Shown in pieces: positions 1 through 64,000 of a DNA stretch of 64,000 nt. The translations under genes were made by a program, and so were the position numbers. The notes under the pieces are model-generated. The model searched no databases and was not told where the DNA came from. It saw only the letters and a program-made list of their open reading frames with translations. Origin of the DNA: Aliiroseovarius sp. S1123 (GTDB lineage Bacteria > Pseudomonadota > Alphaproteobacteria > Rhodobacterales > Rhodobacteraceae); assembly GCF_023015885.1 (NCBI RefSeq), contig NZ_JALKBE010000002.1:124001-188000 (forward strand), given 5' to 3'. Positions within the stretch are counted from its first letter, which is position 1. Each line of letters opens with the position of its first letter.

Positions 1-1261
1 GATCGGCGATGATGTCGGCTGCGTCCTCTGTCCCGATCGAGACACGGACCACGTTGGGCGCGGCGCCCGCCGCAACTTGCTGTTCCTCGTTTAGCTGACG
101 GTGCGTGGTCGAGGCCGAGTGGATGATCAGCGAGCGTGTGTCGCCAAGGTTGGCCACGTGGCTGAACAGTTTCAGGTTGTTGACCAGCTTCACACAAGCC
201 TCGTAGCCGCCTTTCACGCCCACGGTGAACAACGCACCCGGACCTTTCGGGGCAATCGCTTTGGCGCGGTCGTGATAGGGCGACGAGGGCAGACCCGCAT
301 AGCTGACGCTTTCGATGCGGTCGTCAGCCTCCAGCCATTCGGCAACCTTCTGGGCATTCTCAACGTGCTTCTGCATGCGCAGAGACAGCGTCTCGATCCC
401 CATGAGCGTATAGTGCGCGCCTTGCGGGTTCATGGTCATGCCCAGATCACGCAGGCCAATGGCGATGCCGTGGAACGTATAGGCCATCGGGCCAAGGGCC
501 GCGCCGAAGGTCAGGCCGTGATAGGCCGGTTCCGGCTGGCTGAACGACGGGAATTTGTCCGAGGCCATCCAGTCGAACTTGCCTGAATCGACCACACAGC
601 CGCCGGTCACGGTACCATTGCCGGTCAGGTATTTGGTGGTCGAGTGTACGACGATGGTCGCGCCCATCTCGATCGGGCGCACCAGATAGGGCGTGGCCGA
701 GGTGTTGTCGACGATCAGCGGGACGCCGGCCTTGTCAGCGACTGCCGCGATGGCCGGGATATCCGTAGGGACGCCCGCCGGGTTCGCGATGCTTTCGCAG
801 AACACGGCGCGGGTGTTGTCGTCGATGGCAGCCTCAACAGCAGCCGGATCGTCGAAGTCCACCAGCTTGGCTTCCCAGCCGAAGCGTTTGAAGGTCTGGG
901 TGAACTGGGTGACGGTACCACCATACAGCTTGTTCGACGCCACGATGTTCAGGCCCGGGCCCATCAGTGGGAACAGCGCCATGATCTGGGCTGCGTGACC
1001 CGACGAGCAGCAGAAGCCGCCAGCGCCGCCTTCAAGCGCCACGATCCGGTTGGCCAGCGCGCCAACGGTCGGGTTGGTCAGGCGCGAATAGATATAGCCG
1101 ACCTCTTCCAGGTTAAACAGACGCGCTGCGTGGTCTGCGTCTTGGAAGACATATGCGGTGGTCTGGTAGATCGGCACCTGACGGGCGCCGGTGGCGGGAT
1201 CAGGTTCGGTGCCTGCGTGGATCTGCAGCGTGTCAAAGCCCTGTGGGCGTTCGTCGGACAT
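1..1261 (-). CDS. metY: O-acetylhomoserine sulfhydrylase (MetY-type), partial
   Basis: PLP-dependent Cys/Met metabolism enzyme that makes homocysteine from O-acetylhomoserine and sulfide in the cytoplasm. The gene starts at ATG 1261 and runs left off the window edge, so its C-terminal end is missing. Translation begins MSDERPQGFDTLQIHAG. It carries the family's substrate/PLP segment IYSRLTNPT near residue 60 and the PLP-lysine motif HSTTKY near residue 208, followed by a glycine-rich GNGTVTGG stretch. Close length and motif match to the MetY branch makes cystathionine gamma-synthase less likely. It diverges from the VOC gene at 1443, and the 181-base gap showed no SAM-II or SAM/SAH riboswitch that I could recognise. 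Linking sulfide to methionine fits the nearby sulfur locus, but that link is inference. Confidence 0.9.
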   Translation of the reverse strand, partial: MSDERPQGFDTLQIHAGTEPDPATGARQVPIYQTTAYVFQDADHAARLFNLEEVGYIYSRLTNPTVGALANRIVALEGGAGGFCCSSGHAAQIMALFPLMGPGLNIVASNKLYGGTVTQFTQTFKRFGWEAKLVDFDDPAAVEAAIDDNTRAVFCESIANPAGVPTDIPAIAAVADKAGVPLIVDNTSATPYLVRPIEMGATIVVHSTTKYLTGNGTVTGGCVVDSGKFDWMASDKFPSFSQPEPAYHGLTFGAALGPMAYTFHGIAIGLRDLGMTMNPQGAHYTLMGIETLSLRMQKHVENAQKVAEWLEADDRIESVSYAGLPSSPYHDRAKAIAPKGPGALFTVGVKGGYEACVKLVNNLKLFSHVANLGDTRSLIIHSASTTHRQLNEEQQVAAGAAPNVVRVSIGTEDAADIIAD

Positions 1262-1442
1262 GGGTCTCTCCCTCATTCTTGGTCGCGGGAAGGCTAGGGC
1301 ATTGCGGCGATGGCATCAACGACCAAGCGGTCTGCTTTGCGCACTATTTTTCCGATCAGGAATGCTGGTCGCGCTGCATCTTCGGGCTGGTCCAATTTCC
1401 CAAAATTCGTAAGCTGAGCAAAACACTGTTCCGGAGGCCCCC

Positions 1443-1886
1443 ATGCTGACGCCCTTTCACCTTGCCATCAATGTGACCGATCTTGCTGAAACCCGTGCGT
1501 TTTATGGCGGCGTTCTGGGCTGTGCCGAGGGCCGGTCAACCGACACATGGGTCGATTACAGCTTCTTCGGCCACCAGCTGAGTTTCCATCTGGGCGAACC
1601 CTTCGCCACCGCCAACGCCGGCAAGGTCGGCGCGCATATGGTGGCCATGCCGCATTTCGGCGTGGTGCTCGCCTATGACGACTGGCGCGCGCTGGCGGAC
1701 CGGCTAGAGGTCGCGGGCACCGACTGGGTCATCGCCCCCACGGTGCGGTTCGAAGGCGAACCCGGAGAGCAATGGACGATGTTCTTCCGGGATCCTTCAG
1801 GCAACCCGATTGAGGTGAAGGGGTTTCGGGATATGGACGGGGTGTTTTCACGATATCAGGTGGCAACCGGCGCTGCGCAGGTGTAA
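1443..1886 (+). CDS. VOC (glyoxalase/dioxygenase superfamily) protein
   Basis: A 147-residue protein with one vicinal-oxygen-chelate domain. The N-terminus FHLAINVTDLAETRAFYGGVLG is broken only by single residues from the usual first beta-alpha module, with a possible metal-ligand His near residue 6. A second module ends in FFRDPSGNPIEVKGF near residues 118-130, where the Glu of IEVK is the usual last metal ligand. Many VOC proteins of this form act on small electrophiles or aromatic compounds; the substrate cannot be told here. It stands alone, divergent from metY. Family assignment is firm, function is not. Confidence 0.8.
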   Translation: MLTPFHLAINVTDLAETRAFYGGVLGCAEGRSTDTWVDYSFFGHQLSFHLGEPFATANAGKVGAHMVAMPHFGVVLAYDDWRALADRLEVAGTDWVIAPTVRFEGEPGEQWTMFFRDPSGNPIEVKGFRDMDGVFSRYQVATGAAQV

Positions 1887-1917
1887 TCACTTAACAGTTC
1901 AGTTCTGGAGGTAGCAT

Positions 1918-2754
1918 TTGTATTCTGAAAGACCAGAAGGGTTTTACACCGACGATTTCATGTTCGATGTAATGGGTATCGAAGAACTTCCGTCCGCACT
2001 ATATCAGTACACCTCCTTAGACAGCCTCAGGAATATCCTCGCTTCGCGCACGCTTCGTTTCGCTCGTCTTGATACAGTTAACGACCCAGAGGAAGCTATG
2101 GCATCAGACGTGGCGCTCGCCGCCAGTTCTGTGTTCGTTTCATGCTGGTCAGGTGCTGAGGCAGAGCAAATCCCGATGTGGTCGATGTATGGCCAAAACT
2201 TCAGCGGCGTGCGATTAAGGCTGCCGTCGAACATGTTTGTCGGACGCAAGGAGCCAATGATTTTCGAGAAAGGCGGTGCTTTGATCACGGCCGAAAGCCC
2301 GCACTCGATCAATCGGAAGTCTCCGGCAATGAGTACAAACAGCTGCGCCATTATCGGGCCCAACAAAATCTATTACAGTGATGATCCCGCTTACCGAATT
2401 CGCCCGCTGGTCTATCGCCACGCAGGCACGGCGCATTTCTACCCTTATGATCTTGGTATGGTGAAGGGTACACTCTGGTCCTACGAACAAGAGTGGCGCT
2501 TCAAGATCGCAGCACTCAATTTCGAGGCGCAGTTCCCAGACGACGAGTATTTCAACAAAGTGACACTCGACCTCGAGAAGTATCCGGTCGAAGCAAGAGA
2601 TCTCTTCATCCCACTAGCGCCTTCAGCCATCAATGAGCTTGAAGTGATGATTGGACCAAAGGCCGACAGCGCGACTTGCAGAGAAGTCGAACGCATTCTC
2701 GCGGAACATGCGCCGAGTGCCAAACTGACGCGCAGTCGAATCCAAATTCGCTGA
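1918..2754 (+). CDS. DUF2971 domain protein (TTG start)
   Basis: A 278-residue protein whose first third (LYQYTSLDSLRNILAS, then FARLDTVNDPEEA and FVSCWSG, then PMWSMYG) matches the order of conserved blocks in DUF2971 proteins. These are soluble proteins of unknown function scattered in bacteria, sometimes near mobile or defence genes. The start is a TTG at 1918 because a strong GGAGGT at 1907-1912 sits five bases upstream and no better ATG precedes the conserved N-terminus. Codon use looks less GC-biased than its neighbours, which suggests acquisition by transfer. It has no evident operon partner; downstream 2755-2909 holds nothing I recognise. Confidence 0.7.
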   Translation: MYSERPEGFYTDDFMFDVMGIEELPSALYQYTSLDSLRNILASRTLRFARLDTVNDPEEAMASDVALAASSVFVSCWSGAEAEQIPMWSMYGQNFSGVRLRLPSNMFVGRKEPMIFEKGGALITAESPHSINRKSPAMSTNSCAIIGPNKIYYSDDPAYRIRPLVYRHAGTAHFYPYDLGMVKGTLWSYEQEWRFKIAALNFEAQFPDDEYFNKVTLDLEKYPVEARDLFIPLAPSAINELEVMIGPKADSATCREVERILAEHAPSAKLTRSRIQIR

Positions 2755-2909
2755 TCTACCAGTCTCTTACAGAGCTCATCGCCAGTGTCGGAAGCGACGT
2801 GCATGTCCATGCTGCAACTGCCAACTCACCCGAGGTCGATGCGATCTGTTAGGGCTCAATGCAGGCATGTCGTATCAGAATTCATGCAATTCCGCCTAAA
2901 CCCAACCAA

Positions 2910-3926
2910 TCACCGCATCCAAAACCCTTCACGCTTGATCGTATTCCGGATCGTCATTTCCTTGCGGGGCAGGTTATCCCGGTCAAACAAGGCCCGCACC
3001 TTCTGGCCGCGCCGCTGAAAGATCATCCGTTTCATCGGGTCGTATTCCTTCAGAACCTTCTTGATCTTGTTGGGGGCGGTGGCGACCTCGATCACCTCGA
3101 TCGCGCGGTCGCTCTCGCGGGCATAGGCCAAAGGCAGGATGCGCCAGTGGCAGCTGACATCGCCGTCCAGACCGTCCAGTTCTGGTCCCGGGCGGCCTCC
3201 GCCAAAGCTTGAGATCACAAGGGGCAGGGCGATTTGGTCCAGCCACGGATAGAGCGTCTGGCAGACCAATTCCTTTGGCCCGTCATGGTGGATCGCGACG
3301 GCGTAGTCTTTGAAACGACGGCCAAATTCGCGCGGGCAGGGGCCGAAGAACCAGCCTGCGTTGAAATACATGTAGCGCTGCCAATATTCGTCCGGCTGGC
3401 TGAGGTCCAAGGACGCCTCGAAATCCAGCCCGAACTTGTCATAGAGCGATTTCCACGTCTGGGTATAGCCCGGGCCGTAAAGTTCAATCGTGGGCCACGT
3501 GTTCTCGCGTTTCATCGAGGCCGAGGGGCGCGTGTAGGGGATCGGCAGTTCGGAGAGCTTACCCGTGATCACCGTGTCGGTGTCAAAGAACAGGAAGGGC
3601 TCGCCTTCGGGAAGGGCCCCCAGCGCTTCGATCTTGTTGCCATTGGGATAGTGGTGGCCGAACTGCTGGGCCGCAAAAGGCACGATCTCGGCCCCCAGCG
3701 CCTCCAACGTCTCGCGGATATGCGGCTTTAAGCGCGGGTCGTCGGGCCACAGATCTCCGGGCTGGGGTTCAGCGACCAGAAGGCGGCCTTGGAAGTCGGG
3801 ATCGCTGTGGCGCAAGCTGGCGGCAAACAGGATCGCCTCGTAGGCCAGACGACCGTCCTGCGCGACGATGACGACGTTCGGCGCGGTCGTGGTGGGCATG
3901 GCTGCCGGTTCCGAGGTTTTTTTCAT
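2910..3926 (-). CDS. Glycosyltransferase-like (GT-A fold) hypothetical protein
   Basis: A protein of about 338 residues. After a short Ala/Thr-rich N-terminus comes a Rossmann-like strand (PNVVIVAQDG) and, near residue 115, FLFFDTDTVI, which looks like the DxD nucleotide-sugar/metal motif of GT-A transferases. Further aromatic blocks (YMYFNAGWFFGPCP, HHDGP) resemble the acceptor half of GT8-like enzymes. No signal peptide or membrane segment is evident, so a cytoplasmic or peripheral enzyme is likely. The longest frame begins with a GTG at 3929, but ATG 3926 directly follows and is preferred; a start near 3899 cannot be excluded. Donor and acceptor are unknown, and the gene stands alone between a DUF2971 gene and an exported protein. 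Confidence 0.6.
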   Translation of the reverse strand: MKKTSEPAAMPTTTAPNVVIVAQDGRLAYEAILFAASLRHSDPDFQGRLLVAEPQPGDLWPDDPRLKPHIRETLEALGAEIVPFAAQQFGHHYPNGNKIEALGALPEGEPFLFFDTDTVITGKLSELPIPYTRPSASMKRENTWPTIELYGPGYTQTWKSLYDKFGLDFEASLDLSQPDEYWQRYMYFNAGWFFGPCPREFGRRFKDYAVAIHHDGPKELVCQTLYPWLDQIALPLVISSFGGGRPGPELDGLDGDVSCHWRILPLAYARESDRAIEVIEVATAPNKIKKVLKEYDPMKRMIFQRRGQKVRALFDRDNLPRKEMTIRNTIKREGFWMR

Positions 3927-4039
3927 CACTGCTTTGCCCGCGCTGTTCTTTGGGGCAGTATAGGCAGGAATGAAACGAGTCTGGAAGGGCGCAGGCAGTT
4001 TTGCAGGCGTGCCCCGGGCGATATTTAAGGGACGAGTTG

Positions 4040-4453
4040 ATGCGTAAATTTCTTGCGATGACAGCGCTTTGCGTCGGAACTGCCGCGCCGGTGGCCGCGC
4101 AGAAATTCACCACAGCCGCGGAAGTGCGCCCCATCTTGAATGCCACGCAGGCGAATTGGGTCGCCGTGCGGGAATATAACGGGCAGGATCTTTTGTATTT
4201 CACCCATCTGCTGGCGTGGCGCTGCGGGTTGGAGGCCATCCATTTCAGCGTAAACGGCGGAGAGGAAACGCAGTTCGATGCCGAACCCTGTTATGAGGAC
4301 GAACCCACGCCCAACGGGCTGAAGGTCACCGATATTCTGCCCTATCAGCAGTTCGCGCTTCAATCCGTGGAAACCGTCGAGGTCCGCATCGTCTATGATG
4401 ACGGGGCCGAGACCGTGGCAAAGTTCGACCGCGCTCAGATCCAGATCCAGTAA
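4040..4453 (+). CDS. Small exported protein of unknown function
   Basis: A 137-residue protein starting at ATG 4040 with a clear signal peptide (MRKFLAMTALCVGTAAPVAAQ, likely cut after AAQ). The mature part is about 116 residues and contains an RCG Cys near residue 57 and a PCYED Cys near residue 79, which could form a disulfide in the periplasm. It is rich in beta-prone segments. I do not recognise a named family; similar-looking proteins are common hypotheticals in Rhodobacteraceae (recalled, not searched). An in-frame upstream extension to 4001 is rejected because it would bury the signal peptide. Confidence 0.65.
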   Translation: MRKFLAMTALCVGTAAPVAAQKFTTAAEVRPILNATQANWVAVREYNGQDLLYFTHLLAWRCGLEAIHFSVNGGEETQFDAEPCYEDEPTPNGLKVTDILPYQQFALQSVETVEVRIVYDDGAETVAKFDRAQIQIQ

Positions 4454-4456
4454 CGC

Positions 4457-4951
4457 TTAACTGTTTGGCGTAAATCGACCGAAATGCCCAGCTTGGAATG
4501 CCAGCGGGGCGCCGGGATCAAGCGTGACGCGCAGGACCTCTCCGATCATGATCGAATGATCGCCGCCGGGGTGGACGGTGTGGGTTGCGCATTCGAACCG
4601 CGCCAGACAATCCTCGAACAAAGGGACATCATGCGCGCCATGGATCAGGTCGACCGGCGAGAAATCCGCGCCGTTCATGGCGAAATGGCGGGCAATCCCG
4701 GTCTGGTCTTCTTTCAGGACATGAATGGCGAAGTGGGATGCCGCGATGAAGGCGTCGTGGCGTTCTGACACGTGCGCCGGGCACCACAGGATAAGCGGTG
4801 GATCTAGCGAGACCGACGTGAAACTGTTCACGGTCATGGCGATCGGCCCGGTTTCCGACGCAGCCGTGACTACGGTCACGCCGGTTGCAAACTGCCCCAA
4901 GGCTTGACGGAATTCACCCGCGTGGTCCGGGCTGGGGGTGAAGCTGCTCAT
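4457..4951 (-). CDS. Flavin reductase family protein (FMN-binding split barrel)
   Basis: A protein of about 164 residues with the flavin-reductase-like order of motifs: FRQALGQFATGVTVVTA at residues 13-29, then GPIAMTVNSFTSVSLDPPLILWC at about 35-57 (FMN contact region), a HFAIHVL strand, and a C-terminal GEVLRV...PLAFQAGHFGRF block. Members give reduced FMN/FAD to partner oxygenases or act as NAD(P)H:flavin oxidoreductases. The longest frame starts with a TTG at 4957; ATG 4951 two codons later is preferred. It is convergent with the exported protein gene, only a few bases apart, and upstream of soxT in the same direction. No partner oxygenase is adjacent. Confidence 0.85.
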   Translation of the reverse strand: MSSFTPSPDHAGEFRQALGQFATGVTVVTAASETGPIAMTVNSFTSVSLDPPLILWCPAHVSERHDAFIAASHFAIHVLKEDQTGIARHFAMNGADFSPVDLIHGAHDVPLFEDCLARFECATHTVHPGGDHSIMIGEVLRVTLDPGAPLAFQAGHFGRFTPNS

Positions 4952-5084
4952 CGGCAATCCGTCCTGTGTTCGCGCATCAAGGCAGGGGGCTGACGGACAG
5001 CGTCGCCCTGCGGTTCGGCGCGGACACTAACCCGAGCGAAACAGGGTGGAAAGGGCGAAAAGAGACGTTTGTAGCAGGGATAGG

Positions 5085-6143
5085 TCACTCGGCCACTGCA
5101 AAGCCTTGGATCAATTGACGTAGGCCCAGCCAGGCCCCGGCAATTATGGCCAAAAACGTTACGGGTGCCCCGTAGTAAAGGATCGAAAAGGCGGACAGGC
5201 CTTGCCCGATCGAGCATCCAAATCCAATCACGGCACCGAAGCCCATGATCACCGCCCCGCCAATCTGACGTTTCAGCTCGCGCGGGTCTTCGCAGGCTTC
5301 CCAGCGGAAATGGCCTTTGAACAGGCTGCCGATGAAGGCGCCAGCCAGAACGCCGACCACGGATCCGACACCGAAGTTCAGATTGTTGCCGGACGATGTC
5401 ATCAGATAAATCATCATGTCACCAAGCGGGGCCGAATAGGTGTGGCTTTCCACCGGAATGGCCGAAAAGCCGTGTTCCAGAACCCATGCGGTCCCGCCCC
5501 AGCCGATGACCACAGCGATGCCTGCGACGGCGGACCAGATCAGCTCGGTCCTGGCGTGGCGCAGCTCGGTATTGGCGAGCATGGCGACCAACAGAAGCGC
5601 CCCCGCGATGATCCCGACCGAAGATGCCGTCAGGCCGCTAACGCGTTCGATTGCGAAGGCGAGCGAGGGCAGGGCGTTTGCGTCAACCGGGTTCTCAGGA
5701 AAGATCGCGACACGCAGGCCAGACAGGGGGCCAGAGATGGCCACATAGGCCGACAACCCCATCACCAGTACGATAACGAACGACCGAAGGTCTCCACCAC
5801 CCAGCCGCGCCAGTGCGCCGAAGCCACAGTTTCCGGACAAAGCCATGCCGTAGCCAAACAGAAGGCCACCGATGATCGAGGCCATCGGGTTCCAACCGAT
5901 GCGCAGATAAGTCGCCTCGGCTGCGGGCAGATGTCCGGTTGCGATCAGCACATGGCTGCCGATCATCGCGACACCGATCGCCACACCCCACATGCGCATA
6001 CGCAACCCAGAGTGCGCATAAAGCGCGTCCTCGATGGCGCCTAATGTGCAAAAACGGCCCAAGCGGGCGGCAAGACCCAGCAGGACACCGCCGATCAATC
6101 CAACAATTGCGGCAAGAGAAGCATCGCTGATCCAGTCGTACAT
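5085..6143 (-). CDS. soxT: YeeE/YedE-family sulfur-compound permease, SoxT-like
   Basis: A 352-residue integral membrane protein with many hydrophobic segments and the full length of YeeE/TsuA-type transporters, which import thiosulfate through a cysteine relay. Cysteines sit in the conserved contexts RFCTLG (C32), GNCGFG (C106) and GFGCSIG (C310), matching the three functional cysteine positions I recall for that family. It lies immediately downstream of soxR in the same direction. A YeeE-type gene in a soxT-soxR-soxS arrangement has been described in other alphaproteobacterial sox loci. Its job is probably to move thiosulfate or another sulfur species into the cytoplasm, possibly as the inducer route for SoxR. 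The product family is firm; the substrate is inferred. Confidence 0.85.
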   Translation of the reverse strand: MYDWISDASLAAIVGLIGGVLLGLAARLGRFCTLGAIEDALYAHSGLRMRMWGVAIGVAMIGSHVLIATGHLPAAEATYLRIGWNPMASIIGGLLFGYGMALSGNCGFGALARLGGGDLRSFVIVLVMGLSAYVAISGPLSGLRVAIFPENPVDANALPSLAFAIERVSGLTASSVGIIAGALLLVAMLANTELRHARTELIWSAVAGIAVVIGWGGTAWVLEHGFSAIPVESHTYSAPLGDMMIYLMTSSGNNLNFGVGSVVGVLAGAFIGSLFKGHFRWEACEDPRELKRQIGGAVIMGFGAVIGFGCSIGQGLSAFSILYYGAPVTFLAIIAGAWLGLRQLIQGFAVAE

Positions 6144-6192
6144 GGAACCTCACAATTCCAGTTGGCGTTGGACAGGCTTGCGAAGGGGGCTG

Positions 6193-6564
6193 TTATTCAG
6201 CCGCTTTAGGAAGTTCCGAAGCCGGTGCTGTGTCGATCGAGCAGAACAGCTCGTATATCACTTCCAAGATACGCCGCGGACGATCATCTGTCAGCGAGTA
6301 ATAGATCGTTTTGCCTTCGCGACGCGGCGTCACAAGACCTTCAAGGCGCAGGCGGGCCAACTGTTGCGACACGGCGGCCTGACGGGCGTGCAGCAGCTTT
6401 TCCAGCTCGGTCACGGATTTTTCGCCTGTGACAAGATGGCAGAGGATCATCAAGCGTCCCTCATGGCTGATAGCCTTAAGAAGGGTCGATGCGTCGCACG
6501 CGCTGGTCATCATTTTGTCCAGCTCTTCGTTTGACATGTCTTCCTTTATGACGGGCAGTGCCAT
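6193..6564 (-). CDS. soxR: SoxR/SqrR/BigR-type ArsR-family persulfide-sensing repressor
   Basis: A 123-residue winged-helix ArsR-family protein. Residues 24-90 form the HTH domain (LKAISHEGRLMILCHL, then ARQAAVSQQLARLRLEGLV as recognition region, then REGKTIYYSL as wing). C42 in LCHL and C108 in LFCSI occupy the positions of the cysteine pair that senses persulfide in SqrR and BigR; an extra C23 lies near the N-terminus. Members repress sulfur-oxidation and sulfide-detoxification genes until the cysteines are linked by sulfur. It sits between soxT and soxS on the left arm of the sox locus. Likely targets are the ATTC-N8-GAAT palindromes at 8011, 16700 and 17352. Confidence 0.92.
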   Translation of the reverse strand: MALPVIKEDMSNEELDKMMTSACDASTLLKAISHEGRLMILCHLVTGEKSVTELEKLLHARQAAVSQQLARLRLEGLVTPRREGKTIYYSLTDDRPRRILEVIYELFCSIDTAPASELPKAAE

Positions 6565-6660
6565 TTCAAAGGGTCCTTGTGGTCCATTACTGTTACTGGC
6601 CCCCTAATAATAGGAGGTGGATATTTTTGCAATCGCCGTCGCAGCCAGATGATCAAGTCG

Positions 6661-6704
6661 TGTTCTGGCTGCAATAGCATTGAAACTAAGGCGTTCAGCG
6701 TATC
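6661..6704 (-). promoter_or_regulatory. Leader region between soxS and soxR, with a short inverted repeat
   Basis: The 140-base gap upstream of soxR (6565-6704) contains CAAT-N3-ATTG at 6672-6682 inside a GCAATAG...ATTGAAA context. A related TGCAATAG...ATTGAAT arrangement occurs in the soxS-soxV gap at 7151-7169. This may be a degenerate operator for autoregulation. It does not match the exact ATTC-N8-GAAT pattern, so confidence is low. Confidence 0.25.
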
Positions 6705-7109
6705 TCAGCTTCCGCTCTGATCGTCCGTTGGCGTCACGTAATCGGTGTTCTCAAGCAGCATCTGCTCCAAGAGACCCCAGAAGAAATCTTCACCCGGATA
6801 GCCCTGCAGGCGGGCAATTTCCTTGCCATCTTCGACCAGCAGAAAAGTAGGGGTGAAGACGACGGGTGTCGTCGGTATGACGCCACGCCTTTCTTGTCCA
6901 TCCGATCGCTTCAGGTCGTGCAGAACAACTTTGCGCAGGGGGGCGTATTTGCCTTCTGCGGTTTTCGGATAGATGTCGCCAAGCTCACTTTCCCATTTTG
7001 CGCACCACGCGCAGCCGGGCTCTTCCACCATGATCAATTCGGCTGCCTGTGCGGCAAAAACAAACCCAATCAGGGCAGTAGACAGCAAACTTAAAGTAAC
7101 TTTCCGCAT
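6705..7109 (-). CDS. soxS: Periplasmic thioredoxin SoxS
   Basis: A 134-residue protein with a signal peptide (MRKVTLSLLSTALIGF onward, cleavage near AQAA) and a thioredoxin-like active site GCAWC near mature residue 10, followed by the cis-proline region FTPTFLLVEDG. SoxS keeps the SoxYZ carrier in its reduced, active state in Paracoccus-type systems. ATG 7109 is chosen because it places the signal peptide at the N-terminus; the 25-codon upstream extension is rejected. It is divergent from soxV with an 85-base promoter region between them, the classic soxS/soxV arrangement. Confidence 0.9.
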   Translation of the reverse strand: MRKVTLSLLSTALIGFVFAAQAAELIMVEEPGCAWCAKWESELGDIYPKTAEGKYAPLRKVVLHDLKRSDGQERRGVIPTTPVVFTPTFLLVEDGKEIARLQGYPGEDFFWGLLEQMLLENTDYVTPTDDQSGS

Positions 7110-7124
7110 CACGGAGCCCACTTC

Positions 7125-7175
7125 TTGACAATTGGTTGACCTTCGTCTCATGCAATAGATAAATTGAATATGTTC
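7125..7175. promoter_or_regulatory. Divergent soxS/soxV promoter region with inverted repeat
   Basis: The 85-base soxS-soxV gap contains a TTGACC hexamer at 7136-7141 and TAAATT at 7160-7165 (18-base spacing), a plausible rightward promoter for soxV. An imperfect inverted repeat ATGCAAT-N6-ATTGAAT (7150-7169, one mismatch) covers the -10 region, and GAATATGTTC at 7166-7175 is also near-palindromic. This is where SoxR binds in related loci. The repeat is not the exact ATTC-N8-GAAT seen at three other places in the locus. Confidence 0.4.
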
Positions 7176-7194
7176 TAATTTCAAGGAAGCCCTG

Positions 7195-7932
7195 ATGCTG
7201 GATATATCCTTTGCCGGAGCGGCGCTTGCGGGGCTTTTGTCGTTCTTCTCGCCTTGTATCCTGCCGATGGTGCCGTTCTACCTGTGCTATATGGCCGGTC
7301 TGTCGATGACTGAGTTGACCGGCGAGGGCAAGATCAACCCTGGTGCCCAGCGCAGGCTGGTCATTGCGGCGATTGCGTTTGCATTCGGTGTGACCTCGAT
7401 CTTCATGCTGCTGGGTCTGGGGGCGACGGCCCTCGGGGCGGCGTTTGCGCAGTATCAGCAGGAGCTCAGTTATCTGGGCGCGGCCATTTTGGTGCTCTTC
7501 GGGCTGCATTTTCTGGGCATCATGCGAATCCCTTTCCTGTACCGTGAGGCGCGCCTGGATGGGCCCACACAACCCAGCTCGATCCTCGGCGCCTATTTGA
7601 TGGGGTTGGCATTCGGCTTTGGCTGGACGCCCTGTGTTGGGCCTGCGCTGGCCTCGATCCTGATGATTGCAAGCGGGATGGGGGATCTGTGGCGGGGGAC
7701 GCTTTTGTTGGCAGTGTATGGCCTGTCCATGACGCTGCCCTTCGTGCTCGCGGCGATGTTTGCGCGCCCGTTTCTGGCTTGGGTCGGGCGCAATCGAAAG
7801 TATCTGCCATGGGTCGAGAAGGTCATGGGTGCGATGCTGATCCTGTTTGCAATCTTGATTGTGTCAGGGCAGGTCAACCGGATTGGCCAATGGCTGCTCG
7901 AGGCATTTCCAGTGCTCGGAAGTGTCGGTTAA
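7195..7932 (+). CDS. soxV: SoxV, CcdA/DsbD-type thiol electron transporter
   Basis: A 245-residue polytopic inner-membrane protein of the CcdA family with about six hydrophobic helices. The two redox cysteines are in the repeated motif contexts FFSPCILPMVP (first helix, near residue 21) and GWTPCVGPALAS (near residue 145). It carries electrons from cytoplasmic thioredoxin to the periplasm, where SoxS here (SoxW elsewhere) reduces SoxY. The start ATG 7195 has AAGGAAG just upstream. It heads the rightward sox operon, and no soxW follows it, so SoxS may be its only partner in this locus. Confidence 0.92.
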   Translation: MLDISFAGAALAGLLSFFSPCILPMVPFYLCYMAGLSMTELTGEGKINPGAQRRLVIAAIAFAFGVTSIFMLLGLGATALGAAFAQYQQELSYLGAAILVLFGLHFLGIMRIPFLYREARLDGPTQPSSILGAYLMGLAFGFGWTPCVGPALASILMIASGMGDLWRGTLLLAVYGLSMTLPFVLAAMFARPFLAWVGRNRKYLPWVEKVMGAMLILFAILIVSGQVNRIGQWLLEAFPVLGSVG

Positions 7933-7942
7933 GCGACTTTTC

Positions 7943-7967
7943 TGACTGGTTTGGTCAGTATTTTAAA
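7943..7967 (+). terminator. Weak hairpin after soxV
   Basis: CTGAC-N7-GTCAG at 7943-7959 is followed by a T-rich run. It lies in the 156-base gap between soxV and soxX. It could attenuate read-through from soxV or be fortuitous, since the stem is only five base pairs. Confidence 0.3.
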
Positions 7968-8010
7968 ACAACAGAACCGGAAGCGCCTCATTTGGCGCAA
8001 CTTAATAATA

Positions 8011-8026
8011 ATTCAAATAACGGAAT
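8011..8026. promoter_or_regulatory. SoxR/SqrR-type operator candidate upstream of soxX
   Basis: The sequence is exactly ATTC-N8-GAAT, the palindrome I recall as the binding pattern of SqrR-type persulfide sensors. It is embedded in a second dyad TCAAAT (8013-8018) / ATTTGA (8025-8030). It lies 63 bases before the soxX start in the soxV-soxX gap, the second known SoxR control point in other sox loci. Two more exact copies occur at 16700 and 17352. Confidence 0.6.
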
Positions 8027-8088
8027 TTGATGTTGCGAAACTTGGTTCACCTGCGTAGTTTGGCCGCACAACGGTTTTGGGAGGAAAC

Positions 8089-8565
8089 ATGAAGCGGACA
8101 ACGATCACGCTTTGCACCTTGCTTATAGCAGGGCTGGGAGCGGCAAACGCCGAGACGGTGGCACCCACCGCCGTCGCATTCGAAGAAGGGGCCGTGGCCC
8201 AATCGCTGACCGGCGCTGCAGGTGATCCTGTAGAAGGCGCAAAGGTCGTATCGACAAAGTCGCAGGGCAACTGCGTTGCGTGTCACGAAATTACAGATCT
8301 GGCTGACGTGCCGTTTCACGGCGAAGTTGGTCCTATGCTGGACGGGGCAGGTGACCGCTGGAGCGAAGCAGAGCTACGTGGAATTCTTGTAGATGCCAAG
8401 ATGACATTCGAAGATTCGATGATGCCATCTTTCTACAAGACCGAAGGTTTTATTCGCCTTGGCAATGCCTACACCGGCAAGGCCCATGAAGGTGACGTCG
8501 AACCACTGCTGAGTGCTCAGCAGATCGAAGATGTTGTTGCCTATCTGATGACGCTCAAAGACTGA
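8089..8565 (+). CDS. soxX: SoxX, monoheme cytochrome c subunit of SoxAX
   Basis: A 158-residue exported c-type cytochrome. The signal peptide is MKRTTITLCTLLIAGLGAANA; heme attaches at CVACH (C62-H66), and the C-terminal half has methionines (DSMMPSFY) suitable as the axial ligand. SoxX pairs with SoxA to join the sulfane sulfur of thiosulfate to the SoxY cysteine oxidatively. ATG 8089 is used because it follows GGGAGGAAAC; the four-codon upstream extension is rejected. It opens the soxXYZA block. Confidence 0.93.
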   Translation: MKRTTITLCTLLIAGLGAANAETVAPTAVAFEEGAVAQSLTGAAGDPVEGAKVVSTKSQGNCVACHEITDLADVPFHGEVGPMLDGAGDRWSEAELRGILVDAKMTFEDSMMPSFYKTEGFIRLGNAYTGKAHEGDVEPLLSAQQIEDVVAYLMTLKD

Positions 8566-8605
8566 GCGGATCGGGGCATAGAAATACACTCACAGGAGAC
8601 TAGAG

Positions 8606-9022
8606 ATGAAATTCACTCGACGTGATGCTCTGGCACTTGGGCTCGGCGCGACCGCCGTTGCCATGTTGCCGATGCGCGCACTGGCTGCTGCAGACGAGGC
8701 CGTCGCGGCCTTCACGGGCGGCGCTGAAACCGGCGAAGGTGGGATCACCCTGACCGCGCCGGAAATCGCAGAGAACGGCAACACTGTTCCAGTTTCGGTC
8801 GACGCCCCCGGTGCCGTATCGATTCTGCTGTTGGCTGCCGGCAACCCGACCCCGGGTGTCGCTCAGTTCACCTTCGGTGAAGCCGCCGGCTCGCAGTCGG
8901 CATCGACCCGTATTCGTCTGGCTGGCACGCAAGACGTTGTTGCTATTGCCAAAATGGCAGATGGAAGCTTCGTAAAAGCGTCGTCGACCGTGAAAGTCAC
9001 CATCGGCGGCTGCGGCGGCTAA
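8606..9022 (+). CDS. soxY: SoxY, sulfur-carrier subunit
   Basis: A 138-residue periplasmic protein. The N-terminus has a twin-arginine-type signal (TRRDAL at residues 4-9, then a hydrophobic stretch to about residue 28). The extreme C-terminus is GGCGG with Cys136, the swinging arm that carries the pathway intermediates. It works as a heterodimer with SoxZ, encoded 17 bases downstream. SoxZ lacks its own signal and is probably exported with SoxY by Tat. Confidence 0.96.
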   Translation: MKFTRRDALALGLGATAVAMLPMRALAAADEAVAAFTGGAETGEGGITLTAPEIAENGNTVPVSVDAPGAVSILLLAAGNPTPGVAQFTFGEAAGSQSASTRIRLAGTQDVVAIAKMADGSFVKASSTVKVTIGGCGG

Positions 9023-9039
9023 ATTAGGAGATCTGAGAT

Positions 9040-9369
9040 ATGGCAAAAGGTGCAAAACCCCGCGTAAAGGTCCCCAAGACGGCTGCTGCCGGCGAGGTCG
9101 TGACCCTGAAAACCCTGATCAGCCACAAGATGGAATCGGGTCAGCGCAAGGATAAAGAGGGCAACCTCATCCCGCGTTCGATCATCAACCGTTTCACATG
9201 CGAGCTGAACGGCAAGATGGTTATCGATGTAACGCTGGAACCAGCGATTTCGACCAACCCCTATGTAGAATTCGATGCCAAAGTCGACGAAGCCGGTGAG
9301 TTCAAATTCACTTGGTATGACGACGATGGTGATGTCTACGAGACGACAAAGCCGATCGCGATCGCTTGA
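9040..9369 (+). CDS. soxZ: SoxZ, SoxY partner
   Basis: A 109-residue immunoglobulin-fold protein with no signal peptide and no cysteine beyond one in the core (RFTCELNG). The pattern fits SoxZ throughout: PRVKVPKTAAAGEVVTLKTLISHKMESG in broken form, NPYVEFDAKV, and the C-terminal strand FKFTWYDDDGD. It forms the SoxYZ carrier and presents the SoxY arm to SoxAX, SoxB and SoxCD. It is preceded by AGGAG and sits tightly between soxY and soxA. Confidence 0.95.
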   Translation: MAKGAKPRVKVPKTAAAGEVVTLKTLISHKMESGQRKDKEGNLIPRSIINRFTCELNGKMVIDVTLEPAISTNPYVEFDAKVDEAGEFKFTWYDDDGDVYETTKPIAIA

Positions 9370-9393
9370 GGTCAGCGCAGGGAGGAGAACATA

Positions 9394-10242
9394 ATGAAAA
9401 AAGGCATCGCAGCACTTGTAGCTGCCTCGACCATCTTCGGGGCAGCCGCCGCAACAGCCGATGAAAGCGCTGAGCTCACCATCAATGGCGAGATCGACAT
9501 TGTAACCAAAACCGCAGCACCTGCGCATCTTTCGGATGCGCTGGACGAGGTTCTTTCAGGTTGGCGTTTCCGGTCGGATCAGACCCAGGAAATGCAGATG
9601 GATGACTTCGACAATCCCGGTATGCTGGGCGTCGAGGAAGGCATCGAAATCTGGAACACCGTGGACGGTTCGAAAGGAAAATCCTGTGCGGATTGTCACG
9701 GCGAGCCCGAGGAAATGGCAGGCGTGAAAGCCGTGTATCCGAAGTGGAATGATCAGGCCGAGACGGTCCATACCCTTCAGATGGCGGTCAACAATTGCCG
9801 TGAAAACGCAATGGGCGCCGAGCCGTGGAAGTATGACGCGACCGCCGCGATCAATGTGGAAGCCTTGCTGGCCTCTGTGTCGCGTGGGATGCCCGTGAAC
9901 GTGGCCATTGACGGCCCGGTCGAGGCAATGTGGGAGATGGGCAAAGAGCTTTACTATACCCGCACTGGCCAGCTGGAAATGAGCTGTGCAAATTGTCACG
10001 AAGACAACTATGGCAACATGATCCGCGCCGACCACCTGTCGCAGGGTCAAATCAACGGTTTCCCGACGTATCGTCTGAAAAATGCCAAGCTGAACGGGGT
10101 GCATTCGCGCTTCAAAGGCTGTGTACGTGACACGCGCGCCCACACCTACAACCCGGGTTCGGAAGAGTTTATCGCTCTGGAACTGTATGTCGCCTCGCGC
10201 GGCAATGGTCTGTCGGTCGAAGGCCCGTCGGTTCGCAACTAA
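9394..10242 (+). CDS. soxA: SoxA, diheme cytochrome c of SoxAX
   Basis: A 282-residue exported protein (signal to about residue 22) with two heme sites, CADCH at 98-102 and CANCH at 198-202. The KGCVRD cysteine (C243) is placed as the cysteine/persulfide axial ligand of the catalytic heme. C135 (NNCREN) is the usual additional conserved cysteine. With SoxX it couples thiosulfate to SoxY. It has the diheme form typical of Paracoccus and Rhodovulum. A strong terminator follows the stop codon. Confidence 0.95.
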   Translation: MKKGIAALVAASTIFGAAAATADESAELTINGEIDIVTKTAAPAHLSDALDEVLSGWRFRSDQTQEMQMDDFDNPGMLGVEEGIEIWNTVDGSKGKSCADCHGEPEEMAGVKAVYPKWNDQAETVHTLQMAVNNCRENAMGAEPWKYDATAAINVEALLASVSRGMPVNVAIDGPVEAMWEMGKELYYTRTGQLEMSCANCHEDNYGNMIRADHLSQGQINGFPTYRLKNAKLNGVHSRFKGCVRDTRAHTYNPGSEEFIALELYVASRGNGLSVEGPSVRN

Positions 10243-10250
10243 ATCATAGA

Positions 10251-10284
10251 CCCCGCCTGGCGCGTGCCTGGCGGGGTTTTCTTT
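10251..10284 (+). terminator. Rho-independent terminator between soxA and soxB
   Basis: An 11-base-pair stem with one T-T mismatch (10251-10261 with 10266-10276, GCGT loop) is followed by TTTTCTTT. It splits the sox operon into soxXYZA and soxB onward, either ending part of the transcripts or setting different protein levels. Confidence 0.8.
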
Positions 10285-10294
10285 ACTCGAACAC

Positions 10295-10310
10295 ATTCAA
10301 ACCTCGGCAT
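10295..10310. promoter_or_regulatory. Degenerate operator candidate upstream of soxB
   Basis: ATTC-N8-GCAT differs by one base from the ATTC-N8-GAAT pattern found three times in this locus. It lies right after the soxA terminator and 43 bases before soxB, where a new promoter would be needed if the terminator is efficient. Weak evidence. Confidence 0.25.
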
Positions 10311-10352
10311 GGGTGAGGCGTGCAGGGGGATGAAAACCAAGGATAACCGCTC

Positions 10353-12050
10353 ATGATTTCTCGCCGCGACTTTCTTCAGGTTTCGATGGCTGCGTCTGCG
10401 CTTTACGGCACGTCGGGCTTTGGCAACTGGGCCAAACTGGCTGCCCAGCAGGCATTGACGCAAGACGATCTTCTGAAGTTCGACACGTTTGGCAATGTCA
10501 GCCTGATCCACATCACTGACATCCACGCCCAGTTGAAACCGATCTATTTCCGCGAGCCCGAGATTAATCTGGGTGTCGGCGCGGCCAACGGCCAGATGCC
10601 GCACGTGACTGGCGCGGATTTCCGTAAGGTTTACGGGATCGAGGATGGCTCGCCCAATGCGTATGCTCTGACCTATAACGATTTTACCTCGCTGGCGCAG
10701 GCCTATGGCAAGGTCGGTGGCATGGACCGCGTAGCGACCGTCGTGAACGCCATTCGCGCCGAGCGCCCCGATGCGCTGCTGTTGGACGGCGGTGACACGT
10801 GGCACGGCTCGTATACCTGTCACCACACAGAAGGTCAGGACGTGGTCAACGTGATGAACGCGCTTAAGCCCGATGCGATGACCTTCCACTGGGAATTCAC
10901 GCTGGGCACGGAGCGTGTTGAAGAGATCGTTGGCAATTTGCCTTTCGCCGCTCTCGGCCAGAACATTTTTGACGCCGAGTGGGACGAGCCTGCCGAACTG
11001 TTCAAACCTTACAAGTTCTTTGAACGCGGTGGCGTGAAGGTGGCCGTGATCGGTCAGGCCTTCCCCTATATGCCGATCGCCAACCCGCGCTGGATGTTCC
11101 CGGAATACTCGTTCGGTATCCGTGACGAAAACATGCAAGCGATGGTCGACGAAGTGCGCGCCGCCGGGGCTGAACTGGTCGTTGTTCTCAGCCACAACGG
11201 CTTTGACGTCGACAAGAAAATGGCCACCAAAGTGACGGGCATCGACGTGATCCTGTCGGGCCACACCCATGACGCGCTGCCCGAGCCGGTACAGGTCGAG
11301 CAAACCTTCATCATCGCCTCGGGCTCGAACTCGAAATTTGTCAGCCGCGTCGACTTGGACGTGCGCGATGGCAAGATGATGGGCATCCGCCACAAGCTGA
11401 TCCCGATCTTCGCAGACGTCATTACGCCGGATGCCACGATCACCAAGCTGATTGACGACCAGCGCGCGCCCTATAAGGCCGAGCTGGAAGAGGTCATCGG
11501 CCACACCGACTCGCTTCTGTATCGTCGCGGTAACTTCAATGGCAGCTGGGATGACCTGATCTGTGACGCGCTGATCAATGAACGCGAGGCTGACATTGCC
11601 ATGTCGCCCGGCGTGCGTTGGGGGCCGTCGATCCTGCCCGGTCAGGCGATCACCCGCGAAGACATCTGGAACGTAACCTCGATGTCTTATGGCGAGGCGT
11701 ACCGGACTGAAATGACAGGGGAATTCATCCACACCATTTTGGAAGACGTGGGCGACAACCTGTTCAACCCTGATCCCTATTATCAGCAGGGCGGCGACAT
11801 GGTGCGCATCGGTGGCATGGGCTATCGCATCGACATCTCGAAGCCGCAGGGCGAACGCATCACCGACATGACCCTTCTGAAAACCGGCGAGAAGATCGAC
11901 CCCTCGAAGACCTATGTGGTTGCGGGCTGGGCCTCGGTCAACGAAGGCACGGAAGGGCCGCAGATCTGGGATGTGGTCGAAAGCCATATCAAGAAACAAG
12001 GCACCATCAAGCTGGATCCGAACAACTCGGTCCAGGTGGTGGGCGCGTAA
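10353..12050 (+). CDS. soxB: SoxB, dimanganese sulfate thiohydrolase
   Basis: A 565-residue Tat-exported protein (SRRDFLQVS at residues 3-11) of the 5'-nucleotidase/metallophosphatase family. Metal-ligand motifs appear in order: DIHAQ near residue 54, LDGGDTWHGS near 147-156, a FHWEFTLG block near 180, LSHNGFD near 283, and GHTHDALPEP near 305. The C-terminal nucleotidase domain follows. SoxB cuts sulfate off the SoxY-bound thiosulfonate. Length and motifs match SoxB closely. It is 82 bases upstream of soxC. Confidence 0.96.
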   Translation: MISRRDFLQVSMAASALYGTSGFGNWAKLAAQQALTQDDLLKFDTFGNVSLIHITDIHAQLKPIYFREPEINLGVGAANGQMPHVTGADFRKVYGIEDGSPNAYALTYNDFTSLAQAYGKVGGMDRVATVVNAIRAERPDALLLDGGDTWHGSYTCHHTEGQDVVNVMNALKPDAMTFHWEFTLGTERVEEIVGNLPFAALGQNIFDAEWDEPAELFKPYKFFERGGVKVAVIGQAFPYMPIANPRWMFPEYSFGIRDENMQAMVDEVRAAGAELVVVLSHNGFDVDKKMATKVTGIDVILSGHTHDALPEPVQVEQTFIIASGSNSKFVSRVDLDVRDGKMMGIRHKLIPIFADVITPDATITKLIDDQRAPYKAELEEVIGHTDSLLYRRGNFNGSWDDLICDALINEREADIAMSPGVRWGPSILPGQAITREDIWNVTSMSYGEAYRTEMTGEFIHTILEDVGDNLFNPDPYYQQGGDMVRIGGMGYRIDISKPQGERITDMTLLKTGEKIDPSKTYVVAGWASVNEGTEGPQIWDVVESHIKKQGTIKLDPNNSVQVVGA

Positions 12051-12132
12051 GTCATTGAACACCCGCCGTCGGGCCTAAGGGGCAGGGCGGCGGGACACTT
12101 TTAGCCAAACAGCCAAATAGGAGGTTTGACAT

Positions 12133-13413
12133 ATGTCGACTGAAACCAAAGGCACCGGGACCTCGCGTCGCGGTTTCCTGAAAGGGGCCGCTGCAACGGG
12201 TGCTGCCCTGGGCGCTGCCGGTGCTGCCCGCGCCGAAGGCGATCCGCTGATCACCGAAGTACAGGAATGGGCATCCGGTCTGGGCGAGGGCGTCGACGCC
12301 ACGCCTTACGGTATGCCGATCGAGTTCGAAGGCGACGTGATCCGTCGCAACGTGGAATGGCTGACCGCCGACACGATTTCCTCGATCAACTTCACGCCGA
12401 TCCACGCGCTGGATGGCACGATCACCCCGCAGGGCTGCGCGTTCGAACGCCACCACTCGGGCGCGATCACGCTGAAGAAAGAAGACTACCGTCTGATGAT
12501 CAACGGTCTGGTCGATACGCCGCTGGTGTTCACCTATGAAGACCTTGAGCGGTTCCCGCGTGCGCAGCAGACCTTCTTCTTGGAATGTGCGGCCAATACC
12601 GGCATGGAATGGGCGGGCTCGCAGCTGAACGGCGCGCAGTACACCCACGGCATGATCCACAACATGGAATATACCGGCGTCAGCCTGCGCACTCTGCTGG
12701 AAGAGGCTGGTCTGGACGCTGCTGGCGACCTGAAGGACAAATGGGTCTATGTCGAAGGCGCGGATGCCTCGTCGAATGGCCGCTCGATCCCGATGGAGAA
12801 GGCGCTGGATGACTGTATGGTCGCGTTCAAAGCCAACGGCGAAGCCCTGCGCATGGAGCATGGCTATCCGGTCCGTCTGGTTGTTCCCGGTTGGGAAGGC
12901 AACATGTGGGTCAAATGGCTGCGGCGCATCGAAGTGATGGATAAGCCGGTTGAAAGCCGCGAAGAGACCTCGAAATACACCGACACGCTGGAAGACGGTA
13001 CCTCGCGCAAGTGGACGTGGGCGATGGACGCGAAATCCGTTGTCACCAGCCCCAGCCCGCAAATGCCGATCAAGCACGGCAAAGGCCCGCTGGTCATCAC
13101 CGGTCTGGCATGGTCGGGCCGCGGTGCAATCACCGCTGTCGACGTGTCGCTGGATGGTGGTGTGACCTGGCAAGAGGCCCGTCTGGCCGAGCCGGGCAAG
13201 CCGATGGCGCTGACCCGCTTCTATCTGGACATCAACTGGGATGGATCCGAGATGTTCGTTCAATCGCGTGCGATGGACGACACTGGCTATGTTCAGCCCA
13301 CCAAGGCGCAACTGCGCGAAGTGCGTGGCCTGAACTCGATCTATCACAACAACTGCATCCAGACGTGGCACGTCAACGCAAACGGGGAGGCAAACAATGT
13401 CGAAGTTTCCTAA
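12133..13413 (+). CDS. soxC: SoxC, molybdenum subunit of sulfane dehydrogenase
   Basis: A 426-residue protein of the sulfite-oxidase fold with a Tat signal (SRRGFLKGAAA at residues 11-21). C152 in FFLECAANTG is the molybdenum-coordinating cysteine. The C-terminal Mo-co dimerisation domain includes the MPIKHG and AWSGRGAI segments. With SoxD it oxidises the SoxY-bound sulfane sulfur, giving six extra electrons per thiosulfate, so the host should oxidise thiosulfate fully to sulfate without sulfur globules. Its last 17 bases overlap soxD, suggesting coupled translation. Confidence 0.95.
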   Translation: MSTETKGTGTSRRGFLKGAAATGAALGAAGAARAEGDPLITEVQEWASGLGEGVDATPYGMPIEFEGDVIRRNVEWLTADTISSINFTPIHALDGTITPQGCAFERHHSGAITLKKEDYRLMINGLVDTPLVFTYEDLERFPRAQQTFFLECAANTGMEWAGSQLNGAQYTHGMIHNMEYTGVSLRTLLEEAGLDAAGDLKDKWVYVEGADASSNGRSIPMEKALDDCMVAFKANGEALRMEHGYPVRLVVPGWEGNMWVKWLRRIEVMDKPVESREETSKYTDTLEDGTSRKWTWAMDAKSVVTSPSPQMPIKHGKGPLVITGLAWSGRGAITAVDVSLDGGVTWQEARLAEPGKPMALTRFYLDINWDGSEMFVQSRAMDDTGYVQPTKAQLREVRGLNSIYHNNCIQTWHVNANGEANNVEVS

Positions 13414-14482
13414 ATTCCTGATGGCAGCATCTGTTGCCGCTTTGACCGCCGCCCCCGCGATGGCTGAAAAGCTGGGCCTTGGACGCGCCGCAACGGACGC
13501 CGAGATCGCCGCGTGGAACCTTGATGTGTTCCCGGACGGATCGAACCTGCCTGCAGGTAAGGGCGATGTTTGGACCGGTGAAGAAGTCTTCGCGGAAGCC
13601 TGTGCGGTGTGCCACGGCGAGTTCGCCGAAGGTGCGGGCAACTGGCCGAAACTGGCTGGTGGTGCCGACACGCTTGACCACGAAGATCCGCTGAAGACGG
13701 TTGGTTCCTACTGGCCCTACCTGTCGACGACCTTCGACTATGTGCGCCGCTCGATGCCGTTTGGCGCGGCTGGTACACTGTCGGATGACGATGTCTATGC
13801 AATCGTGGCTTATATCCTTTACTCGAACGACTTGGTCGACGACGATTTCGTCCTGTCTAAAGAGACCTTCCTGGATGTCGCAATGCCGAACGCCGAAGGC
13901 TTCATCGTTGATGATCGTGAAGCGACCGAGTACGGCACATACACCAACCGCTGCATGAGCGATTGTAAGTCGGGCGCGGTCGAGATCACCACCACCGTGG
14001 TGTTCCCGGGCGACCCGAACTCGGGCACGGATGCGACGCCGATCAGCCAGGCTGTGATGGGGACGGCTGCAGCCGCTGCCGCGCCAGCCGAAGCTGAAGT
14101 CACCGAGGCCGCAGCAGAAGAGCCTGCCGCCGAAGAAGCCGCACCTGCGATGGCGTTAGATGCCGAACTGGTCGCCAAGGGCGAAAAGGTCTTCAAGAAA
14201 TGTAAGGCCTGCCACAAGGTTGGCGACGGCGCCAAAAACGGCACCGGCCCGATCCTGACGGGTGTCTATGGTCGCGCCGCGGGTACGGTTGACGGGTTCA
14301 AGTACTCGAAGCCGATGCTGGCTGCCGCAGAAGGTGGTCTGGTTTGGGACGAAGCCGAACTGGCAGCCTATTTGGCCAACCCGAAGAAGTACATGAAGGG
14401 CACCAAAATGTCCTTTGCGGGTCTGAAGAAAGACGCTGACATCGCCGCGATCCTGGAATTCCTGAAGTCGCACAGTCAGTAA
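13397..14482 (+). CDS. soxD: SoxD, diheme cytochrome c subunit of sulfane dehydrogenase
   Basis: A 361-residue exported cytochrome with two domains. The first heme is CAVCH at 69-73, the second CKACH at 269-273 in a domain resembling mitochondrial-type cytochrome c (TGPILTGVYGRAAG, then KGTKMSFAGL with the Met ligand). The two are joined by an Ala/Glu/Pro-rich linker at about 222-252. The signal peptide ends near AMA (residue 23). The start ATG 13397 lies inside soxC. SoxD takes electrons from SoxC to the periplasmic cytochrome pool. Confidence 0.95.
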   Translation: MSKFPKFLMAASVAALTAAPAMAEKLGLGRAATDAEIAAWNLDVFPDGSNLPAGKGDVWTGEEVFAEACAVCHGEFAEGAGNWPKLAGGADTLDHEDPLKTVGSYWPYLSTTFDYVRRSMPFGAAGTLSDDDVYAIVAYILYSNDLVDDDFVLSKETFLDVAMPNAEGFIVDDREATEYGTYTNRCMSDCKSGAVEITTTVVFPGDPNSGTDATPISQAVMGTAAAAAAPAEAEVTEAAAEEPAAEEAAPAMALDAELVAKGEKVFKKCKACHKVGDGAKNGTGPILTGVYGRAAGTVDGFKYSKPMLAAAEGGLVWDEAELAAYLANPKKYMKGTKMSFAGLKKDADIAAILEFLKSHSQ

Positions 14483-14507
14483 TCTGACCGCTTATAATGA
14501 TGAGAAG

Positions 14508-14540
14508 CGGGCGCTGCAGAGGATGCAGCGCCCGTTCTGT
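14508..14540 (+). terminator. Hairpin terminator after soxD
   Basis: A perfect 11-base-pair stem (14508-14518 with 14524-14534) with a five-base loop is followed by TTCTGTT. It separates soxCD from soxE. The next 85 bases are AT-rich, with a self-complementary ATGCATGCAT at 14565-14574, and may hold a soxE promoter. Confidence 0.65.
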
Positions 14541-14625
14541 TAATGCGCAACATAATTTCCGCTTATGCATGCATTTGTATATGATTATTATTGAGTGGAT
14601 GAGCCTTGCCGTTTAAAGTGTCCGC

Positions 14626-15336
14626 ATGAACTGGATTAGAAACGCTGCGATTGGGCTGACGGTTGCGATATGCGCCTCAACGCCTTCTTTTTCAAATGAA
14701 ATCGGCAATGCTGCTGATGGTGAAAAACTTTGGGGTGAGTGCAAATCCTGCCACGCGATTGGTAAGGATGCGAAGAACCGGGTTGGCCCACACCTAAACG
14801 GAATTTTTGGACGCCGCGCTGGATCGGAAGAGGGGTTCAATTACTCCAAGGGGCTGGCGCGCATGGGCAAAGATGGCCTGATTTGGGAGTTTGATCTTCT
14901 GGATCGCTATATCGAAAACCCCAAGGCTTTTGCGTCCGACACGCGCATGTCCTATCGTGGTTTGAAAGACGAACAAAAGCGGGCTGACCTGCTGGCGTTC
15001 CTGCGTCGGTACTCGGATAATCCGGGCGATATTCCGGAAGCAGCGCCCACCGTGGCGGGCACTGACCACGACGTTGATCCGTCCATTTTGGCCATTCAAG
15101 GCGATCCGGAATATGGCGAATACCTGTCATCGGAATGCACGTCCTGTCACCAGTTGACGGGCGATAATGACGGCATTCCCGGCATTATCGGCTGGCCCGC
15201 CGAAGATTTCGTGATCGCCATGCATGCTTACAAGGACAAGTACCGCCCGCATCCCGTGATGCAGATGATGGCGGGACGTTTGTCCAATGACGAAATTGCG
15301 GCGTTGGCAGCTTACTTTGAAGCGGTCGAACCGTAA
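14626..15336 (+). CDS. soxE: SoxE, diheme c-type cytochrome
   Basis: A 236-residue exported cytochrome. The signal peptide runs to about residue 23, with hemes at CKSCH (39-43) and CTSCH (171-175). The first half is a class-I cytochrome c (GPHLNGIFGRRAGS, SDTRMSYRGL with the Met ligand). The second half is shorter and resembles cytochrome subunits of flavocytochrome c sulfide dehydrogenase. Next to soxF it is likely the electron-accepting partner of the flavoprotein. It is the fourth heme protein of the locus. Confidence 0.88.
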   Translation: MNWIRNAAIGLTVAICASTPSFSNEIGNAADGEKLWGECKSCHAIGKDAKNRVGPHLNGIFGRRAGSEEGFNYSKGLARMGKDGLIWEFDLLDRYIENPKAFASDTRMSYRGLKDEQKRADLLAFLRRYSDNPGDIPEAAPTVAGTDHDVDPSILAIQGDPEYGEYLSSECTSCHQLTGDNDGIPGIIGWPAEDFVIAMHAYKDKYRPHPVMQMMAGRLSNDEIAALAAYFEAVEP

Positions 15337-15411
15337 TGCACGATACATAGATTTAACAAATCTATGGCACGCGAAGGCTGTGCGTTTTCACGGCCAATCA
15401 GGGAGGAAGAT

Positions 15412-16686
15412 ATGAAGATTAACAGACGTTTATTTATGGGAGGGGCGGCCGCCGGTGCTGCGGCAACAACTCTTGCTGCGCCGATGGTGCATGCGGCTGG
15501 CCACGGCAAGCCGAAGGTTGTCGTGGTTGGCGGCGGTGCAGGTGGTGCGACGGCTGCGCGTTATATTGCAAAGGATTCCAAGGGCGAGATCGAGGTCACC
15601 TTGGTGGAACCCAGCCGCAGCTATTACACCTGCTTCTTCTCGAACCTGTATATGGCGGGTTTCCGCGAGCTGGGGTCGATCGCGCACAGCTATGGCAAGC
15701 TGGCGTCGGACTACGGCATCAACGTCGTGCATGACTGGGCCATTGGCATCGACCGCGAGGCACGCACTGTGTCGCTTGCTGGTGGGGCGACGCTGAACTA
15801 TGACCGTCTAGTTCTGTCGCCGGGCATCGACTTTGTCGATGGCGCTGTTGATGGCTGGGACGTGACCCATCAGAACGCCATGCCGCACGCCTATAAGGCA
15901 GGTTCGCAATCTGAGCTTCTGAAAGCACAGGTCGAGGCCATGCCAGAAGGGGGCACCTTCGCAATGGTGGCGCCGCCCAACCCGTTCCGCTGCCCTCCTG
16001 GGCCGTATGAGCGGATTTCGATGATCGCGCACATCCTGAAGGAAAAGAACCCGACGGCGAAAATCATCATTGCGGACCCGAAAGAGAAGTTCTCGAAGAT
16101 GGGACTGTTTCAGGACGGCTGGTCGCGTCACTATGACGGTATGATCGACTGGATTGGTGGCGACTTTGGCGGTGGCAATGTCTCGGTCAATCCGCATGAC
16201 ATGACGGTGACCATCGACGGCGAAGTCACCAAGGTCGACGTCTGTAACGTTATCCCGGCCATGAAAGCGGGCAAGATCTGTGACATGGCGGGCATCACCG
16301 AGGGCAACTGGGCGCCGGTCAACCCGCACACGATGCAAAGCCGCGTGGATGAAAATATTCACGTGTTGGGCGATGCCTCGTCGCAAGGTGACATGCCGAA
16401 ATCGGGCTTTGCGGCCAACAGCCAGGCAAAAGTCGCCGCAATGGCCGTACGTTCGGCGCTGACCGGGTCGAAGCTGTTCCCGGCCAAATTCACCAACACC
16501 TGTTGGTCGCTGATCAACGACAATGATGGCGTGAAAGTGGGCGCAAGCTATGAAGCTACGGACGAAAAGATCGCCAAGGTCGACGGCTTCATCAGCCAGG
16601 TTGGAGAAGACGCGGAATTGCGTCAGGCCACCTACGAGGAAAGCGTCGGCTGGTATGCCGGGATTACCTCGGACATGTTTGGCTGA
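15412..16686 (+). CDS. soxF: SoxF, FAD-dependent sulfide dehydrogenase flavoprotein
   Basis: A 424-residue flavocytochrome c sulfide-dehydrogenase flavoprotein (FccB/SoxF). A hydrophobic export signal (INRRLFMGGAAAGAAATT) is followed by the FAD-binding GGGAGGATAA near residue 45. Cysteines that can form the redox disulfide include YTCFF and the FRCPPGP and KICDMAG contexts. The C-terminal FCSD domain (TCWSLINDNDGVKVGA) is present. It oxidises sulfide or stimulates thiosulfate oxidation in the periplasm with SoxE. ATG 15412 is used because GGGAGGAAG lies just upstream; a 16-codon extension is rejected. Confidence 0.92.
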   Translation: MKINRRLFMGGAAAGAAATTLAAPMVHAAGHGKPKVVVVGGGAGGATAARYIAKDSKGEIEVTLVEPSRSYYTCFFSNLYMAGFRELGSIAHSYGKLASDYGINVVHDWAIGIDREARTVSLAGGATLNYDRLVLSPGIDFVDGAVDGWDVTHQNAMPHAYKAGSQSELLKAQVEAMPEGGTFAMVAPPNPFRCPPGPYERISMIAHILKEKNPTAKIIIADPKEKFSKMGLFQDGWSRHYDGMIDWIGGDFGGGNVSVNPHDMTVTIDGEVTKVDVCNVIPAMKAGKICDMAGITEGNWAPVNPHTMQSRVDENIHVLGDASSQGDMPKSGFAANSQAKVAAMAVRSALTGSKLFPAKFTNTCWSLINDNDGVKVGASYEATDEKIAKVDGFISQVGEDAELRQATYEESVGWYAGITSDMFG

Positions 16687-16691
16687 TTTCC

Positions 16692-16720
16692 TTGCTAATA
16701 TTCGCGCGGGCGAATATGTT
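16692..16720 (+). promoter_or_regulatory. Promoter with embedded SoxR-type operator upstream of the DUF302 gene
   Basis: TTGCTA at 16692-16697 and TATGTT at 16715-16720 are spaced by exactly 17 bases. Covering that spacer and the start of the -10 is the dyad ATATTCG-N6-CGAATAT (16698-16717), which contains ATTC-N8-GAAT at 16700-16715. A repressor bound here would directly block RNA polymerase. It is the second exact copy of the motif in the locus. Confidence 0.6.
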
Positions 16721-16730
16721 TAGATCAACG

Positions 16731-16757
16731 CGGGGTCCGGTTGTCCGGACCCCGTTT
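16731..16757 (+). terminator. Perfect hairpin between soxF and the DUF302 gene
   Basis: A perfect 10-base-pair stem (16731-16740 with 16745-16754) with a TTGT loop is followed by TTT. It probably ends the soxF transcript. Because it lies downstream of the promoter at 16692-16720, it would also form the first element of the DUF302 leader. Confidence 0.65.
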
Positions 16758-16805
16758 CATGCAAGGGGCTTTGCGCGAACGGCCCTCAATTCAGGAGGAA
16801 AACTT

Positions 16806-17267
16806 ATGCGCAATATTCTTGGAACGGCTCTTGTTGCCGTGGCCGCACTGACCGCCCCAGCTTTTGCTGACGGTCACGGTAAACAGATGAGCGATCACGC
16901 CATCACTTATGCGTTCAATGGTGACTTCGATGACGCGACCTTTGCGGTTGAAACGGCCATTGTGGGGCAGGGGTTGGTCATCGACTATGTCAGCCACACT
17001 GGCGATATGCTTGAACGCACCAAGGGCGATGTGGGTTCGGACGTGACGATTTTTGAAGCCGCGGACATTTTCCTGTTCTGCTCGGCCAAAATCAGCCGCG
17101 AAGTGATGGAGGCAGACGCCGCCAACATCTCGTTCTGTCCCTACAGCATCTTCGTGACCGACACGAATGGCGAGGTGCGCATTGGATATCGCACCTATCC
17201 AGAAGGCGAAATGCAGAAAGTCCAAGCACTTCTGGATGGAATCGTACAGGAAGCAATCGCCGAGTAA
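16806..17267 (+). CDS. DUF302 domain exported protein
   Basis: A 153-residue protein with a clear signal peptide (to about AFA, residue 20) and one DUF302 domain. The domain is recognised by the order SFxGDF-like start, VSHTGDMLERT, FLFCSAKISREVME and CPYSIFVTD. DUF302 proteins are small periplasmic or membrane-attached proteins often found in sulfur-oxidation and sulfide-detoxification clusters; their chemistry is unknown. Two cysteines (FCSA near 95 and FCPY near 113) could bind heme, metal or sulfur. The start ATG 16806 follows AGGAGGAAAAC. It has its own promoter/operator and terminator, so it is a separate unit between soxF and the permease genes. Confidence 0.8.
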   Translation: MRNILGTALVAVAALTAPAFADGHGKQMSDHAITYAFNGDFDDATFAVETAIVGQGLVIDYVSHTGDMLERTKGDVGSDVTIFEAADIFLFCSAKISREVMEADAANISFCPYSIFVTDTNGEVRIGYRTYPEGEMQKVQALLDGIVQEAIAE

Positions 17268-17291
17268 CGTCGATTTGGCTTGAAAACCAAG

Positions 17292-17325
17292 GCCCCGCGT
17301 GTCGCAATGATGCGCGGGGCTTTTG
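17292..17325 (+). terminator. Terminator after the DUF302 gene
   Basis: A perfect 8-base-pair GC stem (17292-17299 with 17313-17320) is followed by TTTTGCTT. It lies 25 bases after the DUF302 stop. Confidence 0.8.
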
Positions 17326-17351
17326 CTTGACGCAGGGTCGAGAGAAAAAAC

Positions 17352-17367
17352 ATTCAAAAAAGTGAAT
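17352..17367. promoter_or_regulatory. SoxR-type operator upstream of the YeeE/persulfide dioxygenase operon
   Basis: ATTC-N8-GAAT within a perfect dyad ACATTCA-N6-TGAATGT (17350-17369). TTGACG at 17327-17332 can serve as a -35 element with the operator over the -10. It precedes the permease, dioxygenase and sulfurtransferase genes, the same set controlled by BigR in Xylella and Agrobacterium. This is the strongest of the three copies. Confidence 0.65.
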
Positions 17368-17437
17368 GTAACTCTTGTCCTGCCCGAATGGGCGTCCTAA
17401 GTTTAACACGCGAACAGAAATCCTGGTGAGGCATGAC

Positions 17438-17872
17438 ATGATCGAAACTGAATTCACACCGCTGGCAGCATCGCTCGGAGGTGCCTTGATAGGCTTGGCC
17501 TCGGTGCTTTTGATGTGGGTGCGCGGCAACATTTTGGGGGCGACCGGCATTCTGACTGGCTTCATGCAGCCCAGCAGCTCGGCCGACTGGGCGTGGCGTG
17601 CGGCTATTCTGGCCGGAATGGTAACTGGCCCGCTTGTCTATCTGTTCATCGCTGGCGAGTTTCCCGCGATCCAAGTGCCCGTCAGCACGCTGTCCATGAT
17701 CGTCGGCGGCGTCATTGTCGGGATCGGCGTGACCTACGGGTCGGGCTGTACGTCTGGCCACGGGGTTTGCGGCATGTCGCGCCTGTCTCCGCGCAGCTTC
17801 GTCGCCACACTTAGCTTCATGGCGGGTATCACCGTCATGGTGTTTGTCACCCGCCACATCTTTGGCCTGTAA
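17438..17872 (+). CDS. YeeE/YedE permease, N-terminal-half subunit
   Basis: A 144-residue membrane protein with about four hydrophobic helices, half the size of a full YeeE transporter. It carries the family signature GSGCTSGHGVCG near residues 104-115, with two cysteines that can relay sulfur. The companion gene 12 bases downstream encodes the other half. Start ATG 17438 is chosen over an in-frame ATG at 17375, which would add a hydrophilic stretch not seen in the family. The pair is a standard part of bigR/blh sulfur operons and probably imports or moves a sulfur compound. Confidence 0.85.
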   Translation: MIETEFTPLAASLGGALIGLASVLLMWVRGNILGATGILTGFMQPSSSADWAWRAAILAGMVTGPLVYLFIAGEFPAIQVPVSTLSMIVGGVIVGIGVTYGSGCTSGHGVCGMSRLSPRSFVATLSFMAGITVMVFVTRHIFGL

Positions 17873-17884
17873 GGAGAGACCGAT

Positions 17885-18328
17885 ATGCAGTTGATCGTCA
17901 TCTACGTTATCGGCCTGATCTTCGGCCTTGGTATCTCGATTTCTGGCATGGCCAACCCTGCCAAAGTCCTGAACTTCTTCGACTTTGCAGGCATTTGGGA
18001 CCCAAGCCTGATCTTCGTGATGGGTGCTGCGATTGTGGTCACGGCGCCTGGCTATTTCCTGGTGCTGAAACGCCCCAAACCGGTCTTCGGCAATGGCTTT
18101 ACCTTGCCGGGCACCAAACTGATTGATCGCCGTCTGATCGGCGGGTCCTTCACCTTTGGTCTGGGCTGGGGTCTGGCCGGCTTCTGCCCCGGTGCCTCGC
18201 TTCCCGTGCTGTCGACCGGCAACCCGGACGTTCTGATCTTCACGGCCTCATTCATCGTGGGCATTTTCATCGCCCGCTTCATGATCCAGCGGAGCGCGCA
18301 ACAGCGCGACGCCGCAACTACAAGCTAA
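17885..18328 (+). CDS. YeeE/YedE permease, C-terminal-half subunit (DUF6691 type)
   Basis: A 147-residue membrane protein with about four helices. It carries the family GMANPAKVLNFFD block near residues 18-32 and GLAGFCPGASLP near residues 98-109, where the cysteine lies in a substrate-path position. It is translated from its own AGGAG site and should form a heteromeric transporter with the preceding half. The split form is usual for YeeE genes next to ETHE1-like dioxygenases. Confidence 0.85.
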   Translation: MQLIVIYVIGLIFGLGISISGMANPAKVLNFFDFAGIWDPSLIFVMGAAIVVTAPGYFLVLKRPKPVFGNGFTLPGTKLIDRRLIGGSFTFGLGWGLAGFCPGASLPVLSTGNPDVLIFTASFIVGIFIARFMIQRSAQQRDAATTS

Positions 18329-18367
18329 CTCCGGATCCCAATCCGGGCCCCAAGGAAAGGACATGTC

Positions 18368-19255
18368 ATGACTGACTATCCCGTAAACACCGACCTGATC
18401 CCCGAAGTGAAAGCCTTCTTCGAGCCGGATTCGAACACGATTTCCTATGTGGTCAAAGATCCGACCTCGGATGCCTGTGCGGTGATCGACAGCGTCATGG
18501 ACATCGATTACGCCGCTGGCCGGATTTCGCACGAGCACGCGGATGAGATCATCGACTATATCCAGTCCAATGGGCTAAAGCTTGAGTGGCTGATCGAAAC
18601 CCATGTTCACGCGGATCACCTGTCGGCAGCGCCCTATATCCAGCAAAAGCTGGGCGGCAAGATCGGCATCGGCAGCCAGATCACCGTTGTGCAGGACGTG
18701 TTCGGAAAGGTCTTCAATGAAGGCACCGAATTCCAGCGCGACGGCAGCCAGTTCGACGCCTTGTTCGAGGACGGTGACACCTACAAAATCGGCAATATGG
18801 ACGTATTTGCCATGCATACGCCGGGCCATACGCCCGCCTGTATGGTGCATGTGGTCGGGAATGCCGCATTCGTGGGCGACACACTGTTCATGCCGGATGG
18901 GGGCTCGGCCCGTGCCGATTTCCCGGGTGGGGATGCGGGCATCCTATATGACTCGATCCAGAAGGTTCTGGCATTGCCGGACGAAACCCGTCTATTCATG
19001 TGCCACGATTACGGCCCCAATGGCCGTGACATTCAGTGGGAGACCACCGTGGTAGATGAAAAAGAGCACAACATTCACGTTGGTGCCGGAAAGACTCGCG
19101 AAGAGTTCGTGAAGTTCCGTACCGAACGGGACGCTCAACTGGATATGCCACGCCTGATTATTCCTTCGCTTCAGGTCAACATGCGTGCGGGCGAAATGCC
19201 CCCCGCAGATGAGGACGGAAAAACCTTCCTGAAGGTTCCCGTTAACGCGCTTTAA
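18368..19255 (+). CDS. ETHE1/Blh-like persulfide dioxygenase (MBL fold)
   Basis: A 295-residue metallo-beta-lactamase-fold enzyme. The iron-ligand motif THVHADH occupies residues 78-84, with further ligands expected in HTPGHTP (near 152-158), FVGDTLF (near 171) and MCHDYG (near 214). Such enzymes use one Fe(II) to oxidise glutathione persulfide to sulfite. In bigR operons the homologue Blh sits with the same permease halves and a DUF442 domain, here encoded separately 9 bases downstream. It likely removes cytoplasmic persulfide produced during sulfide or thiosulfate use. Confidence 0.9.
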   Translation: MTDYPVNTDLIPEVKAFFEPDSNTISYVVKDPTSDACAVIDSVMDIDYAAGRISHEHADEIIDYIQSNGLKLEWLIETHVHADHLSAAPYIQQKLGGKIGIGSQITVVQDVFGKVFNEGTEFQRDGSQFDALFEDGDTYKIGNMDVFAMHTPGHTPACMVHVVGNAAFVGDTLFMPDGGSARADFPGGDAGILYDSIQKVLALPDETRLFMCHDYGPNGRDIQWETTVVDEKEHNIHVGAGKTREEFVKFRTERDAQLDMPRLIIPSLQVNMRAGEMPPADEDGKTFLKVPVNAL

Positions 19256-19264
19256 GAGGTTCCA

Positions 19265-19594
19265 ATGCAAACCAAGAAACTGGATGACACCATCACGGTG
19301 TCGCATCAGATTGCGGTCGAAGATGTGAAAGCCATCCGCGATCAGGGATTTACCGTCCTGATGTGCAACCGCCCGGATGGTGAGGATCCCGGTCAGCCGT
19401 CATGGGAAGACGTCAAGACCGAGGCCGAGGCTGCGGGCTTGAAGGCCGTCTTCCTGCCGGTGGCATCGCGCGAAGACGCCATCGCCATGAAAGAGCCGTT
19501 CCAGGCTGCGATGGAAGCTGCGGACGGCCCGGTTTTTGCCTATTGCCGGACCGGTACGCGCTGCGAAATTTTGTGGACCCTCGCAAACAGTTAA
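19265..19594 (+). CDS. DUF442 / TIGR01244-family sulfurtransferase-phosphatase-like protein
   Basis: A 109-residue protein of the DUF442 fold, which is related to protein tyrosine phosphatases and works as a sulfurtransferase in Blh fusions. The active-site loop YCRTGTRCE places the nucleophile at C94; C100 in the same loop is an extra cysteine where many relatives have serine. In some proteobacteria this domain is fused to the MBL dioxygenase; here it is a separate gene 9 bases downstream. It probably hands persulfide sulfur to or from the dioxygenase. Confidence 0.82.
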   Translation: MQTKKLDDTITVSHQIAVEDVKAIRDQGFTVLMCNRPDGEDPGQPSWEDVKTEAEAAGLKAVFLPVASREDAIAMKEPFQAAMEAADGPVFAYCRTGTRCEILWTLANS

Positions 19595-19641
19595 TCCGGT
19601 CTGGTATCTGCCAACCGGTTTGAAATAAACGGAAATTTGCC

Positions 19642-21384
19642 ATGAACGTGATCAAGGCTATGGCGGCGCGTGGCGCTGCCCTGGGACAATTTGTGCCTTT
19701 GCTGGACTGGGGGCGCCGCTACGATCAGGGGGCGTTTTCGGCCGACTTGTTGGCAGCGGTGATCGTCACGATCATGCTGATTCCGCAGTCTTTGGCTTAT
19801 GCACTTCTGGCGGGTCTTCCGGCCGAGATGGGGCTCTATGCCTCGATCCTGCCCTTGGTCGCCTATGCAATTTTCGGAACGTCGCGGGCGCTGGCCGTTG
19901 GGCCGGTCGCAGTGGTCAGCCTGATGACCGCTGCCGCGGTCGGGAACCTCGATCTGCCCAGCCAAGCCGACTATATCGCCGCCGCGATCACTTTGGCCTT
20001 TCTATCCGGCCTGATCCTGCTGGTCATGGGCGTGTTCCGTTTGGGCTTTCTGGCGAATTTCCTAAGTCACCCGGTGATTGCTGGGTTCATCACGGCTTCG
20101 GGCCTGCTGATCGCCACCAGTCAGCTGAAGCACATTCTTGGGATCGAGGCGCATGGCCATTCCCTGATCAACCTGTTTGGCTCGCTGTTTGCACATCTGG
20201 GGCAGACCAATCTGATCACGCTGGTGATCGGTGCAGCCTCAGTCGCGTTCCTGTTCTGGGTGCGAAAGGGGCTGAAACCCCTGTTGATGTCCCTTGGGCT
20301 TGGTGACCGTCTGGCCGGCAGTCTGGCCAAAGCAGGTCCCGTGGGCGCCGTGGTGGTGACCACATTGATCAGCTGGGGCTTTGATCTGCAGTCGAAGGGC
20401 GTTGCCATCGTGGGCGACGTGCCACAAGGCCTGCCGCCCCTGACCATGCCCAGCTTTGATGCGGATCTGTGGACCAGCCTGTTTGGCTCGGCGCTTCTGA
20501 TCTCGATCATCGGCTTCGTTGAATCGATCTCGGTCGCGCAAACGTTGGCCGCGAAGAAGCGCCAGCGCATCGTGCCGGATCAGGAACTGGTGGGCCTTGG
20601 CGCCTCGAACATCGCAGCGGCCATGTCCGGCGGCTATCCAGTCACAGGTGGCTTTGCCCGCTCGGTCGTGAACTTCGATGCAGGGGCCGAAACCCCAGCC
20701 GCCGGGGCCTTCACGGCCATCGGTATCCTGCTGGCCGCCATGTTCCTGACCCCGCTTCTGTATTTCCTTCCAAAAGCGACGCTGGCCGCAACGATCATCG
20801 TGGCGGTGCTGGGGCTGGTGGATTTCCACATCCTGAAAGCCACATGGCGCTATCACCGCGCGGATTTCACCGCGGTTCTGGCCACCATTCTGCTGACCTT
20901 GGGCTTCGGGGTTGAGATTGGCGTATCTGCAGGTGTCGTCCTGTCGATCGTACTCTATCTTTACAAAACCTCGCGTCCGCATATCGCCGAGGTCGGCTTG
21001 GTGCCGGGCACCCAGCATTTCCGGAACATCGACCGGCATAACGTACTTACTCATCCCGAGCTGGTCACGCTGCGGCTGGATGAAAACCTCTATTTCGCCA
21101 ATGCGCGCTATATCGAGGACTATCTGCTAGAGCGCACCGGTCGTGGAGGGTTGAAACACGTGGTCCTGATGTGCTCGGCGGTGAACGAGATTGACCTTTC
21201 TGCCCTTGAAACGCTGGAAGAGCTGGAACGGCAGCTTTCTGACAGCGGCATCACGCTCAGCTTGTCCGAGGTCAAGGGCCCGGTGATGGACCGTCTGCAG
21301 CGCACCGATTTTCTGGTTCACCTGTCCGGTGATGTCTATCTGACGCAGTACGCGGCAATGCGCGCGCTGGGGCCAGTGAACTAG
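19642..21384 (+). CDS. SulP-family anion transporter with STAS domain
   Basis: A 580-residue SLC26/SulP permease. It has about 12 hydrophobic segments from residue 25 to 420, including the signature IPQSLAYALLAGLPAEMGLYAS near residues 47-68 in broken form and FVESISVAQTLA near 292. A C-terminal STAS domain (about 450-560) contains VLMCSAVNEIDLSALETLEEL. Located right after the dioxygenase and sulfurtransferase genes, it probably moves sulfate, or bicarbonate/sulfite, across the inner membrane. In this context export or exchange of oxidised sulfur seems as likely as uptake. Confidence 0.9.
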   Translation: MNVIKAMAARGAALGQFVPLLDWGRRYDQGAFSADLLAAVIVTIMLIPQSLAYALLAGLPAEMGLYASILPLVAYAIFGTSRALAVGPVAVVSLMTAAAVGNLDLPSQADYIAAAITLAFLSGLILLVMGVFRLGFLANFLSHPVIAGFITASGLLIATSQLKHILGIEAHGHSLINLFGSLFAHLGQTNLITLVIGAASVAFLFWVRKGLKPLLMSLGLGDRLAGSLAKAGPVGAVVVTTLISWGFDLQSKGVAIVGDVPQGLPPLTMPSFDADLWTSLFGSALLISIIGFVESISVAQTLAAKKRQRIVPDQELVGLGASNIAAAMSGGYPVTGGFARSVVNFDAGAETPAAGAFTAIGILLAAMFLTPLLYFLPKATLAATIIVAVLGLVDFHILKATWRYHRADFTAVLATILLTLGFGVEIGVSAGVVLSIVLYLYKTSRPHIAEVGLVPGTQHFRNIDRHNVLTHPELVTLRLDENLYFANARYIEDYLLERTGRGGLKHVVLMCSAVNEIDLSALETLEELERQLSDSGITLSLSEVKGPVMDRLQRTDFLVHLSGDVYLTQYAAMRALGPVN

Positions 21385-21492
21385 ACTGTGAACTAAGGGC
21401 GACGCTGCGTCATCTGGGGCAGGGCGGTCGGATTTATTGAACGCTTGTGCAATTCTTGCTAGGGCCGACCCAACAGTTACGGAGGGTTCCCC

Positions 21493-22260
21493 ATGCAGAT
21501 TACTGAGAACACCGTTGTCACCGTCTCGGGCGGGGCATCTGGTCTGGGCGGCGCAGTCGCCGAAGCGTTCGCCGCCGCAGGTGCCAAGGTTGGCATTTTC
21601 GACCTGAATGAAGAGGCCGGACAGGCCATGGCCAAAAAGCTGGGCGGTGCGTTCGCCAAGGTGGACGTGTCAGATGCCGCCTCGGTGGCCGAGGGCTTCA
21701 AGACGCTGCGCGCGGCCTTGGGACAAGAGCGCGTGATGGTGAACTGTGCGGGCATCGCACCCGCCGCCAAGACCCAGTCGAAGGGTGAACCGCATGACGC
21801 GGGTCTTTATGCCAAGGTCATCGGCGTGAACATGATCGGAACGTTCAACTGCGCTTCTCAGGCGGCAGCGGGCATGGCGATGGCCGACCCCGTGACCGAC
21901 GACGGCGAGCGCGGCGTGATCGTCAACACCGCCTCGATCGCGGCAATGGACGGCCAAATCGGCCAGCTGGCTTACGCGTCCTCGAAGGGTGGCGTGGTAG
22001 GCATGACCCTGCCCATGGCACGCGACCTGATGCGCGACGGCATCCGCGTGATGGCCATCGCTCCGGGCATCTTCAAAACACCGATGGTCGCCGGTCTACC
22101 GCAAGAGGTTCAGGACAGCCTTGGCGCTCAGGTGCCGTTCCCGTCGCGCCTTGGCGACCCGGCCGAATTCGCCGGCATGGTCCGCCACATCGTCGAAAAC
22201 TCGTTCCTGAACGGCGAAGTGATCCGTCTGGACGGCGCTGTGCGCATGGCGCCGCGCTAA
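21493..22260 (+). CDS. SDR oxidoreductase, 3-hydroxyacyl-CoA dehydrogenase (HSD17B10-like)
   Basis: A 255-residue short-chain dehydrogenase. The NAD site is [14 protein letters not shown] near residues 11-24, the acid marking NAD use is DLNEEAG near 36, and the catalytic region is [10 protein letters not shown] then YASSKGG near residues 157-161. The internal [16 protein letters not shown] region and the C-terminal [15 protein letters not shown] are typical of type-2 3-hydroxyacyl-CoA dehydrogenases, which act in fatty-acid or isoleucine breakdown. It has a GGAGG ribosome site and stands apart from the sulfur genes, from which it is separated by 108 bases. Confidence 0.88.
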
Positions 22261-22328
22261 ACCCAATTGGCCGGGGGCGGGCGACCGCCCTCTGGCATCC
22301 CGCGCGCGGATCGCCTATGTAGCGCGCG

Positions 22329-23336
22329 ATGAATACGCAATCGAACATACGCCACGCGGCCCGCCTGTCGGTCGCTCCGATGATGGACTGGTCCGACCGT
22401 CACTGTCGGTATTTCCACCGGCTGATGAGTCGTCATGCGCTGCTGTATACAGAAATGGTCACTGCGCCCGCCTTGGTGCGTGGGGGGGCGTTGCATCTTC
22501 TGGACTACAACGTCGAGGAACACCCCGTGGCGGTACAGCTCGGCGGGTCGGACCCGAAGGAGCTGGCGGTGGCCACGAAACTGTGTGTTGAACGTGGCTA
22601 TGACGAAGTGAACCTGAATGTAGGTTGCCCGTCGGACCGCGTGCAGTCAGGCACGTTTGGTGCGGTGTTGATGCGTGATCCGGGACTGGTCGCCGATTGC
22701 ATGGCCGCGATGAAGGATGCCGCGCAAGACGTTGAAGTTACGGTAAAATGCCGCATTGGTGTGGACGAGCAAGAACCCGAATTGGTGCTGCCGGACTTCC
22801 TTGAAAAGGTCCAAGCCGCAGGTGTCAGTCGCTTCACCATTCACGCGCGCAAGGCTTGGCTTCAGGGGCTCAGCCCGAAAGAAAACCGGGACATCCCGCC
22901 TTTGGACTATCCGCTGGTTCACCGCATGAAAGAGACGTTTCCGCATCTGCACCTGTCGATCAACGGCGGCATCACGACGCTGGATGAAACCCGCGCGCAT
23001 CTCGAGGTCATGGACGGTGTGATGATCGGGCGGGCGGCGTATCACGACCCGGCAACTGTGCTGCTCGACGCGGATCAAGTGATCTTTGGCGACACCACGC
23101 CAGCGCGTACGGCGCATGAGGTTGTCGAGGCGATGTATCCCTATATCGAAGCGCGCTTGGCCGAAGGCATCCGTCTGCATTCGATCACCCGTCATATGCT
23201 GGGCATTTTCACCGGTCGCCCCGGTGCGCGTAAATGGCGGCGTATCCTATCCGAAGGGGCGTCGAAACCGGGGGCAGGGGTTGCGTTGGTCGCCGAAGCG
23301 CTGTCATCTGTGCCTGAACACGTCCCTGCCGACTGA
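22329..23336 (+). CDS. dusA: tRNA-dihydrouridine(20/20a) synthase DusA
   Basis: A 335-residue FMN-dependent TIM-barrel enzyme that reduces uridines in the tRNA D-loop. It has LSVAPMMDWSDRHCR near the N-terminus (FMN contact), TEMVTAPALVRG, and the catalytic-cysteine segment NLNVGCPSDRVQSG near residues 96-109. KCRIGVD and the IHARKAWLQGLSPKENRDIPPL block (given here in part) are diagnostic of the DusA subgroup. Cytoplasmic housekeeping gene, 8 bases upstream of the TauE gene and possibly cotranscribed with it. Confidence 0.93.
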   Translation: MNTQSNIRHAARLSVAPMMDWSDRHCRYFHRLMSRHALLYTEMVTAPALVRGGALHLLDYNVEEHPVAVQLGGSDPKELAVATKLCVERGYDEVNLNVGCPSDRVQSGTFGAVLMRDPGLVADCMAAMKDAAQDVEVTVKCRIGVDEQEPELVLPDFLEKVQAAGVSRFTIHARKAWLQGLSPKENRDIPPLDYPLVHRMKETFPHLHLSINGGITTLDETRAHLEVMDGVMIGRAAYHDPATVLLDADQVIFGDTTPARTAHEVVEAMYPYIEARLAEGIRLHSITRHMLGIFTGRPGARKWRRILSEGASKPGAGVALVAEALSSVPEHVPAD

Positions 23337-23344
23337 GGCCGTCT

Positions 23345-24169
23345 ATGCCTGATCTCTCAATCCTTTTGCCCATGACCGCGCTTTTGGCCGCGATCGGGGC
23401 CTTTGCAGGCGTCTTGGCCGGACTTTTGGGCGTGGGCGGTGGGATCGTGCTGGTCCCCGCATTCTTCTATGCGTTCTCGGCGCTGGGGTATGGCTCCGAC
23501 CAGTTGATGCAGATCTGCCTGGCGACCTCGCTTGCGACGATCATCGTGACCTCGGTCCGGTCGGTCCTGTCGCACAACAAGAAGGACGCGGTGGATTGGG
23601 ACATCCTGAAGGGCTGGGCGCCGGGCATTGCAGCAGGCGCGCTGATCGGGGTGATCATCGCCTCGGGCCTGAAATCTGTTGTTTTGCAGGCGATTTTTGG
23701 CGTTCTGGGCCTGTGTATCGGTGCCTATCTCGGCCTAGGGAAAGCCCATTGGCGTCTGGCCGAGGATATGCCTAAAGGTCCAAAGGTTGCGATGTTTGCA
23801 CCGGTTCTGGGATTCCTGTCGGTCCTGATGGGGATCGGAGGCGGCAGTTTCGGCGTGCCCCTTTTGACCCTGCACGGGCGCCCCATTCACAAGGCCGTGG
23901 CGACGGCAGCCGGGTTTGGCGTGCTGATCGCTGTGCCTTCTGTCCTTGGGTTTCTCTTCGTTCAAATCGACCCAGCTGGACGGCCCCCTTGGACCATCGG
24001 GGCCGTGAACATTCCTGCCTTCGTGCTGATCGTGTCGATGACGCTGTTCACCGCCCCGTTGGGTGTGAAGCTGGCCCACGCGATGGATCCGAAACCGCTG
24101 AGACGCGTGTTTGCGGTGTTCCTGACGCTGGTGGCGTTGAACATGCTGCGTAAGGCGGTGGGATGGTAG
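23345..24169 (+). CDS. TauE/SafE-family sulfite exporter
   Basis: A 274-residue inner-membrane protein with about eight hydrophobic helices in two repeats. The family glycine motifs are GLLGVGGGIVLVPAF near residues 26-40 and GIGGGSFGVPLLTLHG near 160-175. TauE/SafE proteins export sulfite or sulfoacetate. Its closeness to the persulfide dioxygenase, which makes sulfite, supports a role in sulfite efflux, but the operon placement after dusA weakens that link. Its 3' end overlaps the next gene by 7 bases. Confidence 0.87.
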   Translation: MPDLSILLPMTALLAAIGAFAGVLAGLLGVGGGIVLVPAFFYAFSALGYGSDQLMQICLATSLATIIVTSVRSVLSHNKKDAVDWDILKGWAPGIAAGALIGVIIASGLKSVVLQAIFGVLGLCIGAYLGLGKAHWRLAEDMPKGPKVAMFAPVLGFLSVLMGIGGGSFGVPLLTLHGRPIHKAVATAAGFGVLIAVPSVLGFLFVQIDPAGRPPWTIGAVNIPAFVLIVSMTLFTAPLGVKLAHAMDPKPLRRVFAVFLTLVALNMLRKAVGW

Positions 24170-24963
24170 GCACTCTGCGCGCAAAGTTTGATCGCCAAGG
24201 CTGGATAACGTTTCCCTATGACGAGGCGATCGCGCGCTGGGTTGAACAAGTCTATCCATTGGCACTTGAAGCACGCAGAGATCCCGAACAGATCGCGACT
24301 TGGCTTAGGTCAGGCGGCACGTGGTTTGTTGGGGTGAACGCCATCGATAATGACGGGCAGGGACGCGTCGGGGAGGGGCCCGCGCTGACCGGATCCTTGC
24401 GCGCGTTCATCGACGCCCGCTTTGGCTGGCATGATCTGGATCGGGCGCAGGTGTCGATCACCTATCCAGGCTATCCCCAGCCTGATCCGCACGAGACAGA
24501 GGCCGGGTTTCGCTATCGCCGAGACCGGGACGCCGCGCATCTAGACGGGTTGAAGCCCGAACTGCCGGGCGGTGGGCGCTGCGTGGCCGAGGCACATGCC
24601 TATGTGATCGGCATCCCCCTGACCCGCACGGATGACCGCGCCAGCCCGTTGGTTTTGTGGCCGGGCAGCCATCTGATCATGAGCAAAGCGATGCAAGAAG
24701 CGTTCACGGGCGTGCCCGCCGACCAAATGCGGCGCCATGACATCACCAAGGCCTATCAGGCGGCGCGGCGCGACGTGTTCGAGACCTGCCCGCGCATCAC
24801 GGTTCACGCTTTGCCCGGCGAGGCCTATTTGCTGGATCGCTTCACGCTGCACGGCGTTGCACCATGGCAGGACGGGGCAGAGGCCCCAGCTGAGGGGCGT
24901 ATGATTGCCTATTTCCGTCCGGATATGCCCGGCGGTGTGTCCGACTGGCTTACCCTGCCTTAG
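24163..24963 (+). CDS. Phytanoyl-CoA dioxygenase-like Fe(II)/2-oxoglutarate oxygenase
   Basis: A 266-residue protein with the metal triad of the PhyH superfamily: H126-x-D128 in AAHLDGL, distal H230 in LHGVAPW, and an Arg at about 246 (GRMIAYF) placed to bind 2-oxoglutarate. Blocks such as LVLWPGSHLIM and DRFTLHGVAPW are typical. The substrate is unknown; relatives hydroxylate small metabolites or lipids. The start overlaps the stop of the TauE gene (ATGGTAG), so translation is likely coupled. The 3' end overlaps the convergent thioesterase gene by 14 bases. Confidence 0.75.
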   Translation: MVGTLRAKFDRQGWITFPYDEAIARWVEQVYPLALEARRDPEQIATWLRSGGTWFVGVNAIDNDGQGRVGEGPALTGSLRAFIDARFGWHDLDRAQVSITYPGYPQPDPHETEAGFRYRRDRDAAHLDGLKPELPGGGRCVAEAHAYVIGIPLTRTDDRASPLVLWPGSHLIMSKAMQEAFTGVPADQMRRHDITKAYQAARRDVFETCPRITVHALPGEAYLLDRFTLHGVAPWQDGAEAPAEGRMIAYFRPDMPGGVSDWLTLP

Positions 24964-25441
24964 TGGCGCCGTCCGCCGTCAAAGCAGCTATCACTGCGGG
25001 ACTGAGTGGGCGTTTTGTCTTCCCATCCTGCTCCAGCGTGACAATCACAGTCTCGCCCGAACAGCGCAGCTCGCCCGTGACCCAGACCCCGTATTCCAAC
25101 ACGAACGAGCTGTTGCGGAAGGTTGTGGCGCGCGCCGTAACGACGAAGGTTTCGCCCAGAAACATGGGTTTGAAATAGCGGGCCGCGTTGGTGGCAAGAA
25201 CGACCTGCGGATCGTTTTCCGAATTGTAACTGGTGATCGCATGGGCGTTGAAATAGGGGATGCGCAGATCCTCGAACCAGCGCAGATAAACGATGTTGTT
25301 CACATGATTCAGTGCGTCAAGTTCGTGAAAGCGCACGCGGTCCGCTTGTCCGAAATTCCAGCCCTCGGGCACACCAGCTATCTTCAACTGCTGGGCGTTC
25401 AGGGGGGTGACCAAGGGGATGTTTGGAAGCGGATCAGACAT
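24950..25441 (-). CDS. Acyl-CoA thioesterase (4HBT hotdog fold)
   Basis: A 163-residue single hotdog-domain protein. The family motif VRFHELDALNHVNNIVYLRW (residues about 31-50) contains the catalytic Asp and His-Val-Asn. The later FLGETFVVTARATTFR and ELRCSGETVIVTLEQD strands complete the fold. It hydrolyses acyl-CoA or hydroxybenzoyl-CoA-like thioesters; chain preference is unknown. The longest frame begins at a TTG at 25456; ATG 25441, preceded by AAGG, is preferred. It lies just downstream of tRNA-Gly in the same direction. Confidence 0.85.
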   Translation of the reverse strand: MSDPLPNIPLVTPLNAQQLKIAGVPEGWNFGQADRVRFHELDALNHVNNIVYLRWFEDLRIPYFNAHAITSYNSENDPQVVLATNAARYFKPMFLGETFVVTARATTFRNSSFVLEYGVWVTGELRCSGETVIVTLEQDGKTKRPLSPAVIAALTADGATKAG

Positions 25442-25474
25442 GAAAACCTTGGTCAATCACTCACTGTGCGGGAT

Positions 25475-25548
25475 TGGAGCGGGTGAAGGGAATCGAACCC
25501 TCGTCGTCAGCTTGGGAAGCTGCTGCTCTACCATTGAGCTACACCCGC
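25475..25548 (-). tRNA. tRNA-Gly (anticodon CCC)
   Basis: Reverse-strand cloverleaf: acceptor stem GCGGGTG / CACCCGC, D-arm GCTC...GAGC, anticodon stem around loop TTCCCAA, T-arm AGGG-TTCGATT-CCCT, discriminator T and an encoded CCA. Loop positions 34-36 read CCC, so it decodes GGG glycine codons. The closing pair of the anticodon stem is a mismatch, but the rest is regular. No attachment-site repeat or integrase is seen nearby. Confidence 0.95.
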
Positions 25549-25599
25549 CTTATCCCCTGAGCTATGCCAAGGGGCAGGGAAGTTCAAGCGCTTATCGGT

Positions 25600-27642
25600 C
25601 TATCCCCGGCGACGACGGCGGCGGCGTCCACCTCCGTCTTCATCCCCACCACCTGTGTTGAAGCTGGGTTCGGGCAGATCGACCACCGAGCGCAGGATCG
25701 GGAATGGGTCCGAGGAGTTCGGCATGGCCGAGGCGTTGACGAAATGCTCTTGGAACTTGGCTTCCACCGCAGTCTCGATCTTGGTGATTTTGCGGACGGT
25801 ATCTTCGATTTCGGCCCGCGCGGCACGATTCAGCAGCGCAATGCGGGCACCGGTGCCCGCGGCGTTGCCTGCCGAGGTTACTTTGTTCAACTCACAATCC
25901 GGGATCATGCCCAGAACCATCGCGTGTTTGGCCGAGATATGTGCGCCAAACGCGCCAGCCAGCACCACGCGATCCACCTTGTCCACGCCACGTTTGTCCA
26001 TCAATAGGCGTGCACCGGAATAGAGCGCGGCCTTTGCCATCTGAATGGCGCGGATATCGCCATTGGTGACGGTGATCGGCTTTTGATCCTCGTCTCCGTC
26101 CCACAGGCGATAAGCATTCGTGCGCCCATCTGCAATGCAGCGGTCGGTACCGGTCTGTTCAGCCGAGCCGATCAGACCACCAGCATCCACAAGCCCAGCC
26201 ATACGCATCTCAGCGATTACCTCGATAATGCCCGAGCCGCAGATGCCAGTCACGCCTGTGACGGCTGTCGCCGCGGCAAAGCCGTCTTCGTCGGACCAGA
26301 TGTCCGAGCCGATCACACGGAAGCGTGGCTCTTTGGTGACCGGATTGATCTCGACCCGTTCGATTGCCCCCGGCGCAGCACGCTGGCCCGCACTGATCTG
26401 CGCGCCTTCAAAGGCCGGGCCCGTGGGGGACGAACAGGCCATAACGCCGTCCTTGTCGCCCAGCAGGATTTCCGCGTTGGTCCCCACATCCACAACCAGC
26501 ACAAGATCTTCGGACTTGTCCGGTGCTTCGGACAAAGCCACAGCCGCGGCATCCGCGCCCACATGGCCAGCAATACATGGCAGCATGTACAGGCGGGCAA
26601 GAGGGTGGATGGTGAGGTCCACATCCGTGGCACGTAAGCGCATTGCATCGGACGTCGCCAGCGCGAAAGGAGCTTGCCCCAACTCAAAGGGGTCAATGCC
26701 AAGGAACAGGTGGTGCATGACCGGATTGCAGACCACGACCACATCCATGATCAGGTGCTTGTCGATTTCGGCGTCCGCGGCAATTTGAGTGAACAGCGCG
26801 TTCATGCCTTCGCGTACGGCCTCGGTCATTTCCTGCGCGCCGCCCGCGTTCATCATAGAATAGCTCACGCGGCTCATCAGGTCTTCGCCAAAGCGGATTT
26901 GCGGGTTCATCAGGCCCGAGGACGCGACGACCTCGCCGGTCGACATGTCACACAAATGCGCGGCGATGGTGGTGGATCCAAGGTCCACGGCCATGCCATA
27001 GACGCTGCCCTCGTGATAGCCGGGCCAAAGATGCATGACGCGGGGCGGGTTTTCTTCATCGCCCAGATGGACGGCAACGGTGACCTTCCATTCGCCCTTG
27101 CGTAGGCAGGGTTGAAGTATTGAGAGAATGTGAAGATCGGCGCGTACACCTTTGATTTCCCACTGTTCCTCAAGTGCGGTGACGAGACGCTCCAGATCAC
27201 CCGAGGGTTCGTGCATGTCTGGTTCTTCGACCTCGACATAGTAAAGTTTAACCACGGGATCGAGCGTGATGTCACGGGCCTCGGCCCGTTTGCGGACCAC
27301 TTGCTTGTGCACCTGACTTTCAGGCGGCACGTCGACCACAACGTCACCTTGCACCGTCGCCTGACAGCCCAGACGGCGCCCTTTTGGCAGGCCGCGAATG
27401 TCGTCATAGCGCTGTTCGACCTTGTTCCATTCGGACAGAGCGTTTTCTTCGACGGTGACGCCGTGCTTCGGGAACTCGCCAAAGCTAGGGGTGACCTGAC
27501 ATTTCGAACAGATGCCTCGGCCGCCACAGACCGAGTCCAGATCCACGCCCAACTGGCGGGCAGCGGTCAGAATGGGGGTGCCAACCGGGAAACGGCCCCG
27601 TTTGCCGGAGGGAGTAAAGATGACCAAAGGATCCTGAGACAT
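25600..27642 (-). CDS. RACo-like corrinoid-protein reductive activator (ASKHA/DUF4445)
   Basis: A 680-residue protein. The N-terminal [2Fe-2S] ferredoxin domain has ligands C39, C45, C48 (VCGGRGICSKC) and C93 (LGC). A linker is followed by an ASKHA ATPase-like domain with YGMAVDLGSTTIAAHL near residue 215 and VLVVDVGTNAEILLGD near 385. Such proteins use ATP to drive reduction of inactive Co(II) corrinoid cofactors to Co(I). It belongs with the MeTr and MetF genes at 29493-31511. The C-terminus ends [11 protein letters not shown], an Arg-rich tail resembling that of the MeTr protein. No corrinoid protein lies in the window. Confidence 0.85.
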   Translation of the reverse strand: MSQDPLVIFTPSGKRGRFPVGTPILTAARQLGVDLDSVCGGRGICSKCQVTPSFGEFPKHGVTVEENALSEWNKVEQRYDDIRGLPKGRRLGCQATVQGDVVVDVPPESQVHKQVVRKRAEARDITLDPVVKLYYVEVEEPDMHEPSGDLERLVTALEEQWEIKGVRADLHILSILQPCLRKGEWKVTVAVHLGDEENPPRVMHLWPGYHEGSVYGMAVDLGSTTIAAHLCDMSTGEVVASSGLMNPQIRFGEDLMSRVSYSMMNAGGAQEMTEAVREGMNALFTQIAADAEIDKHLIMDVVVVCNPVMHHLFLGIDPFELGQAPFALATSDAMRLRATDVDLTIHPLARLYMLPCIAGHVGADAAAVALSEAPDKSEDLVLVVDVGTNAEILLGDKDGVMACSSPTGPAFEGAQISAGQRAAPGAIERVEINPVTKEPRFRVIGSDIWSDEDGFAAATAVTGVTGICGSGIIEVIAEMRMAGLVDAGGLIGSAEQTGTDRCIADGRTNAYRLWDGDEDQKPITVTNGDIRAIQMAKAALYSGARLLMDKRGVDKVDRVVLAGAFGAHISAKHAMVLGMIPDCELNKVTSAGNAAGTGARIALLNRAARAEIEDTVRKITKIETAVEAKFQEHFVNASAMPNSSDPFPILRSVVDLPEPSFNTGGGDEDGGGRRRRRRRG

Positions 27643-27756
27643 TGCGCGCGTCTTTCCTGTTGATTTTCCATCAATTTAGGCGACACACCGGCATGCGCAA
27701 TGCCTGCATGCGGCATAAATGGACGGGAAACGCCGTTTTTTACCCGCGCGTGGCAA

Positions 27757-28926
27757 TCAACGCTCTTGTTCGGCCAGCCAATCCAAGATTGCGGTGCGAT
27801 CCCCGTCTAAAAGAGGCGCTGCGCCGCGATCCTGTGTGTCGTCCAAACTGCTCATCTTAATGGGGTTGCCCGCCGCGACGAAGGGCTTGCCCCCATCGGG
27901 GGTGGATAGGTGTTTGATCATGTTGCGCGCCAGAATCTGCGGGTCCTGCATGGCCTCGGCAACGTTTTGTATTGGGGCGCAGGGAATGCCCTCATCGGTC
28001 AGAAGCTCTAGCCAATGCGCGCGAGATTTTCCAAGGGTTACGGTCTCGATCCGACGGCGCAGAAGCTGCACATTTTCACAGCGGGCGAGGTTGTTGGCGA
28101 ATTCGGGTCGGGTCGCCCATTTCGGTTTGCCAAGCACATTACACAGCTTTCTGAACAGAACATCGTTGCCGCAGGCGATGACCATAAGTCCATCAGCCGT
28201 GTGGTAGGTCTCAAACGGTGCGATAGAAGGATGGCGTGCGCCCGAAGGTTCCGGCGGAATGCCAGTCTCGCCAGTGATGGCGATGGCGTGTTCGATGATC
28301 GCCAGCTGGCTGTCCAGCATCGCCACATCAACTTTCTGGCCCTTGCCGGTCTTTTCGCGCTGGTACAATGCGGCCAAAAGTCCGTGCCCTAGAAACATGC
28401 CCGCTACGATATCGCCGACCGAGGCCCCCACGCGCACCGGCTCGCGGTTCTTTTCACCCGTGATCGACATGACCCCGCCGCGCGCCTGCACCACCATGTC
28501 ATAGGCGGGTTTCAATGCGTCGGGGCCGGTATGCCCAAAGCCCGACACCGCGCCATAGATCAGATGCGGATGGCGTTCTGACAGCGTGTCATAGCCATAG
28601 CCGAGACGTTCCATGACGCCGGGGCGGTAGTTTTCCATCACCACGTCGACCTGTGCCAGCAGCCGTTCGAAAACCGCGCGATCGGCGTCGTCCTTCAGGT
28701 TTAGGGCAATCGACTGCTTATCGCGGTTGATGGTCGCGAAATAGGCGCTGTGCCCGTTGCGAAATGGCGGGAAATGCCGTGTGTCATCTCCGATTCCGGG
28801 CTGTTCGACTTTGATCACCTTGGCTCCCAAATCGGACAGGATCATCGAGCAGTAGGGACCGGCCAGTACATGGGTTAAGTCAAGAATGGTGATCCCCTCA
28901 AGCGGGGTGTGCGTGGATGTCGACAC
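27757..28926 (-). CDS. CaiB/BaiF family CoA-transferase
   Basis: A 389-residue family III CoA-transferase. N-terminal LEGITILDLTHVLAGPYCSM, GAKVIKVEQPGIGDDTR and FATINRDKQSIALNLKD are the family's conserved blocks; the catalytic Asp is expected in PAYDMVVQARGG near residue 135. These enzymes move CoA between carboxylic acids; the acids here are unknown. The track's TTG at 28932 lies too close to the AAGGA site; the GTG at 28926, eight bases from it, is the better start. It lies between the RACo-like gene and the lipoprotein gene and may not be part of the C1 pathway. Confidence 0.88.
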   Translation of the reverse strand: MSTSTHTPLEGITILDLTHVLAGPYCSMILSDLGAKVIKVEQPGIGDDTRHFPPFRNGHSAYFATINRDKQSIALNLKDDADRAVFERLLAQVDVVMENYRPGVMERLGYGYDTLSERHPHLIYGAVSGFGHTGPDALKPAYDMVVQARGGVMSITGEKNREPVRVGASVGDIVAGMFLGHGLLAALYQREKTGKGQKVDVAMLDSQLAIIEHAIAITGETGIPPEPSGARHPSIAPFETYHTADGLMVIACGNDVLFRKLCNVLGKPKWATRPEFANNLARCENVQLLRRRIETVTLGKSRAHWLELLTDEGIPCAPIQNVAEAMQDPQILARNMIKHLSTPDGGKPFVAAGNPIKMSSLDDTQDRGAAPLLDGDRTAILDWLAEQER

Positions 28927-29082
28927 GATCAATGTCCTTCTGTTCGCGGTTTCTGTGGACAGTTAGCGTTCGCGTTATGGTGGCTTCTTTGCGGGAAATC
29001 AAAGCGTCTGAAACTGTTTTTGCGCCAACCGCAAGAAGATTACAGACAGGCTCATGCGTGCAGGGAAACCCGACAGATGGGC

Positions 29083-29114
29083 AAAAAAAAGCCCGCGACT
29101 GGCGCGGGCTTTTT
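29083..29114. terminator. Bidirectional terminator downstream of the small lipoprotein
   Basis: A perfect 7-base-pair stem (29091-29097 with 29103-29109) is flanked by eight A on the left and five T on the right, so it can stop transcription both ways. It lies 16 bases past the stop of the leftward lipoprotein gene. Confidence 0.85.
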
Positions 29115-29129
29115 CAGGGGACACCACCA

Positions 29130-29255
29130 TTACATGGGGTTGCCCATTTTGTCATAAGTAGGCTCGGCGACGACGACGGGCTCGGGTTCCGGCGCAGTGG
29201 CGCAGGCCGCAAGGGTGGTCATCGCAATCAGAAGAAGCGTTGCTGTAACTTTCAT
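29130..29255 (-). CDS. 41-residue lipoprotein
   Basis: A short gene with a strong ribosome site (GGAG, spaced before ATG 29255) and a lipoprotein signal peptide: MKVTATLLLIAMTTLAAC, with lipobox LAAC and lipid-carrying C18. The mature peptide is only about 24 residues and begins CATAPEPEPVVVAEP, a Pro/Glu-rich stretch, ending DKMGNPM. It has its own terminator. Tiny entericidin-like lipoproteins of this type are common and usually of unknown role; no antitoxin partner is seen. The peptide is too short for most gene callers. Confidence 0.7.
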   Translation of the reverse strand: MKVTATLLLIAMTTLAACATAPEPEPVVVAEPTYDKMGNPM

Positions 29256-29446
29256 GGATATAACTCCGATGTTTTGTGTTCAAAAACGGTACTGTAAATG
29301 TCCCGCGCTCCCCGAAACATCGACCTTTAATGGGCGGAACGGCGAACACTTTTGATGATAGGCAAGATGAATTGGGACGCAAGCCCGAGGGCGTCAATCC
29401 ACGGGTTCTCTATGGTATTTTGGTATCTGATGTGTATCTAAAGTAG

Positions 29447-29475
29447 AAGGCCCGCCAGATTGGCGGGCCTTTTGT
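29447..29475. terminator. Terminator downstream of the MeTr gene
   Basis: A perfect 10-base-pair stem (29447-29456 with 29462-29471) with a five-base loop is followed on the + strand by TTTTGTG. It lies 22 bases beyond the stop of the leftward methyltransferase gene and ends the 31834-29493 operon. The remaining 190 bases up to the lipoprotein gene hold nothing else that I recognise. Confidence 0.7.
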
Positions 29476-29492
29476 GTGTTTGCTTCTAGCCG

Positions 29493-30566
29493 TTAGCCCC
29501 GGCGACGACGACCACCACGACGGCCACCAGCAGCACCCGCGGCTCCGGCATTGCTCGAGTTGAACTTGATCCACTCGGCCCCGCCTTCGTCGTTGTTGGT
29601 CAGGAAGTTGGCGGCGCGGATGGCCTCCATTTCCTTCCCGGCCTTGGGCTTGGTCGAACCCAGACCGAAGACCTGGCAGAAGGTCTCGTCATCCATGTCA
29701 GCCGGGATGATGATGCCTTTGGCCTCGATCTCGGCTTTCTTTTCGGCCAGCTTTTTGGGGCCAACGGGCAGGGCAATCGGGTTCATGATCGCCGAGGTCA
29801 TGCCAGTGGCCATCGCCATCGGCAGGAACGCGTTGTTGATGCCGTGACGGTTGGGCAGACCGAACGAGATGTTGGAGGCGCCACAGGTGGTGTTCACACC
29901 CAGCTCTTCACGCAGGCGGCGGTTCAGTTCGAACACCTGCAGGCCAGCTGTGCCCATCGCACCGATCGGCATGACCAGCGGGTCCACCACGATGTCATGC
30001 GCCGGGATGCCGAAGTCTGCAGCGCGTTCGACGATTTTCTTGGCGACGGCAAAGCGCACTTCAGGGTCTTCCGAAATGCCCGTGTCGTCGTTCGAGATCG
30101 CAACAACGGGGACGTTATATTTCTTGACCAGCGGCAGAACCAATTCCAGACGTTCTTCTTCACCGGTGACCGAGTTCAGAAGCGGGCGACCTTTGGCGGC
30201 TTCCAGACCTGCTTCCAGCGCACCGGGAACCGACGAGTCGATGCAGAGCGGGCAGTCGGTGACGGCTTGCACGGTTTCGACCAGTTTGCGCATCAGGTCC
30301 GGCTCGACAAAGTTGTTGTCGGCATAACGCGGATCTTCGGCCATTTTGTTCGAGAACACGGCGCCCGAGTTGATGTCCAGAATGGTCGCGCCGGCGGCAA
30401 CCTGTGCCAGGGCGTCGGCTTCAACGCGGCTGAAGTCGTCGCGCTCCAGCTCTTCGTTCAGGATTTTGCGGCCAGTCGGGTTGATGCGCTCGCCGATCAC
30501 GGAAAACGGCTGGTCAAAGCCGATGATCGAGGTCTTGGTCGCGCTTTCGACGATGGTACGGGTCAT
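29493..30566 (-). CDS. Methyltetrahydrofolate:corrinoid methyltransferase (MeTr/AcsE-like)
   Basis: A 357-residue protein with the dihydropteroate-synthase-like TIM barrel of MeTr. FSVIGERINPTGR near residues 21-33 and ATILDINSGAVF near 59-70 match the pterin-binding strands; PLCIDSSVPGALEAGL and LNSVTGEEER follow in order. It moves a methyl group between a corrinoid protein and tetrahydrofolate. Directly upstream (6 bases) is the MetF-like gene, so the methyl group can be oxidised onward. The C-terminus is a Gly/Ala stretch ending GGRRGGRRRRG, not part of the barrel and similar to the tail of the RACo-like protein. Confidence 0.87.
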   Translation of the reverse strand: MTRTIVESATKTSIIGFDQPFSVIGERINPTGRKILNEELERDDFSRVEADALAQVAAGATILDINSGAVFSNKMAEDPRYADNNFVEPDLMRKLVETVQAVTDCPLCIDSSVPGALEAGLEAAKGRPLLNSVTGEEERLELVLPLVKKYNVPVVAISNDDTGISEDPEVRFAVAKKIVERAADFGIPAHDIVVDPLVMPIGAMGTAGLQVFELNRRLREELGVNTTCGASNISFGLPNRHGINNAFLPMAMATGMTSAIMNPIALPVGPKKLAEKKAEIEAKGIIIPADMDDETFCQVFGLGSTKPKAGKEMEAIRAANFLTNNDEGGAEWIKFNSSNAGAAGAAGGRRGGRRRRG

Positions 30567-30572
30567 TCTTGA

Positions 30573-31511
30573 TTATCCTTTGGTCGCGTTCACTGGGGCG
30601 GTGTTGTCTCCGCCATGCTCGATGGCCCAGTTGGCATTGGTCCTGATCCCGCCCAGCGGGAAGAAGTGCACCTGGGTGATGTTGAAGTCGGGGTTGGCGG
30701 CCTTGTGCAGCGCCAGATCGTTTAGAACGTCGTTCGGTTCGTGCGGCAGCAGCAGCTTCGACACGTCCTTGGCGCGCTTTTGCAGCACTTTCAGGGACGG
30801 GCCCACGCCGCAGGCAATGGCGAACTTGATCATGGTCTGAAGTTTGGCTGGACCCGCGATGCCGATATGGATCGGAAGGTTCATGCCGCGCTCGGCCAGT
30901 TCGTTGGCCCATGCAATGACCGGCTCGGCCTCGAAGCAAAACTGGGTGGCCAGCGCCATCTCGGCGTCGGTGCGTTTGGAAAACTCTTGCTTCCAATCCA
31001 GCGCCGCATAGGTGTTGGTGCGACCGCCCTTGGGGTCGATATCCAGATTCGGCTCGGGGTGACCGGCCACGTGCAGATTGGTAAAGCCTGCCTGATCAAA
31101 CAGGCCAGTTTCCAAAAGCTGCATCGAACTGTCAAAATCGCCAATGGGCTGGGCAACGCCGCCGGCCAGGATCAGGCCCTGCTTCACGTCGGCTTCGCCA
31201 TGGTACTGGGCAATCCAGTCGGCCAGCGTGGCTTTGTCCTTGATGATGCGCGCCGGGAAGTGCGGCATCGCGTCGAAGCCTTCTTCCTTCAGGCGCTTTG
31301 CCGTGGCGACCATGTCTTCGATCGGCGTGCCTTCGATATGGGCGATATAGACCCGCGTGCCTTCGGGCAGAAGATCACGGAAATCTTCGACCTTGCCCGC
31401 CGTGCGCGGCATGACTTCAATCGAATAGCCCTTCAGGAATGCCTGAAGTTCGGGGGATGCGGCATTGGCCTGACCATCGGTCGGCTTCTTGCGGAAGTTC
31501 AACAGCGCCAT
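30573..31511 (-). CDS. Methylenetetrahydrofolate reductase (MetF-like)
   Basis: A protein of about 312 residues of the MetF TIM-barrel family. YSIEVMPRTAGKVEDF near residues 29-44 holds the catalytic Glu, and GVAQPIGDFDSSMQLLE and TNLHVAGHPEPN near 115-155 form the FAD/folate site. It interconverts methylene- and methyl-tetrahydrofolate. ATG 31511 is chosen because AGGAGG lies seven bases upstream; the 12-codon extension is rejected. It is shorter and more divergent than methionine-pathway MetF and is cotranscribed with the MeTr gene, which points to demethylation of a methylated compound feeding the folate pool. Confidence 0.85.
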   Translation of the reverse strand: MALLNFRKKPTDGQANAASPELQAFLKGYSIEVMPRTAGKVEDFRDLLPEGTRVYIAHIEGTPIEDMVATAKRLKEEGFDAMPHFPARIIKDKATLADWIAQYHGEADVKQGLILAGGVAQPIGDFDSSMQLLETGLFDQAGFTNLHVAGHPEPNLDIDPKGGRTNTYAALDWKQEFSKRTDAEMALATQFCFEAEPVIAWANELAERGMNLPIHIGIAGPAKLQTMIKFAIACGVGPSLKVLQKRAKDVSKLLLPHEPNDVLNDLALHKAANPDFNITQVHFFPLGGIRTNANWAIEHGGDNTAPVNATKG

Positions 31512-31537
31512 GGCTGCCTCCTTGATAGAGGGTGGGA

Positions 31538-31834
31538 TCAGGCCCATCCGTCGTTGCCAATCAGAGCGCGCAAACGCTCGTTGTCATATTCCGCGTCCAA
31601 ACGCGCAGCCTCGGCCGCGGCGATCTCTTGCGGGTCACCTTCGACAGAAAAAGGGTCTGCCTTGCGCCATTCCGCCAGATAAGCGTCGCTGTCTTTCGCG
31701 TTCACCTTCATGGCGGCCCGGTCAATGGCCTGTTCGAACCGCTCGGGCAGAGGGGCTTTCGACCCACGGCGGCCTTTGCCCACGATCACCTGGGCGGGGA
31801 TGTCCCTCCAGTAAACGATGGTGACGTCCGGCAT
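31538..31834 (-). CDS. 'Virulence factor' family small protein (PF13769 type)
   Basis: A 98-residue soluble protein with MPDVTIVYWRDIPAQVIVG at the start, KGRRGSKAPLPERFEQAIDRAAM in the middle and a charged C-terminal helix. The sequence fits the small family annotated as 'virulence factor', which in roseobacters usually heads MetF/MeTr operons; no true virulence role is known. ATG 31834 is chosen from a GGGAGA site just upstream; the 69-codon extension of the open frame is rejected. It is first in the leftward C1 operon. Confidence 0.75.
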   Translation of the reverse strand: MPDVTIVYWRDIPAQVIVGKGRRGSKAPLPERFEQAIDRAAMKVNAKDSDAYLAEWRKADPFSVEGDPQEIAAAEAARLDAEYDNERLRALIGNDGWA

Positions 31835-31889
31835 TGCGATTCTCCCTTTTCTTCGTCCTCTATACGTAGTCGCGCTTGCCCATCGCCTT

Positions 31890-31906
31890 GTGTCGATTTT
31901 CGACAC
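31890..31906. promoter_or_regulatory. Inverted repeat upstream of the C1 operon
   Basis: GTGTCG-ATTTT-CGACAC is a perfect dyad with six-base arms, 56 bases before the first gene of the leftward operon. It fits the T-N11-A pattern of LysR-type regulators and is a likely operator. No regulator gene is adjacent. The rest of the 293-base gap up to 32127 shows nothing else that I recognise. Confidence 0.45.
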
Positions 31907-32127
31907 GCCGCGTTTCACAAGCGACTTCACAGGCTTCATAGGCTCGCGTTCATACGATCCGCGCCGAAGGAATACGAAAAACAACTGAAAGAGACCATGC
32001 CGCCCGCCGTGAAATCCTTTCATGTTGATTATGACATCCAAGTGTTACATTTGCCGCCCGGCAGGGATTGCCAGCACTGGTCATGCACCCTATCTTGGGG
32101 ATAACTCGAAAATGGAGGGCGTGATCA

Positions 32128-33240
32128 ATGGCGCCCAAGCGTCCCAAAGGTGCGGGCGTGTTCCCGAAAGCGGTAGAAGCCCCCGTGCCATCCCCCGTGG
32201 ATCCGGCCAGCCTTTATGCGGCTCTGGATCTCGGTACAAATAGTTGTCGCATGCTGATTGCCCAGCCAAAGGGCAGTCAGTTTCATGTCGTGGACAGCTT
32301 CTCGAAATCGGTGCAGCTGGGCCGTGGTCTGGAAGCGTCCGGGCGTCTCAGCCGTTCATCCATGTCGCGCACCATCCAAGCGCTGCGCATCTGCCGTAAA
32401 AAGCTGATCAAGCATGATGTAAAACGGATGCGGCTTGTCGCGACCGAGGCTTGCCGTCGTGCGACCAACGGCAAGGCGTTCATGGCCAATATCCGACGCG
32501 AAACCGGGTTGGATCTTGAGATCATCAAGCCCGAGGAAGAAGCGCGTCTGGCCGTAGTGTCCTGCGCGCCCTTGGTGTCCACCAAGACCGAACAGCTTTT
32601 GGTGGTGGATATCGGCGGTGGCTCGACGGAACTTGTCTGGATTGACCTGTCGAAAGTCCCCCCCTTGGACCGCGCGCAGTCCATCATGCGGATGGGGCGT
32701 GGGTTCTCTGGTGGTGTGGGCGATTTCCCAGCGGCCAGCGTGGTTGATTGGATTTCCGTCCCACTGGGCGTGGCAACCCTGCGCGAGATGTTTGACGATG
32801 TGGAAGACGATGCAGGCCGCTATGCCCTGATGTCGGTTCATTTCGAAGAGCAGCTGGCCGATTTCAGCCCCTTCTATCACGAACCGCCGCGCGAAGGCTT
32901 CCAGATCATTGGCACCTCGGGCACGGTGACGACCGTCGCTGCGACCCATCTGGGGCTGCGCCGCTATGACCGCACCCGCGTGGATGGGTTGCGCATGACG
33001 TCAGAACAGATTGAACGCGTGATCCAAGGCTATCTGGCGATGGGCCCCAAGGGGCGTCGCGTGAACTCGCATATCGGACGGGATCGGCAATCGTTGATCA
33101 TGTCCGGATCGGCGATTTTGCAGGCGCTTTTGCGTGTCTGGCCGACTGATCGCTTGTCAGTTGCGGATCGAGGCCTTAGAGAAGGCATCCTTTATTCTCA
33201 AATGTCCTCGGACGGCGTGTTGGAAGGCGGACCTTTCTGA
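32128..33240 (+). CDS. Ppx/GppA exopolyphosphatase-family phosphatase
   Basis: A 370-residue ASKHA-fold protein. The phosphate-1 motif is [17 protein letters not shown] near residues 31-47, the second is [15 protein letters not shown] near 160-174, and [15 protein letters not shown] near 257-271 is the third loop. It hydrolyses polyphosphate ends or pppGpp. It is shorter than E. coli Ppx and lacks its C-terminal HD domain, as in many alphaproteobacteria. Start ATG 32128 follows GGAGGG. It overlaps rlmE by one base (TGATG), giving coupled translation. Confidence 0.88.
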
Positions 33241-34001
33241 TGTCTCAAGACGATGGTAATTCCGGCGGCTCCCAAGGGGGCGGCAACAAGTATTCGAAAC
33301 GCACGCGCAAAAGCTCGGGCCGGGGTCAACGCGACCTGACCGTTAAGGTGAAAACCGCGCGCGGTCGGCGCAGTTCGTCGACCCGTTGGCTGCAGCGCCA
33401 GTTGAATGATCCCTATGTGCAACGCGCTCAGGCCGAGGGATATCGTGGTCGCGCAGCCTATAAGATCATGGAATTGGACGATAAATTCCGGTTTCTTGTG
33501 AACGGCGCGCGGGTGGTCGACCTTGGCTGTGCTCCGGGTGGCTGGGCGCAGGTCGCCGTGCCGCGGATCAACGCGTTGGGCGAAAAGTCCGGCAAGCGCA
33601 TCGGCACCTATCTGGGTGTGGATTTGCAAGAGGTCGAACCGCTGGCCGGTGCCCGGTTCGAGCAGCTGGACTTCATGGAAGACGACGCCGATCAAGTGGT
33701 GCGTGACTGGCTGGGTGGCAAGGCCGATGTGGTGATGTCTGACATGGCGGCCGCCAGTTCGGGCCACAAGCAAACCGACCACCTGCGCATCATCTCGCTA
33801 TGCGAGGCCGCAGCCTATTTCGCGTTCGACGTGCTGGACGAAGGCGGCACTTTTGTCGCCAAGGTTCTGGCAGGCGGGGCAGAAGGTGAACTTCAGAAAT
33901 TGTTGAAGACAAAGTTCAACAAGGTGATGAACGTAAAGCCGCCCTCAAGCCGCTCGGACAGCTCGGAGAAGTTCGTGGTCGCGATGGGCTTTAAGGGCTG
34001 A
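33240..34001 (+). CDS. rlmE: 23S rRNA (uridine-2552 2'-O) methyltransferase RlmE
   Basis: A 253-residue FtsJ/RrmJ methyltransferase that methylates U2552 of 23S rRNA late in 50S assembly. A Gly/Ser/Lys-rich N-terminal extension (about 55 residues) binds RNA. The core has [16 protein letters not shown], the SAM loop [13 protein letters not shown] near residues 92-104, the catalytic Asp in MSDMAA and the Lys of FVAKVL. The ending [13 protein letters not shown] is typical. Translated from the stop of the Ppx/GppA gene. Confidence 0.94.
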
Positions 34002-34091
34002 TCTGCCTCAATATTGCCAATTTGAGTTTAGAGTGCGTTGCGTCAACGGCGCGCGCTGCCCTTACTCTGTCGCCTTTTGAATAGCCGCCCG

Positions 34092-34107
34092 GTGTCACAT
34101 CTGACAC
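34092..34107. promoter_or_regulatory. Inverted repeat upstream of betB
   Basis: GTGTCA-CATC-TGACAC is a perfect six-base-arm dyad, 62 bases before the betB start. It could bind a choline/betaine-responsive or other dimeric regulator. It does not look like the BetI box that I remember, and no betI is nearby. Confidence 0.35.
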
Positions 34108-34168
34108 AACCGGATCAAACTGAACTGACGCCCCGCCCGATTGCTGGGGAAAACTGGAAAGGTGCAAT

Positions 34169-35623
34169 ATGCGCGCACAACCTCAAGCCAGCCATTTCAT
34201 CAACGGCGCTTACGTGGAAGACACCGCCGGAGCCGAAATTGACGTGATCTTCCCTGCCACCGGCGAGGTCATTGCAAAACTGCATTCCGCAACGCCTGCG
34301 ATCATAGAACAGGCAATCACCTCGTCGCTGGCCGCACAGGCCGCTTGGGAAGCCATGACCGGGACCGAGCGGGGCCGCATCCTGCGTCGCGCAGCGGATA
34401 TCATCCGCGAACGCAACCACGACCTGTCGGTTCTGGAAACGTTGGACACCGGTAAACCCTATCAGGAAACCAGTGTGGCGGATGCAACCTCGGGCGCGGA
34501 TGCGCTTGAGTATTTCGGCGGTTTGGCAGGGTCTCTGACCGGCGAACACATCCAGATGCCGGACGGAGATTTCGTCTATACTCGCCGCGAAGCGCTTGGC
34601 GTGTGCGTGGGCATTGGTGCATGGAACTATCCCACCCAGATCGCCTGCTGGAAGGCGGCGCCTGCGCTGGCTTGCGGTAATACCTCGATTTTCAAGCCGT
34701 CGGAAACCACGCCGCTGTCCGCGCTGAAAGTGGCCGAGATCATGATCGAAGCCGGCGCGCCTGCGGGCATCTTCAACGTCATTCAAGGGTATGGCGATGT
34801 GGGTGCTGCGTTGGTCACCGACCCGCGCGTGGCCAAGGTGTCGCTGACCGGATCAGTGCCGACGGGCCGCAAGGTCTATGCCGCTGCTGCCGAAGGCATG
34901 AAGCATGTGACCATGGAGCTTGGTGGCAAATCTCCTATGATCGTCTTTGACGACGCGGACGTAGACAAAGCCGTGTCGGGTGCCATCTTGGGCAACTTCT
35001 ATTCCTCAGGACAGGTCTGCTCGAACGGGACACGTGTGTTCGTGCAGAAAGGCATCAAGGAAGCCTTTCTGAAACGCCTTGCCGAACGTCTGGAAAATGC
35101 GGTTATCGGTGATCCTCTGGACCCTGAAACTTCGTTCGGGCCGATGGTTAGCGAAGGGCAGTTGAACATCGTCATGCACTATATCGAGAAGGGCAAGGAA
35201 GAGGGCGCGCGTCTGGTCTATGGCGGAACGCGGATCGAGGGCGACGGCTTCTATCTGCAGCCCACCGTCTTTGCTGATGTGACTGACGACATGACCATCG
35301 CGCGCGAGGAAATCTTCGGCCCCGTTATGTCTGTTCTGGATTTCGAGGACGAGGCCGAGGTCATGGCTCGCGCCAATGACACCGAGTTCGGTCTGGCTGC
35401 CGGCGTCTTCACCAACGACCTGACCCGCGCCCACCGCGTGGTTGCCGGGTTCGAGGCAGGCACCTGCTATATCAACACCTATAACGACGCGCCGGTCGAA
35501 GCGCCGTTCGGCGGCTCGAAAGCCTCGGGTGTGGGGCGTGAAAACTCGAAAGCGGCGATCGAACATTATTCCGAGCTGAAGACGGTCTATGTCCGCCTCA
35601 GCGATCTGGAAGCACCGTTCTAA
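34169..35623 (+). CDS. betB: Betaine-aldehyde dehydrogenase
   Basis: A 484-residue NAD(P)-dependent aldehyde dehydrogenase. N-terminal [19 protein letters not shown] is typical of BetB. The cofactor loop is SLTGSVPTG, the general-base Glu is in MELGGKSP near residue 253 and the nucleophile is the Cys of [14 protein letters not shown] near 288. [13 protein letters not shown] follows near 383. It turns betaine aldehyde into glycine betaine for osmoprotection or as a carbon/nitrogen source. Choline dehydrogenase and BetI are not in the window, so betB stands alone here. A strong shared terminator follows. Confidence 0.9.
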
Positions 35624-35641
35624 GTCTTTCTGCATAAACGA

Positions 35642-35684
35642 AAATAAAGCCGCCCAACCACATGGCTTAGGCGGCTTTATTTGT
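35642..35684. terminator. Bidirectional terminator between betB and the MFS gene
   Basis: A perfect 13-base-pair stem (35642-35654 with 35670-35682), with A/T at the outer ends on both sides, placed between two convergent genes. Acts for betB on + and the exporter gene on -. Confidence 0.88.
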
Positions 35685-35685
35685 T

Positions 35686-36897
35686 TTAATGGTCGTTCTT
35701 GCGATCAAACTGCATCAGCGCCAGCGCTAGGCCAGAACAGATCGTGACACCCGTCATCAGGGGAAGGGGCGTGCCGTTGAAGGCCAGCCCGATGGGCGCG
35801 GCAATTGCCATCGCAGCTACCGTCGGAAGCGCGCCAATAAGTGCGCTGGCGGTCCCGGCAACATGTCCAAGAGGTTGAATGGCCAGCGCGTTCAAGTTGC
35901 CGAAGCTTAGCCCGTTCAGGAAGAACAGGGTCGTGGCCCAGAGGCAGAAGATGACCAGTGCACCATGTCCTTGCGGCTCGTACACGCACCAGAAGGTCAG
36001 GGTTAGACCTGCCAGAACCGTCTGCGTGGCAAAGCCCGCTTGCGCCAAGCGGCGCATCCCAATCCGCATCACCAGCCGCGCGTTCAGAAGGCCTGAAGCC
36101 GCCGAGAAAACGGTAATGAGTGCGAAATAGACGGGCCACTTCGTACCTGCGCCCAACACGTCGACAAAAATCTGCTGTGCGGAGCTGATGAAGGCGATCA
36201 ATTGGGCGAACGCAAAGGTGATCACGCCCATATACAGCAGCGTGACGCGGCTTTTCATAACGATTGTAAAGGCTTCCAGTGTCGGTCGCGGAGATAGCGG
36301 GCGACGGCGTTCTGGCGCCAGTGTTTCGGGCTGGCGCAGAAGGAACCATGTCAGAATGGCGATGGCCAACAGAATATAGGTGGTGAACATATGCCGCCAG
36401 CCAAAGCCCAGAACCACCCATTGTCCGATCAACGGCGCGACGGCTGGGACGAGGACGAAGAAGGTAAAGGCCATCGAGTTGACCCGCGCCATCTGCCGCC
36501 CTTCATAGAGATCGCGGGTCATTGCCATACCACAGGTGCGCGGGCCAGCGGCGCCCATTCCTTGGATAAAGCGCCAAAACAAAAGAGCCTCGAGCGATTG
36601 TGCCCAGAGGGCTGCGAAGGCCGCGGCCATGTAAAGCAGCATGCCCAGTGCCAGAGAACACCGTCGCCCGATCGAGTCAGACAAGGGGCCGAAGATCAGT
36701 TGCCCTGCGCCTGCTCCGATCACAAAGGAACTGATCAGAAGTTGTGCGCGGTTTACATCTTCAGGGACCAGCAACGAGGCGATTTCGGGCAAGGCTGGCA
36801 GGATCGAGTCAATCGAGAACGCCACCATCGAAAACAGGGCCGCCATCAGCAGCACGTATTCCCGCAAGCGCAATGGCTCGACTGGAGGGTTCCTCAT
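35686..36897 (-). CDS. Bcr/CflA-family MFS drug exporter
   Basis: A protein of about 403 residues with 12 predicted helices. The family signatures are FSIDSILPALPEIA near residue 30, GPLSDSIGRRCSLALGM (MFS loop 2-3) near 73-90, and FIQGMGAAGPRTCGMAMTRDLYEGRQMARVN near 110 in parts. It probably exports drugs or metabolites such as sulfonamides or cysteine. A GTG at 36906 would overlap the stop of the upstream DsbA gene (GTGA), while ATG 36897 has GAGG just before it; the ATG is used, but the GTG is possible. Forms an operon with the FrnE-type gene. Confidence 0.88.
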   Translation of the reverse strand: MRNPPVEPLRLREYVLLMAALFSMVAFSIDSILPALPEIASLLVPEDVNRAQLLISSFVIGAGAGQLIFGPLSDSIGRRCSLALGMLLYMAAAFAALWAQSLEALLFWRFIQGMGAAGPRTCGMAMTRDLYEGRQMARVNSMAFTFFVLVPAVAPLIGQWVVLGFGWRHMFTTYILLAIAILTWFLLRQPETLAPERRRPLSPRPTLEAFTIVMKSRVTLLYMGVITFAFAQLIAFISSAQQIFVDVLGAGTKWPVYFALITVFSAASGLLNARLVMRIGMRRLAQAGFATQTVLAGLTLTFWCVYEPQGHGALVIFCLWATTLFFLNGLSFGNLNALAIQPLGHVAGTASALIGALPTVAAMAIAAPIGLAFNGTPLPLMTGVTICSGLALALMQFDRKNDH

Positions 36898-36902
36898 GAT
36901 CC

Positions 36903-37571
36903 TCACTGAAGAGGCGTTCCACTCTGAACGTCATCAGCATCCAACTGGGCTGTGATGTCGTCAATGATTTGTTGCCACAGCTTGATGGGTTGCGCGCCGG
37001 GCACCACGTGCTGGTTTGCGATCAGGAAGGTCGGGACCGAATTTACGCCTTTGCTGCGTGCGTCCATATCGCGGGCCAGAAGGTCGCTGGCATCGGCGGA
37101 CGAGGCCAGCAGGCGCGCGACCATCTCGCCATCCATTCCTGCACTTGCAGCGACGTCGCACAGTACGTTGATTTCGCCAAGATCGCGACCTTCCACGAAA
37201 TAGGCACGGAACAGGCGATCGACCACGGCGTTCTGCTTGCCCTCAAGCCCCGCCCAATGGATCACGCGATGCGCGTTCATCGTGTTCGGCGTGCGCTTGA
37301 TGGCTTCCAGATTGATCTCGACACCCGAGGCGGCGGCTTCTTCGATCACTGGCATATAGGCTTTCACGGCTTTTTGCTGGCCGCCAAATTTGGTTTCCAG
37401 ATAGGTGCGACGATCCATGCCTTCGGGCGGCATTTCAGGGTTCAGCTGAAAAGGATGCCACTGCACCTGAAACGGGTGGTCAGGGCGGGATTCCAATGCA
37501 AAATCTAATCTCGCTTTTCCGATGTAGCACCATGGGCAAATCGGATCAGAGAAAATGTCCAAACGGATCAT
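36903..37571 (-). CDS. FrnE-like DsbA-family oxidoreductase
   Basis: A 222-residue thioredoxin-fold protein with active site DPICPWCYIGK at residues 10-20 and no signal peptide, so cytoplasmic. The FrnE/2-hydroxychromene-isomerase-like helical insert carries VQWHPFQLNPEMPPEGMDRR near 35-54. The late VPTFLIANQHVVPGAQP segment has the cis-Pro. FrnE proteins act as disulfide isomerases in oxidative stress or polyketide pathways; the substrate here is unknown. It is upstream of the MFS gene in the same operon. Confidence 0.87.
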   Translation of the reverse strand: MIRLDIFSDPICPWCYIGKARLDFALESRPDHPFQVQWHPFQLNPEMPPEGMDRRTYLETKFGGQQKAVKAYMPVIEEAAASGVEINLEAIKRTPNTMNAHRVIHWAGLEGKQNAVVDRLFRAYFVEGRDLGEINVLCDVAASAGMDGEMVARLLASSADASDLLARDMDARSKGVNSVPTFLIANQHVVPGAQPIKLWQQIIDDITAQLDADDVQSGTPLQ

Positions 37572-37625
37572 ATGGTACTCCTACAGAGGTAAGCTCTATC
37601 TGGGATTGATAGGTTTGGGAAGAGG

Positions 37626-39173
37626 TCACGTGACTTCATCGCCGCGCGCATCAACCGACAGGCGTAAAGCTGCTCGTGACAGTTTATTATTCGTGGATCG
37701 CGGCAGGCTGTCGATGGGCCGAAACAGCCGCGGGCATTTGTAGTGGGCCAGATGGGCATGGGCATGTCGTGATAGCTCGTCGTCGGATATCGGGGCTTTC
37801 GTAGGGATATAGAAGCACCCGATCACAGATGCATCCGCCTTCACGGAAACTTCAACGCAAGCGGCTTCGCTGATGCTGGGATGTTGGGCCATGACGGATT
37901 CGACCTCGATCGGGGATACGCGATAGCCGCCCGCATTCATGATGTCGTCAGACCGCCCTTCATAGCTGAACGCGCCGGTTTCGGACATCGAGGCGCTGTC
38001 GCCGGTCAGAAACCAGTCGCCCAGAAACTTCACGGCGGTTGCGTCGGGCGCGTTCAGGTATTCCAGCATCAAGCCGGGGTCGCTGCGGTGGATGGCAAGC
38101 GTGCCTGCGGTGCCCAAGGGAACGGGCGTGCCGTCTGCGTCAACCACGGCCAAATGCCGCCCTGCCTGTCCAAAGCCCAGCGCGCCGTCTGGCGCAGGCC
38201 GTGTGGGCGAGCCAGAGATGAAGGTCGAGCATTCAGACATTCCGAACGCCTCGTGAATGGGGGTGCACGTCTGATCTACCCATCGTGCGCGCGTGACGTC
38301 AGGAAGTTTTTCGCCTGCAGACAGACCGTGGCGCAGGTTGGGTAGCGCGGGAAGGTCGTTTTTCAGCATCTGTCGATAGACGCCGGGGGCCGCAGCAAAG
38401 ATGCTGACGTGTTCGCGGCTGAGCAGCGCAGACAGGTCGTCAGGCGTGCTGCCCGCCGCCGGGATCAGCGCCGTTGCGCCGACAGACCACGGGTCCATCA
38501 ACCCGGTACCCAGTGTATAGGTCCAGTTGAAGGCGCCTGCGTGCATCACGCGGTCGGCTTCGGTGATCCCATACCACCCGTCCCACATCATCTGCCGCGC
38601 CCAGATCGCGCGGTGAGCGTGCAGTACGGCACGCGCTTGGCCTGAGGTGCCAGAGGTGAAGATGATATAGGCGGGCCGTTCTGGGCTACCTTGGTGATAG
38701 GCGGCCGGTGGCAGATCGGTGAAGCCGTGCAGGATCTCGGTATCAATCGCATTGCATTGCGCAGGATCAGGCAGGGCGATACCGGGATCGGCGATGATCA
38801 GCGCAGGTGCGACCAGATCGGTCATGCGCGTGATTTCGGACGTGGTTAGCTGAGACGAGCTTGGGATCGGCACCAGACCGGCGGCAATGGCCCCCAGAAA
38901 GCCCAGCGGGAAGTCTACGGTGTTGCCAAGGCGAAGCAGTACGCGCTCTCCGGGTTGCAGGCCTTGGTTCAGAAGCCCTGTCGCGACACCCCGCACAGCG
39001 CGCTCTAACTGTGCATAAGTCCAATGCGTGTTTGGTGCGTCGCAGGTCGTTACAATTTCTAACGCTGTCTTGTCGTACAGACGCTCTGCGTGCTGCAGCA
39101 CGTACTCTGCCATATTGAAGGGCGATGGCGCTTGTGCAAGCGGAGAGGAGGGCGTGAGTTCCGAGATCATCAT
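37626..39173 (-). CDS. AMP-dependent acyl-CoA synthetase (benzoate-CoA ligase-like)
   Basis: A protein of about 515 residues of the ANL superfamily. The adenylate loop IIFTSGTSGQARAVLHAH is near residue 165, the A5 block EAFGMSECSTFISG near 300, the hinge YEGRSDDIMNAGGYRVSPIEVE near 400-420 in parts, and the terminal A10 lysine in STNNKLSRAAL. It activates a carboxylic acid to its CoA thioester; the closest family memory is benzoate/2-aminobenzoate-type ligases. Two adjacent ATGs (39173, 39170) can start it; a further upstream ATG at 39197 is unlikely. It is divergent from an XRE-cupin regulator, which probably controls it. Confidence 0.85.
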   Translation of the reverse strand: MMISELTPSSPLAQAPSPFNMAEYVLQHAERLYDKTALEIVTTCDAPNTHWTYAQLERAVRGVATGLLNQGLQPGERVLLRLGNTVDFPLGFLGAIAAGLVPIPSSSQLTTSEITRMTDLVAPALIIADPGIALPDPAQCNAIDTEILHGFTDLPPAAYHQGSPERPAYIIFTSGTSGQARAVLHAHRAIWARQMMWDGWYGITEADRVMHAGAFNWTYTLGTGLMDPWSVGATALIPAAGSTPDDLSALLSREHVSIFAAAPGVYRQMLKNDLPALPNLRHGLSAGEKLPDVTRARWVDQTCTPIHEAFGMSECSTFISGSPTRPAPDGALGFGQAGRHLAVVDADGTPVPLGTAGTLAIHRSDPGLMLEYLNAPDATAVKFLGDWFLTGDSASMSETGAFSYEGRSDDIMNAGGYRVSPIEVESVMAQHPSISEAACVEVSVKADASVIGCFYIPTKAPISDDELSRHAHAHLAHYKCPRLFRPIDSLPRSTNNKLSRAALRLSVDARGDEVT

Positions 39174-39198
39174 CCTGATGTGCCAAGGGATGGCCACA

Positions 39199-39221
39199 GA
39201 TGCAACCCGCGTGGTTGCATC
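39199..39221. promoter_or_regulatory. Perfect inverted repeat in the acyl-CoA synthetase/regulator gap
   Basis: GATGCAACC-CGCGT-GGTTGCATC, nine-base arms with a five-base spacer, lies in the 75-base gap between the two divergent genes, 26 bases from one start and 28 from the other. The XRE-cupin protein encoded at 39249 is the obvious candidate to bind it and control both genes. Confidence 0.6.
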
Positions 39222-39248
39222 ATCGCAGATTGTCTGTATTCAAGGGGC

Positions 39249-39875
39249 ATGACCAAAGCCAACCCACCCAGCCTGATCAAGCTTGCCCGTGAAACCGGGG
39301 AAGATTTGCCCGATCCCAGCCCGCTGAATCTGGGCGAGCGTGTGCGCGAGCTGCGCAAATCACGCGGTTGGACGCTGGAGCAGGCCGCGGGGCAGGCGGG
39401 TCTTGCACGCTCGACCCTGTCGAAGATCGAGAACGGCCAGATGTCGCCTACTTATGAGGCGCTGAAAAAGCTTGCCGTTGGGCTTGAGATCACCGTGCCG
39501 CAGCTGTTCACCGCGCCCAAATCGGCGCAGGTGTCTGGCCGGATGGCGGTGACCAAGTCGGGAGAGGGCGCATCGCACCCCACCACAACCTATGAACACG
39601 AGATGCTGGCAGGCGCGCTGACCAAGAAGTCCATGCTGCCTTACCGCGCCCGCGTCCGTGCCCGCTCGTTCGACGAATTTGACGGCTGGGTCCGCCATGA
39701 TGGCGAAGAATTCCTTTATGTCCTGACGGGCGCCGTACGTCTGATCACCGAGTTCTATGAACCGGTCGAGATGCGTCGCGGCGACAGCGCCTATTACGAT
39801 GCCTCGATGGGGCATAACGTAATTTCGGTCAGTGAAGAGGACGCGTTGATCCTGTGGGTGACCTCGCTGACCTAG
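39249..39875 (+). CDS. XRE-family transcriptional regulator with cupin domain
   Basis: A 208-residue regulator. The HTH domain at about residues 27-82 contains LGERVRELRKSRGWTLEQAAGQAGLARSTLSKIENGQMSPTY (shown in overlapping parts). A cupin sensor at about 135-205 ends with the barrel strand EDALILWVTSL. Such proteins sense small carboxylates or CoA-related molecules and control adjacent catabolic genes. ATG 39249 is used because the open frame's upstream 53 codons overlap the divergent gene. The perfect dyad at 39199-39221 is its likely operator. Confidence 0.88.
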   Translation: MTKANPPSLIKLARETGEDLPDPSPLNLGERVRELRKSRGWTLEQAAGQAGLARSTLSKIENGQMSPTYEALKKLAVGLEITVPQLFTAPKSAQVSGRMAVTKSGEGASHPTTTYEHEMLAGALTKKSMLPYRARVRARSFDEFDGWVRHDGEEFLYVLTGAVRLITEFYEPVEMRRGDSAYYDASMGHNVISVSEEDALILWVTSLT

Positions 39876-39878
39876 GGG

Positions 39879-40898
39879 TCAAGCGTTCGGAAACCAATGG
39901 CGCGTGCGGTTTGCGAAAGCGACCAGCGACAGCATCACGGGCACCTCGACCAGCACGCCGACGACAGTCGCCAGCGCAGCACCCGAGTTCAGGCCGAAAA
40001 GCGAAATCGCCACAGCCACTGCCAGTTCAAAGAAATTCGACGTGCCGATCATGCAGGCAGGCGCTGCGATGTTGTGCGGCAGTTTCATCGCCTTCGCCGC
40101 GCCATAGGCGATGGCGAAGATCCCATAGGTTTGGATCAGAAGCGGCACGGCGATCAGGACAATCGCCAGCGGTTTGGCCAGAATGGTCTGCGCCTGAAAG
40201 CCAAAGAGCAGCACGACAGTGGCCAGCAGCCCGACCACGGACCAAGGTTTCAGGCGAGCCAAGAAGCCATCCAGTGCGGCCGGTCCCTTCTTGACCAAAC
40301 GTGCTCGAGTCACAATGCCTGCTGCCAGCGGAAGGACAACGTAGAGGATCACCGAGAGCAGCAGCGTCTCCCACGGGACGGTGACGTCTGAGATGCCCAG
40401 CAGGAACGCCGCGATAGGGGCGAAGGCGAAGATCATGATCACGTCATTCACACTGACCTGCACCAGCGTATAGGCCGGATCGCCCTTGGTCAGTTGGCTC
40501 CAGACAAAAACCATGGCCGTACACGGCGCCACGCCCAGAAGGATCATGCCCGCGATATATTCATTGGCGGTTTCGGGTTCGACAAGCCCCGCAAAGATGA
40601 CCCGAAAGAACAGCCAGCCAAGTGCCGCCATGGTGAAGGGCTTGATCAGCCAGTTGATCACCAGCGTCAGCACCAGCCCCTTGGGGCGACGACCTATGTC
40701 TTTGATCGAGGCGAAATCGACCTGCACCATCATCGGATAGATCATGACCCAGATCAGCACGGCGACCACAAGGTTCACCTTGGAAATCTCAAGTGCTGCG
40801 ATGGTTTGGAAAAGACCGGGCATCAGGTTGCCCAGAAGAACGCCCGCAATGATGCACAAAGCTACCCAGACGGACAGAAAACGTTCGAAAATACCCAT
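39879..40898 (-). CDS. acr3: Acr3-family arsenite efflux transporter
   Basis: A 339-residue, ten-helix inner-membrane protein. [20 protein letters not shown] at the N-terminus, [21 protein letters not shown] in the second loop and the conserved cysteine in [15 protein letters not shown] near residue 140 are diagnostic for Acr3. It exports arsenite using the proton gradient. No arsR, arsC or arsH is adjacent, so this looks like a stand-alone copy. It converges on the XRE-cupin gene, leaving only 3 bases between stops. Confidence 0.92.
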
Positions 40899-40964
40899 GA
40901 GACCTCCGGGCGGCAGGTGATCGTGTTACGCGATGCCTAAATGCCGCCCGAAGTCAGTTCAAGC

Positions 40965-42785
40965 TTATTTCTGATACCACCAGATTTCCGGCTGGAAGCC
41001 CAGATAGTCGCCATACATCGGGATGCGCGCGGGGAAGTGCAGCTCTTTCGCGTGGGCAACGTGCGACAGCTCGCTATAGCCCAGCGGAATGACGAAACGG
41101 CTGGCGGTCAGGACGCGGTCCAGGGCCTTTACGGCAGCGCGGAAGCCGTCCTGATCTTCAGCCGTCAGCATGGCATCGATCAGCGCATCGATGGCGGGGT
41201 TCTTCACGCCCATCCAGTTGCGCGAGCCTTCCGTGTCCGCACTGTCGCCACCCCAGTAAAGCTTCTGTTCGTTGCCCGGAGACAGCGACAGACCGCGCCA
41301 GTAATAGGCCATGTCGAAATCAAATGCGGTGGTGCGTTCCTTGTATTGTGCGGAATCGACCGAGGTTATGGTCGGCGTGATCCCCAGACGCGACAGAGCG
41401 GCCGAGAAGATCTCGATTTCCTGCCGGTTCTCATCGGCACCGGATTTCAGCAAGATCTCGAAGGTGAAGGGCTGGCCCGCGTCGTTTTTCATCACGCCAT
41501 CCTGCACGGTCCAACCTGCATCTTCCATCAGGCCCATCGCGGTGCGGATGCCCGCGCGGTTGCGCTCGGACCCGTCCGAGGCGGGCAGGCTGTAGCCTTC
41601 AATCGCACCGGGAGGAATATCACCAGCCAGCCCGTCCAGCAGGGCACGCACCTTGCCTTGTGCTTCCTCTCCTGGCGCCATGCCCAAAACCGAGTTGTGG
41701 AAATAGGACTGGATGCGGCGCTTGGTGTTGCCGTGGATGGTCTGGTTGATGAATTCGAAGTTGAACGCATGGATCATCGCATCGCGGACCCGAATGTCCT
41801 GAAACGCCGGGCGGCGCGTGTTCATCACATAGCCCTTGATGCCGGTCGGGCGTTGGTGCGGGATGTCCGACAGAACGATGTCGCCTGACTGCACGGCGGG
41901 GAAGTCGAACTGCGTGGCCCATTTATGTGCGTTGGTTTCGCGGTGGGTGTTGGACTCGCCCGCTTTGAAGGCCTCAAACGTCACGCCGCCATCGCCATAG
42001 TAGTCAAATCGGATTTCATCCAGATTGGCTTGACCCTTCATGAAGGGCACATCCTTGCCCCAGTAATCGGGGTTGCGCTTCAGGGTCAGATAGCGGCCGG
42101 GCTCGAAATCGCCAATCACGTAGGGCCCCGAGGTGATGGGCAGCACGTCCACGCCGGACTCGTCGAAATTCGCGGCTTCCCATTGGGCCTTCTGCAGGAT
42201 GGGACGCATGCCCAAGATCAGGGGCAGCTCGCGGTCTTCGGTGTTGAAGGTGAACTTGATCGAGCGCGGGCCGGTTTGCTCCATCGTTTCGATCTTGTTC
42301 CATGCACCGTGATAGCGCGGGTGCCCCTTTGTGCCGAGCGTTTCGTAGGACCACATCACGTCTTCCACGGTGACGGGGGTGCCGTCGGAAAACGCAGCTT
42401 CTTCGCGCAGCGTGAATTCGACCCAAGTGCGGTCGTCATCGGTTTCGACGGTCTCGGCCAGAAGGCCATAGAGCGTGAAGGGTTCGTCATAGCTGCGGCC
42501 CATCAGGCTTTCGGCCAGCATGAAACGCAGCTGCCACGGTGTGCTACCTTTGCGGATATAGGGATGCAGGCTGTCGAAGCTTCCGGCCTCGGCAAAAACG
42601 ATCCGGCCCCCTTTGGGTGCGTCGGGATTTACATGGGGCAATGCGGTGAAATCGGCGGGCAGGGCGGGGTCGCCATACATGGCTATGCCATGCTGCGGCT
42701 CTGCATGTGCTGCCAGCACCGTGGACAGTGTCACAACGCCCGTTGCGATCATCCCGCGAAGCTTCCGTGTCATATTAGTTCTCAT
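40965..42785 (-). CDS. YejA-like ABC transporter substrate-binding protein (family 5)
   Basis: A protein of about 606 residues with a signal peptide (MTRKLRGMIATGVVTL onward, cut near HA). The mature start HGIAMYGDPALPADFTALPHVNPDAP (in parts) matches the YejA subgroup of oligopeptide/microcin-C binding proteins. Later blocks FSDGTPVTVEDVMWSYETL and the C-terminal LGYSELSHVAHAKELHFP follow the SBP_bac_5 plan. It binds peptides or related solutes in the periplasm. No permease or ATPase genes are adjacent, so the transporter partner is elsewhere. ATG 42785, with AAGGA upstream, is used; an internal ATG at 42773 is possible. Confidence 0.87.
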   Translation of the reverse strand: MRTNMTRKLRGMIATGVVTLSTVLAAHAEPQHGIAMYGDPALPADFTALPHVNPDAPKGGRIVFAEAGSFDSLHPYIRKGSTPWQLRFMLAESLMGRSYDEPFTLYGLLAETVETDDDRTWVEFTLREEAAFSDGTPVTVEDVMWSYETLGTKGHPRYHGAWNKIETMEQTGPRSIKFTFNTEDRELPLILGMRPILQKAQWEAANFDESGVDVLPITSGPYVIGDFEPGRYLTLKRNPDYWGKDVPFMKGQANLDEIRFDYYGDGGVTFEAFKAGESNTHRETNAHKWATQFDFPAVQSGDIVLSDIPHQRPTGIKGYVMNTRRPAFQDIRVRDAMIHAFNFEFINQTIHGNTKRRIQSYFHNSVLGMAPGEEAQGKVRALLDGLAGDIPPGAIEGYSLPASDGSERNRAGIRTAMGLMEDAGWTVQDGVMKNDAGQPFTFEILLKSGADENRQEIEIFSAALSRLGITPTITSVDSAQYKERTTAFDFDMAYYWRGLSLSPGNEQKLYWGGDSADTEGSRNWMGVKNPAIDALIDAMLTAEDQDGFRAAVKALDRVLTASRFVIPLGYSELSHVAHAKELHFPARIPMYGDYLGFQPEIWWYQK

Positions 42786-42862
42786 TGCGAAACAATCCTT
42801 CACATCCCTGATTTATCTGGTGAAACACTAGAGGTGGAAATCCGCCTTTTCAAACTTTTAGC

Positions 42863-42891
42863 TTGGATAAAGGCGTCTAACCGCTTATAAA
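42863..42891 (+). promoter_or_regulatory. Promoter-like element before the candidate small RNA
   Basis: TTGGAT at 42863-42868 and TATAAA at 42886-42891 are spaced by 17 bases. The -10 fits well, the -35 only in part. It points rightward into a region without a protein gene that ends in a strong terminator. Confidence 0.4.
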
Positions 42892-42897
42892 GAATGC

Positions 42898-42973
42898 ACT
42901 GCTCGATAGGTTTCTTGCCTGTATGAAACCTGCCTCAATAACTTCACGCCCGCCTTGTGCGGGCGTTTTTTTT
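42898..42973 (+). ncRNA. Candidate small RNA of about 76 nucleotides
   Basis: Between the leftward YejA-like gene and rightward bdhA there is no coding frame. A promoter-like pair (42863-42891) is followed about seven bases later by a predicted start. The RNA would fold into hairpin 1 (AGGTTTC 42908-42914 with GAAACCT 42925-42931, ten-base loop), a single-stranded CTCAATAACTTCA linker, and a terminator hairpin (42947-42953 with 42959-42965) followed by eight T. The terminator has no upstream + strand gene to serve, which is the main argument. I do not recognise it as a known RNA family. Confidence 0.45.
42947..42973 (+). terminator. Orphan strong terminator
   Basis: A perfect 7-base-pair GC stem with a five-base loop and a run of eight T. 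The nearest rightward protein gene upstream ends more than 3 kb away (39875), so it must serve an unannotated transcript or be left over. The 165 bases from here to bdhA hold no other element that I recognise. Confidence 0.85.
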
Positions 42974-43138
42974 ATGGCGAATCCGGGATGGGATGATCGC
43001 GCAAAGCGCGTCGTAATCTAGAGAGGGAATCGGGTGATTCCACAAAGTCCCGTAACGCAGTGAAAGCACTGGTGCCTTGGAATCCTTGCGTTATGCTGCA
43101 CCGCAACAGTTTTAAGCTTGTGGATAAGGAGCCCCAAT

Positions 43139-43924
43139 ATGGCCATCACCATGTCACTGGAAGGCAAAACCGCCGTCATCACCGGATCAAACTCGGGCAT
43201 TGGGCTTGGAGTCGCCAGAGAGCTGGCCCGCGCAGGCGCGGATATCGTCCTGAACTCGTTCACCGATTCGCCTGAAGATCACTCCATTGCGGCCGAAATC
43301 GCTGACGAGTTCGGTGTAACGGCACGCTATATTCAGGCCGACATGTCCAAGGCCGAGGAATGCCGCGCTTTGATCGAAAAGGCCGGGCGCTGCGATATCC
43401 TGGTGAACAACGCCGGCATTCAGCATGTCGCCCCGGTCGAGGATTTCCCCATCGACAAGTGGAACGCGATCATCGCGATCAACCTCAGCTCGGCCTTCCA
43501 CACCACCGCCGTTGCTGTGCCAATGATGCGTGCTAATGGCTGGGGCCGGGTGATCAACATCGCTTCCGCGCATGGCCTGACCGCGTCGCCCTACAAATCC
43601 GCCTATATCGCCGCGAAGCACGGCGTGGTCGGTCTGACCAAGACTGTGGCGCTGGAAACTGCCGAGGATCCGATCACCGCAAATGCGATCTGTCCCGGCT
43701 ATGTGCTGACCCCGCTGGTTGAAAGCCAGATCCCGGACCAGATGAAGACCCACGGCATGGACCGCGATCAGGTGGTGCGTGAGGTGATGTTGGCCCGTCA
43801 GCCCTCGAAGGATTTTGCCACCGTTGAGCAGATGGGCGGCACGGCGACCTTCCTGTGTTCGGATGCTGCGGCACAGATCACCGGCACGACGATTTCGGTC
43901 GATGGTGGCTGGACAGCTCTGTAA
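43139..43924 (+). CDS. bdhA: 3-hydroxybutyrate dehydrogenase
   Basis: A 261-residue SDR. The NAD loop is ITGSNSGIGLGVARELA near residues 12-28, the NNAG motif (LVNNAGIQHVAPVEDFP) near 87, the catalytic Ser in INIASAHGL and the YxxxK in YIAAKHG near 157. The C-terminal region IPDQMKTHGMDRDQVVREVMLARQPSKDF (in parts) is a lid typical of D-3-hydroxybutyrate dehydrogenases. It interconverts 3-hydroxybutyrate and acetoacetate in PHB turnover. ATG 43139 after AAGGAG is the start. The patatin gene follows two bases after its stop. Confidence 0.92.
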   Translation: MAITMSLEGKTAVITGSNSGIGLGVARELARAGADIVLNSFTDSPEDHSIAAEIADEFGVTARYIQADMSKAEECRALIEKAGRCDILVNNAGIQHVAPVEDFPIDKWNAIIAINLSSAFHTTAVAVPMMRANGWGRVINIASAHGLTASPYKSAYIAAKHGVVGLTKTVALETAEDPITANAICPGYVLTPLVESQIPDQMKTHGMDRDQVVREVMLARQPSKDFATVEQMGGTATFLCSDAAAQITGTTISVDGGWTAL

Positions 43925-43926
43925 TC

Positions 43927-44979
43927 ATGGCGTCACCCAAGCGGATTAATCTGGCCCTGCAAGGTGGGGGCGCTCATGGTGCCTTCACGTGGGGTGTGCT
44001 GGATTGCCTTCTGGAAGACGAAGGGATCGAGATCGCTGCGATCTCGGGCACGTCGGCGGGCGCCTTGAACGGGGCCGCCGTGAAGTCCGGGTTGGTCGCA
44101 GACGGCAATGGCAATGACCGGGACGCGGCGCGTGCATCGCTGGATGCTTTGTGGCACCGGTTGGCGGGGGTGAATGACCTTCGCCTGACCACATGGTTTG
44201 CCCAGTTCGCGCCCCAGAGCGACCTGATCAGCCAAGCGTTGGAAGCGATGCCGGTTTTCGCGTGGGCCGACATGGCCAGCCGCGTGGTCAGCCCCTATGT
44301 CTATGGGCCGTTCTATGCGAACCCGCTGAAATCCGTGGTGGACGCGTTCGACTTCGATCAGGTCTGTGCAGACACAGGACCGAAACTACATGTCTCGGCC
44401 ACCAATGTGCGCACTGGCAAAATCCGCGTATTTCAGGGCGACGAGATCTCGACCGAGGCGATCCTTGCCTCGGCCTGCCTTCCTACCCTGTTCCAAGCGG
44501 TCGAGCTGGAGGATCCGAAAACCGGCACAGTCGAGGCCTATTGGGACGGTGGCTATACCGGCAACCCCGCGCTGTTCCCTCTGTTTGACCGCGCGCTGCC
44601 TGCTGATGTGATCGTGGTAAATATCAACCCGTTGTTCCGGCCAGACGTGCCCACCACCGGGCAGGACATCCAGAACCGCATCAACGAGATCAGCTTCAAC
44701 TCGTCGCTTCTGCGCGAGTTGCGGGCGATCAGCTTTGTGAAACGCCTGATTGCCGAGGGGCAAATGTCTTCGGATCAGATGCGGGACGTGCTGGTGCACA
44801 TGATCGCGGATGATGCCCTGATGCGTGATCTGTCCATTGCGACCAAGTTGATCCCGACTGCCGTAATGCTGTCTCGTTTGAAAGAGGCCGGGCGTAACGC
44901 GGCCAAAGCCTTCCTTACCGCGCATCGCAGCGACCTGAACACCCGCAGCACGGTCGATCTGGAAGAGATGTTTGGTTAG
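43927..44979 (+). CDS. Patatin-like phospholipase
   Basis: A 350-residue patatin-domain hydrolase. The oxyanion loop is LALQGGGAHGAFTWGVLDCL at about residues 9-28, the nucleophile is in ISGTSAGALNG near 41-51, and the catalytic Asp is in YWDGGYTGNPALFPL near 205-219. A helical C-terminal third follows. It hydrolyses lipids or, in view of its bdhA neighbour, may act on storage-polymer granules; the substrate is unknown. This bdhA-patatin pair is common in Rhodobacteraceae. Its last four bases overlap the convergent LysE gene. Confidence 0.88.
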   Translation: MASPKRINLALQGGGAHGAFTWGVLDCLLEDEGIEIAAISGTSAGALNGAAVKSGLVADGNGNDRDAARASLDALWHRLAGVNDLRLTTWFAQFAPQSDLISQALEAMPVFAWADMASRVVSPYVYGPFYANPLKSVVDAFDFDQVCADTGPKLHVSATNVRTGKIRVFQGDEISTEAILASACLPTLFQAVELEDPKTGTVEAYWDGGYTGNPALFPLFDRALPADVIVVNINPLFRPDVPTTGQDIQNRINEISFNSSLLRELRAISFVKRLIAEGQMSSDQMRDVLVHMIADDALMRDLSIATKLIPTAVMLSRLKEAGRNAAKAFLTAHRSDLNTRSTVDLEEMFG

Positions 44980-45605
44980 TGCAACGTGCCGTTGGCAACG
45001 CCCAAAAGCAGCTTCGTCGCAATCGCCCACATCACCACACCAATGATCACGTCAAGAACCCGCCACGAGGCGGGCTTTTGCATGACGGGTGCCAAGAAAC
45101 GCGCGCCATAGCCGAGCGAAAAGAAGAACACGAAGCTGGAGATCACCGCGCCCGCACCAAAGGTGATCCGCGTGGGCCAGTCGGGATACGACGTCGAGAT
45201 TGCGCCGATCAGGCCCAGCGTGTCCAAATAGACATGCGGGTTGGCCCAGGTGAAGGCCGCGGCGATGGCCAAGGTGGCCCACAGCCCACGCGATTGACCC
45301 GCGATTTCCATCGCGTAGTTGCCTTTCCACGCGGCCATGAAGCGCATCAGGCCATAGATGATCAGGAAGGCAGCTCCGGCCAATGCCATGACGGTGGGCA
45401 ACGACGGCATCGCCTCGACCAAGGCACCAAATCCAGCGACGCCCGCCGCAATCAGGAGCGCGTCCGACGCGGCACAGAACAGGCACAACCAGAAAACATG
45501 CTGCTTCATCAACCCCTGCCGCAGCACAAAAGCGTTCTGCGCGCCGATCGCAAGGATCAGCGAAAAGCCGGTGGCAAATCCGGTCAGAGCAGGGGCGATG
45601 GTCAT
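44976..45605 (-). CDS. LysE/ArgO-type amino-acid exporter
   Basis: A 209-residue membrane protein with about six helices. GFATGFSLILAIGAQNAFVLRQGLMKQHV at the start (in parts) contains the LysE-family IGAQNAFVLRQG motif; FTWANPHVYLDTLGLIGAIS near 115-134 is the second signature. It exports basic amino acids such as arginine or lysine. It overlaps the preceding DUF502 gene by four bases (ATGA), so the two are translationally coupled. Confidence 0.9.
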   Translation of the reverse strand: MTIAPALTGFATGFSLILAIGAQNAFVLRQGLMKQHVFWLCLFCAASDALLIAAGVAGFGALVEAMPSLPTVMALAGAAFLIIYGLMRFMAAWKGNYAMEIAGQSRGLWATLAIAAAFTWANPHVYLDTLGLIGAISTSYPDWPTRITFGAGAVISSFVFFFSLGYGARFLAPVMQKPASWRVLDVIIGVVMWAIATKLLLGVANGTLH

Positions 45606-46348
45606 TTGGCGCTGGGTGTTTCAGCCGGCTGGCTGGGATCTTTCGAATTCGGATAGACCAGCCCGGCCGAGATCACCAGCTTGGCCGCATCCTCAACGCT
45701 CATATCCAGTTCGATCACGGAATGGCGCGGGACGAACAGCAAAAAACCCGAGGTCGGGTTCGGGGTCGTCGGCAGAAAGACCGAGATGATATCCTCGTCA
45801 ACCGGGATGCGCATATCAACTTCACCCTTCGCCTTGGTCGAGATGAAGGCAATCGCCCAAATTCCCTTGCGCGGGTACTCGACCAGACAGGCCTTGTCGA
45901 ACTTGGTGTCGGTCGACTGGCTGAACACGGTCTCGGCGATCTGCTTCAGCCCGTTATAGAGCGAGCGCACGACTGGCATGCGATCCACGAGTCCCTCGCC
46001 CCATGACAGGAACGAGCGGCCAATCAGACCCTTGGTGATCCAGCCCACAAGCACGGTGAAAATAAGGAACACCACGACGCCAAGGCCACGCACGTTGACG
46101 CGCACATCCTCGCCGAACAGCATTTTGAACCATGCGCTGTCACCAAACAGCCAATCGATCAGCGCGTTCGGCTGATATGCGGCAGGCACAAAGGGCAAAA
46201 CCCAGCTGTCGATCCAGCCGACAAAAGTCCAGATCAACCACATGGTAACGGCGATAGGGGCCACGACCACAAGGCCCGCAAGGAAGTTGTTGCGCAGACC
46301 GGTAAAGGGGCGCCATTTGCGCCTGTGATGGTCGTCCTGATCGTGCAT
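45602..46348 (-). CDS. DUF502 membrane protein
   Basis: A protein of about 248 residues with two N-terminal transmembrane helices (NNFLAGLVVVAPIAVTMWLIW and GVVVFLIFTVLVGWITKG, near residues 20-45 and 90-110). A soluble C-terminal domain with KQIAETVFSQ, VEYPRKGIWAIAFIS and PTTPNPTSGFLLFVP matches DUF502. The family is widespread and of unknown function, perhaps in envelope homeostasis. The longest frame begins at a TTG at 46378; ATG 46348 is preferred. Coupled to the LysE-type gene downstream. Confidence 0.85.
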   Translation of the reverse strand: MHDQDDHHRRKWRPFTGLRNNFLAGLVVVAPIAVTMWLIWTFVGWIDSWVLPFVPAAYQPNALIDWLFGDSAWFKMLFGEDVRVNVRGLGVVVFLIFTVLVGWITKGLIGRSFLSWGEGLVDRMPVVRSLYNGLKQIAETVFSQSTDTKFDKACLVEYPRKGIWAIAFISTKAKGEVDMRIPVDEDIISVFLPTTPNPTSGFLLFVPRHSVIELDMSVEDAAKLVISAGLVYPNSKDPSQPAETPSAK

Positions 46349-46520
46349 GAAGGCGGGTTCCCGTAACGTCTCGGGCAAAACTTATGTGCTTGGGGTGAAA
46401 TCGGCAATAGCCGTAACGTCAATTCGCCCAGTTCTTGGGTCTTTGAAGTTGGGATTTTCAGGGGCTTAGGCGCAAGGTGCGCGGGTTGGGGGTGGACGGG
46501 CTGTGACGGAACCGCCTATC

Positions 46521-48689
<2,169 letters not shown>

Positions 48690-48690
<1 letters not shown>

Positions 48691-50780
48691 TGTCGACCCG
48701 TCCCGAAATCCTGTTCCCTCTGTTCGCCAAGCTGGAAACGCTGGGTGGGATCGGGCCGAAGACTGCCAAGTCGCTGGAAACGCTTGGGATTACACTGCCA
48801 CGTGATTTGTTGTTCTGGCTCCCCCATGCAGGGATTGACCGCAAATTCCGTGCGTCAGTTTCCGAGGTTCAGCCGGGTGATATGGCCACGGTCGAGGTTG
48901 AGGTCGGCCCACATCGCCCAGGACGGTCAAAGAGCGCGCCTTACAGGGTCGAGGTCTCGGACCCGCTGACGACGTTCGAACTGGTGTTCTTTCACGCCAA
49001 TACGCGCTGGCTGGAAGGGCAGCTCCCGGTCGGGGCGAAACGCGTGATCTCGGGCAAGGTCGAGCATTTCGAAGGGCGCGCGCAGATCGTGCATCCTGAT
49101 TTTATCCTGCCGCCGGGCGAGGTGGGGCAGATCCCCGATTTCGAACCCGTTTACCGCCTGACAGCGGGCGTGACCGGCAAGACGGTGATAAAGGGGGTGG
49201 GTGATATTCTGACCCGTCTGCCAATGTTGCAGGAATGGGTCGATCCCGCCTTGAAAGAGCGCGAGCATTGGCCGGACTGGCACGAGGCCTTGCGTGCGGC
49301 CCATACGCCTGATGGCCCGGATGACCTGTCACCGCAGTCTGTTGCACGCCGCCGATTGGCCTATGACGAGTTCTTCGCACATCAACTGACATTGGCGCTG
49401 GCCCGTGCGACGGTGCGCCGTGGCAAGGGGCGTGTCAGTATTGGAACTGGCGCATTGCGCGACAAGGTGCTGGCCGCGCTGCCGTACACCCCCACCGGCG
49501 CACAATCTCGCGCGGTCGAGGAGATCGCCGCGGATATGGCCGCAGGCACCCGCATGAACCGCTTGTTGCAGGGCGATGTGGGCGCGGGAAAGACGCTGGT
49601 CGCGCTGCTGTCTTTGCTGGTCGCTGTCGAAGCAGGCGGGCAGGGCGTCATGATGGCCCCGACCGAAATCCTGGCCCGTCAGCATCTGGAAGGCCTGCGC
49701 CCGCTGGCAGACGAAGCAGGTGTGGTAGTCGAGATCCTGACCGGACGCGACAAGGGCGCGGAACGGCGACGCAAGCTTGAGGCGTTGAAAGACGGCAACA
49801 TTCACATTCTGGTCGGCACCCACGCGGTGTTCCAAAAAGATGTGGAGTTTCAAGGCCTTCGCCTTGCCGTCGTGGATGAACAGCACCGGTTTGGCGTCGC
49901 CCAACGGATGGAGCTGGGGGCGAAGGGTGCGGCCTCGGACGTGCTGGTGATGACCGCCACGCCGATCCCGCGCAGCCTGGCCTTGGCGCAATATGGCGAC
50001 ATGGATGTGTCTGTGTTGGATGAGAAGCCTCCGGGCCGCAAACCCATCAAAACGGTGCTGATCAACACTGGGCGGCTTGATGAAGTGGTTGAACGACTGC
50101 GCGGTGCGATTGCCGAAGGTGCGCAGGCCTATTGGGTGTGCCCGCTGGTCGAGGAAAGCGAGGTCATGGACATGACCGCCGCTGAAGAACGGTTCAAGTA
50201 TCTGCGCGCCCTCTTGGGCGAAGGCGTTGTGGGCATGGTGCATGGCCAGATGCCTGTGGCCGAGAAAGACGCCGCGATGGCGGATTTCGTGGCGGGCAAG
50301 ACCAAGCTTTTGGTCGCCACCACAGTGATCGAGGTTGGCGTGGACGTGCCCAATGCCTCGATCATGGTGATTGAACGGGCCGAGCATTTCGGCTTGGCGC
50401 AGTTACACCAGTTGCGCGGGCGCGTGGGGCGCGGGCAGGCGGCGTCAACCTGTCTTTTGATGTATCAGGCACCACTGACCGAGGGCGGCGAAAAGCGACT
50501 GTCGGTGATGCGTGACACCGAAGACGGGTTCGTGATTTCCGAGGCCGATCTGGAAATGCGTGGGGCAGGCGATGTGCTGGGCACCGCGCAATCCGGTCTG
50601 CCGCGGTTCTGGGTCGCGGACCTTGAGCATCAGGCTGGGTTGATGGCCGTGGCGCAAAAAGACGCGCGGTTGTTGCTGCAGCAGGACCCGGATCTGAGCA
50701 CCCCGCGGGGGCATGCAGCGCGTGTTCTATTATGGCTCATGCGACAGGACGAAGCGATCCGTTTGATTTCAGTGGGTTAG
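48690..50780 (+). CDS. recG: ATP-dependent DNA helicase RecG
   Basis: A 696-residue branched-DNA helicase. The N-terminal wedge/OB domain runs to about residue 240. The Walker A box is RLLQGDVGAGKTLVALL near 287-303, the DExH-like box is VVDEQHRFG near 391-399, and motif III is VMTATPIPRSLAL near 417. The C-terminal half holds VGMVHGQMP, VATTVIEVGVDVPNA and HQLRGRVGRG. It reverses stalled forks and processes recombination intermediates. Cotranscribed with ligA. Confidence 0.96.
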
Positions 50781-50807
50781 CGACGTTGTTCTCAAAAGTT
50801 CACAAAT

Positions 50808-50822
50808 GTTCTTAAAAAGTTC
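50808..50822 (+). promoter_or_regulatory. LexA-box-like direct repeat
   Basis: GTTC-N7-GTTC matches the Rhodobacter/Rhizobium SOS box (GAAC-N7-GAAC in the other orientation). Two more GTTC copies precede it at 50788 and 50798, each spaced six bases apart. TTTACA directly follows at 50823-50828 and may be a -35 element. It sits 90 bases before the small membrane peptide gene. Confidence 0.5.
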
Positions 50823-50912
50823 TTTACAGAATGGCCTTCGATATGCGAACAAAATAGCAACACGGATGCAGTGACACACACTGCCCAGAAGACAGAGAGC
50901 AGGAGTAACCCC

Positions 50913-51035
50913 ATGTTGAACGATGTCAAAATCGCATTGTCCCGATCCTCGACCACGATTGTCTCGGACACGCTTGGGGCGATTTCCTTGCTTGTGCTGC
51001 TTCTGGGTGCGCTGCATCTGCCCGGGATGATCTGA
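50913..51035 (+). CDS. 40-residue single-pass membrane peptide
   Basis: A short gene with AGGAG eight bases before ATG 50913 and a TGA at 51033. The peptide has a polar, basic N-terminal half (MLNDVKIALSRSSTT) and one hydrophobic helix (ISLLVLLLGALHLPG) near residues 24-38, so it should insert in the inner membrane. It lies behind a LexA-box-like sequence after recG. SOS-induced short membrane peptides such as Caulobacter SidA block cell division; a like role is inference only. I do not recognise the family. Confidence 0.6.
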   Translation: MLNDVKIALSRSSTTIVSDTLGAISLLVLLLGALHLPGMI

Positions 51036-51213
51036 TCCCACACAGTTTCTGCCTGCGGATGGTCTGATCCAGCATCATGTCCCAACGAAGCCTTCTGTCC
51101 CGAAGCCTTCACGATGCATTCGACGGAGTACCGCCCGTCACCTGCCTGTCGGAATGTTTGCCTCTTCCCGACGCTATTTGGATGACCTGAACCGCATCAC
51201 TTCCGCCGCCTCC

Positions 51214-51236
51214 CTGCCAGGAGCGCGGCGGTTTTT
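51214..51236. terminator. GC-rich hairpin with T-run downstream of the IscU-like gene
   Basis: CCGCCGCCTCC...GGAGCGCGGCGG around 51207-51231 forms an imperfect stem followed by TTTTTTT on the + strand. It lies between the rightward small membrane peptide gene and the leftward IscU-like gene and so probably ends the peptide transcript. Confidence 0.6.
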
Positions 51237-51680
51237 TTATGCGCTGGCTTTTGCGTCGTCGAATGCCTCGATGGCGGCATTGAAGGCCAACAGGATCGAG
51301 GCGTGACGGTTTTTGAATTCACGCGCGGGCTGAAGCACCTCGTAGCCGTCGAAAGGGGCCGAGGGGACGGGGCCCGCGTCTTTCAGCATCGCCATAAGCT
51401 CGTCGCGGCCACGCTCCAAGGTGGGGCGATCCAATCCGATGATGACTTTGCCCAGGATCGAGGCCGAGGCCTGACCCAGCGCGCAGGCTTTGACGTTTTG
51501 TGCGTAGTCCGAGATTTGGTCCCCGTCGAGCGTCAGGGCAGCGGTCACAGTAGACCCGCAAAGCGGCGAGCGCGTTTTGGCTTCGCCCTGCGGTGCGTCC
51601 AACGGGGCCTGATGCGGGATCGAGGCTGCCAAGGACAGGATCTGCTTTGAATAAAGCTTGATCAGGTCAGTATCGCTCAT
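51237..51680 (-). CDS. IscU/SufU-like protein with an altered cluster site
   Basis: A 147-residue protein of the NifU/IscU N-terminal fold. Two of the usual ligand cysteines are present, C41 in SPLCGST and C66 in [13 protein letters not shown]. The Asp that normally follows the first cysteine (CGD) is Ser, and in the third-ligand region the motif reads KNRHASIL where IscU/SufU have a Cys. So it may bind a cluster or metal differently, or serve regulation. ATG 51680 is the start. It is divergent from hisI. A true scaffold role is uncertain. Confidence 0.75.
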
Positions 51681-51750
51681 CTCGGGGCCTTTCGTCGGGC
51701 GTTCATCCGCTCTACATAGAAGCGCAGTACCGGAAAGAAAAGGACGGGCC

Positions 51751-52110
51751 ATGACATTTGATGCGAGCCAGTTGAAGTTTGACGACAAGGGCCTGATCCC
51801 GGCCATCGCGCAGGATGACGAAACCGGCGAGGTTCTGATGATGGCGTGGATGAACCGTGAGGCGGTGGAAATGACGCTGGAGACGCGTTGCGTCACCTAT
51901 TGGTCGCGCTCGCGTCAGTCGTTCTGGATCAAGGGCGAGACCTCGGGCCATGTGCAGGAGCTGGTGGATTTCCGGTTCGACTGTGACAAAGATTGCTTGC
52001 TGGTGCGGATCCGCCAGACGGGTGCGGCCTGTCACACCAACCGGCGGACCTGTTTCTATACGGCTGTGCGGGACGGGGAAGAAGTCGAGCTGATGGCGCC
52101 GATGACCTGA
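51751..52110 (+). CDS. hisI: Phosphoribosyl-AMP cyclohydrolase HisI
   Basis: A 119-residue monofunctional enzyme of histidine synthesis that opens the adenine ring of PR-AMP. The motifs [19 protein letters not shown] near residue 27, [18 protein letters not shown] near 50-67 and the zinc/magnesium-site cysteines ([11 protein letters not shown] and [13 protein letters not shown] near 76-103) are all intact. It lacks the HisE domain, as usual in alphaproteobacteria. ATG 51751 is the start. Not in a his operon here. Confidence 0.95.
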
Positions 52111-52111
52111 T

Positions 52112-52165
52112 GTCGCGCCGGGGGTTTTGCACCCCCGGACCCCCGCAGGATATTTCTGACAAGAA
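52112..52165. repeat. Hairpin-type intergenic repeat / terminator
   Basis: CCGGGGG (52118-52124), loop TTTTGCA, CCCCCGG (52132-52138), then ACCCCCGCAGGATATTTCTGAC. This composite is a sequence I recall from many Rhodobacteraceae intergenic regions. It lies between convergent hisI and gluQRS and probably works as a bidirectional terminator. Only one copy was noticed in the window. Confidence 0.55.
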
Positions 52166-52175
52166 AAAGAGGGGC

Positions 52176-53039
52176 TTACAGCCCGACCATTCGGCGGATG
52201 TCGTCGGGCGTTTTGCCGTCGGCGCGGTACGTCGCAATGGCGCGTGCGTCGTCTCGTTTGGCGAGGCGCTTACCAGCTTCGTCTCGGATCAGTCGGTGGT
52301 GGTGGTAGGTGGGCGTGGGCAGGCCGAGAAGCTTTTGCAGAAGGACATGGATGTGCGTAGCGGGCTGGATGTCTTTGCCGCGCACCACATGGGTGATGCT
52401 TTGGGCGGCGTCATCCAGCACGACAGACAGATGGTAAGAGCCTAGGAAATCCCGACGGGAGAGGACGATGTCTCCGACCTCTTGCACCATGTTGCAGGCG
52501 GGGGTGCAGAGGGTTTCGTCTGTTCCCGACGATTGCTCGGTGTAGCAGAATTCGCGCTGGCCGACCGCGTCGAGCGCCTTTTGCATGTCCAAGCGAAGGG
52601 CTTGGTGCTCGGGAAAAGCCGCGCGGGGGTCCGTCTTTGTGCGGCAGGTGCCCGGATAGATCAGCCCATCGGGGCCATAGACGGGGTCTGCGCCTTCTTG
52701 CGGGGCACTGGCGGCGGCGGCGATGTCGCGGCGGGTGCAGGAGCAGGGGTAGAGCAAGCCGCGGTCCCAGAGGGAGTTTAGCGCCTGAGTGTAGTTTGAC
52801 AGCCGATCAGACTGGCGCAGGGGTGTCTCGTCCCACGTGATGCCGAGCCATGTCAGATCGTCATAGATCTGCTCTTCCCATTCAGGTCGCGAACGCGTGG
52901 AGTCGATGTCCTCGATCCGCAGCAGGAATTTGCCCCCCGCTGAGCGTGCCATGTCATGCGCCAGAAGCGCAGAATAGGCATGGCCAAGATGCAAGGGGCC
53001 GGTGGGGCTGGGCGCAAATCTTGTTATGAAATCAGCCAT
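52176..53039 (-). CDS. gluQRS: Glutamyl-Q tRNA(Asp) synthetase GluQRS
   Basis: A 287-residue truncated glutamyl-tRNA-synthetase paralogue that puts glutamate on queuosine of tRNA-Asp. The class-I motif HIGH appears as PLHLGHAYSALL near residue 14; the zinc site cysteines are in YPCSCTRRDI and YPGTCR (near 95-130); KMSKS-like LAKRDDA is near 268. The anticodon-binding domain is absent, as expected. ATG 53039 is the start; the 19-codon extension into trmFO is rejected. Thirteen bases downstream of trmFO. Confidence 0.92.
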   Translation of the reverse strand: MADFITRFAPSPTGPLHLGHAYSALLAHDMARSAGGKFLLRIEDIDSTRSRPEWEEQIYDDLTWLGITWDETPLRQSDRLSNYTQALNSLWDRGLLYPCSCTRRDIAAAASAPQEGADPVYGPDGLIYPGTCRTKTDPRAAFPEHQALRLDMQKALDAVGQREFCYTEQSSGTDETLCTPACNMVQEVGDIVLSRRDFLGSYHLSVVLDDAAQSITHVVRGKDIQPATHIHVLLQKLLGLPTPTYHHHRLIRDEAGKRLAKRDDARAIATYRADGKTPDDIRRMVGL

Positions 53040-53052
53040 TTGCGCGAAACCC

Positions 53053-54399
53053 TTACGCGAAGTTCGCGAGCCAGTTTGACCATTCCGCCTTGGCACGGTC
53101 GGTATAGGCTTTGTAGCGATCCTTGCGCCCGCGACGGCCGCCTTTCAGGCCATCGACCGGGCGGAACAGACCGAAATTCACGTTCATCGGCTGGAAAGTC
53201 TTGGCTTCGGCGCCGCCGGTGATGTGGTGGATCAGCGCGCCCATAGCGGTGTCTTGCGGCACGGTGGGAAGGTCGTGCCCTAGGATCTCGGCTGCCGCTA
53301 GACGTCCGGCGAGCAGACCCATAGCTGCGCTTTCCACATAGCCTTCAACCCCGGTGACCTGACCTGCAAAACGCAAATTCGGTCGTGACTTCAGGCGCAT
53401 CTGGTTGTCCAGTAGGGTCGGCGAGTTCATAAACGTATTCCGGTGGATGCCGCCCAAACGCGCGAACGAGGCGTCTTCCAGGCCGGGGATCATTTTGAAC
53501 ACATCCGTCTGCGCGCCGTATTTCATCTTGGTCTGAAAGCCCACGATATTGAAAAGCGTGCCCAGAGCATTATCGCGGCGCAGCTGCACCACGGCATAGG
53601 GCTTGTTCTCGGGATCATGGGCATTCGTCAGACCCACCGGCTTCATCGGGCCAAAGCGCAGCGTTTCACGGCCACGTTCGGCCATCACCTCGATCGGCAG
53701 GCAGCCGTCGAAATATGTGGCGGTTTCACCCTCGTGGAATTCAGTCTTGTCGGCGGCCAGAAGCGCGTCGATGAAAGCTTCGTACTGGTCCTTGGTCATC
53801 GGGCAGTTCAGATAGGCTTTCTGCTCTTCCTCGGTCTCGCCCTTGTCATAGCGGGACTGGGCCCAAGCCACGTCCATATTAATGCTGTCCGCGTAAACAA
53901 TAGGGGCGATGGCGTCGAAAAAGGCGAGCCGTTCGGCGCCGGTTTCGCGGGCAATCGCTTCGCCAAGTGCAGGCGAGGTCAGGGGGCCGGTGGCAAAGAT
54001 CCAGTTGCCGTCCGTTGGCAGCTCTGAGACTTCGCCATACTCCACGCGGATATTGTCGCGGGCGCGCAGTTTTTCGGTTACCGCGGTGCTAAAGGCATCG
54101 CGATCCACGGCCAAAGCGCCCCCGGCTGGCAGGCGGTGCTGATCGGCGGTTGTCATGATCAAACCATCAGCCTGACGCATTTCCCAATGCAGCAGCCCAA
54201 CGGCGTTTTGTTCGTCATCATCCGACCGGAAGGAGTTCGAGCACACCATCTCGGCAAAATCGCCGGATTGGTGGGCGAAGGTTTCGACCTGTGGGCGCAT
54301 TTCATGCAGCACCACGTCTACACCCATATGTGAGGCCTGCCAGGCCGCTTCCGATCCGGCCATTCCGCCGCCGACGATATGCAATGTCTTGTCTGTCAT
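53053..54399 (-). CDS. trmFO: TrmFO, folate/FAD-dependent tRNA m5U54 methyltransferase
   Basis: A 448-residue flavoprotein that methylates U54 of tRNA using methylene-tetrahydrofolate. FAD loop [16 protein letters not shown] at residues 6-21; [12 protein letters not shown] with a conserved Cys near 56-67; [26 protein letters not shown] (in parts) near 270; and the C-terminal [19 protein letters not shown] 54399 is chosen over an upstream ATG that would add six residues. Together with gluQRS it forms a tRNA-modification operon. Confidence 0.94.
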
Positions 54400-54765
54400 G
54401 CTTCGCAGATAGGGCATCGTCTGGAAAAAGAAAAGCCCGCCATGGGGAATGGCGAGCTTTTCCGGGTGAGGGAAAATTCACCCGTGCCCCGGTAATCGGG
54501 GACGCCCTTCCTGATCTTTGGGGTGGGGTGGATCAGAAAGGATTTGCCGTGGAAAAAACAGACCTGTTCAAATTGCAGTCAGGCAATCGAAAGTCTGGTA
54601 ACTCGTCAAATATGAAGTTGTTCTTTGTTCCTAGTGAGCGCGTTAGGGTTGAAGTCAATATATGGGCAATTGAGGCAAAAATATGAAGTCGTGTGGCGAA
54701 ACTGTGAGGTAAGCACAATTTGTGGCAGAAAATTCACACCAGCAAGCAACCAATAGAATGGAGCT
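54400..54765. other. Gap between trmFO and VOC gene
   Basis: A 366-base stretch without a convincing gene. It contains the hairpin terminator at 54431-54463. A short open frame at 54549-54686 (GTG start with AAAGGA upstream, 45 codons) would end RVEVNIWAIEAKI. I could not support that frame further and do not call it a gene. Base composition from 54580 to 54730 is visibly more AT-rich than the surroundings. Confidence 0.4.
54431..54463. terminator. Hairpin terminator between VOC gene and trmFO
   Basis: AAAAGC-CC-GCCAT, GGGGA loop, ATGGC-GA-GCTTTT: a stem of 11 pairs with one two-by-two internal loop and A/T flanks, so it can act both ways. It separates the leftward VOC transcript from trmFO. 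Confidence 0.7.
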
Positions 54766-55167
54766 TCAGGGCATGGCAGGCTGCATGAGATCCCATGGTT
54801 TTCCATGAAGATCTTCGAAGACGACGACCTTCCCGTAGGGTTCCGAGCGTGGGGTTTCGCGGAAAATCACGCCCGCGTTTTGCATCTGTGCGTACTTTCC
54901 GTCGAAATCATCTGTGAACAAAAAATGCCCAACGCGGCCGCCAGCTTGTCTTCCGATGCAATCGGTCTGATCTCCGACAGCCTTGGCAATCAGAAAAGCA
55001 GTTTCCGCTTCGGGGTGAGGAGCCATGCGGACCCAGCGCTTGCCACCGCCCATGTCGGTGTCTTCCAGCAAAACGAACCCCAGCGCGGATTGAAACCACG
55101 CGATGGCTACGTCGTAGTCGTCCGTCAGGTAGGTGATCAGGGCGAGGCGAATTGTGGGGTGGGTCAT
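54766..55167 (-). CDS. VOC family protein
   Basis: A 133-residue vicinal-oxygen-chelate domain protein. It starts IRLALITYLTDDYDVAIAWFQSALGF in family style (in parts), then RWVRMAPHPEAETAFLIAK, and ends VVVFEDLHGKPWDLMQP, with a Glu in the usual metal position (FEDLHG). Proteins of this sort include glyoxalase-like and antibiotic-resistance-like members; the substrate is not evident. GGAG lies just upstream of ATG 55167. Single gene, not clearly linked to a neighbour. Confidence 0.82.
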   Translation of the reverse strand: MTHPTIRLALITYLTDDYDVAIAWFQSALGFVLLEDTDMGGGKRWVRMAPHPEAETAFLIAKAVGDQTDCIGRQAGGRVGHFLFTDDFDGKYAQMQNAGVIFRETPRSEPYGKVVVFEDLHGKPWDLMQPAMP

Positions 55168-55268
55168 GGGTGCTCCTGCTATCTATCTAGGAAGAAAGAC
55201 AGCAGGAGTGTTCGTGTGCAAGCCCCAATCATCGGGGCTGAGGGCGAGCTTTCGAGAAGCCGGCCGGA

Positions 55269-56150
55269 TTAGAAGAACAGCGGCAGGCCGTCGTAAAGGT
55301 CGTAGGGACCGAAGGCGCGTTCGGTGGTACGCAGACGACGCTTGCCGGTCTCAAAGGTCAGCGACATGCCGACTTGGTTGATGTGGCCAATTCCTATGTC
55401 AAGGCGTCCGACAGAGACATCGAACCACGTGTCCTGAGCAACCATGTACCCTGCACCCAGTTCAAATTGAGTGACGTCGTTCGGACCAAAATCCAGCCAG
55501 TTCACGCCAGCGAGTACACGCATATTCGGACGGACGTTGTATTTGCCCGACAGGCTGACATTGTTGAAGCCATCAAAACGCATATAATCCAGCGAAACCT
55601 CGTATTGTTCGGTTTCACGTTCAAATCCAATCTCAAAGATCGTTTCGTCTTCGTCTATCACGCGAATGACCGAGGCATAGGCCATGTATTCGCCATTGCT
55701 GTACTCGGCGAAGGCTTGCGCGAAATCAGTTCTGCCGCCTTCAAAGTCGAACCGCGAGGCCGACAAACCGAAGGTATAGTCGTTCAAGCGGTATTCACCG
55801 CCAATCAGAAAGGTTTCCAGATCGTCGGATGGGCCATCAGTGAAGCCTGATCTGCTATAGCTACCAAGCAGTGTGAAGTTCTGTGTGAATGCATAACCTG
55901 CCGTGATTGTGCCTTGGATTAAGCTAGCGCTTGCACCATCACCGCTTATACGCGTTACGTCCAGTTCCAGCCCATAGGTCAACTTGCCGTTTGTGCCTTC
56001 GTAGCCAAAGGTGCCGTTTGTTTCGCTGAGCGAACCGCCATCGGCGCTCCAGCGGTCATAGCTAAGTGCGCCGGACATATAGTTGGTCTCGGCCAGAAGC
56101 GGTGCGGCGCTGAGCATCAGTGCGGGCAGGGCGATGGTAATAGTTTTCAT
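55269..56150 (-). CDS. Outer-membrane beta-barrel (porin-like) protein
   Basis: A 293-residue exported protein with a signal peptide (to about LLAE, residue 20). The mature part consists almost wholly of alternating amphipathic strands separated by short turns: GALSYDRWS, NGTFGYEG, LTYGLELDVTRI, TITAGYAFT, FTLLGSYSRSGF and so on, about 14 strands. It ends in Phe-Phe, the C-terminal aromatic typical of proteins assembled by BAM. Similar barrels are common in roseobacters; whether it conducts solutes is unknown. AGGAGA-like GGAGA precedes ATG 56150. Single gene. Confidence 0.75.
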   Translation of the reverse strand: MKTITIALPALMLSAAPLLAETNYMSGALSYDRWSADGGSLSETNGTFGYEGTNGKLTYGLELDVTRISGDGASASLIQGTITAGYAFTQNFTLLGSYSRSGFTDGPSDDLETFLIGGEYRLNDYTFGLSASRFDFEGGRTDFAQAFAEYSNGEYMAYASVIRVIDEDETIFEIGFERETEQYEVSLDYMRFDGFNNVSLSGKYNVRPNMRVLAGVNWLDFGPNDVTQFELGAGYMVAQDTWFDVSVGRLDIGIGHINQVGMSLTFETGKRRLRTTERAFGPYDLYDGLPLFF

Positions 56151-56273
56151 AAAAAGTCTCCATTTTTACCCGCCCCAATTGAAACGATTCGAGCGGGTAT
56201 ACAATGGGCGGTGAAATGGCCTGCATAAAGTGGTTGGGGTTGTGGCAACGCAGTCACATTCGCGCATGAAAAA

Positions 56274-56306
56274 GCCCGCCATATCAACAGGAACGGCGGG
56301 CTTTTC
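56274..56306. terminator. Terminator downstream of gyrA
   Basis: A perfect 7-base-pair stem (56274-56280 with 56295-56301) with a 14-base loop, A-rich on the left and TTTT on the right. It lies 18 bases past the leftward gyrA stop and may serve both directions. Confidence 0.75.
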
Positions 56307-56324
56307 GTGTTCTGCAAAAAGCGG

Positions 56325-59078
56325 TTAGCTTTCGTCGCTATTCGCCTCGTCTTCGTCCGAGCTTTCGACGATCCGCGCGACCGACACGACCTCTTCGCCT
56401 TTGCCGGTGTTGAAGACTTTTACACCGCCTGCACCGCGCGAACGGAAGCTGATCCCGTCCACAGGGCAACGGATCGACTGACCTTTTGAGGTCGCAAGCA
56501 TGATCTGGTCTGTAATCTCGATCGGGAAGCAGGCAACGATGTCTCCACCCCTCATGGCCGCCACACCTTGGCCACCACGGCCACTGACGCGGTAATCGTG
56601 ACTGGAGGTCAGGTTGCCAGTGCCACCCTTGTTGATCGTAACCAGAAGATCATTCGCGGATAGCATGTCCTGATAGCGCTCTTCGCCGAGATCGCCGGAC
56701 ACCTCTTCGCCGCCGTCTTCGTCGGCATCGCTGCCAAACTCGCCGCGGAAGCGCTTGATGAAGGCACCGCGTTCATCCGGGGTGGCGTCAAAGTGACGGA
56801 TGACCGAGGCCGAAACCACCTCGTCCCCGGCATTCACCAGCTTGATGCCGCGCACACCAGTCGACGAGCGCGAGTTAAACACGCGCACATCCGTGACGGG
56901 GAAGCGAATGGCGCGACCGCCCGAGGTCACCAGCATCACGTCGTCGTTTTCGTCACAGATGCGGGCGTTGATCAGGCGGGTGCCTTCATCATCGCCCTCG
57001 AACTTCATCGCAATCTTGCCGTTCGACTTCACATTGGTGAAGTCCGACAGGCGGTTGCGACGGACCGAGCCTTTGGACGTGGCGAACACAATCTGAAGGT
57101 CGTCCCATTCTTTCTCGTCTCGATCCACTGGCAGAATGGCGGCAATCGACACGCCAGTTGGGATTGGCAGGATGTTCACCAGCGGTTTACCTTTGGCGGT
57201 GCGGCCCCCTTGTGGCAGGCGCCAAGTTTTCAGCTTATACGCCATGCCGTCATCGGTGAAGAACAGCAGTTGAGTATGCGTATTGGCGACGAACAGCGTG
57301 GTGATCACGTCTTCGTCTTTGGTCTGCATCCCCGACAGTCCTTTACCGCCACGCTTCTGCGCACGGAAATCGGCAAGCGGCGTGCGTTTAGCCCAGCCCG
57401 AGGCAGTGATGGTCACGACCATATCCTCGCGCTCGATCAGGTCTTCGTCGTCCATGTCGCCCGACCAGTCCACGATCTGGGTGCGGCGCGGCACGGCAAA
57501 GGCGTCTTTCACCTCGATCAATTCGTCCGAGATGATGGACATGATCCGCTCGCGCGAACGCAGAATATCCAAGTAATCCCGGATCTTTGCGGCGAGTTCT
57601 TGAAGTTCGTCTGTGACTTCTTTCACACCCATTGCGGTCAGACGTTGCAGGCGCAGTTCCAAAATGGCGCGCGCTTGCGCTTCGGACAGGTTATAAGTGC
57701 CGTCCTCGTTCATCTTATGGGTTGGATCGTCGATCAGCTGGATGTATTCCGCGATGTCATGGGCAGGCCAACGGCGCTCCATCAGTTTCGCGCGCGCATC
57801 CGCAGGGTCAGCCGATGATCGGATCGTCGCGACAACTTCGTCTACATTCGAAACAGCCACTGCCAAGCCACACAGAACATGGCTGCGCTCGCGCGCTTTG
57901 CGCAGGTCATAGGCCGTACGGCGCGTGACAACTTCCTCGCGGAAGGTGATGAAATGGCTTAGGAAATCGCGTAGGGTGAGCTGTTCAGGACGACCACCGT
58001 TCAGCGCCAGCATGTTACAGCCGAACGAGGTCTGCATCTGCGTGTGGCGGAACAATTGGTTTAGAACAACCTCGGGCGTCGCGTCGCGCTTCAGCTCGAC
58101 AACAACACGAACGCCGATCCGGTCGCTTTCGTCCTGCACGGCCGAAATGCCTTCCAGTTTCTTGTCGCGCACACCTTCAGCGATACGCTCGACCAAGGTG
58201 GCTTTGTTTACCTGATAGGGGATCTCATCCAGAACGATCGCATAGCGGTCTTTGCGGATTTCTTCGATCCGTGTCTTGGCGCGCATGATGACGCTGCCAC
58301 GGCCTTCCAGATAGGCTTTTTGCGCACCGGAACGGCCCAACATGATCCCGCCTGTCGGGAAATCGGGGCCGGGGATGTATTCCATCAACCCTTCGGACGT
58401 CAGGTCCGGGTTCTCGATCAACGCCAGGGTGCCATCGATTACCTCGCCCAGATTGTGCGGCGGAATGTTCGTGGCCATACCGACCGCGATCCCGCCAGCA
58501 CCGTTGACCAGCATGTTGGGGAAGCGGGCGGGTAGGACGGTCGGCTCAAGGTCCTTGCCGTCATAGTTGTCTTGAAAGTTGACGGTGTCTTTTTCAATGT
58601 CCGCCAGCAGCGAAGCGGCAGGTTTGTCCATCCGGACTTCGGTATAACGCATGGCCGCCGGGTTATCGCCGTCCATCGAACCAAAGTTACCCTGACCATC
58701 CAATAGCGGCAGCGACATTGAGAATGGCTGCGCCATACGCACAAGCGCGTCATAGATGGCCGAGTCACCGTGCGGGTGATACTTACCCATCGTGTCGCCG
58801 ACCGGGCGGGCCGACTTGCGATAGGGTTTGTCATGCCCGTTATTGGTTTCATACATCGCATACAGGATGCGGCGATGCACCGGCTTCAGACCGTCGCGCA
58901 GATCCGGGATGGCGCGGCTCACGATTACGCTCATTGCGTAGTCGAGATACGAGCTTTTCATTTCCTCTTCGATGGAAATTTGGGGGCCGTCATAGACGGG
59001 GCGCTGGGGCATTTCGTCCATGTTTTCCGGGGTATCAGGGGTATCTGTCACGTTGTCCGCCGTTTTTGTGCGTTTCAC
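56325..59078 (-). CDS. gyrA: DNA gyrase subunit A
   Basis: A 917-residue type II topoisomerase subunit. The quinolone region [19 protein letters not shown] (near 99-117) keeps the Ser and Asp of sensitive enzymes. The catalytic Tyr lies in [10 protein letters not shown] near 140. The GyrA box QKRGGKG near residue 580 shows it is gyrase and not topoisomerase IV. Six C-terminal beta-propeller blades follow, with an acidic tail [13 protein letters not shown]. The frame starts with a GTG at 59078; an ATG at 59021 is an alternative. A palindromic CTATATATAG lies just before the start. Confidence 0.96.
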
Positions 59079-59247
59079 ACTATATATAGGTCAGGCCACC
59101 TTAGCAGAACGCTCGATATGGGGGCAACCAAAAGGGCCCGTTTGAGCCGATCTTCGGGCGATTTTTTGCGGGAATTCCCGCGCTTTGGCCCCTTGGCTTT
59201 CCCGACGGCTGAGGCCATTATCGCCCAAACGCGAAACGGAGAGCCAG

Positions 59248-60396
59248 ATGTCCAAGCCCCGCAGCATTTTCGAGGAAGTCAGCGACGCCAACGAGGGCGC
59301 GCGCGACACCCCAAAGACCGGCGCGATCGAACGCGGTTCGGGCGGCGGTGGTGCGCGTGGGGCCATTCGGTTGTGGCTGGTGCTTCTGTTCGCCCTCGTG
59401 GCCATCATGGTCGTTGTGGGTGGCCTGACGCGCCTGACTGATTCTGGTCTTTCGATCACCGAATGGGCGCCGTTCACCGGGGCGATGCCGCCGATGGATC
59501 AAGCCGCGTGGGAGGCCGAGTTCGCCAAGTATCAGGAGATCCCCGAGTTCAAGCTGCAAAACAGCCATATGGATCTTGAGGCGTTCAAGAGCATTTACTG
59601 GTGGGAATGGGGCCATCGTCAGCTGGGTCGTTTCATTGGCCTTGTCTGGGCGATTGGCTTTTTCGGCTTTCTGGCCGCCCGCAAGATCCCCAATGGCTGG
59701 ACCGGCCGGTTGTTGCTTCTGGGCGCGCTTGGCGGGCTGCAGGGGGCTATTGGTTGGTGGATGGTGTCCTCGGGTCTGACGGGGGATCGCGTCGACGTCG
59801 CCTCGTATCGCTTGGCGGTGCATCTGGGGCTGGCTTTCGTGATCCTGGGCTTCATCACATGGTATGTGCTGCTTCTGGGCCGCAAAGAGGCCAGCCTGAT
59901 GGCGGCGCGTCGTTTGCGCGAGCGCAAGCTCTTTGGCATGGGTACGGGGCTGTTGCATCTGGCCTTCCTGCAGATTCTGTTGGGTGCTCTGGTGGCCGGT
60001 ATCGACGCCGGGCGGTCTTTCGTGGATTGGCCGTGGATGGCAGATCAGTTCTTCCCGCCCGAGGCCTTCGACATCACGCCCCTGTGGCGCAACTTCTTTG
60101 AAAACGCGGGCCTTGTGCAATTCATGCATCGCATGGTGGGCTATGTGCTTGTGATCTTTGCGATTGTCATCTGGCGCGCTTCGCGCAAGTCGGGCAACCA
60201 GATGGTGCGCACGGGCTTTACCTTGGCCTGTCTGATGGTTGGCGCGCAGGCTGTTCTGGGCATCACGACCGTCCTTCAAGCCTCGCCCCTGCATGTGGCC
60301 ATCACACACCAAATCGGCGCGATGCTGGTGTGGGTTCTGGTCCTGAACGCCCGGTATCTTGCGGGCTACCCAACCGAACAAAGCATTCGGAGCTAA
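59248..60396 (+). CDS. ctaA: Heme A synthase (CtaA/COX15)
   Basis: A 382-residue membrane enzyme that oxidises heme O to heme A for the aa3-type oxidase. It has about eight helices and the conserved histidines in WEWGHRQLGRFIG (near 125), AVHLGLAFVILG (near 190), QFMHRMVGYVL (near 292) and ITHQIGAMLVW (near 352). GLTRLTDSGLSITEWAPFTGAMPP (in parts) near 60-85 is typical of the alphaproteobacterial/mitochondrial type. ATG 59248, after GGAG, is the start. The M32 carboxypeptidase gene begins two bases after its stop. Confidence 0.95.
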   Translation: MSKPRSIFEEVSDANEGARDTPKTGAIERGSGGGGARGAIRLWLVLLFALVAIMVVVGGLTRLTDSGLSITEWAPFTGAMPPMDQAAWEAEFAKYQEIPEFKLQNSHMDLEAFKSIYWWEWGHRQLGRFIGLVWAIGFFGFLAARKIPNGWTGRLLLLGALGGLQGAIGWWMVSSGLTGDRVDVASYRLAVHLGLAFVILGFITWYVLLLGRKEASLMAARRLRERKLFGMGTGLLHLAFLQILLGALVAGIDAGRSFVDWPWMADQFFPPEAFDITPLWRNFFENAGLVQFMHRMVGYVLVIFAIVIWRASRKSGNQMVRTGFTLACLMVGAQAVLGITTVLQASPLHVAITHQIGAMLVWVLVLNARYLAGYPTEQSIRS

Positions 60397-60398
60397 TA

Positions 60399-61877
60399 AT
60401 GAGCGCATTTAACGATCTGATGGAATTTGCCCGCGATACCCAAGCCTTGGGTGAAGTGGCGGGTCGTTTGGGCTGGGATCAGGAAACGGTGATGCCCGAG
60501 GGGGCAGGGCCGCAACGCGCCGAGGAAATGGCCGCGATGGAGAAGATCCTCCATGCCCGCCGCAACGATCCGCGTATTGGCGATTGGCTTGAAGCCATTG
60601 ACGAAGCGGGTTTGGACGACGCTGGACGCGCCCAGATCCGCGAAATCCGCCGTGCGCGCGACCGTGCTGCGAAAGTGCCTGTGGCGCTGGCGGCAGAACT
60701 GGCCCGTGTAACCTCGGCCGCGCAGGGCAAATGGGCCGAGGCGCGGGCCGCGGATGATTTCGACGCCTTCAAGCCGGTTCTGGAAGAAGTGGTGAAGCTG
60801 CGTCGCGAAGAAGCCAGCGCGTTGGCGGATGGTAAAGACCTCTATGACGCGCTGCTCGACGACTACGAGCCCGGCATCACGGGCGGCGATATCCAGACGC
60901 TTTTTGATGCGATGCGTCCGCGTTTGGTGACACTGCGCGACAAGGCGCTGGGGGCGGCCAACCAGCCTGAAATTCTTGTGGGCAACTGGGCTGAGAAGAA
61001 GCAGCTGAAGCTCTCGACCAAGCTGGCAAAGACTTTTGGGTATGATCTGACCCACGGGCGGATCGACAAGGCGGTGCACCCGTTCAGCTCGGGCTCGGGG
61101 TTGGATGTGCGCATCACCACGCGGACCTCGGAAGATGATCCGTTCAATTGTTTCTATTCGACGATTCACGAGGTCGGGCACGCCTGTTACGAACAGAACA
61201 TCGACAACGCCTATCTGCTGACACCCATTGGGCGCGGGGCGTCGATGGGTGTGCATGAAAGCCAATCGCGCATCTATGAGAACCAACTGGGCCGCTCGCG
61301 CGCCTTTACCGGCTGGCTGTTTGACCAGATGGAGAAGCGGTTCGGCAAAACACCCGCAACCGATGCAGATGCGTTTTATGGCATGGTGAACCGGCTTCAG
61401 AAGGGTTTTATCCGCACCGAAGCGGATGAAGTTCAGTACAACCTTCACATCATGCTGCGCTTCGACTTGGAGCGTCGCCTGATTGGCGGGCAACTGGACG
61501 TCACGGATCTGGAAACCGCATGGAATGAACGGTTCGCGGCTGATTTCGGATACGAGGTCGACAAGGCGTCTAACGGCGTGTTGCAGGATGTGCATTGGTC
61601 CGTCGGGTTGTTTGGCTATTTCCCGACCTACGCGCTTGGGAACATCTATGCAGGCTGTCTTTATGACGCGCTGCGCAGTGATCTGCCAGATCTGGATGCG
61701 AGGTTGGGGCAGGGGGATTCGTCCGCAGCCACGGCATGGCTGTCAGACAAGTTGCAACAACATGGAAGCCTGCGTACGCCACGCGCGACGATCGAACATG
61801 CCACGGGAAAACCGGTTTCGGTCGAGCCGTTGCTGGCCTATCTGGAACACAAGTTCGACGACATCTATTTCAGCTAA
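60399..61877 (+). CDS. M32 family metallocarboxypeptidase (Taq type)
   Basis: A 492-residue zinc carboxypeptidase with an all-helical neurolysin-like fold. The zinc motif HEVGH is near residues 256-260 (STIHEVGHACYEQN), with the second-ligand region MGVHESQSRIYENQLGRS near 283-300 and the family signatures DVRITTRTSEDDPFNCF and GYFPTYALGNIYAGCL. It removes C-terminal residues from peptides in the cytoplasm. ATG 60399 is the start (TAATAATG). Likely cotranscribed with ctaA; the pairing carries no known functional link. Confidence 0.93.
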   Translation: MSAFNDLMEFARDTQALGEVAGRLGWDQETVMPEGAGPQRAEEMAAMEKILHARRNDPRIGDWLEAIDEAGLDDAGRAQIREIRRARDRAAKVPVALAAELARVTSAAQGKWAEARAADDFDAFKPVLEEVVKLRREEASALADGKDLYDALLDDYEPGITGGDIQTLFDAMRPRLVTLRDKALGAANQPEILVGNWAEKKQLKLSTKLAKTFGYDLTHGRIDKAVHPFSSGSGLDVRITTRTSEDDPFNCFYSTIHEVGHACYEQNIDNAYLLTPIGRGASMGVHESQSRIYENQLGRSRAFTGWLFDQMEKRFGKTPATDADAFYGMVNRLQKGFIRTEADEVQYNLHIMLRFDLERRLIGGQLDVTDLETAWNERFAADFGYEVDKASNGVLQDVHWSVGLFGYFPTYALGNIYAGCLYDALRSDLPDLDARLGQGDSSAATAWLSDKLQQHGSLRTPRATIEHATGKPVSVEPLLAYLEHKFDDIYFS

Positions 61878-62160
61878 CCTCTTATCGCTTTGGGGGAAAA
61901 CTCGACGTCAATACCCCGTTCGCGCGCTTTGTCTTCCCGTCATGCAAGGACGAGGTCGGCGGATTCACGCGCGGTCTTGGGGTGTGCGCTTTGTCACACT
62001 CGGTAAAATGTTGCAGTAAGTGTGCAAGTAGTGCTGGATTTGGTCATTGGTTCTGTTCAAGGTCGAGCTTGCCTGAGGGGGGCAACTTTGGTCGCTGACG
62101 CCAAAGACACAAATTGTAAATGTTTGTGCCTTTAAGTTTGCGATCGATGGAGGTTTATGG

Positions 62161-62772
62161 ATGACCACGCTCTCTGGTCCGGGCAGTATTCGTACACTTG
62201 GACGTAAAACTTTTGGCGCAGCCCTGTTGGCCGCGTTGGCAAGCTTTGCCGCGCCGACTGATGGGTTCGCAAGCGGATCTGATTTCCTGAAATCGCGCGG
62301 ATTGGGAACGGCTCCGCCGGGCGCGCAACGCCTGTGTTCCACCTATAGCTGGGCCTGTGCGCGTGGATCTTCCAGCGGCACTGTCACGCAGGGACAGATG
62401 CAGGTCGTGCGTGCCGTGAACTCGCAGATAAATCGATCAACACCGGCAATTGAAGACAGTCAGCAATATGGCGAGGCCGAGCGTTGGGCAATACCAACAA
62501 GCCGAGGCGGCGATTGCGAAGACTACGCTTTGGCCAAGAAACGCGCCCTGATTGGCAAGGGCATTAACCCTCAGCGTTTATTGATCGCGACGGTTCTAGA
62601 TCGAAGCAGACGCCCGCATGCGGTGTTGGTTGTGCGCACGGAACAAGGCGACATGGTTTTGGATAACGTTACCAATTCGATCCGGAACTGGCGGGACACC
62701 CGATATGTGTTCTTGCGGATGCAAGACCCTAACAAACCGTCACGATGGGTGAATGTCATCGCCGGAGGATGA
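62161..62772 (+). CDS. Bacterial transglutaminase-like cysteine peptidase (LapG-related)
   Basis: A 203-residue exported protein of the BTLCP family (PF06035). The N-terminal hydrophobic stretch (to about residue 38) is a signal. The catalytic triad is C119 in RGGDCEDYALAKK, H153 in RPHAVLVVRT and an Asp near 172 in MVLDN. LapG, a member, cuts the N-terminus of large adhesins to release biofilms and needs calcium; LapD and LapA are not in the window. The convergent gene at 63142 encodes an exported acidic-repeat protein. Target of this enzyme is unknown. Confidence 0.83.
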   Translation: MTTLSGPGSIRTLGRKTFGAALLAALASFAAPTDGFASGSDFLKSRGLGTAPPGAQRLCSTYSWACARGSSSGTVTQGQMQVVRAVNSQINRSTPAIEDSQQYGEAERWAIPTSRGGDCEDYALAKKRALIGKGINPQRLLIATVLDRSRRPHAVLVVRTEQGDMVLDNVTNSIRNWRDTRYVFLRMQDPNKPSRWVNVIAGG

Positions 62773-62927
62773 ATGGGGCTGAAGTTCGCCCAAAGCGTTT
62801 CGGTTATAACCTGACGCAGGGGAAAACCGAAGCGCAGTGCAAGATTTCTGTATTGCGGGCGTTTCACGACAAGCTTGTGTCTCAAGTTTATCCCGAAACG
62901 CATTAGGTTTGCGGTACAGCAATCAGA

Positions 62928-63014
62928 TCAAGCAATAGAAAGGGTGCGGCTGTGCTCTTTTTTTGTCAGATACACATGACTTAGCCGCTCCCACCGCCGG
63001 TCGGGCTTCTTCAT
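62928..63014 (-). CDS. Possible 28-residue basic peptide
   Basis: ATG 63014 with AGGAG nine bases upstream opens a 28-codon frame, MKKPDRRWERLSHVYLTKKE onward, ending SIA. The composition is strongly basic and looks protein-like. There is no domain and no known relative that I can name. It sits in the gap between the LapG-like and acidic-repeat genes, and leftward transcription would have to pass the hairpin at 63064-63094. Speculative. Confidence 0.3.
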   Translation of the reverse strand: MKKPDRRWERLSHVYLTKKEHSRTLSIA

Positions 63015-63063
63015 GGTGTACAGCTCCTACAAACACAGGGCTAAAACTGATTCACAACGAAAT

Positions 63064-63102
63064 AACCCGGCAAGAGAACACTTCTTGCCGGGTTAATTTT
63101 TT
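63064..63102. terminator. Strong hairpin terminator
   Basis: A perfect 11-base-pair stem (63064-63074 with 63084-63094), nine-base loop, then AATTTTTTG on the + strand. Placed between convergent genes; its T-run favours ending rightward transcripts but it may stop the leftward acidic-repeat transcript too. Confidence 0.85.
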
Positions 63103-63141
63103 GTAATTTCTCTTTCCGCCCGTAATCAGGGGCTAAAGATA

Positions 63142-63879
63142 TCAGCGGTCGTCGTCATCCTTGCCCGATTTGCCGGGTACGCCATCGCCACCGCCGTTAC
63201 CGATGCCATTGTCGCCTTGTGGGCCACCACGGCCATCGCCGGTTCCGTCGCCATCACCATCGGTGCCATCGTCGTCATCGCCAGTTCCGTCGCCGTCACC
63301 ATCGGTACCGTCGCCGTCACCATCGGTGCCATCTCCGTCACCATCGGTGCCATCTCCGTCACCGTCGCCGTCACCGTCACCGTCGCCGTCTCCGGTTGGA
63401 TCCGGATTGTCGCCGGGTTCACCAGGATCCGGGTTGTCACCGGGTTCACCGGGATCCGGATTGTCACCCGGGTCACCCGGATCTGGGTTGTCCCCATCAC
63501 CCGGACCATCTCCTCCGCCGTCATCAGGACCTTCACCTGGTCCGGGTCGCGGAACGAGTTTCGGAATTTTGCCATCCTTGTCGCGGTGCGAAGGCGGCGG
63601 CACGACCGTCGTTGCCGTCGGTAGCGCGTTCAGCGCGTCGGCGAATGCCGGACATTCTTGCGTAACATCAGCAAGAACGTTCAGAAACTCATCCTGACGC
63701 TGGATATAGCGAAGCATCTGCATTGTGACGACTTCGCATTTGCAAAGCACATCGGTTTCCAGCGATAGTTTCGCTGTTGACACATTACAGTATTGCTTTG
63801 CATGCGCGATCTGTGTGGATCCCCCCCAGACCGCACCAGCCATTGCAAGCGCGGCCAGCGCTGTCTTACGTGTAAGCAT
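63142..63879 (-). CDS. Exported protein with acidic DxDxDG repeat tail
   Basis: A 245-residue protein. Signal peptide to about residue 27 (ending AHA). The mature N-terminal part (28-90) has four cysteines (QYCN, LCKCE, ECPAF) in a small helical domain. From about 105 a Pro/Gly/Asp tail begins: a run of nine-residue repeats NPDPG(D/E)PGD, then GD repeats, then five units close to TDGDGDG, ending KSGKDDDDR. The DGDGDG units read as DxDxDG, a calcium-loop pattern seen in dockerin- and thrombospondin-3-type repeats. It is convergent with the LapG-type peptidase. The function is unknown; calcium binding is inference. Confidence 0.65.
   Translation of the reverse strand: MLTRKTALAALAMAGAVWGGSTQIAHAKQYCNVSTAKLSLETDVLCKCEVVTMQMLRYIQRQDEFLNVLADVTQECPAFADALNALPTATTVVPPPSHRDKDGKIPKLVPRPGPGEGPDDGGGDGPGDGDNPDPGDPGDNPDPGEPGDNPDPGEPGDNPDPTGDGDGDGDGDGDGDGTDGDGDGTDGDGDGTDGDGDGTGDDDDGTDGDGDGTGDGRGGPQGDNGIGNGGGDGVPGKSGKDDDDR
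63190..63520. repeat. Tandem coding repeat in the acidic tail
   Basis: In-frame direct repeats within the gene at 63142. An about 21-base unit encodes TDGDGDG, repeated around 63240-63375; a 27-base unit encodes NPDPG(D/E)PGD, repeated around 63395-63495. Unit copies differ at synonymous sites, so the array is not a very recent expansion, but slippage may change copy number between strains. Confidence 0.75.
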
Positions 63880-64000
63880 TTTTCACCCCTCTTAAAGTAC
63901 TGCTTCACAAAATTCGTTGGTCAAAAAAGACACTAACTTGAGTCAAATAATGTTCAGTTTGGCACAGAAAACGGGAAATTGCCACAATTGAGTTTAAAAT

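Follow-up and report, generated by a model that had tools for sequence, protein, structure and literature searches.

ATTC-N8-GAAT palindromes as predicted SoxR operators before sulfur oxidation and persulfide genes of Aliiroseovarius sp. S1123

The palindrome ATTC-N8-GAAT was given as the deduced recognition site of the persulfide sensor SqrR in the excerpted text of PMC9774250, and the site class considered here is thus already in print and not new. According to excerpts of PMC9995734, sqr and a rhodanese gene are among the genes kept repressed by SqrR. In R. capsulatus, neither the persulfide dioxygenase (PDO) rcc02976 nor the PDO-rhodanese fusion rcc01824 nor the flavocytochrome c sulfide dehydrogenase (FCSD) gene is under SqrR control (excerpts of PMC9774250 and PMC9995734). 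In the available portions of PMC10451225 and PMC12423496, the SoxR proteins of Hyphomicrobium denitrificans, Paracoccus and Pseudaminobacter are sox gene repressors with a two-cysteine sulfur bridge; the term ATTC is absent from the main text of both papers. In the BigR operon, an SqrR-type sensor controls a Blh-type sulfurtransferase/dioxygenase (PMC5823870, in part). Where YgaV binds the katG promoter, the YgaV paper found no site of the ATTC-N8-GAAT type, so that this class of regulators can also bind other DNA.

In the window analysed here, a 64-kb stretch of Aliiroseovarius sp. S1123 DNA, a motif scan located three exact ATTC-N8-GAAT palindromes at 8011-8026, 16700-16715 and 17352-17367, and a copy with one mismatch, ATTC-N8-GCAT, at 10295-10310, all four intergenic, as the first-pass annotation had reported. 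The three palindromes very probably bind a sulfur-sensing switch of a kind already described. As in the SqrR-type operator, ATTC-N8-GAAT with fixed spacing stands before the genes concerned. Judged from sequence comparison, it is quite likely that the motif serves the local SoxR, an SqrR/BigR-type ArsR repressor, as its operator, and that in this marine genus one sensor turns on thiosulfate oxidation, sulfur import and persulfide removal.

Operators of the sox cluster and the proposed switch

The soxR gene (6193..6564, minus strand) lies next to soxS (6705..7109, same strand), a thioredoxin-like gene named by position, whose Thioredoxin_2 match is below cut-off and which adjoins soxR in many related loci. 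The gap between soxS and soxV (7195..7932, plus strand; DsbD/CcdA type by domain search) contains AATTGAATATGTTCTAATT at 7162..7180, the core of which, TGAATATGT, is identical in 13 aligned genus rows. This element, missed by the first-pass annotation, is a probable degenerate operator, and loci L038, L039 and L048 carry an exact ATTC-N8-GAAT in the same gap; at least two of the soxV site hits, those of L062 and L071, seem to stem from genes called at the wrong place.

Operator 1 (8011..8026) starts 78 bp before soxX, the first gene of soxX, soxY, soxZ and soxA (8089..10242, plus strand; soxX assigned by a cytochrome c domain, the others by order and conservation). Among the relatives used (80 of 107), with per-gene counts leaving out loci in which the gene was missing or its start unmatched, the soxX site was exact in 60 of 66 loci (13/13 in the genus, 47/53 outside). 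Its 61 sites presented 44 different spacers, and of eight control spacings one matched 2/66 loci and seven matched none. A promoter scan found no promoter at soxX; judging by hexamers picked by eye, the site may lie just upstream of the –35 element, a position unusual for simple occlusion. A weak operator, the one-mismatch copy at 10295..10310, precedes soxB, soxC, soxD, soxE and soxF (10353..16686, plus strand; soxE and the FCSD gene soxF assigned by Pfam, soxB, soxC and soxD by order and conservation). Its half-sites have an identity of 0.99 in 13 genus rows, and the exact GAAT form was found in 19/68 loci, with 56/68 at no more than one mismatch. For soxC, control spacings matched 2 and 3 of 66 loci, that is, not zero. 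By this comparison, only the soxX operator and the weaker soxB operator are widespread among related loci.

The proposed mechanism would operate as follows. Without sulfane sulfur, a SoxR dimer would sit on the sites and block soxXYZA and, through the weaker sites, also soxB and the soxRS/soxV promoters of its own locus. Rising levels of persulfide or polysulfide would link C42 and C108 of SoxR by a sulfur bridge, the protein would leave the DNA and the genes would be switched on. In Aliiroseovarius, the DUF302 gene and the PmpAB-PDO-sulfurtransferase-SulP operon are preceded by the same predicted operator. Further copies stand outside the window, upstream of genes for an SQR-like protein and a rhodanese and of a second YeeE pair. 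A single sensor would in this way switch on thiosulfate oxidation in the periplasm along with the import of sulfur and the removal of persulfide.

Sites elsewhere in the genome

The whole genome (3.23 Mb) contains 37 exact ATTC-N8-GAAT sites. Summed over spacings of 5, 6, 7, 9, 10 and 11 there are 131, or 21.8 per spacing (168 when N8 is added), so that the excess at N8 is modest. The first-pass annotation had held that many unrelated intergenic hits would speak against a sulfur regulon. The scan did extend the set to further sulfur genes, and it also reached nuoA and an isocitrate-dehydrogenase-like gene, which are not sulfur genes and touch that objection. The site of the SQR-like gene was kept in 8/11 relatives (8/8 at 92% identity or more) and that of the second YeeE pair in 7/9. 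Similarly, the site in the gap between uvrA and a divergent rhodanese gene was kept in 17/21 genus rows, the row of L191, cut by a contig end, being counted as a miss. A LexA box was rejected as an identity for this last site, because a GTTC-N7-GTTC box, the LexA motif, is separate and nearer uvrA. The nuoA site was kept in 19/21 and the isocitrate-dehydrogenase-like site in 15/21 genus genomes; for the latter gene (Iso_dh), leuB was rejected, the top NCBIfam model being isocitrate dehydrogenase, although no model reached its cut-off. Two other intergenic hits had no exact site in 5/5 and 2/2 matching relative stretches, in a comparison for which 14 stretches were placed by interpolation and L355 (missed, C11:684055), L350-L353 (one flank only, C14:98050) and L360 (C11:14439) gave no information. 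One further site precedes a TsoY-family gene. The five distant sites in the gene-search test were picked by the look of the site and its neighbouring genes, not at random.

In the genus alignments, half-sites were 0.93-1.00 identical to the reference row and spacers 0.51-0.85, the comparison using 7 rows for DUF302, 7 for SQR (leaving out the truncated L147 and three distant relatives) and 20 of 21 for rhodanese/uvrA. At PmpA and SQR, the spacer is conserved as well, and the half-site contrast therefore comes no higher than rank 14 of 117 and rank 22 of 157, respectively.

The strongest rival explanation is that two regulators share these half-sites, with SoxR at the sulfur sites and a second, unrelated one at those of nuoA and the isocitrate-dehydrogenase-like gene, and perhaps others; this has a serious claim, somewhat short of an even chance. 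Besides the non-sulfur nature of both genes, it would account for the nuoA flanks, which extend to GCATTC...GAATGC in most genus rows, unlike the sulfur sites, and for the TTGACC box downstream of the nuoA site. Moreover, outside the genus the nuoA site was absent from 40/40 SoxR-bearing family genomes. It was equally absent from 18/18 SoxR-less and 2/2 weakly matching ones (60 of 140 genomes with nuoA, one stretch having only 161 bases), which leaves this comparison without information on SoxR dependence at nuoA across the family. Against it, both sites have the same half-sites and the same N8 spacing, and all 21 genus genomes carry SoxR, so that the nuoA site never occurs without SoxR in the sample. 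The bolder reading of these sites, which we advance only tentatively, is that SoxR in Aliiroseovarius is a wider redox regulator that covers sox, PmpAB-PDO, the SQR-like, YeeE and rhodanese genes, and also complex I (nuo) and the isocitrate-dehydrogenase-like gene. If true, the level of sulfane sulfur would be tied to the production and use of NADH.

The DUF302 site and the persulfide branch

Operator 2 (16700..16715) lies between TTGCTA and TATGTT, 17 bp apart and placed by eye; a promoter scan of 16600-17500 found none. The DUF302 protein gene (16806..17267, plus strand; PF03625) encodes a signal-like N-terminus, also judged by eye, and its site was exact in 13/39 loci (12/14 in the genus, 1/25 outside), with control spacings matching 2 and 1 of 39 loci, not zero. 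Operator 3 (17352..17367) begins 86 bp upstream of the PmpA-like gene; this site was exact in 13/17 loci (13/14 in the genus) and present in 4/30 family loci, own locus included, the 30 being drawn from 79 family genomes with a PmpA-like gene. The genus loci without the DUF302 site are L015 and L019, the latter also lacking the PmpA site. Downstream, on the plus strand, are PmpA-like and PmpB-like half-size YeeE permeases (17438..18328; domain and NCBIfam profiles, halves assigned after the portion of PMC11582611 available), a persulfide dioxygenase and a separate BLH-type sulfurtransferase (18368..19594; NF040641 positions 140-423 and 2-104, PF04273) and a SulP-family permease (19642..21384; profile searches). 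The NF040641 matches are each below the full-length cut-off, and the two genes correspond to the two parts of Blh. The DUF302 and PmpAB-PDO sites are mostly confined to the genus and rare elsewhere.

The palindrome at 16700 might instead work at the 3' end of the soxF mRNA and have no part in DUF302 control. Such a role would suit the stable hairpin (16731..16754, plus strand; fold z –3.2) between the site and the DUF302 gene, which the terminator scan did not call a terminator. It is unlikely, given that the site shows twelve different spacers with fixed half-sites, and that TTGC(C/T)A-N17-TATGTT, found around it in 6/7 aligned rows, suggests a promoter with a transcript start before the hairpin.

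SoxR and the described systems

SoxR belongs by sequence to the ArsR winged-helix family (PF01022, HTH_5; 37.4 bits, cut-off 22), and its best solved-structure match is SqrR (6o8k-6o8o, E 1.3e-37), these structures being named as R. capsulatus SqrR in PMC8879271. As the first-pass annotation had noted, C42 and C108 are kept, and they align with the two cysteines of the solved SqrR; both were found in 54/57 loci, C108 not being covered in the remaining three. Residues 61-78, the putative recognition helix, are identical to SqrR. The match to the NCBIfam BigR model NF040642 scored 94.1 bits, below the equivalog cut-off of 155, so the protein was filed on the SqrR/SoxR side and not as BigR. It is the only SqrR-type match in the genome, with neither a second such protein nor a dedicated BigR gene at E 0.01; an additional, weaker SoxR-like match turned up in 8/21 genus genomes, so that relatives may have a second candidate regulator.

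Binding, repression and persulfide response of SoxR at these sites are what we infer, and this step leaves room for another sulfur-responsive regulator on the sites, with SoxR using different DNA. In line with that reading, the soxX site still occurs in 7/10 loci whose fetched stretch lacks soxR, compared with 53/56 loci with it (Fisher p 0.04), a weak link, though soxR may lie elsewhere in those ten genomes. Another regulator is nevertheless improbable, considering the identity of the motif with the SqrR site deduced in the excerpted source, the identical residues 61-78 and the single SqrR-type protein.

Regarding chance, 1.24 exact matches are expected in 64 kb, and at least three occurred in 15/100 shuffles of the window, which leaves the bare count without significance. 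When one mismatch is allowed, the window has 11 matches, fewer than the shuffle mean of 25. For the intergenic DNA among the genes placed in 6193-21384, 1,268 bases in all, base composition predicts about 0.02 exact matches. Chance palindromes without regulatory meaning, which that count and the modest genome-wide excess would allow, can be dismissed as a vanishingly improbable reading on the fixed half-sites and drifting spacers in 60/66, 13/39 and 13/17 loci at soxX, DUF302 and the PmpA-like gene, the near absence of control spacings and the lack of conservation at two unrelated intergenic genome hits. The comparison across related genomes that had been proposed as a check therefore bore the sites out, and it is the conserved half-sites, not the bare count, that support them. 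As to the proposal of one regulon under one sensor, the drifting spacers between fixed half-sites, the single SqrR-type protein and the published site favour it, but its reach has to be redrawn, with DUF302 and PmpAB-PDO sites mostly genus-confined and a set wider than one sulfur locus.

The SoxR operator reading provides operator-level comparative evidence of how a single persulfide sensor could couple thiosulfate oxidation in the periplasm to the cytoplasmic import of sulfur and removal of persulfide. A temporal sequence is suggested by the distribution, in which the soxX operator is common to many genera of the family and the DUF302 and persulfide branch mostly belongs to one genus; this makes regulon growth by operator gain testable. 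Ten candidate promoter regions are named, two of them unexpected (nuoA and the isocitrate-dehydrogenase-like gene).

Compared with the BigR operon, as far as excerpted, the arrangement proposed here likewise pairs an SqrR-type sensor with a Blh-type sulfurtransferase/dioxygenase, but here two separate genes encode the parts of Blh, and the genome yielded no dedicated BigR gene at E 0.01. As in Hyphomicrobium denitrificans, Paracoccus and Pseudaminobacter (PMC10451225, PMC12423496, in part), soxR adjoins the sox cluster; shdr genes belong to the set of H. denitrificans, whereas the set here comprises PmpAB-PDO, DUF302 and unlinked genes. The R. capsulatus SqrR system, in the text available, shares the motif, residues 61-78 and both cysteines, and SQR-like and rhodanese genes are among the putative targets here. 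Unlike in R. capsulatus, the site stands before the PDO operon and soxF lies inside the sox cluster, and since R. capsulatus SqrR is described in those excerpts as without control of PDO or FCSD genes, this rewiring is the interesting part of the predicted regulon.

Putative operators of the sox cluster and their conservation

In the window, soxR, soxV, soxX, soxE, soxF and the DUF302 gene were identified with Pfam and NCBIfam, as were two half-size YeeE permeases, a persulfide dioxygenase, a BLH-type sulfurtransferase and a SulP permease. The same databases gave soxS by a domain match below the cut-off, and soxYZABCD were named by order and conservation in relatives. The persulfide dioxygenase and the small protein downstream each matched one part of the bifunctional Blh model, and because these parts belong to two separate proteins, Blh is split in the window; the two genes (18368-19594) are placed in reversed order relative to the fusion model.

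The first-pass annotation had placed exact ATTC-N8-GAAT palindromes at 8011 (soxX), 16700 (DUF302) and 17352 (split YeeE/persulfide dioxygenase operon) and a one-mismatch copy at 10295 (soxB), and all four were found at these positions, between genes. By number alone the count of sites is unremarkable: three matches were reached in 15 of 100 shuffles of the window. From composition, the DNA between the genes of the cluster would be expected to contain about 0.02 exact sites.

Comparison across relatives, which the first-pass annotation had proposed, was performed on the loci of 80 of the 107 SoxF relatives, with flanks of up to 10 kb. The genus counts cover the window and the 13 loci whose titles name Aliiroseovarius (L007-L019). 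Upstream of soxX, the exact site was present in 60 of 66 sequences (13/13 in the genus, 47/53 outside it) and a site with at most one mismatch in 64, and eight control spacings matched 2, 0, 0, 0, 0, 0, 0 and 0 loci. Among 61 soxX sites there were 44 different spacers. The bases 3′ of GAAT (8027-8032 in the window) were conserved in these sites as well: the first three positions were T (98%), T (97%) and G (74%), the fifth was T (93%) and the sixth G (89%). Upstream of soxB the site was exact in 19/68 sequences and within one mismatch in 56/68, with a single exact copy among 13 in the genus, where the usual form was ATTC-N8-GCAT. The soxC upstream region carried exact sites in 7/66 sequences and 0/14 in the genus; the loci concerned were L026, L030, L032, L033, L035, L038 and L039, three of them with a tandem pair. 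The soxS-soxV gap of the window presented a degenerate form whose core, TGAATATGT, was identical in 13 genus rows, and exact sites occurred there in loci L038, L039 and L048.

The DUF302 and PmpA-like (17438..18328, with its PmpB-like partner) sites were mostly kept within the genus and rarely beyond it: exact sites preceded DUF302 in 13/39 sequences (genus 12/14, outside 1/25), with 12 different spacers, and the PmpA-like gene in 13/17 (genus 13/14, outside 0/3), and the latter site was found in 3 of 29 other family genomes, the best of 79 carrying the gene. As judged from these counts, the soxX operator is widespread and the persulfide branch is narrow.

SoxR as candidate regulator

SoxR (6193..6564, minus strand) was the sole protein of the genome matching at E 0.01, and its best solved relatives were 6o8k-6o8o, of which 6o8l and 6o8n are R. 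capsulatus SqrR according to PMC8879271. Both C42 and C108, which the first-pass annotation had pointed out, aligned to cysteines of SqrR, and related SoxR proteins had both in 54 of 57 cases, the C108 position being uncovered in the remaining three. Residues 61-78 (RQAAVSQQLARLRLEGLV), the putative recognition helix, were identical in SoxR and SqrR. The genus harbored SoxR in 21/21 genomes, with a further weaker match in eight, and the soxX site occurred in 53 of the 56 loci whose fetched sequence includes soxR, versus 7 of the 10 whose fetched sequence does not (Fisher p 0.04). The SqrR recognition site has been deduced to be ATTC-N8-GAAT, and YgaV binds at katG without a site of this type (PMC9774250).

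By analogy with SqrR and H. denitrificans SoxR, SoxR would be released from DNA by a sulfur bridge. The DUF302 operator is flanked by TTGCTA and TATGTT, placed 17 bp apart, each with 4/6 matches to the usual hexamers and therefore below the threshold of the promoter scan; a transcript from these boxes would start just 5′ of the hairpin at 16731-16754. Within 16692-16760, this second operator sits between possible –35 and –10 boxes, directly 5′ of a stable hairpin, which may be the end of the soxF transcript or the start of that of DUF302. The soxX operator is followed closely by a TTGCG that is conserved and a TAGTT that is mostly so, and it may therefore act from a position directly 5′ of the –35 element. 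Both promoter placements are guesses.

Sites elsewhere in the genome

The whole-genome scan that the first-pass annotation had also suggested revealed 37 exact sites. Spacings 5 to 11 summed to 168, so that about 22 would be expected per spacing and the N8 excess is some 15; 12 of the 34 sites outside the window fell within strong reading frames of a crude gene caller. Gene searches in relatives were used to test five distant sites that had been picked for their appearance, the own genome being included in the counts. The site was conserved at an SQR-like gene in 8/11 (the three lacking it being 39-67% identical), at a second YeeE pair in 7/9 and in the rhodanese-uvrA gap in 17/21. Exact sites preceded nuoA (contig position C11:623149, L003/L367) in 19/21 genus genomes and in 0/60 family genomes fetched outside the genus, with or without SoxR, and an isocitrate-dehydrogenase-like gene (C15:273430, L134/L368) in 15/21 genus genomes; this name and that of the SQR-like gene come from matches below curated cut-offs.

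Across nine genus alignments, half-site identity was 0.93 to 1.00 and spacer identity 0.51 to 0.85. This contrast ranked first for soxB, nuoA and the isocitrate-dehydrogenase-like gene, second for soxX and DUF302 and fifth for the rhodanese gene and the YeeE pair, and only 14 of 117 for the PmpA-like gene and 22 of 157 for the SQR-like gene, at both of which the spacer was also kept.

The nuoA site lies upstream of a TTGACC box, and that at C15:273430 adjoins a strongly kept TTGTATTCCATTGTATAC block resembling another regulator's site. The rhodanese-uvrA gap (L187) has a GTTC-N7-GTTC box between the ATTC site and uvrA, similar to the alphaproteobacterial LexA box. Among other sites, C11:684055 and C14:98050 were not kept (exact in 0/5 and 0/2 matching stretches), and C11:14439 (L118), 27 bp 5′ of a gene with EF-hand matches, was kept exactly in the single relative stretch found (L361). 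Another exact site, C17:178881 (L004/L362), lies 18 bp 5′ of a TsoY-family protein gene (NF047644).

Comparison with known sulfur regulons

The soxV-soxX gap (7933-8088) is too small for soxW, unlike the soxRSVWXYZABCD gene set reported for Sulfitobacter clusters (PMC11034169). In various species, sqr, sox, pdo, rhd, SoxT and PmpAB genes have SqrR/SoxR-class regulators close by (PMC12423496). R. capsulatus SqrR controls sqr and a rhodanese gene, whereas PDO, the PDO-rhodanese fusion and FCSD are outside its control (PMC9995734). No SoxR regulon of the breadth considered here appeared among the titles and starts of abstracts listed, some lists covering 20 of 22, 20 of 224 or 8 of 631 entries, which does not prove its absence from the literature. 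Beyond these reports, the operator-level evidence suggests that one SoxR may, within one genus, hold SQR-like, sox, pdo, rhodanese and PmpAB-type genes together, that the soxX operator is widespread and the persulfide branch narrow, and that the nuoA and isocitrate-dehydrogenase-like genes may belong to the SoxR set.
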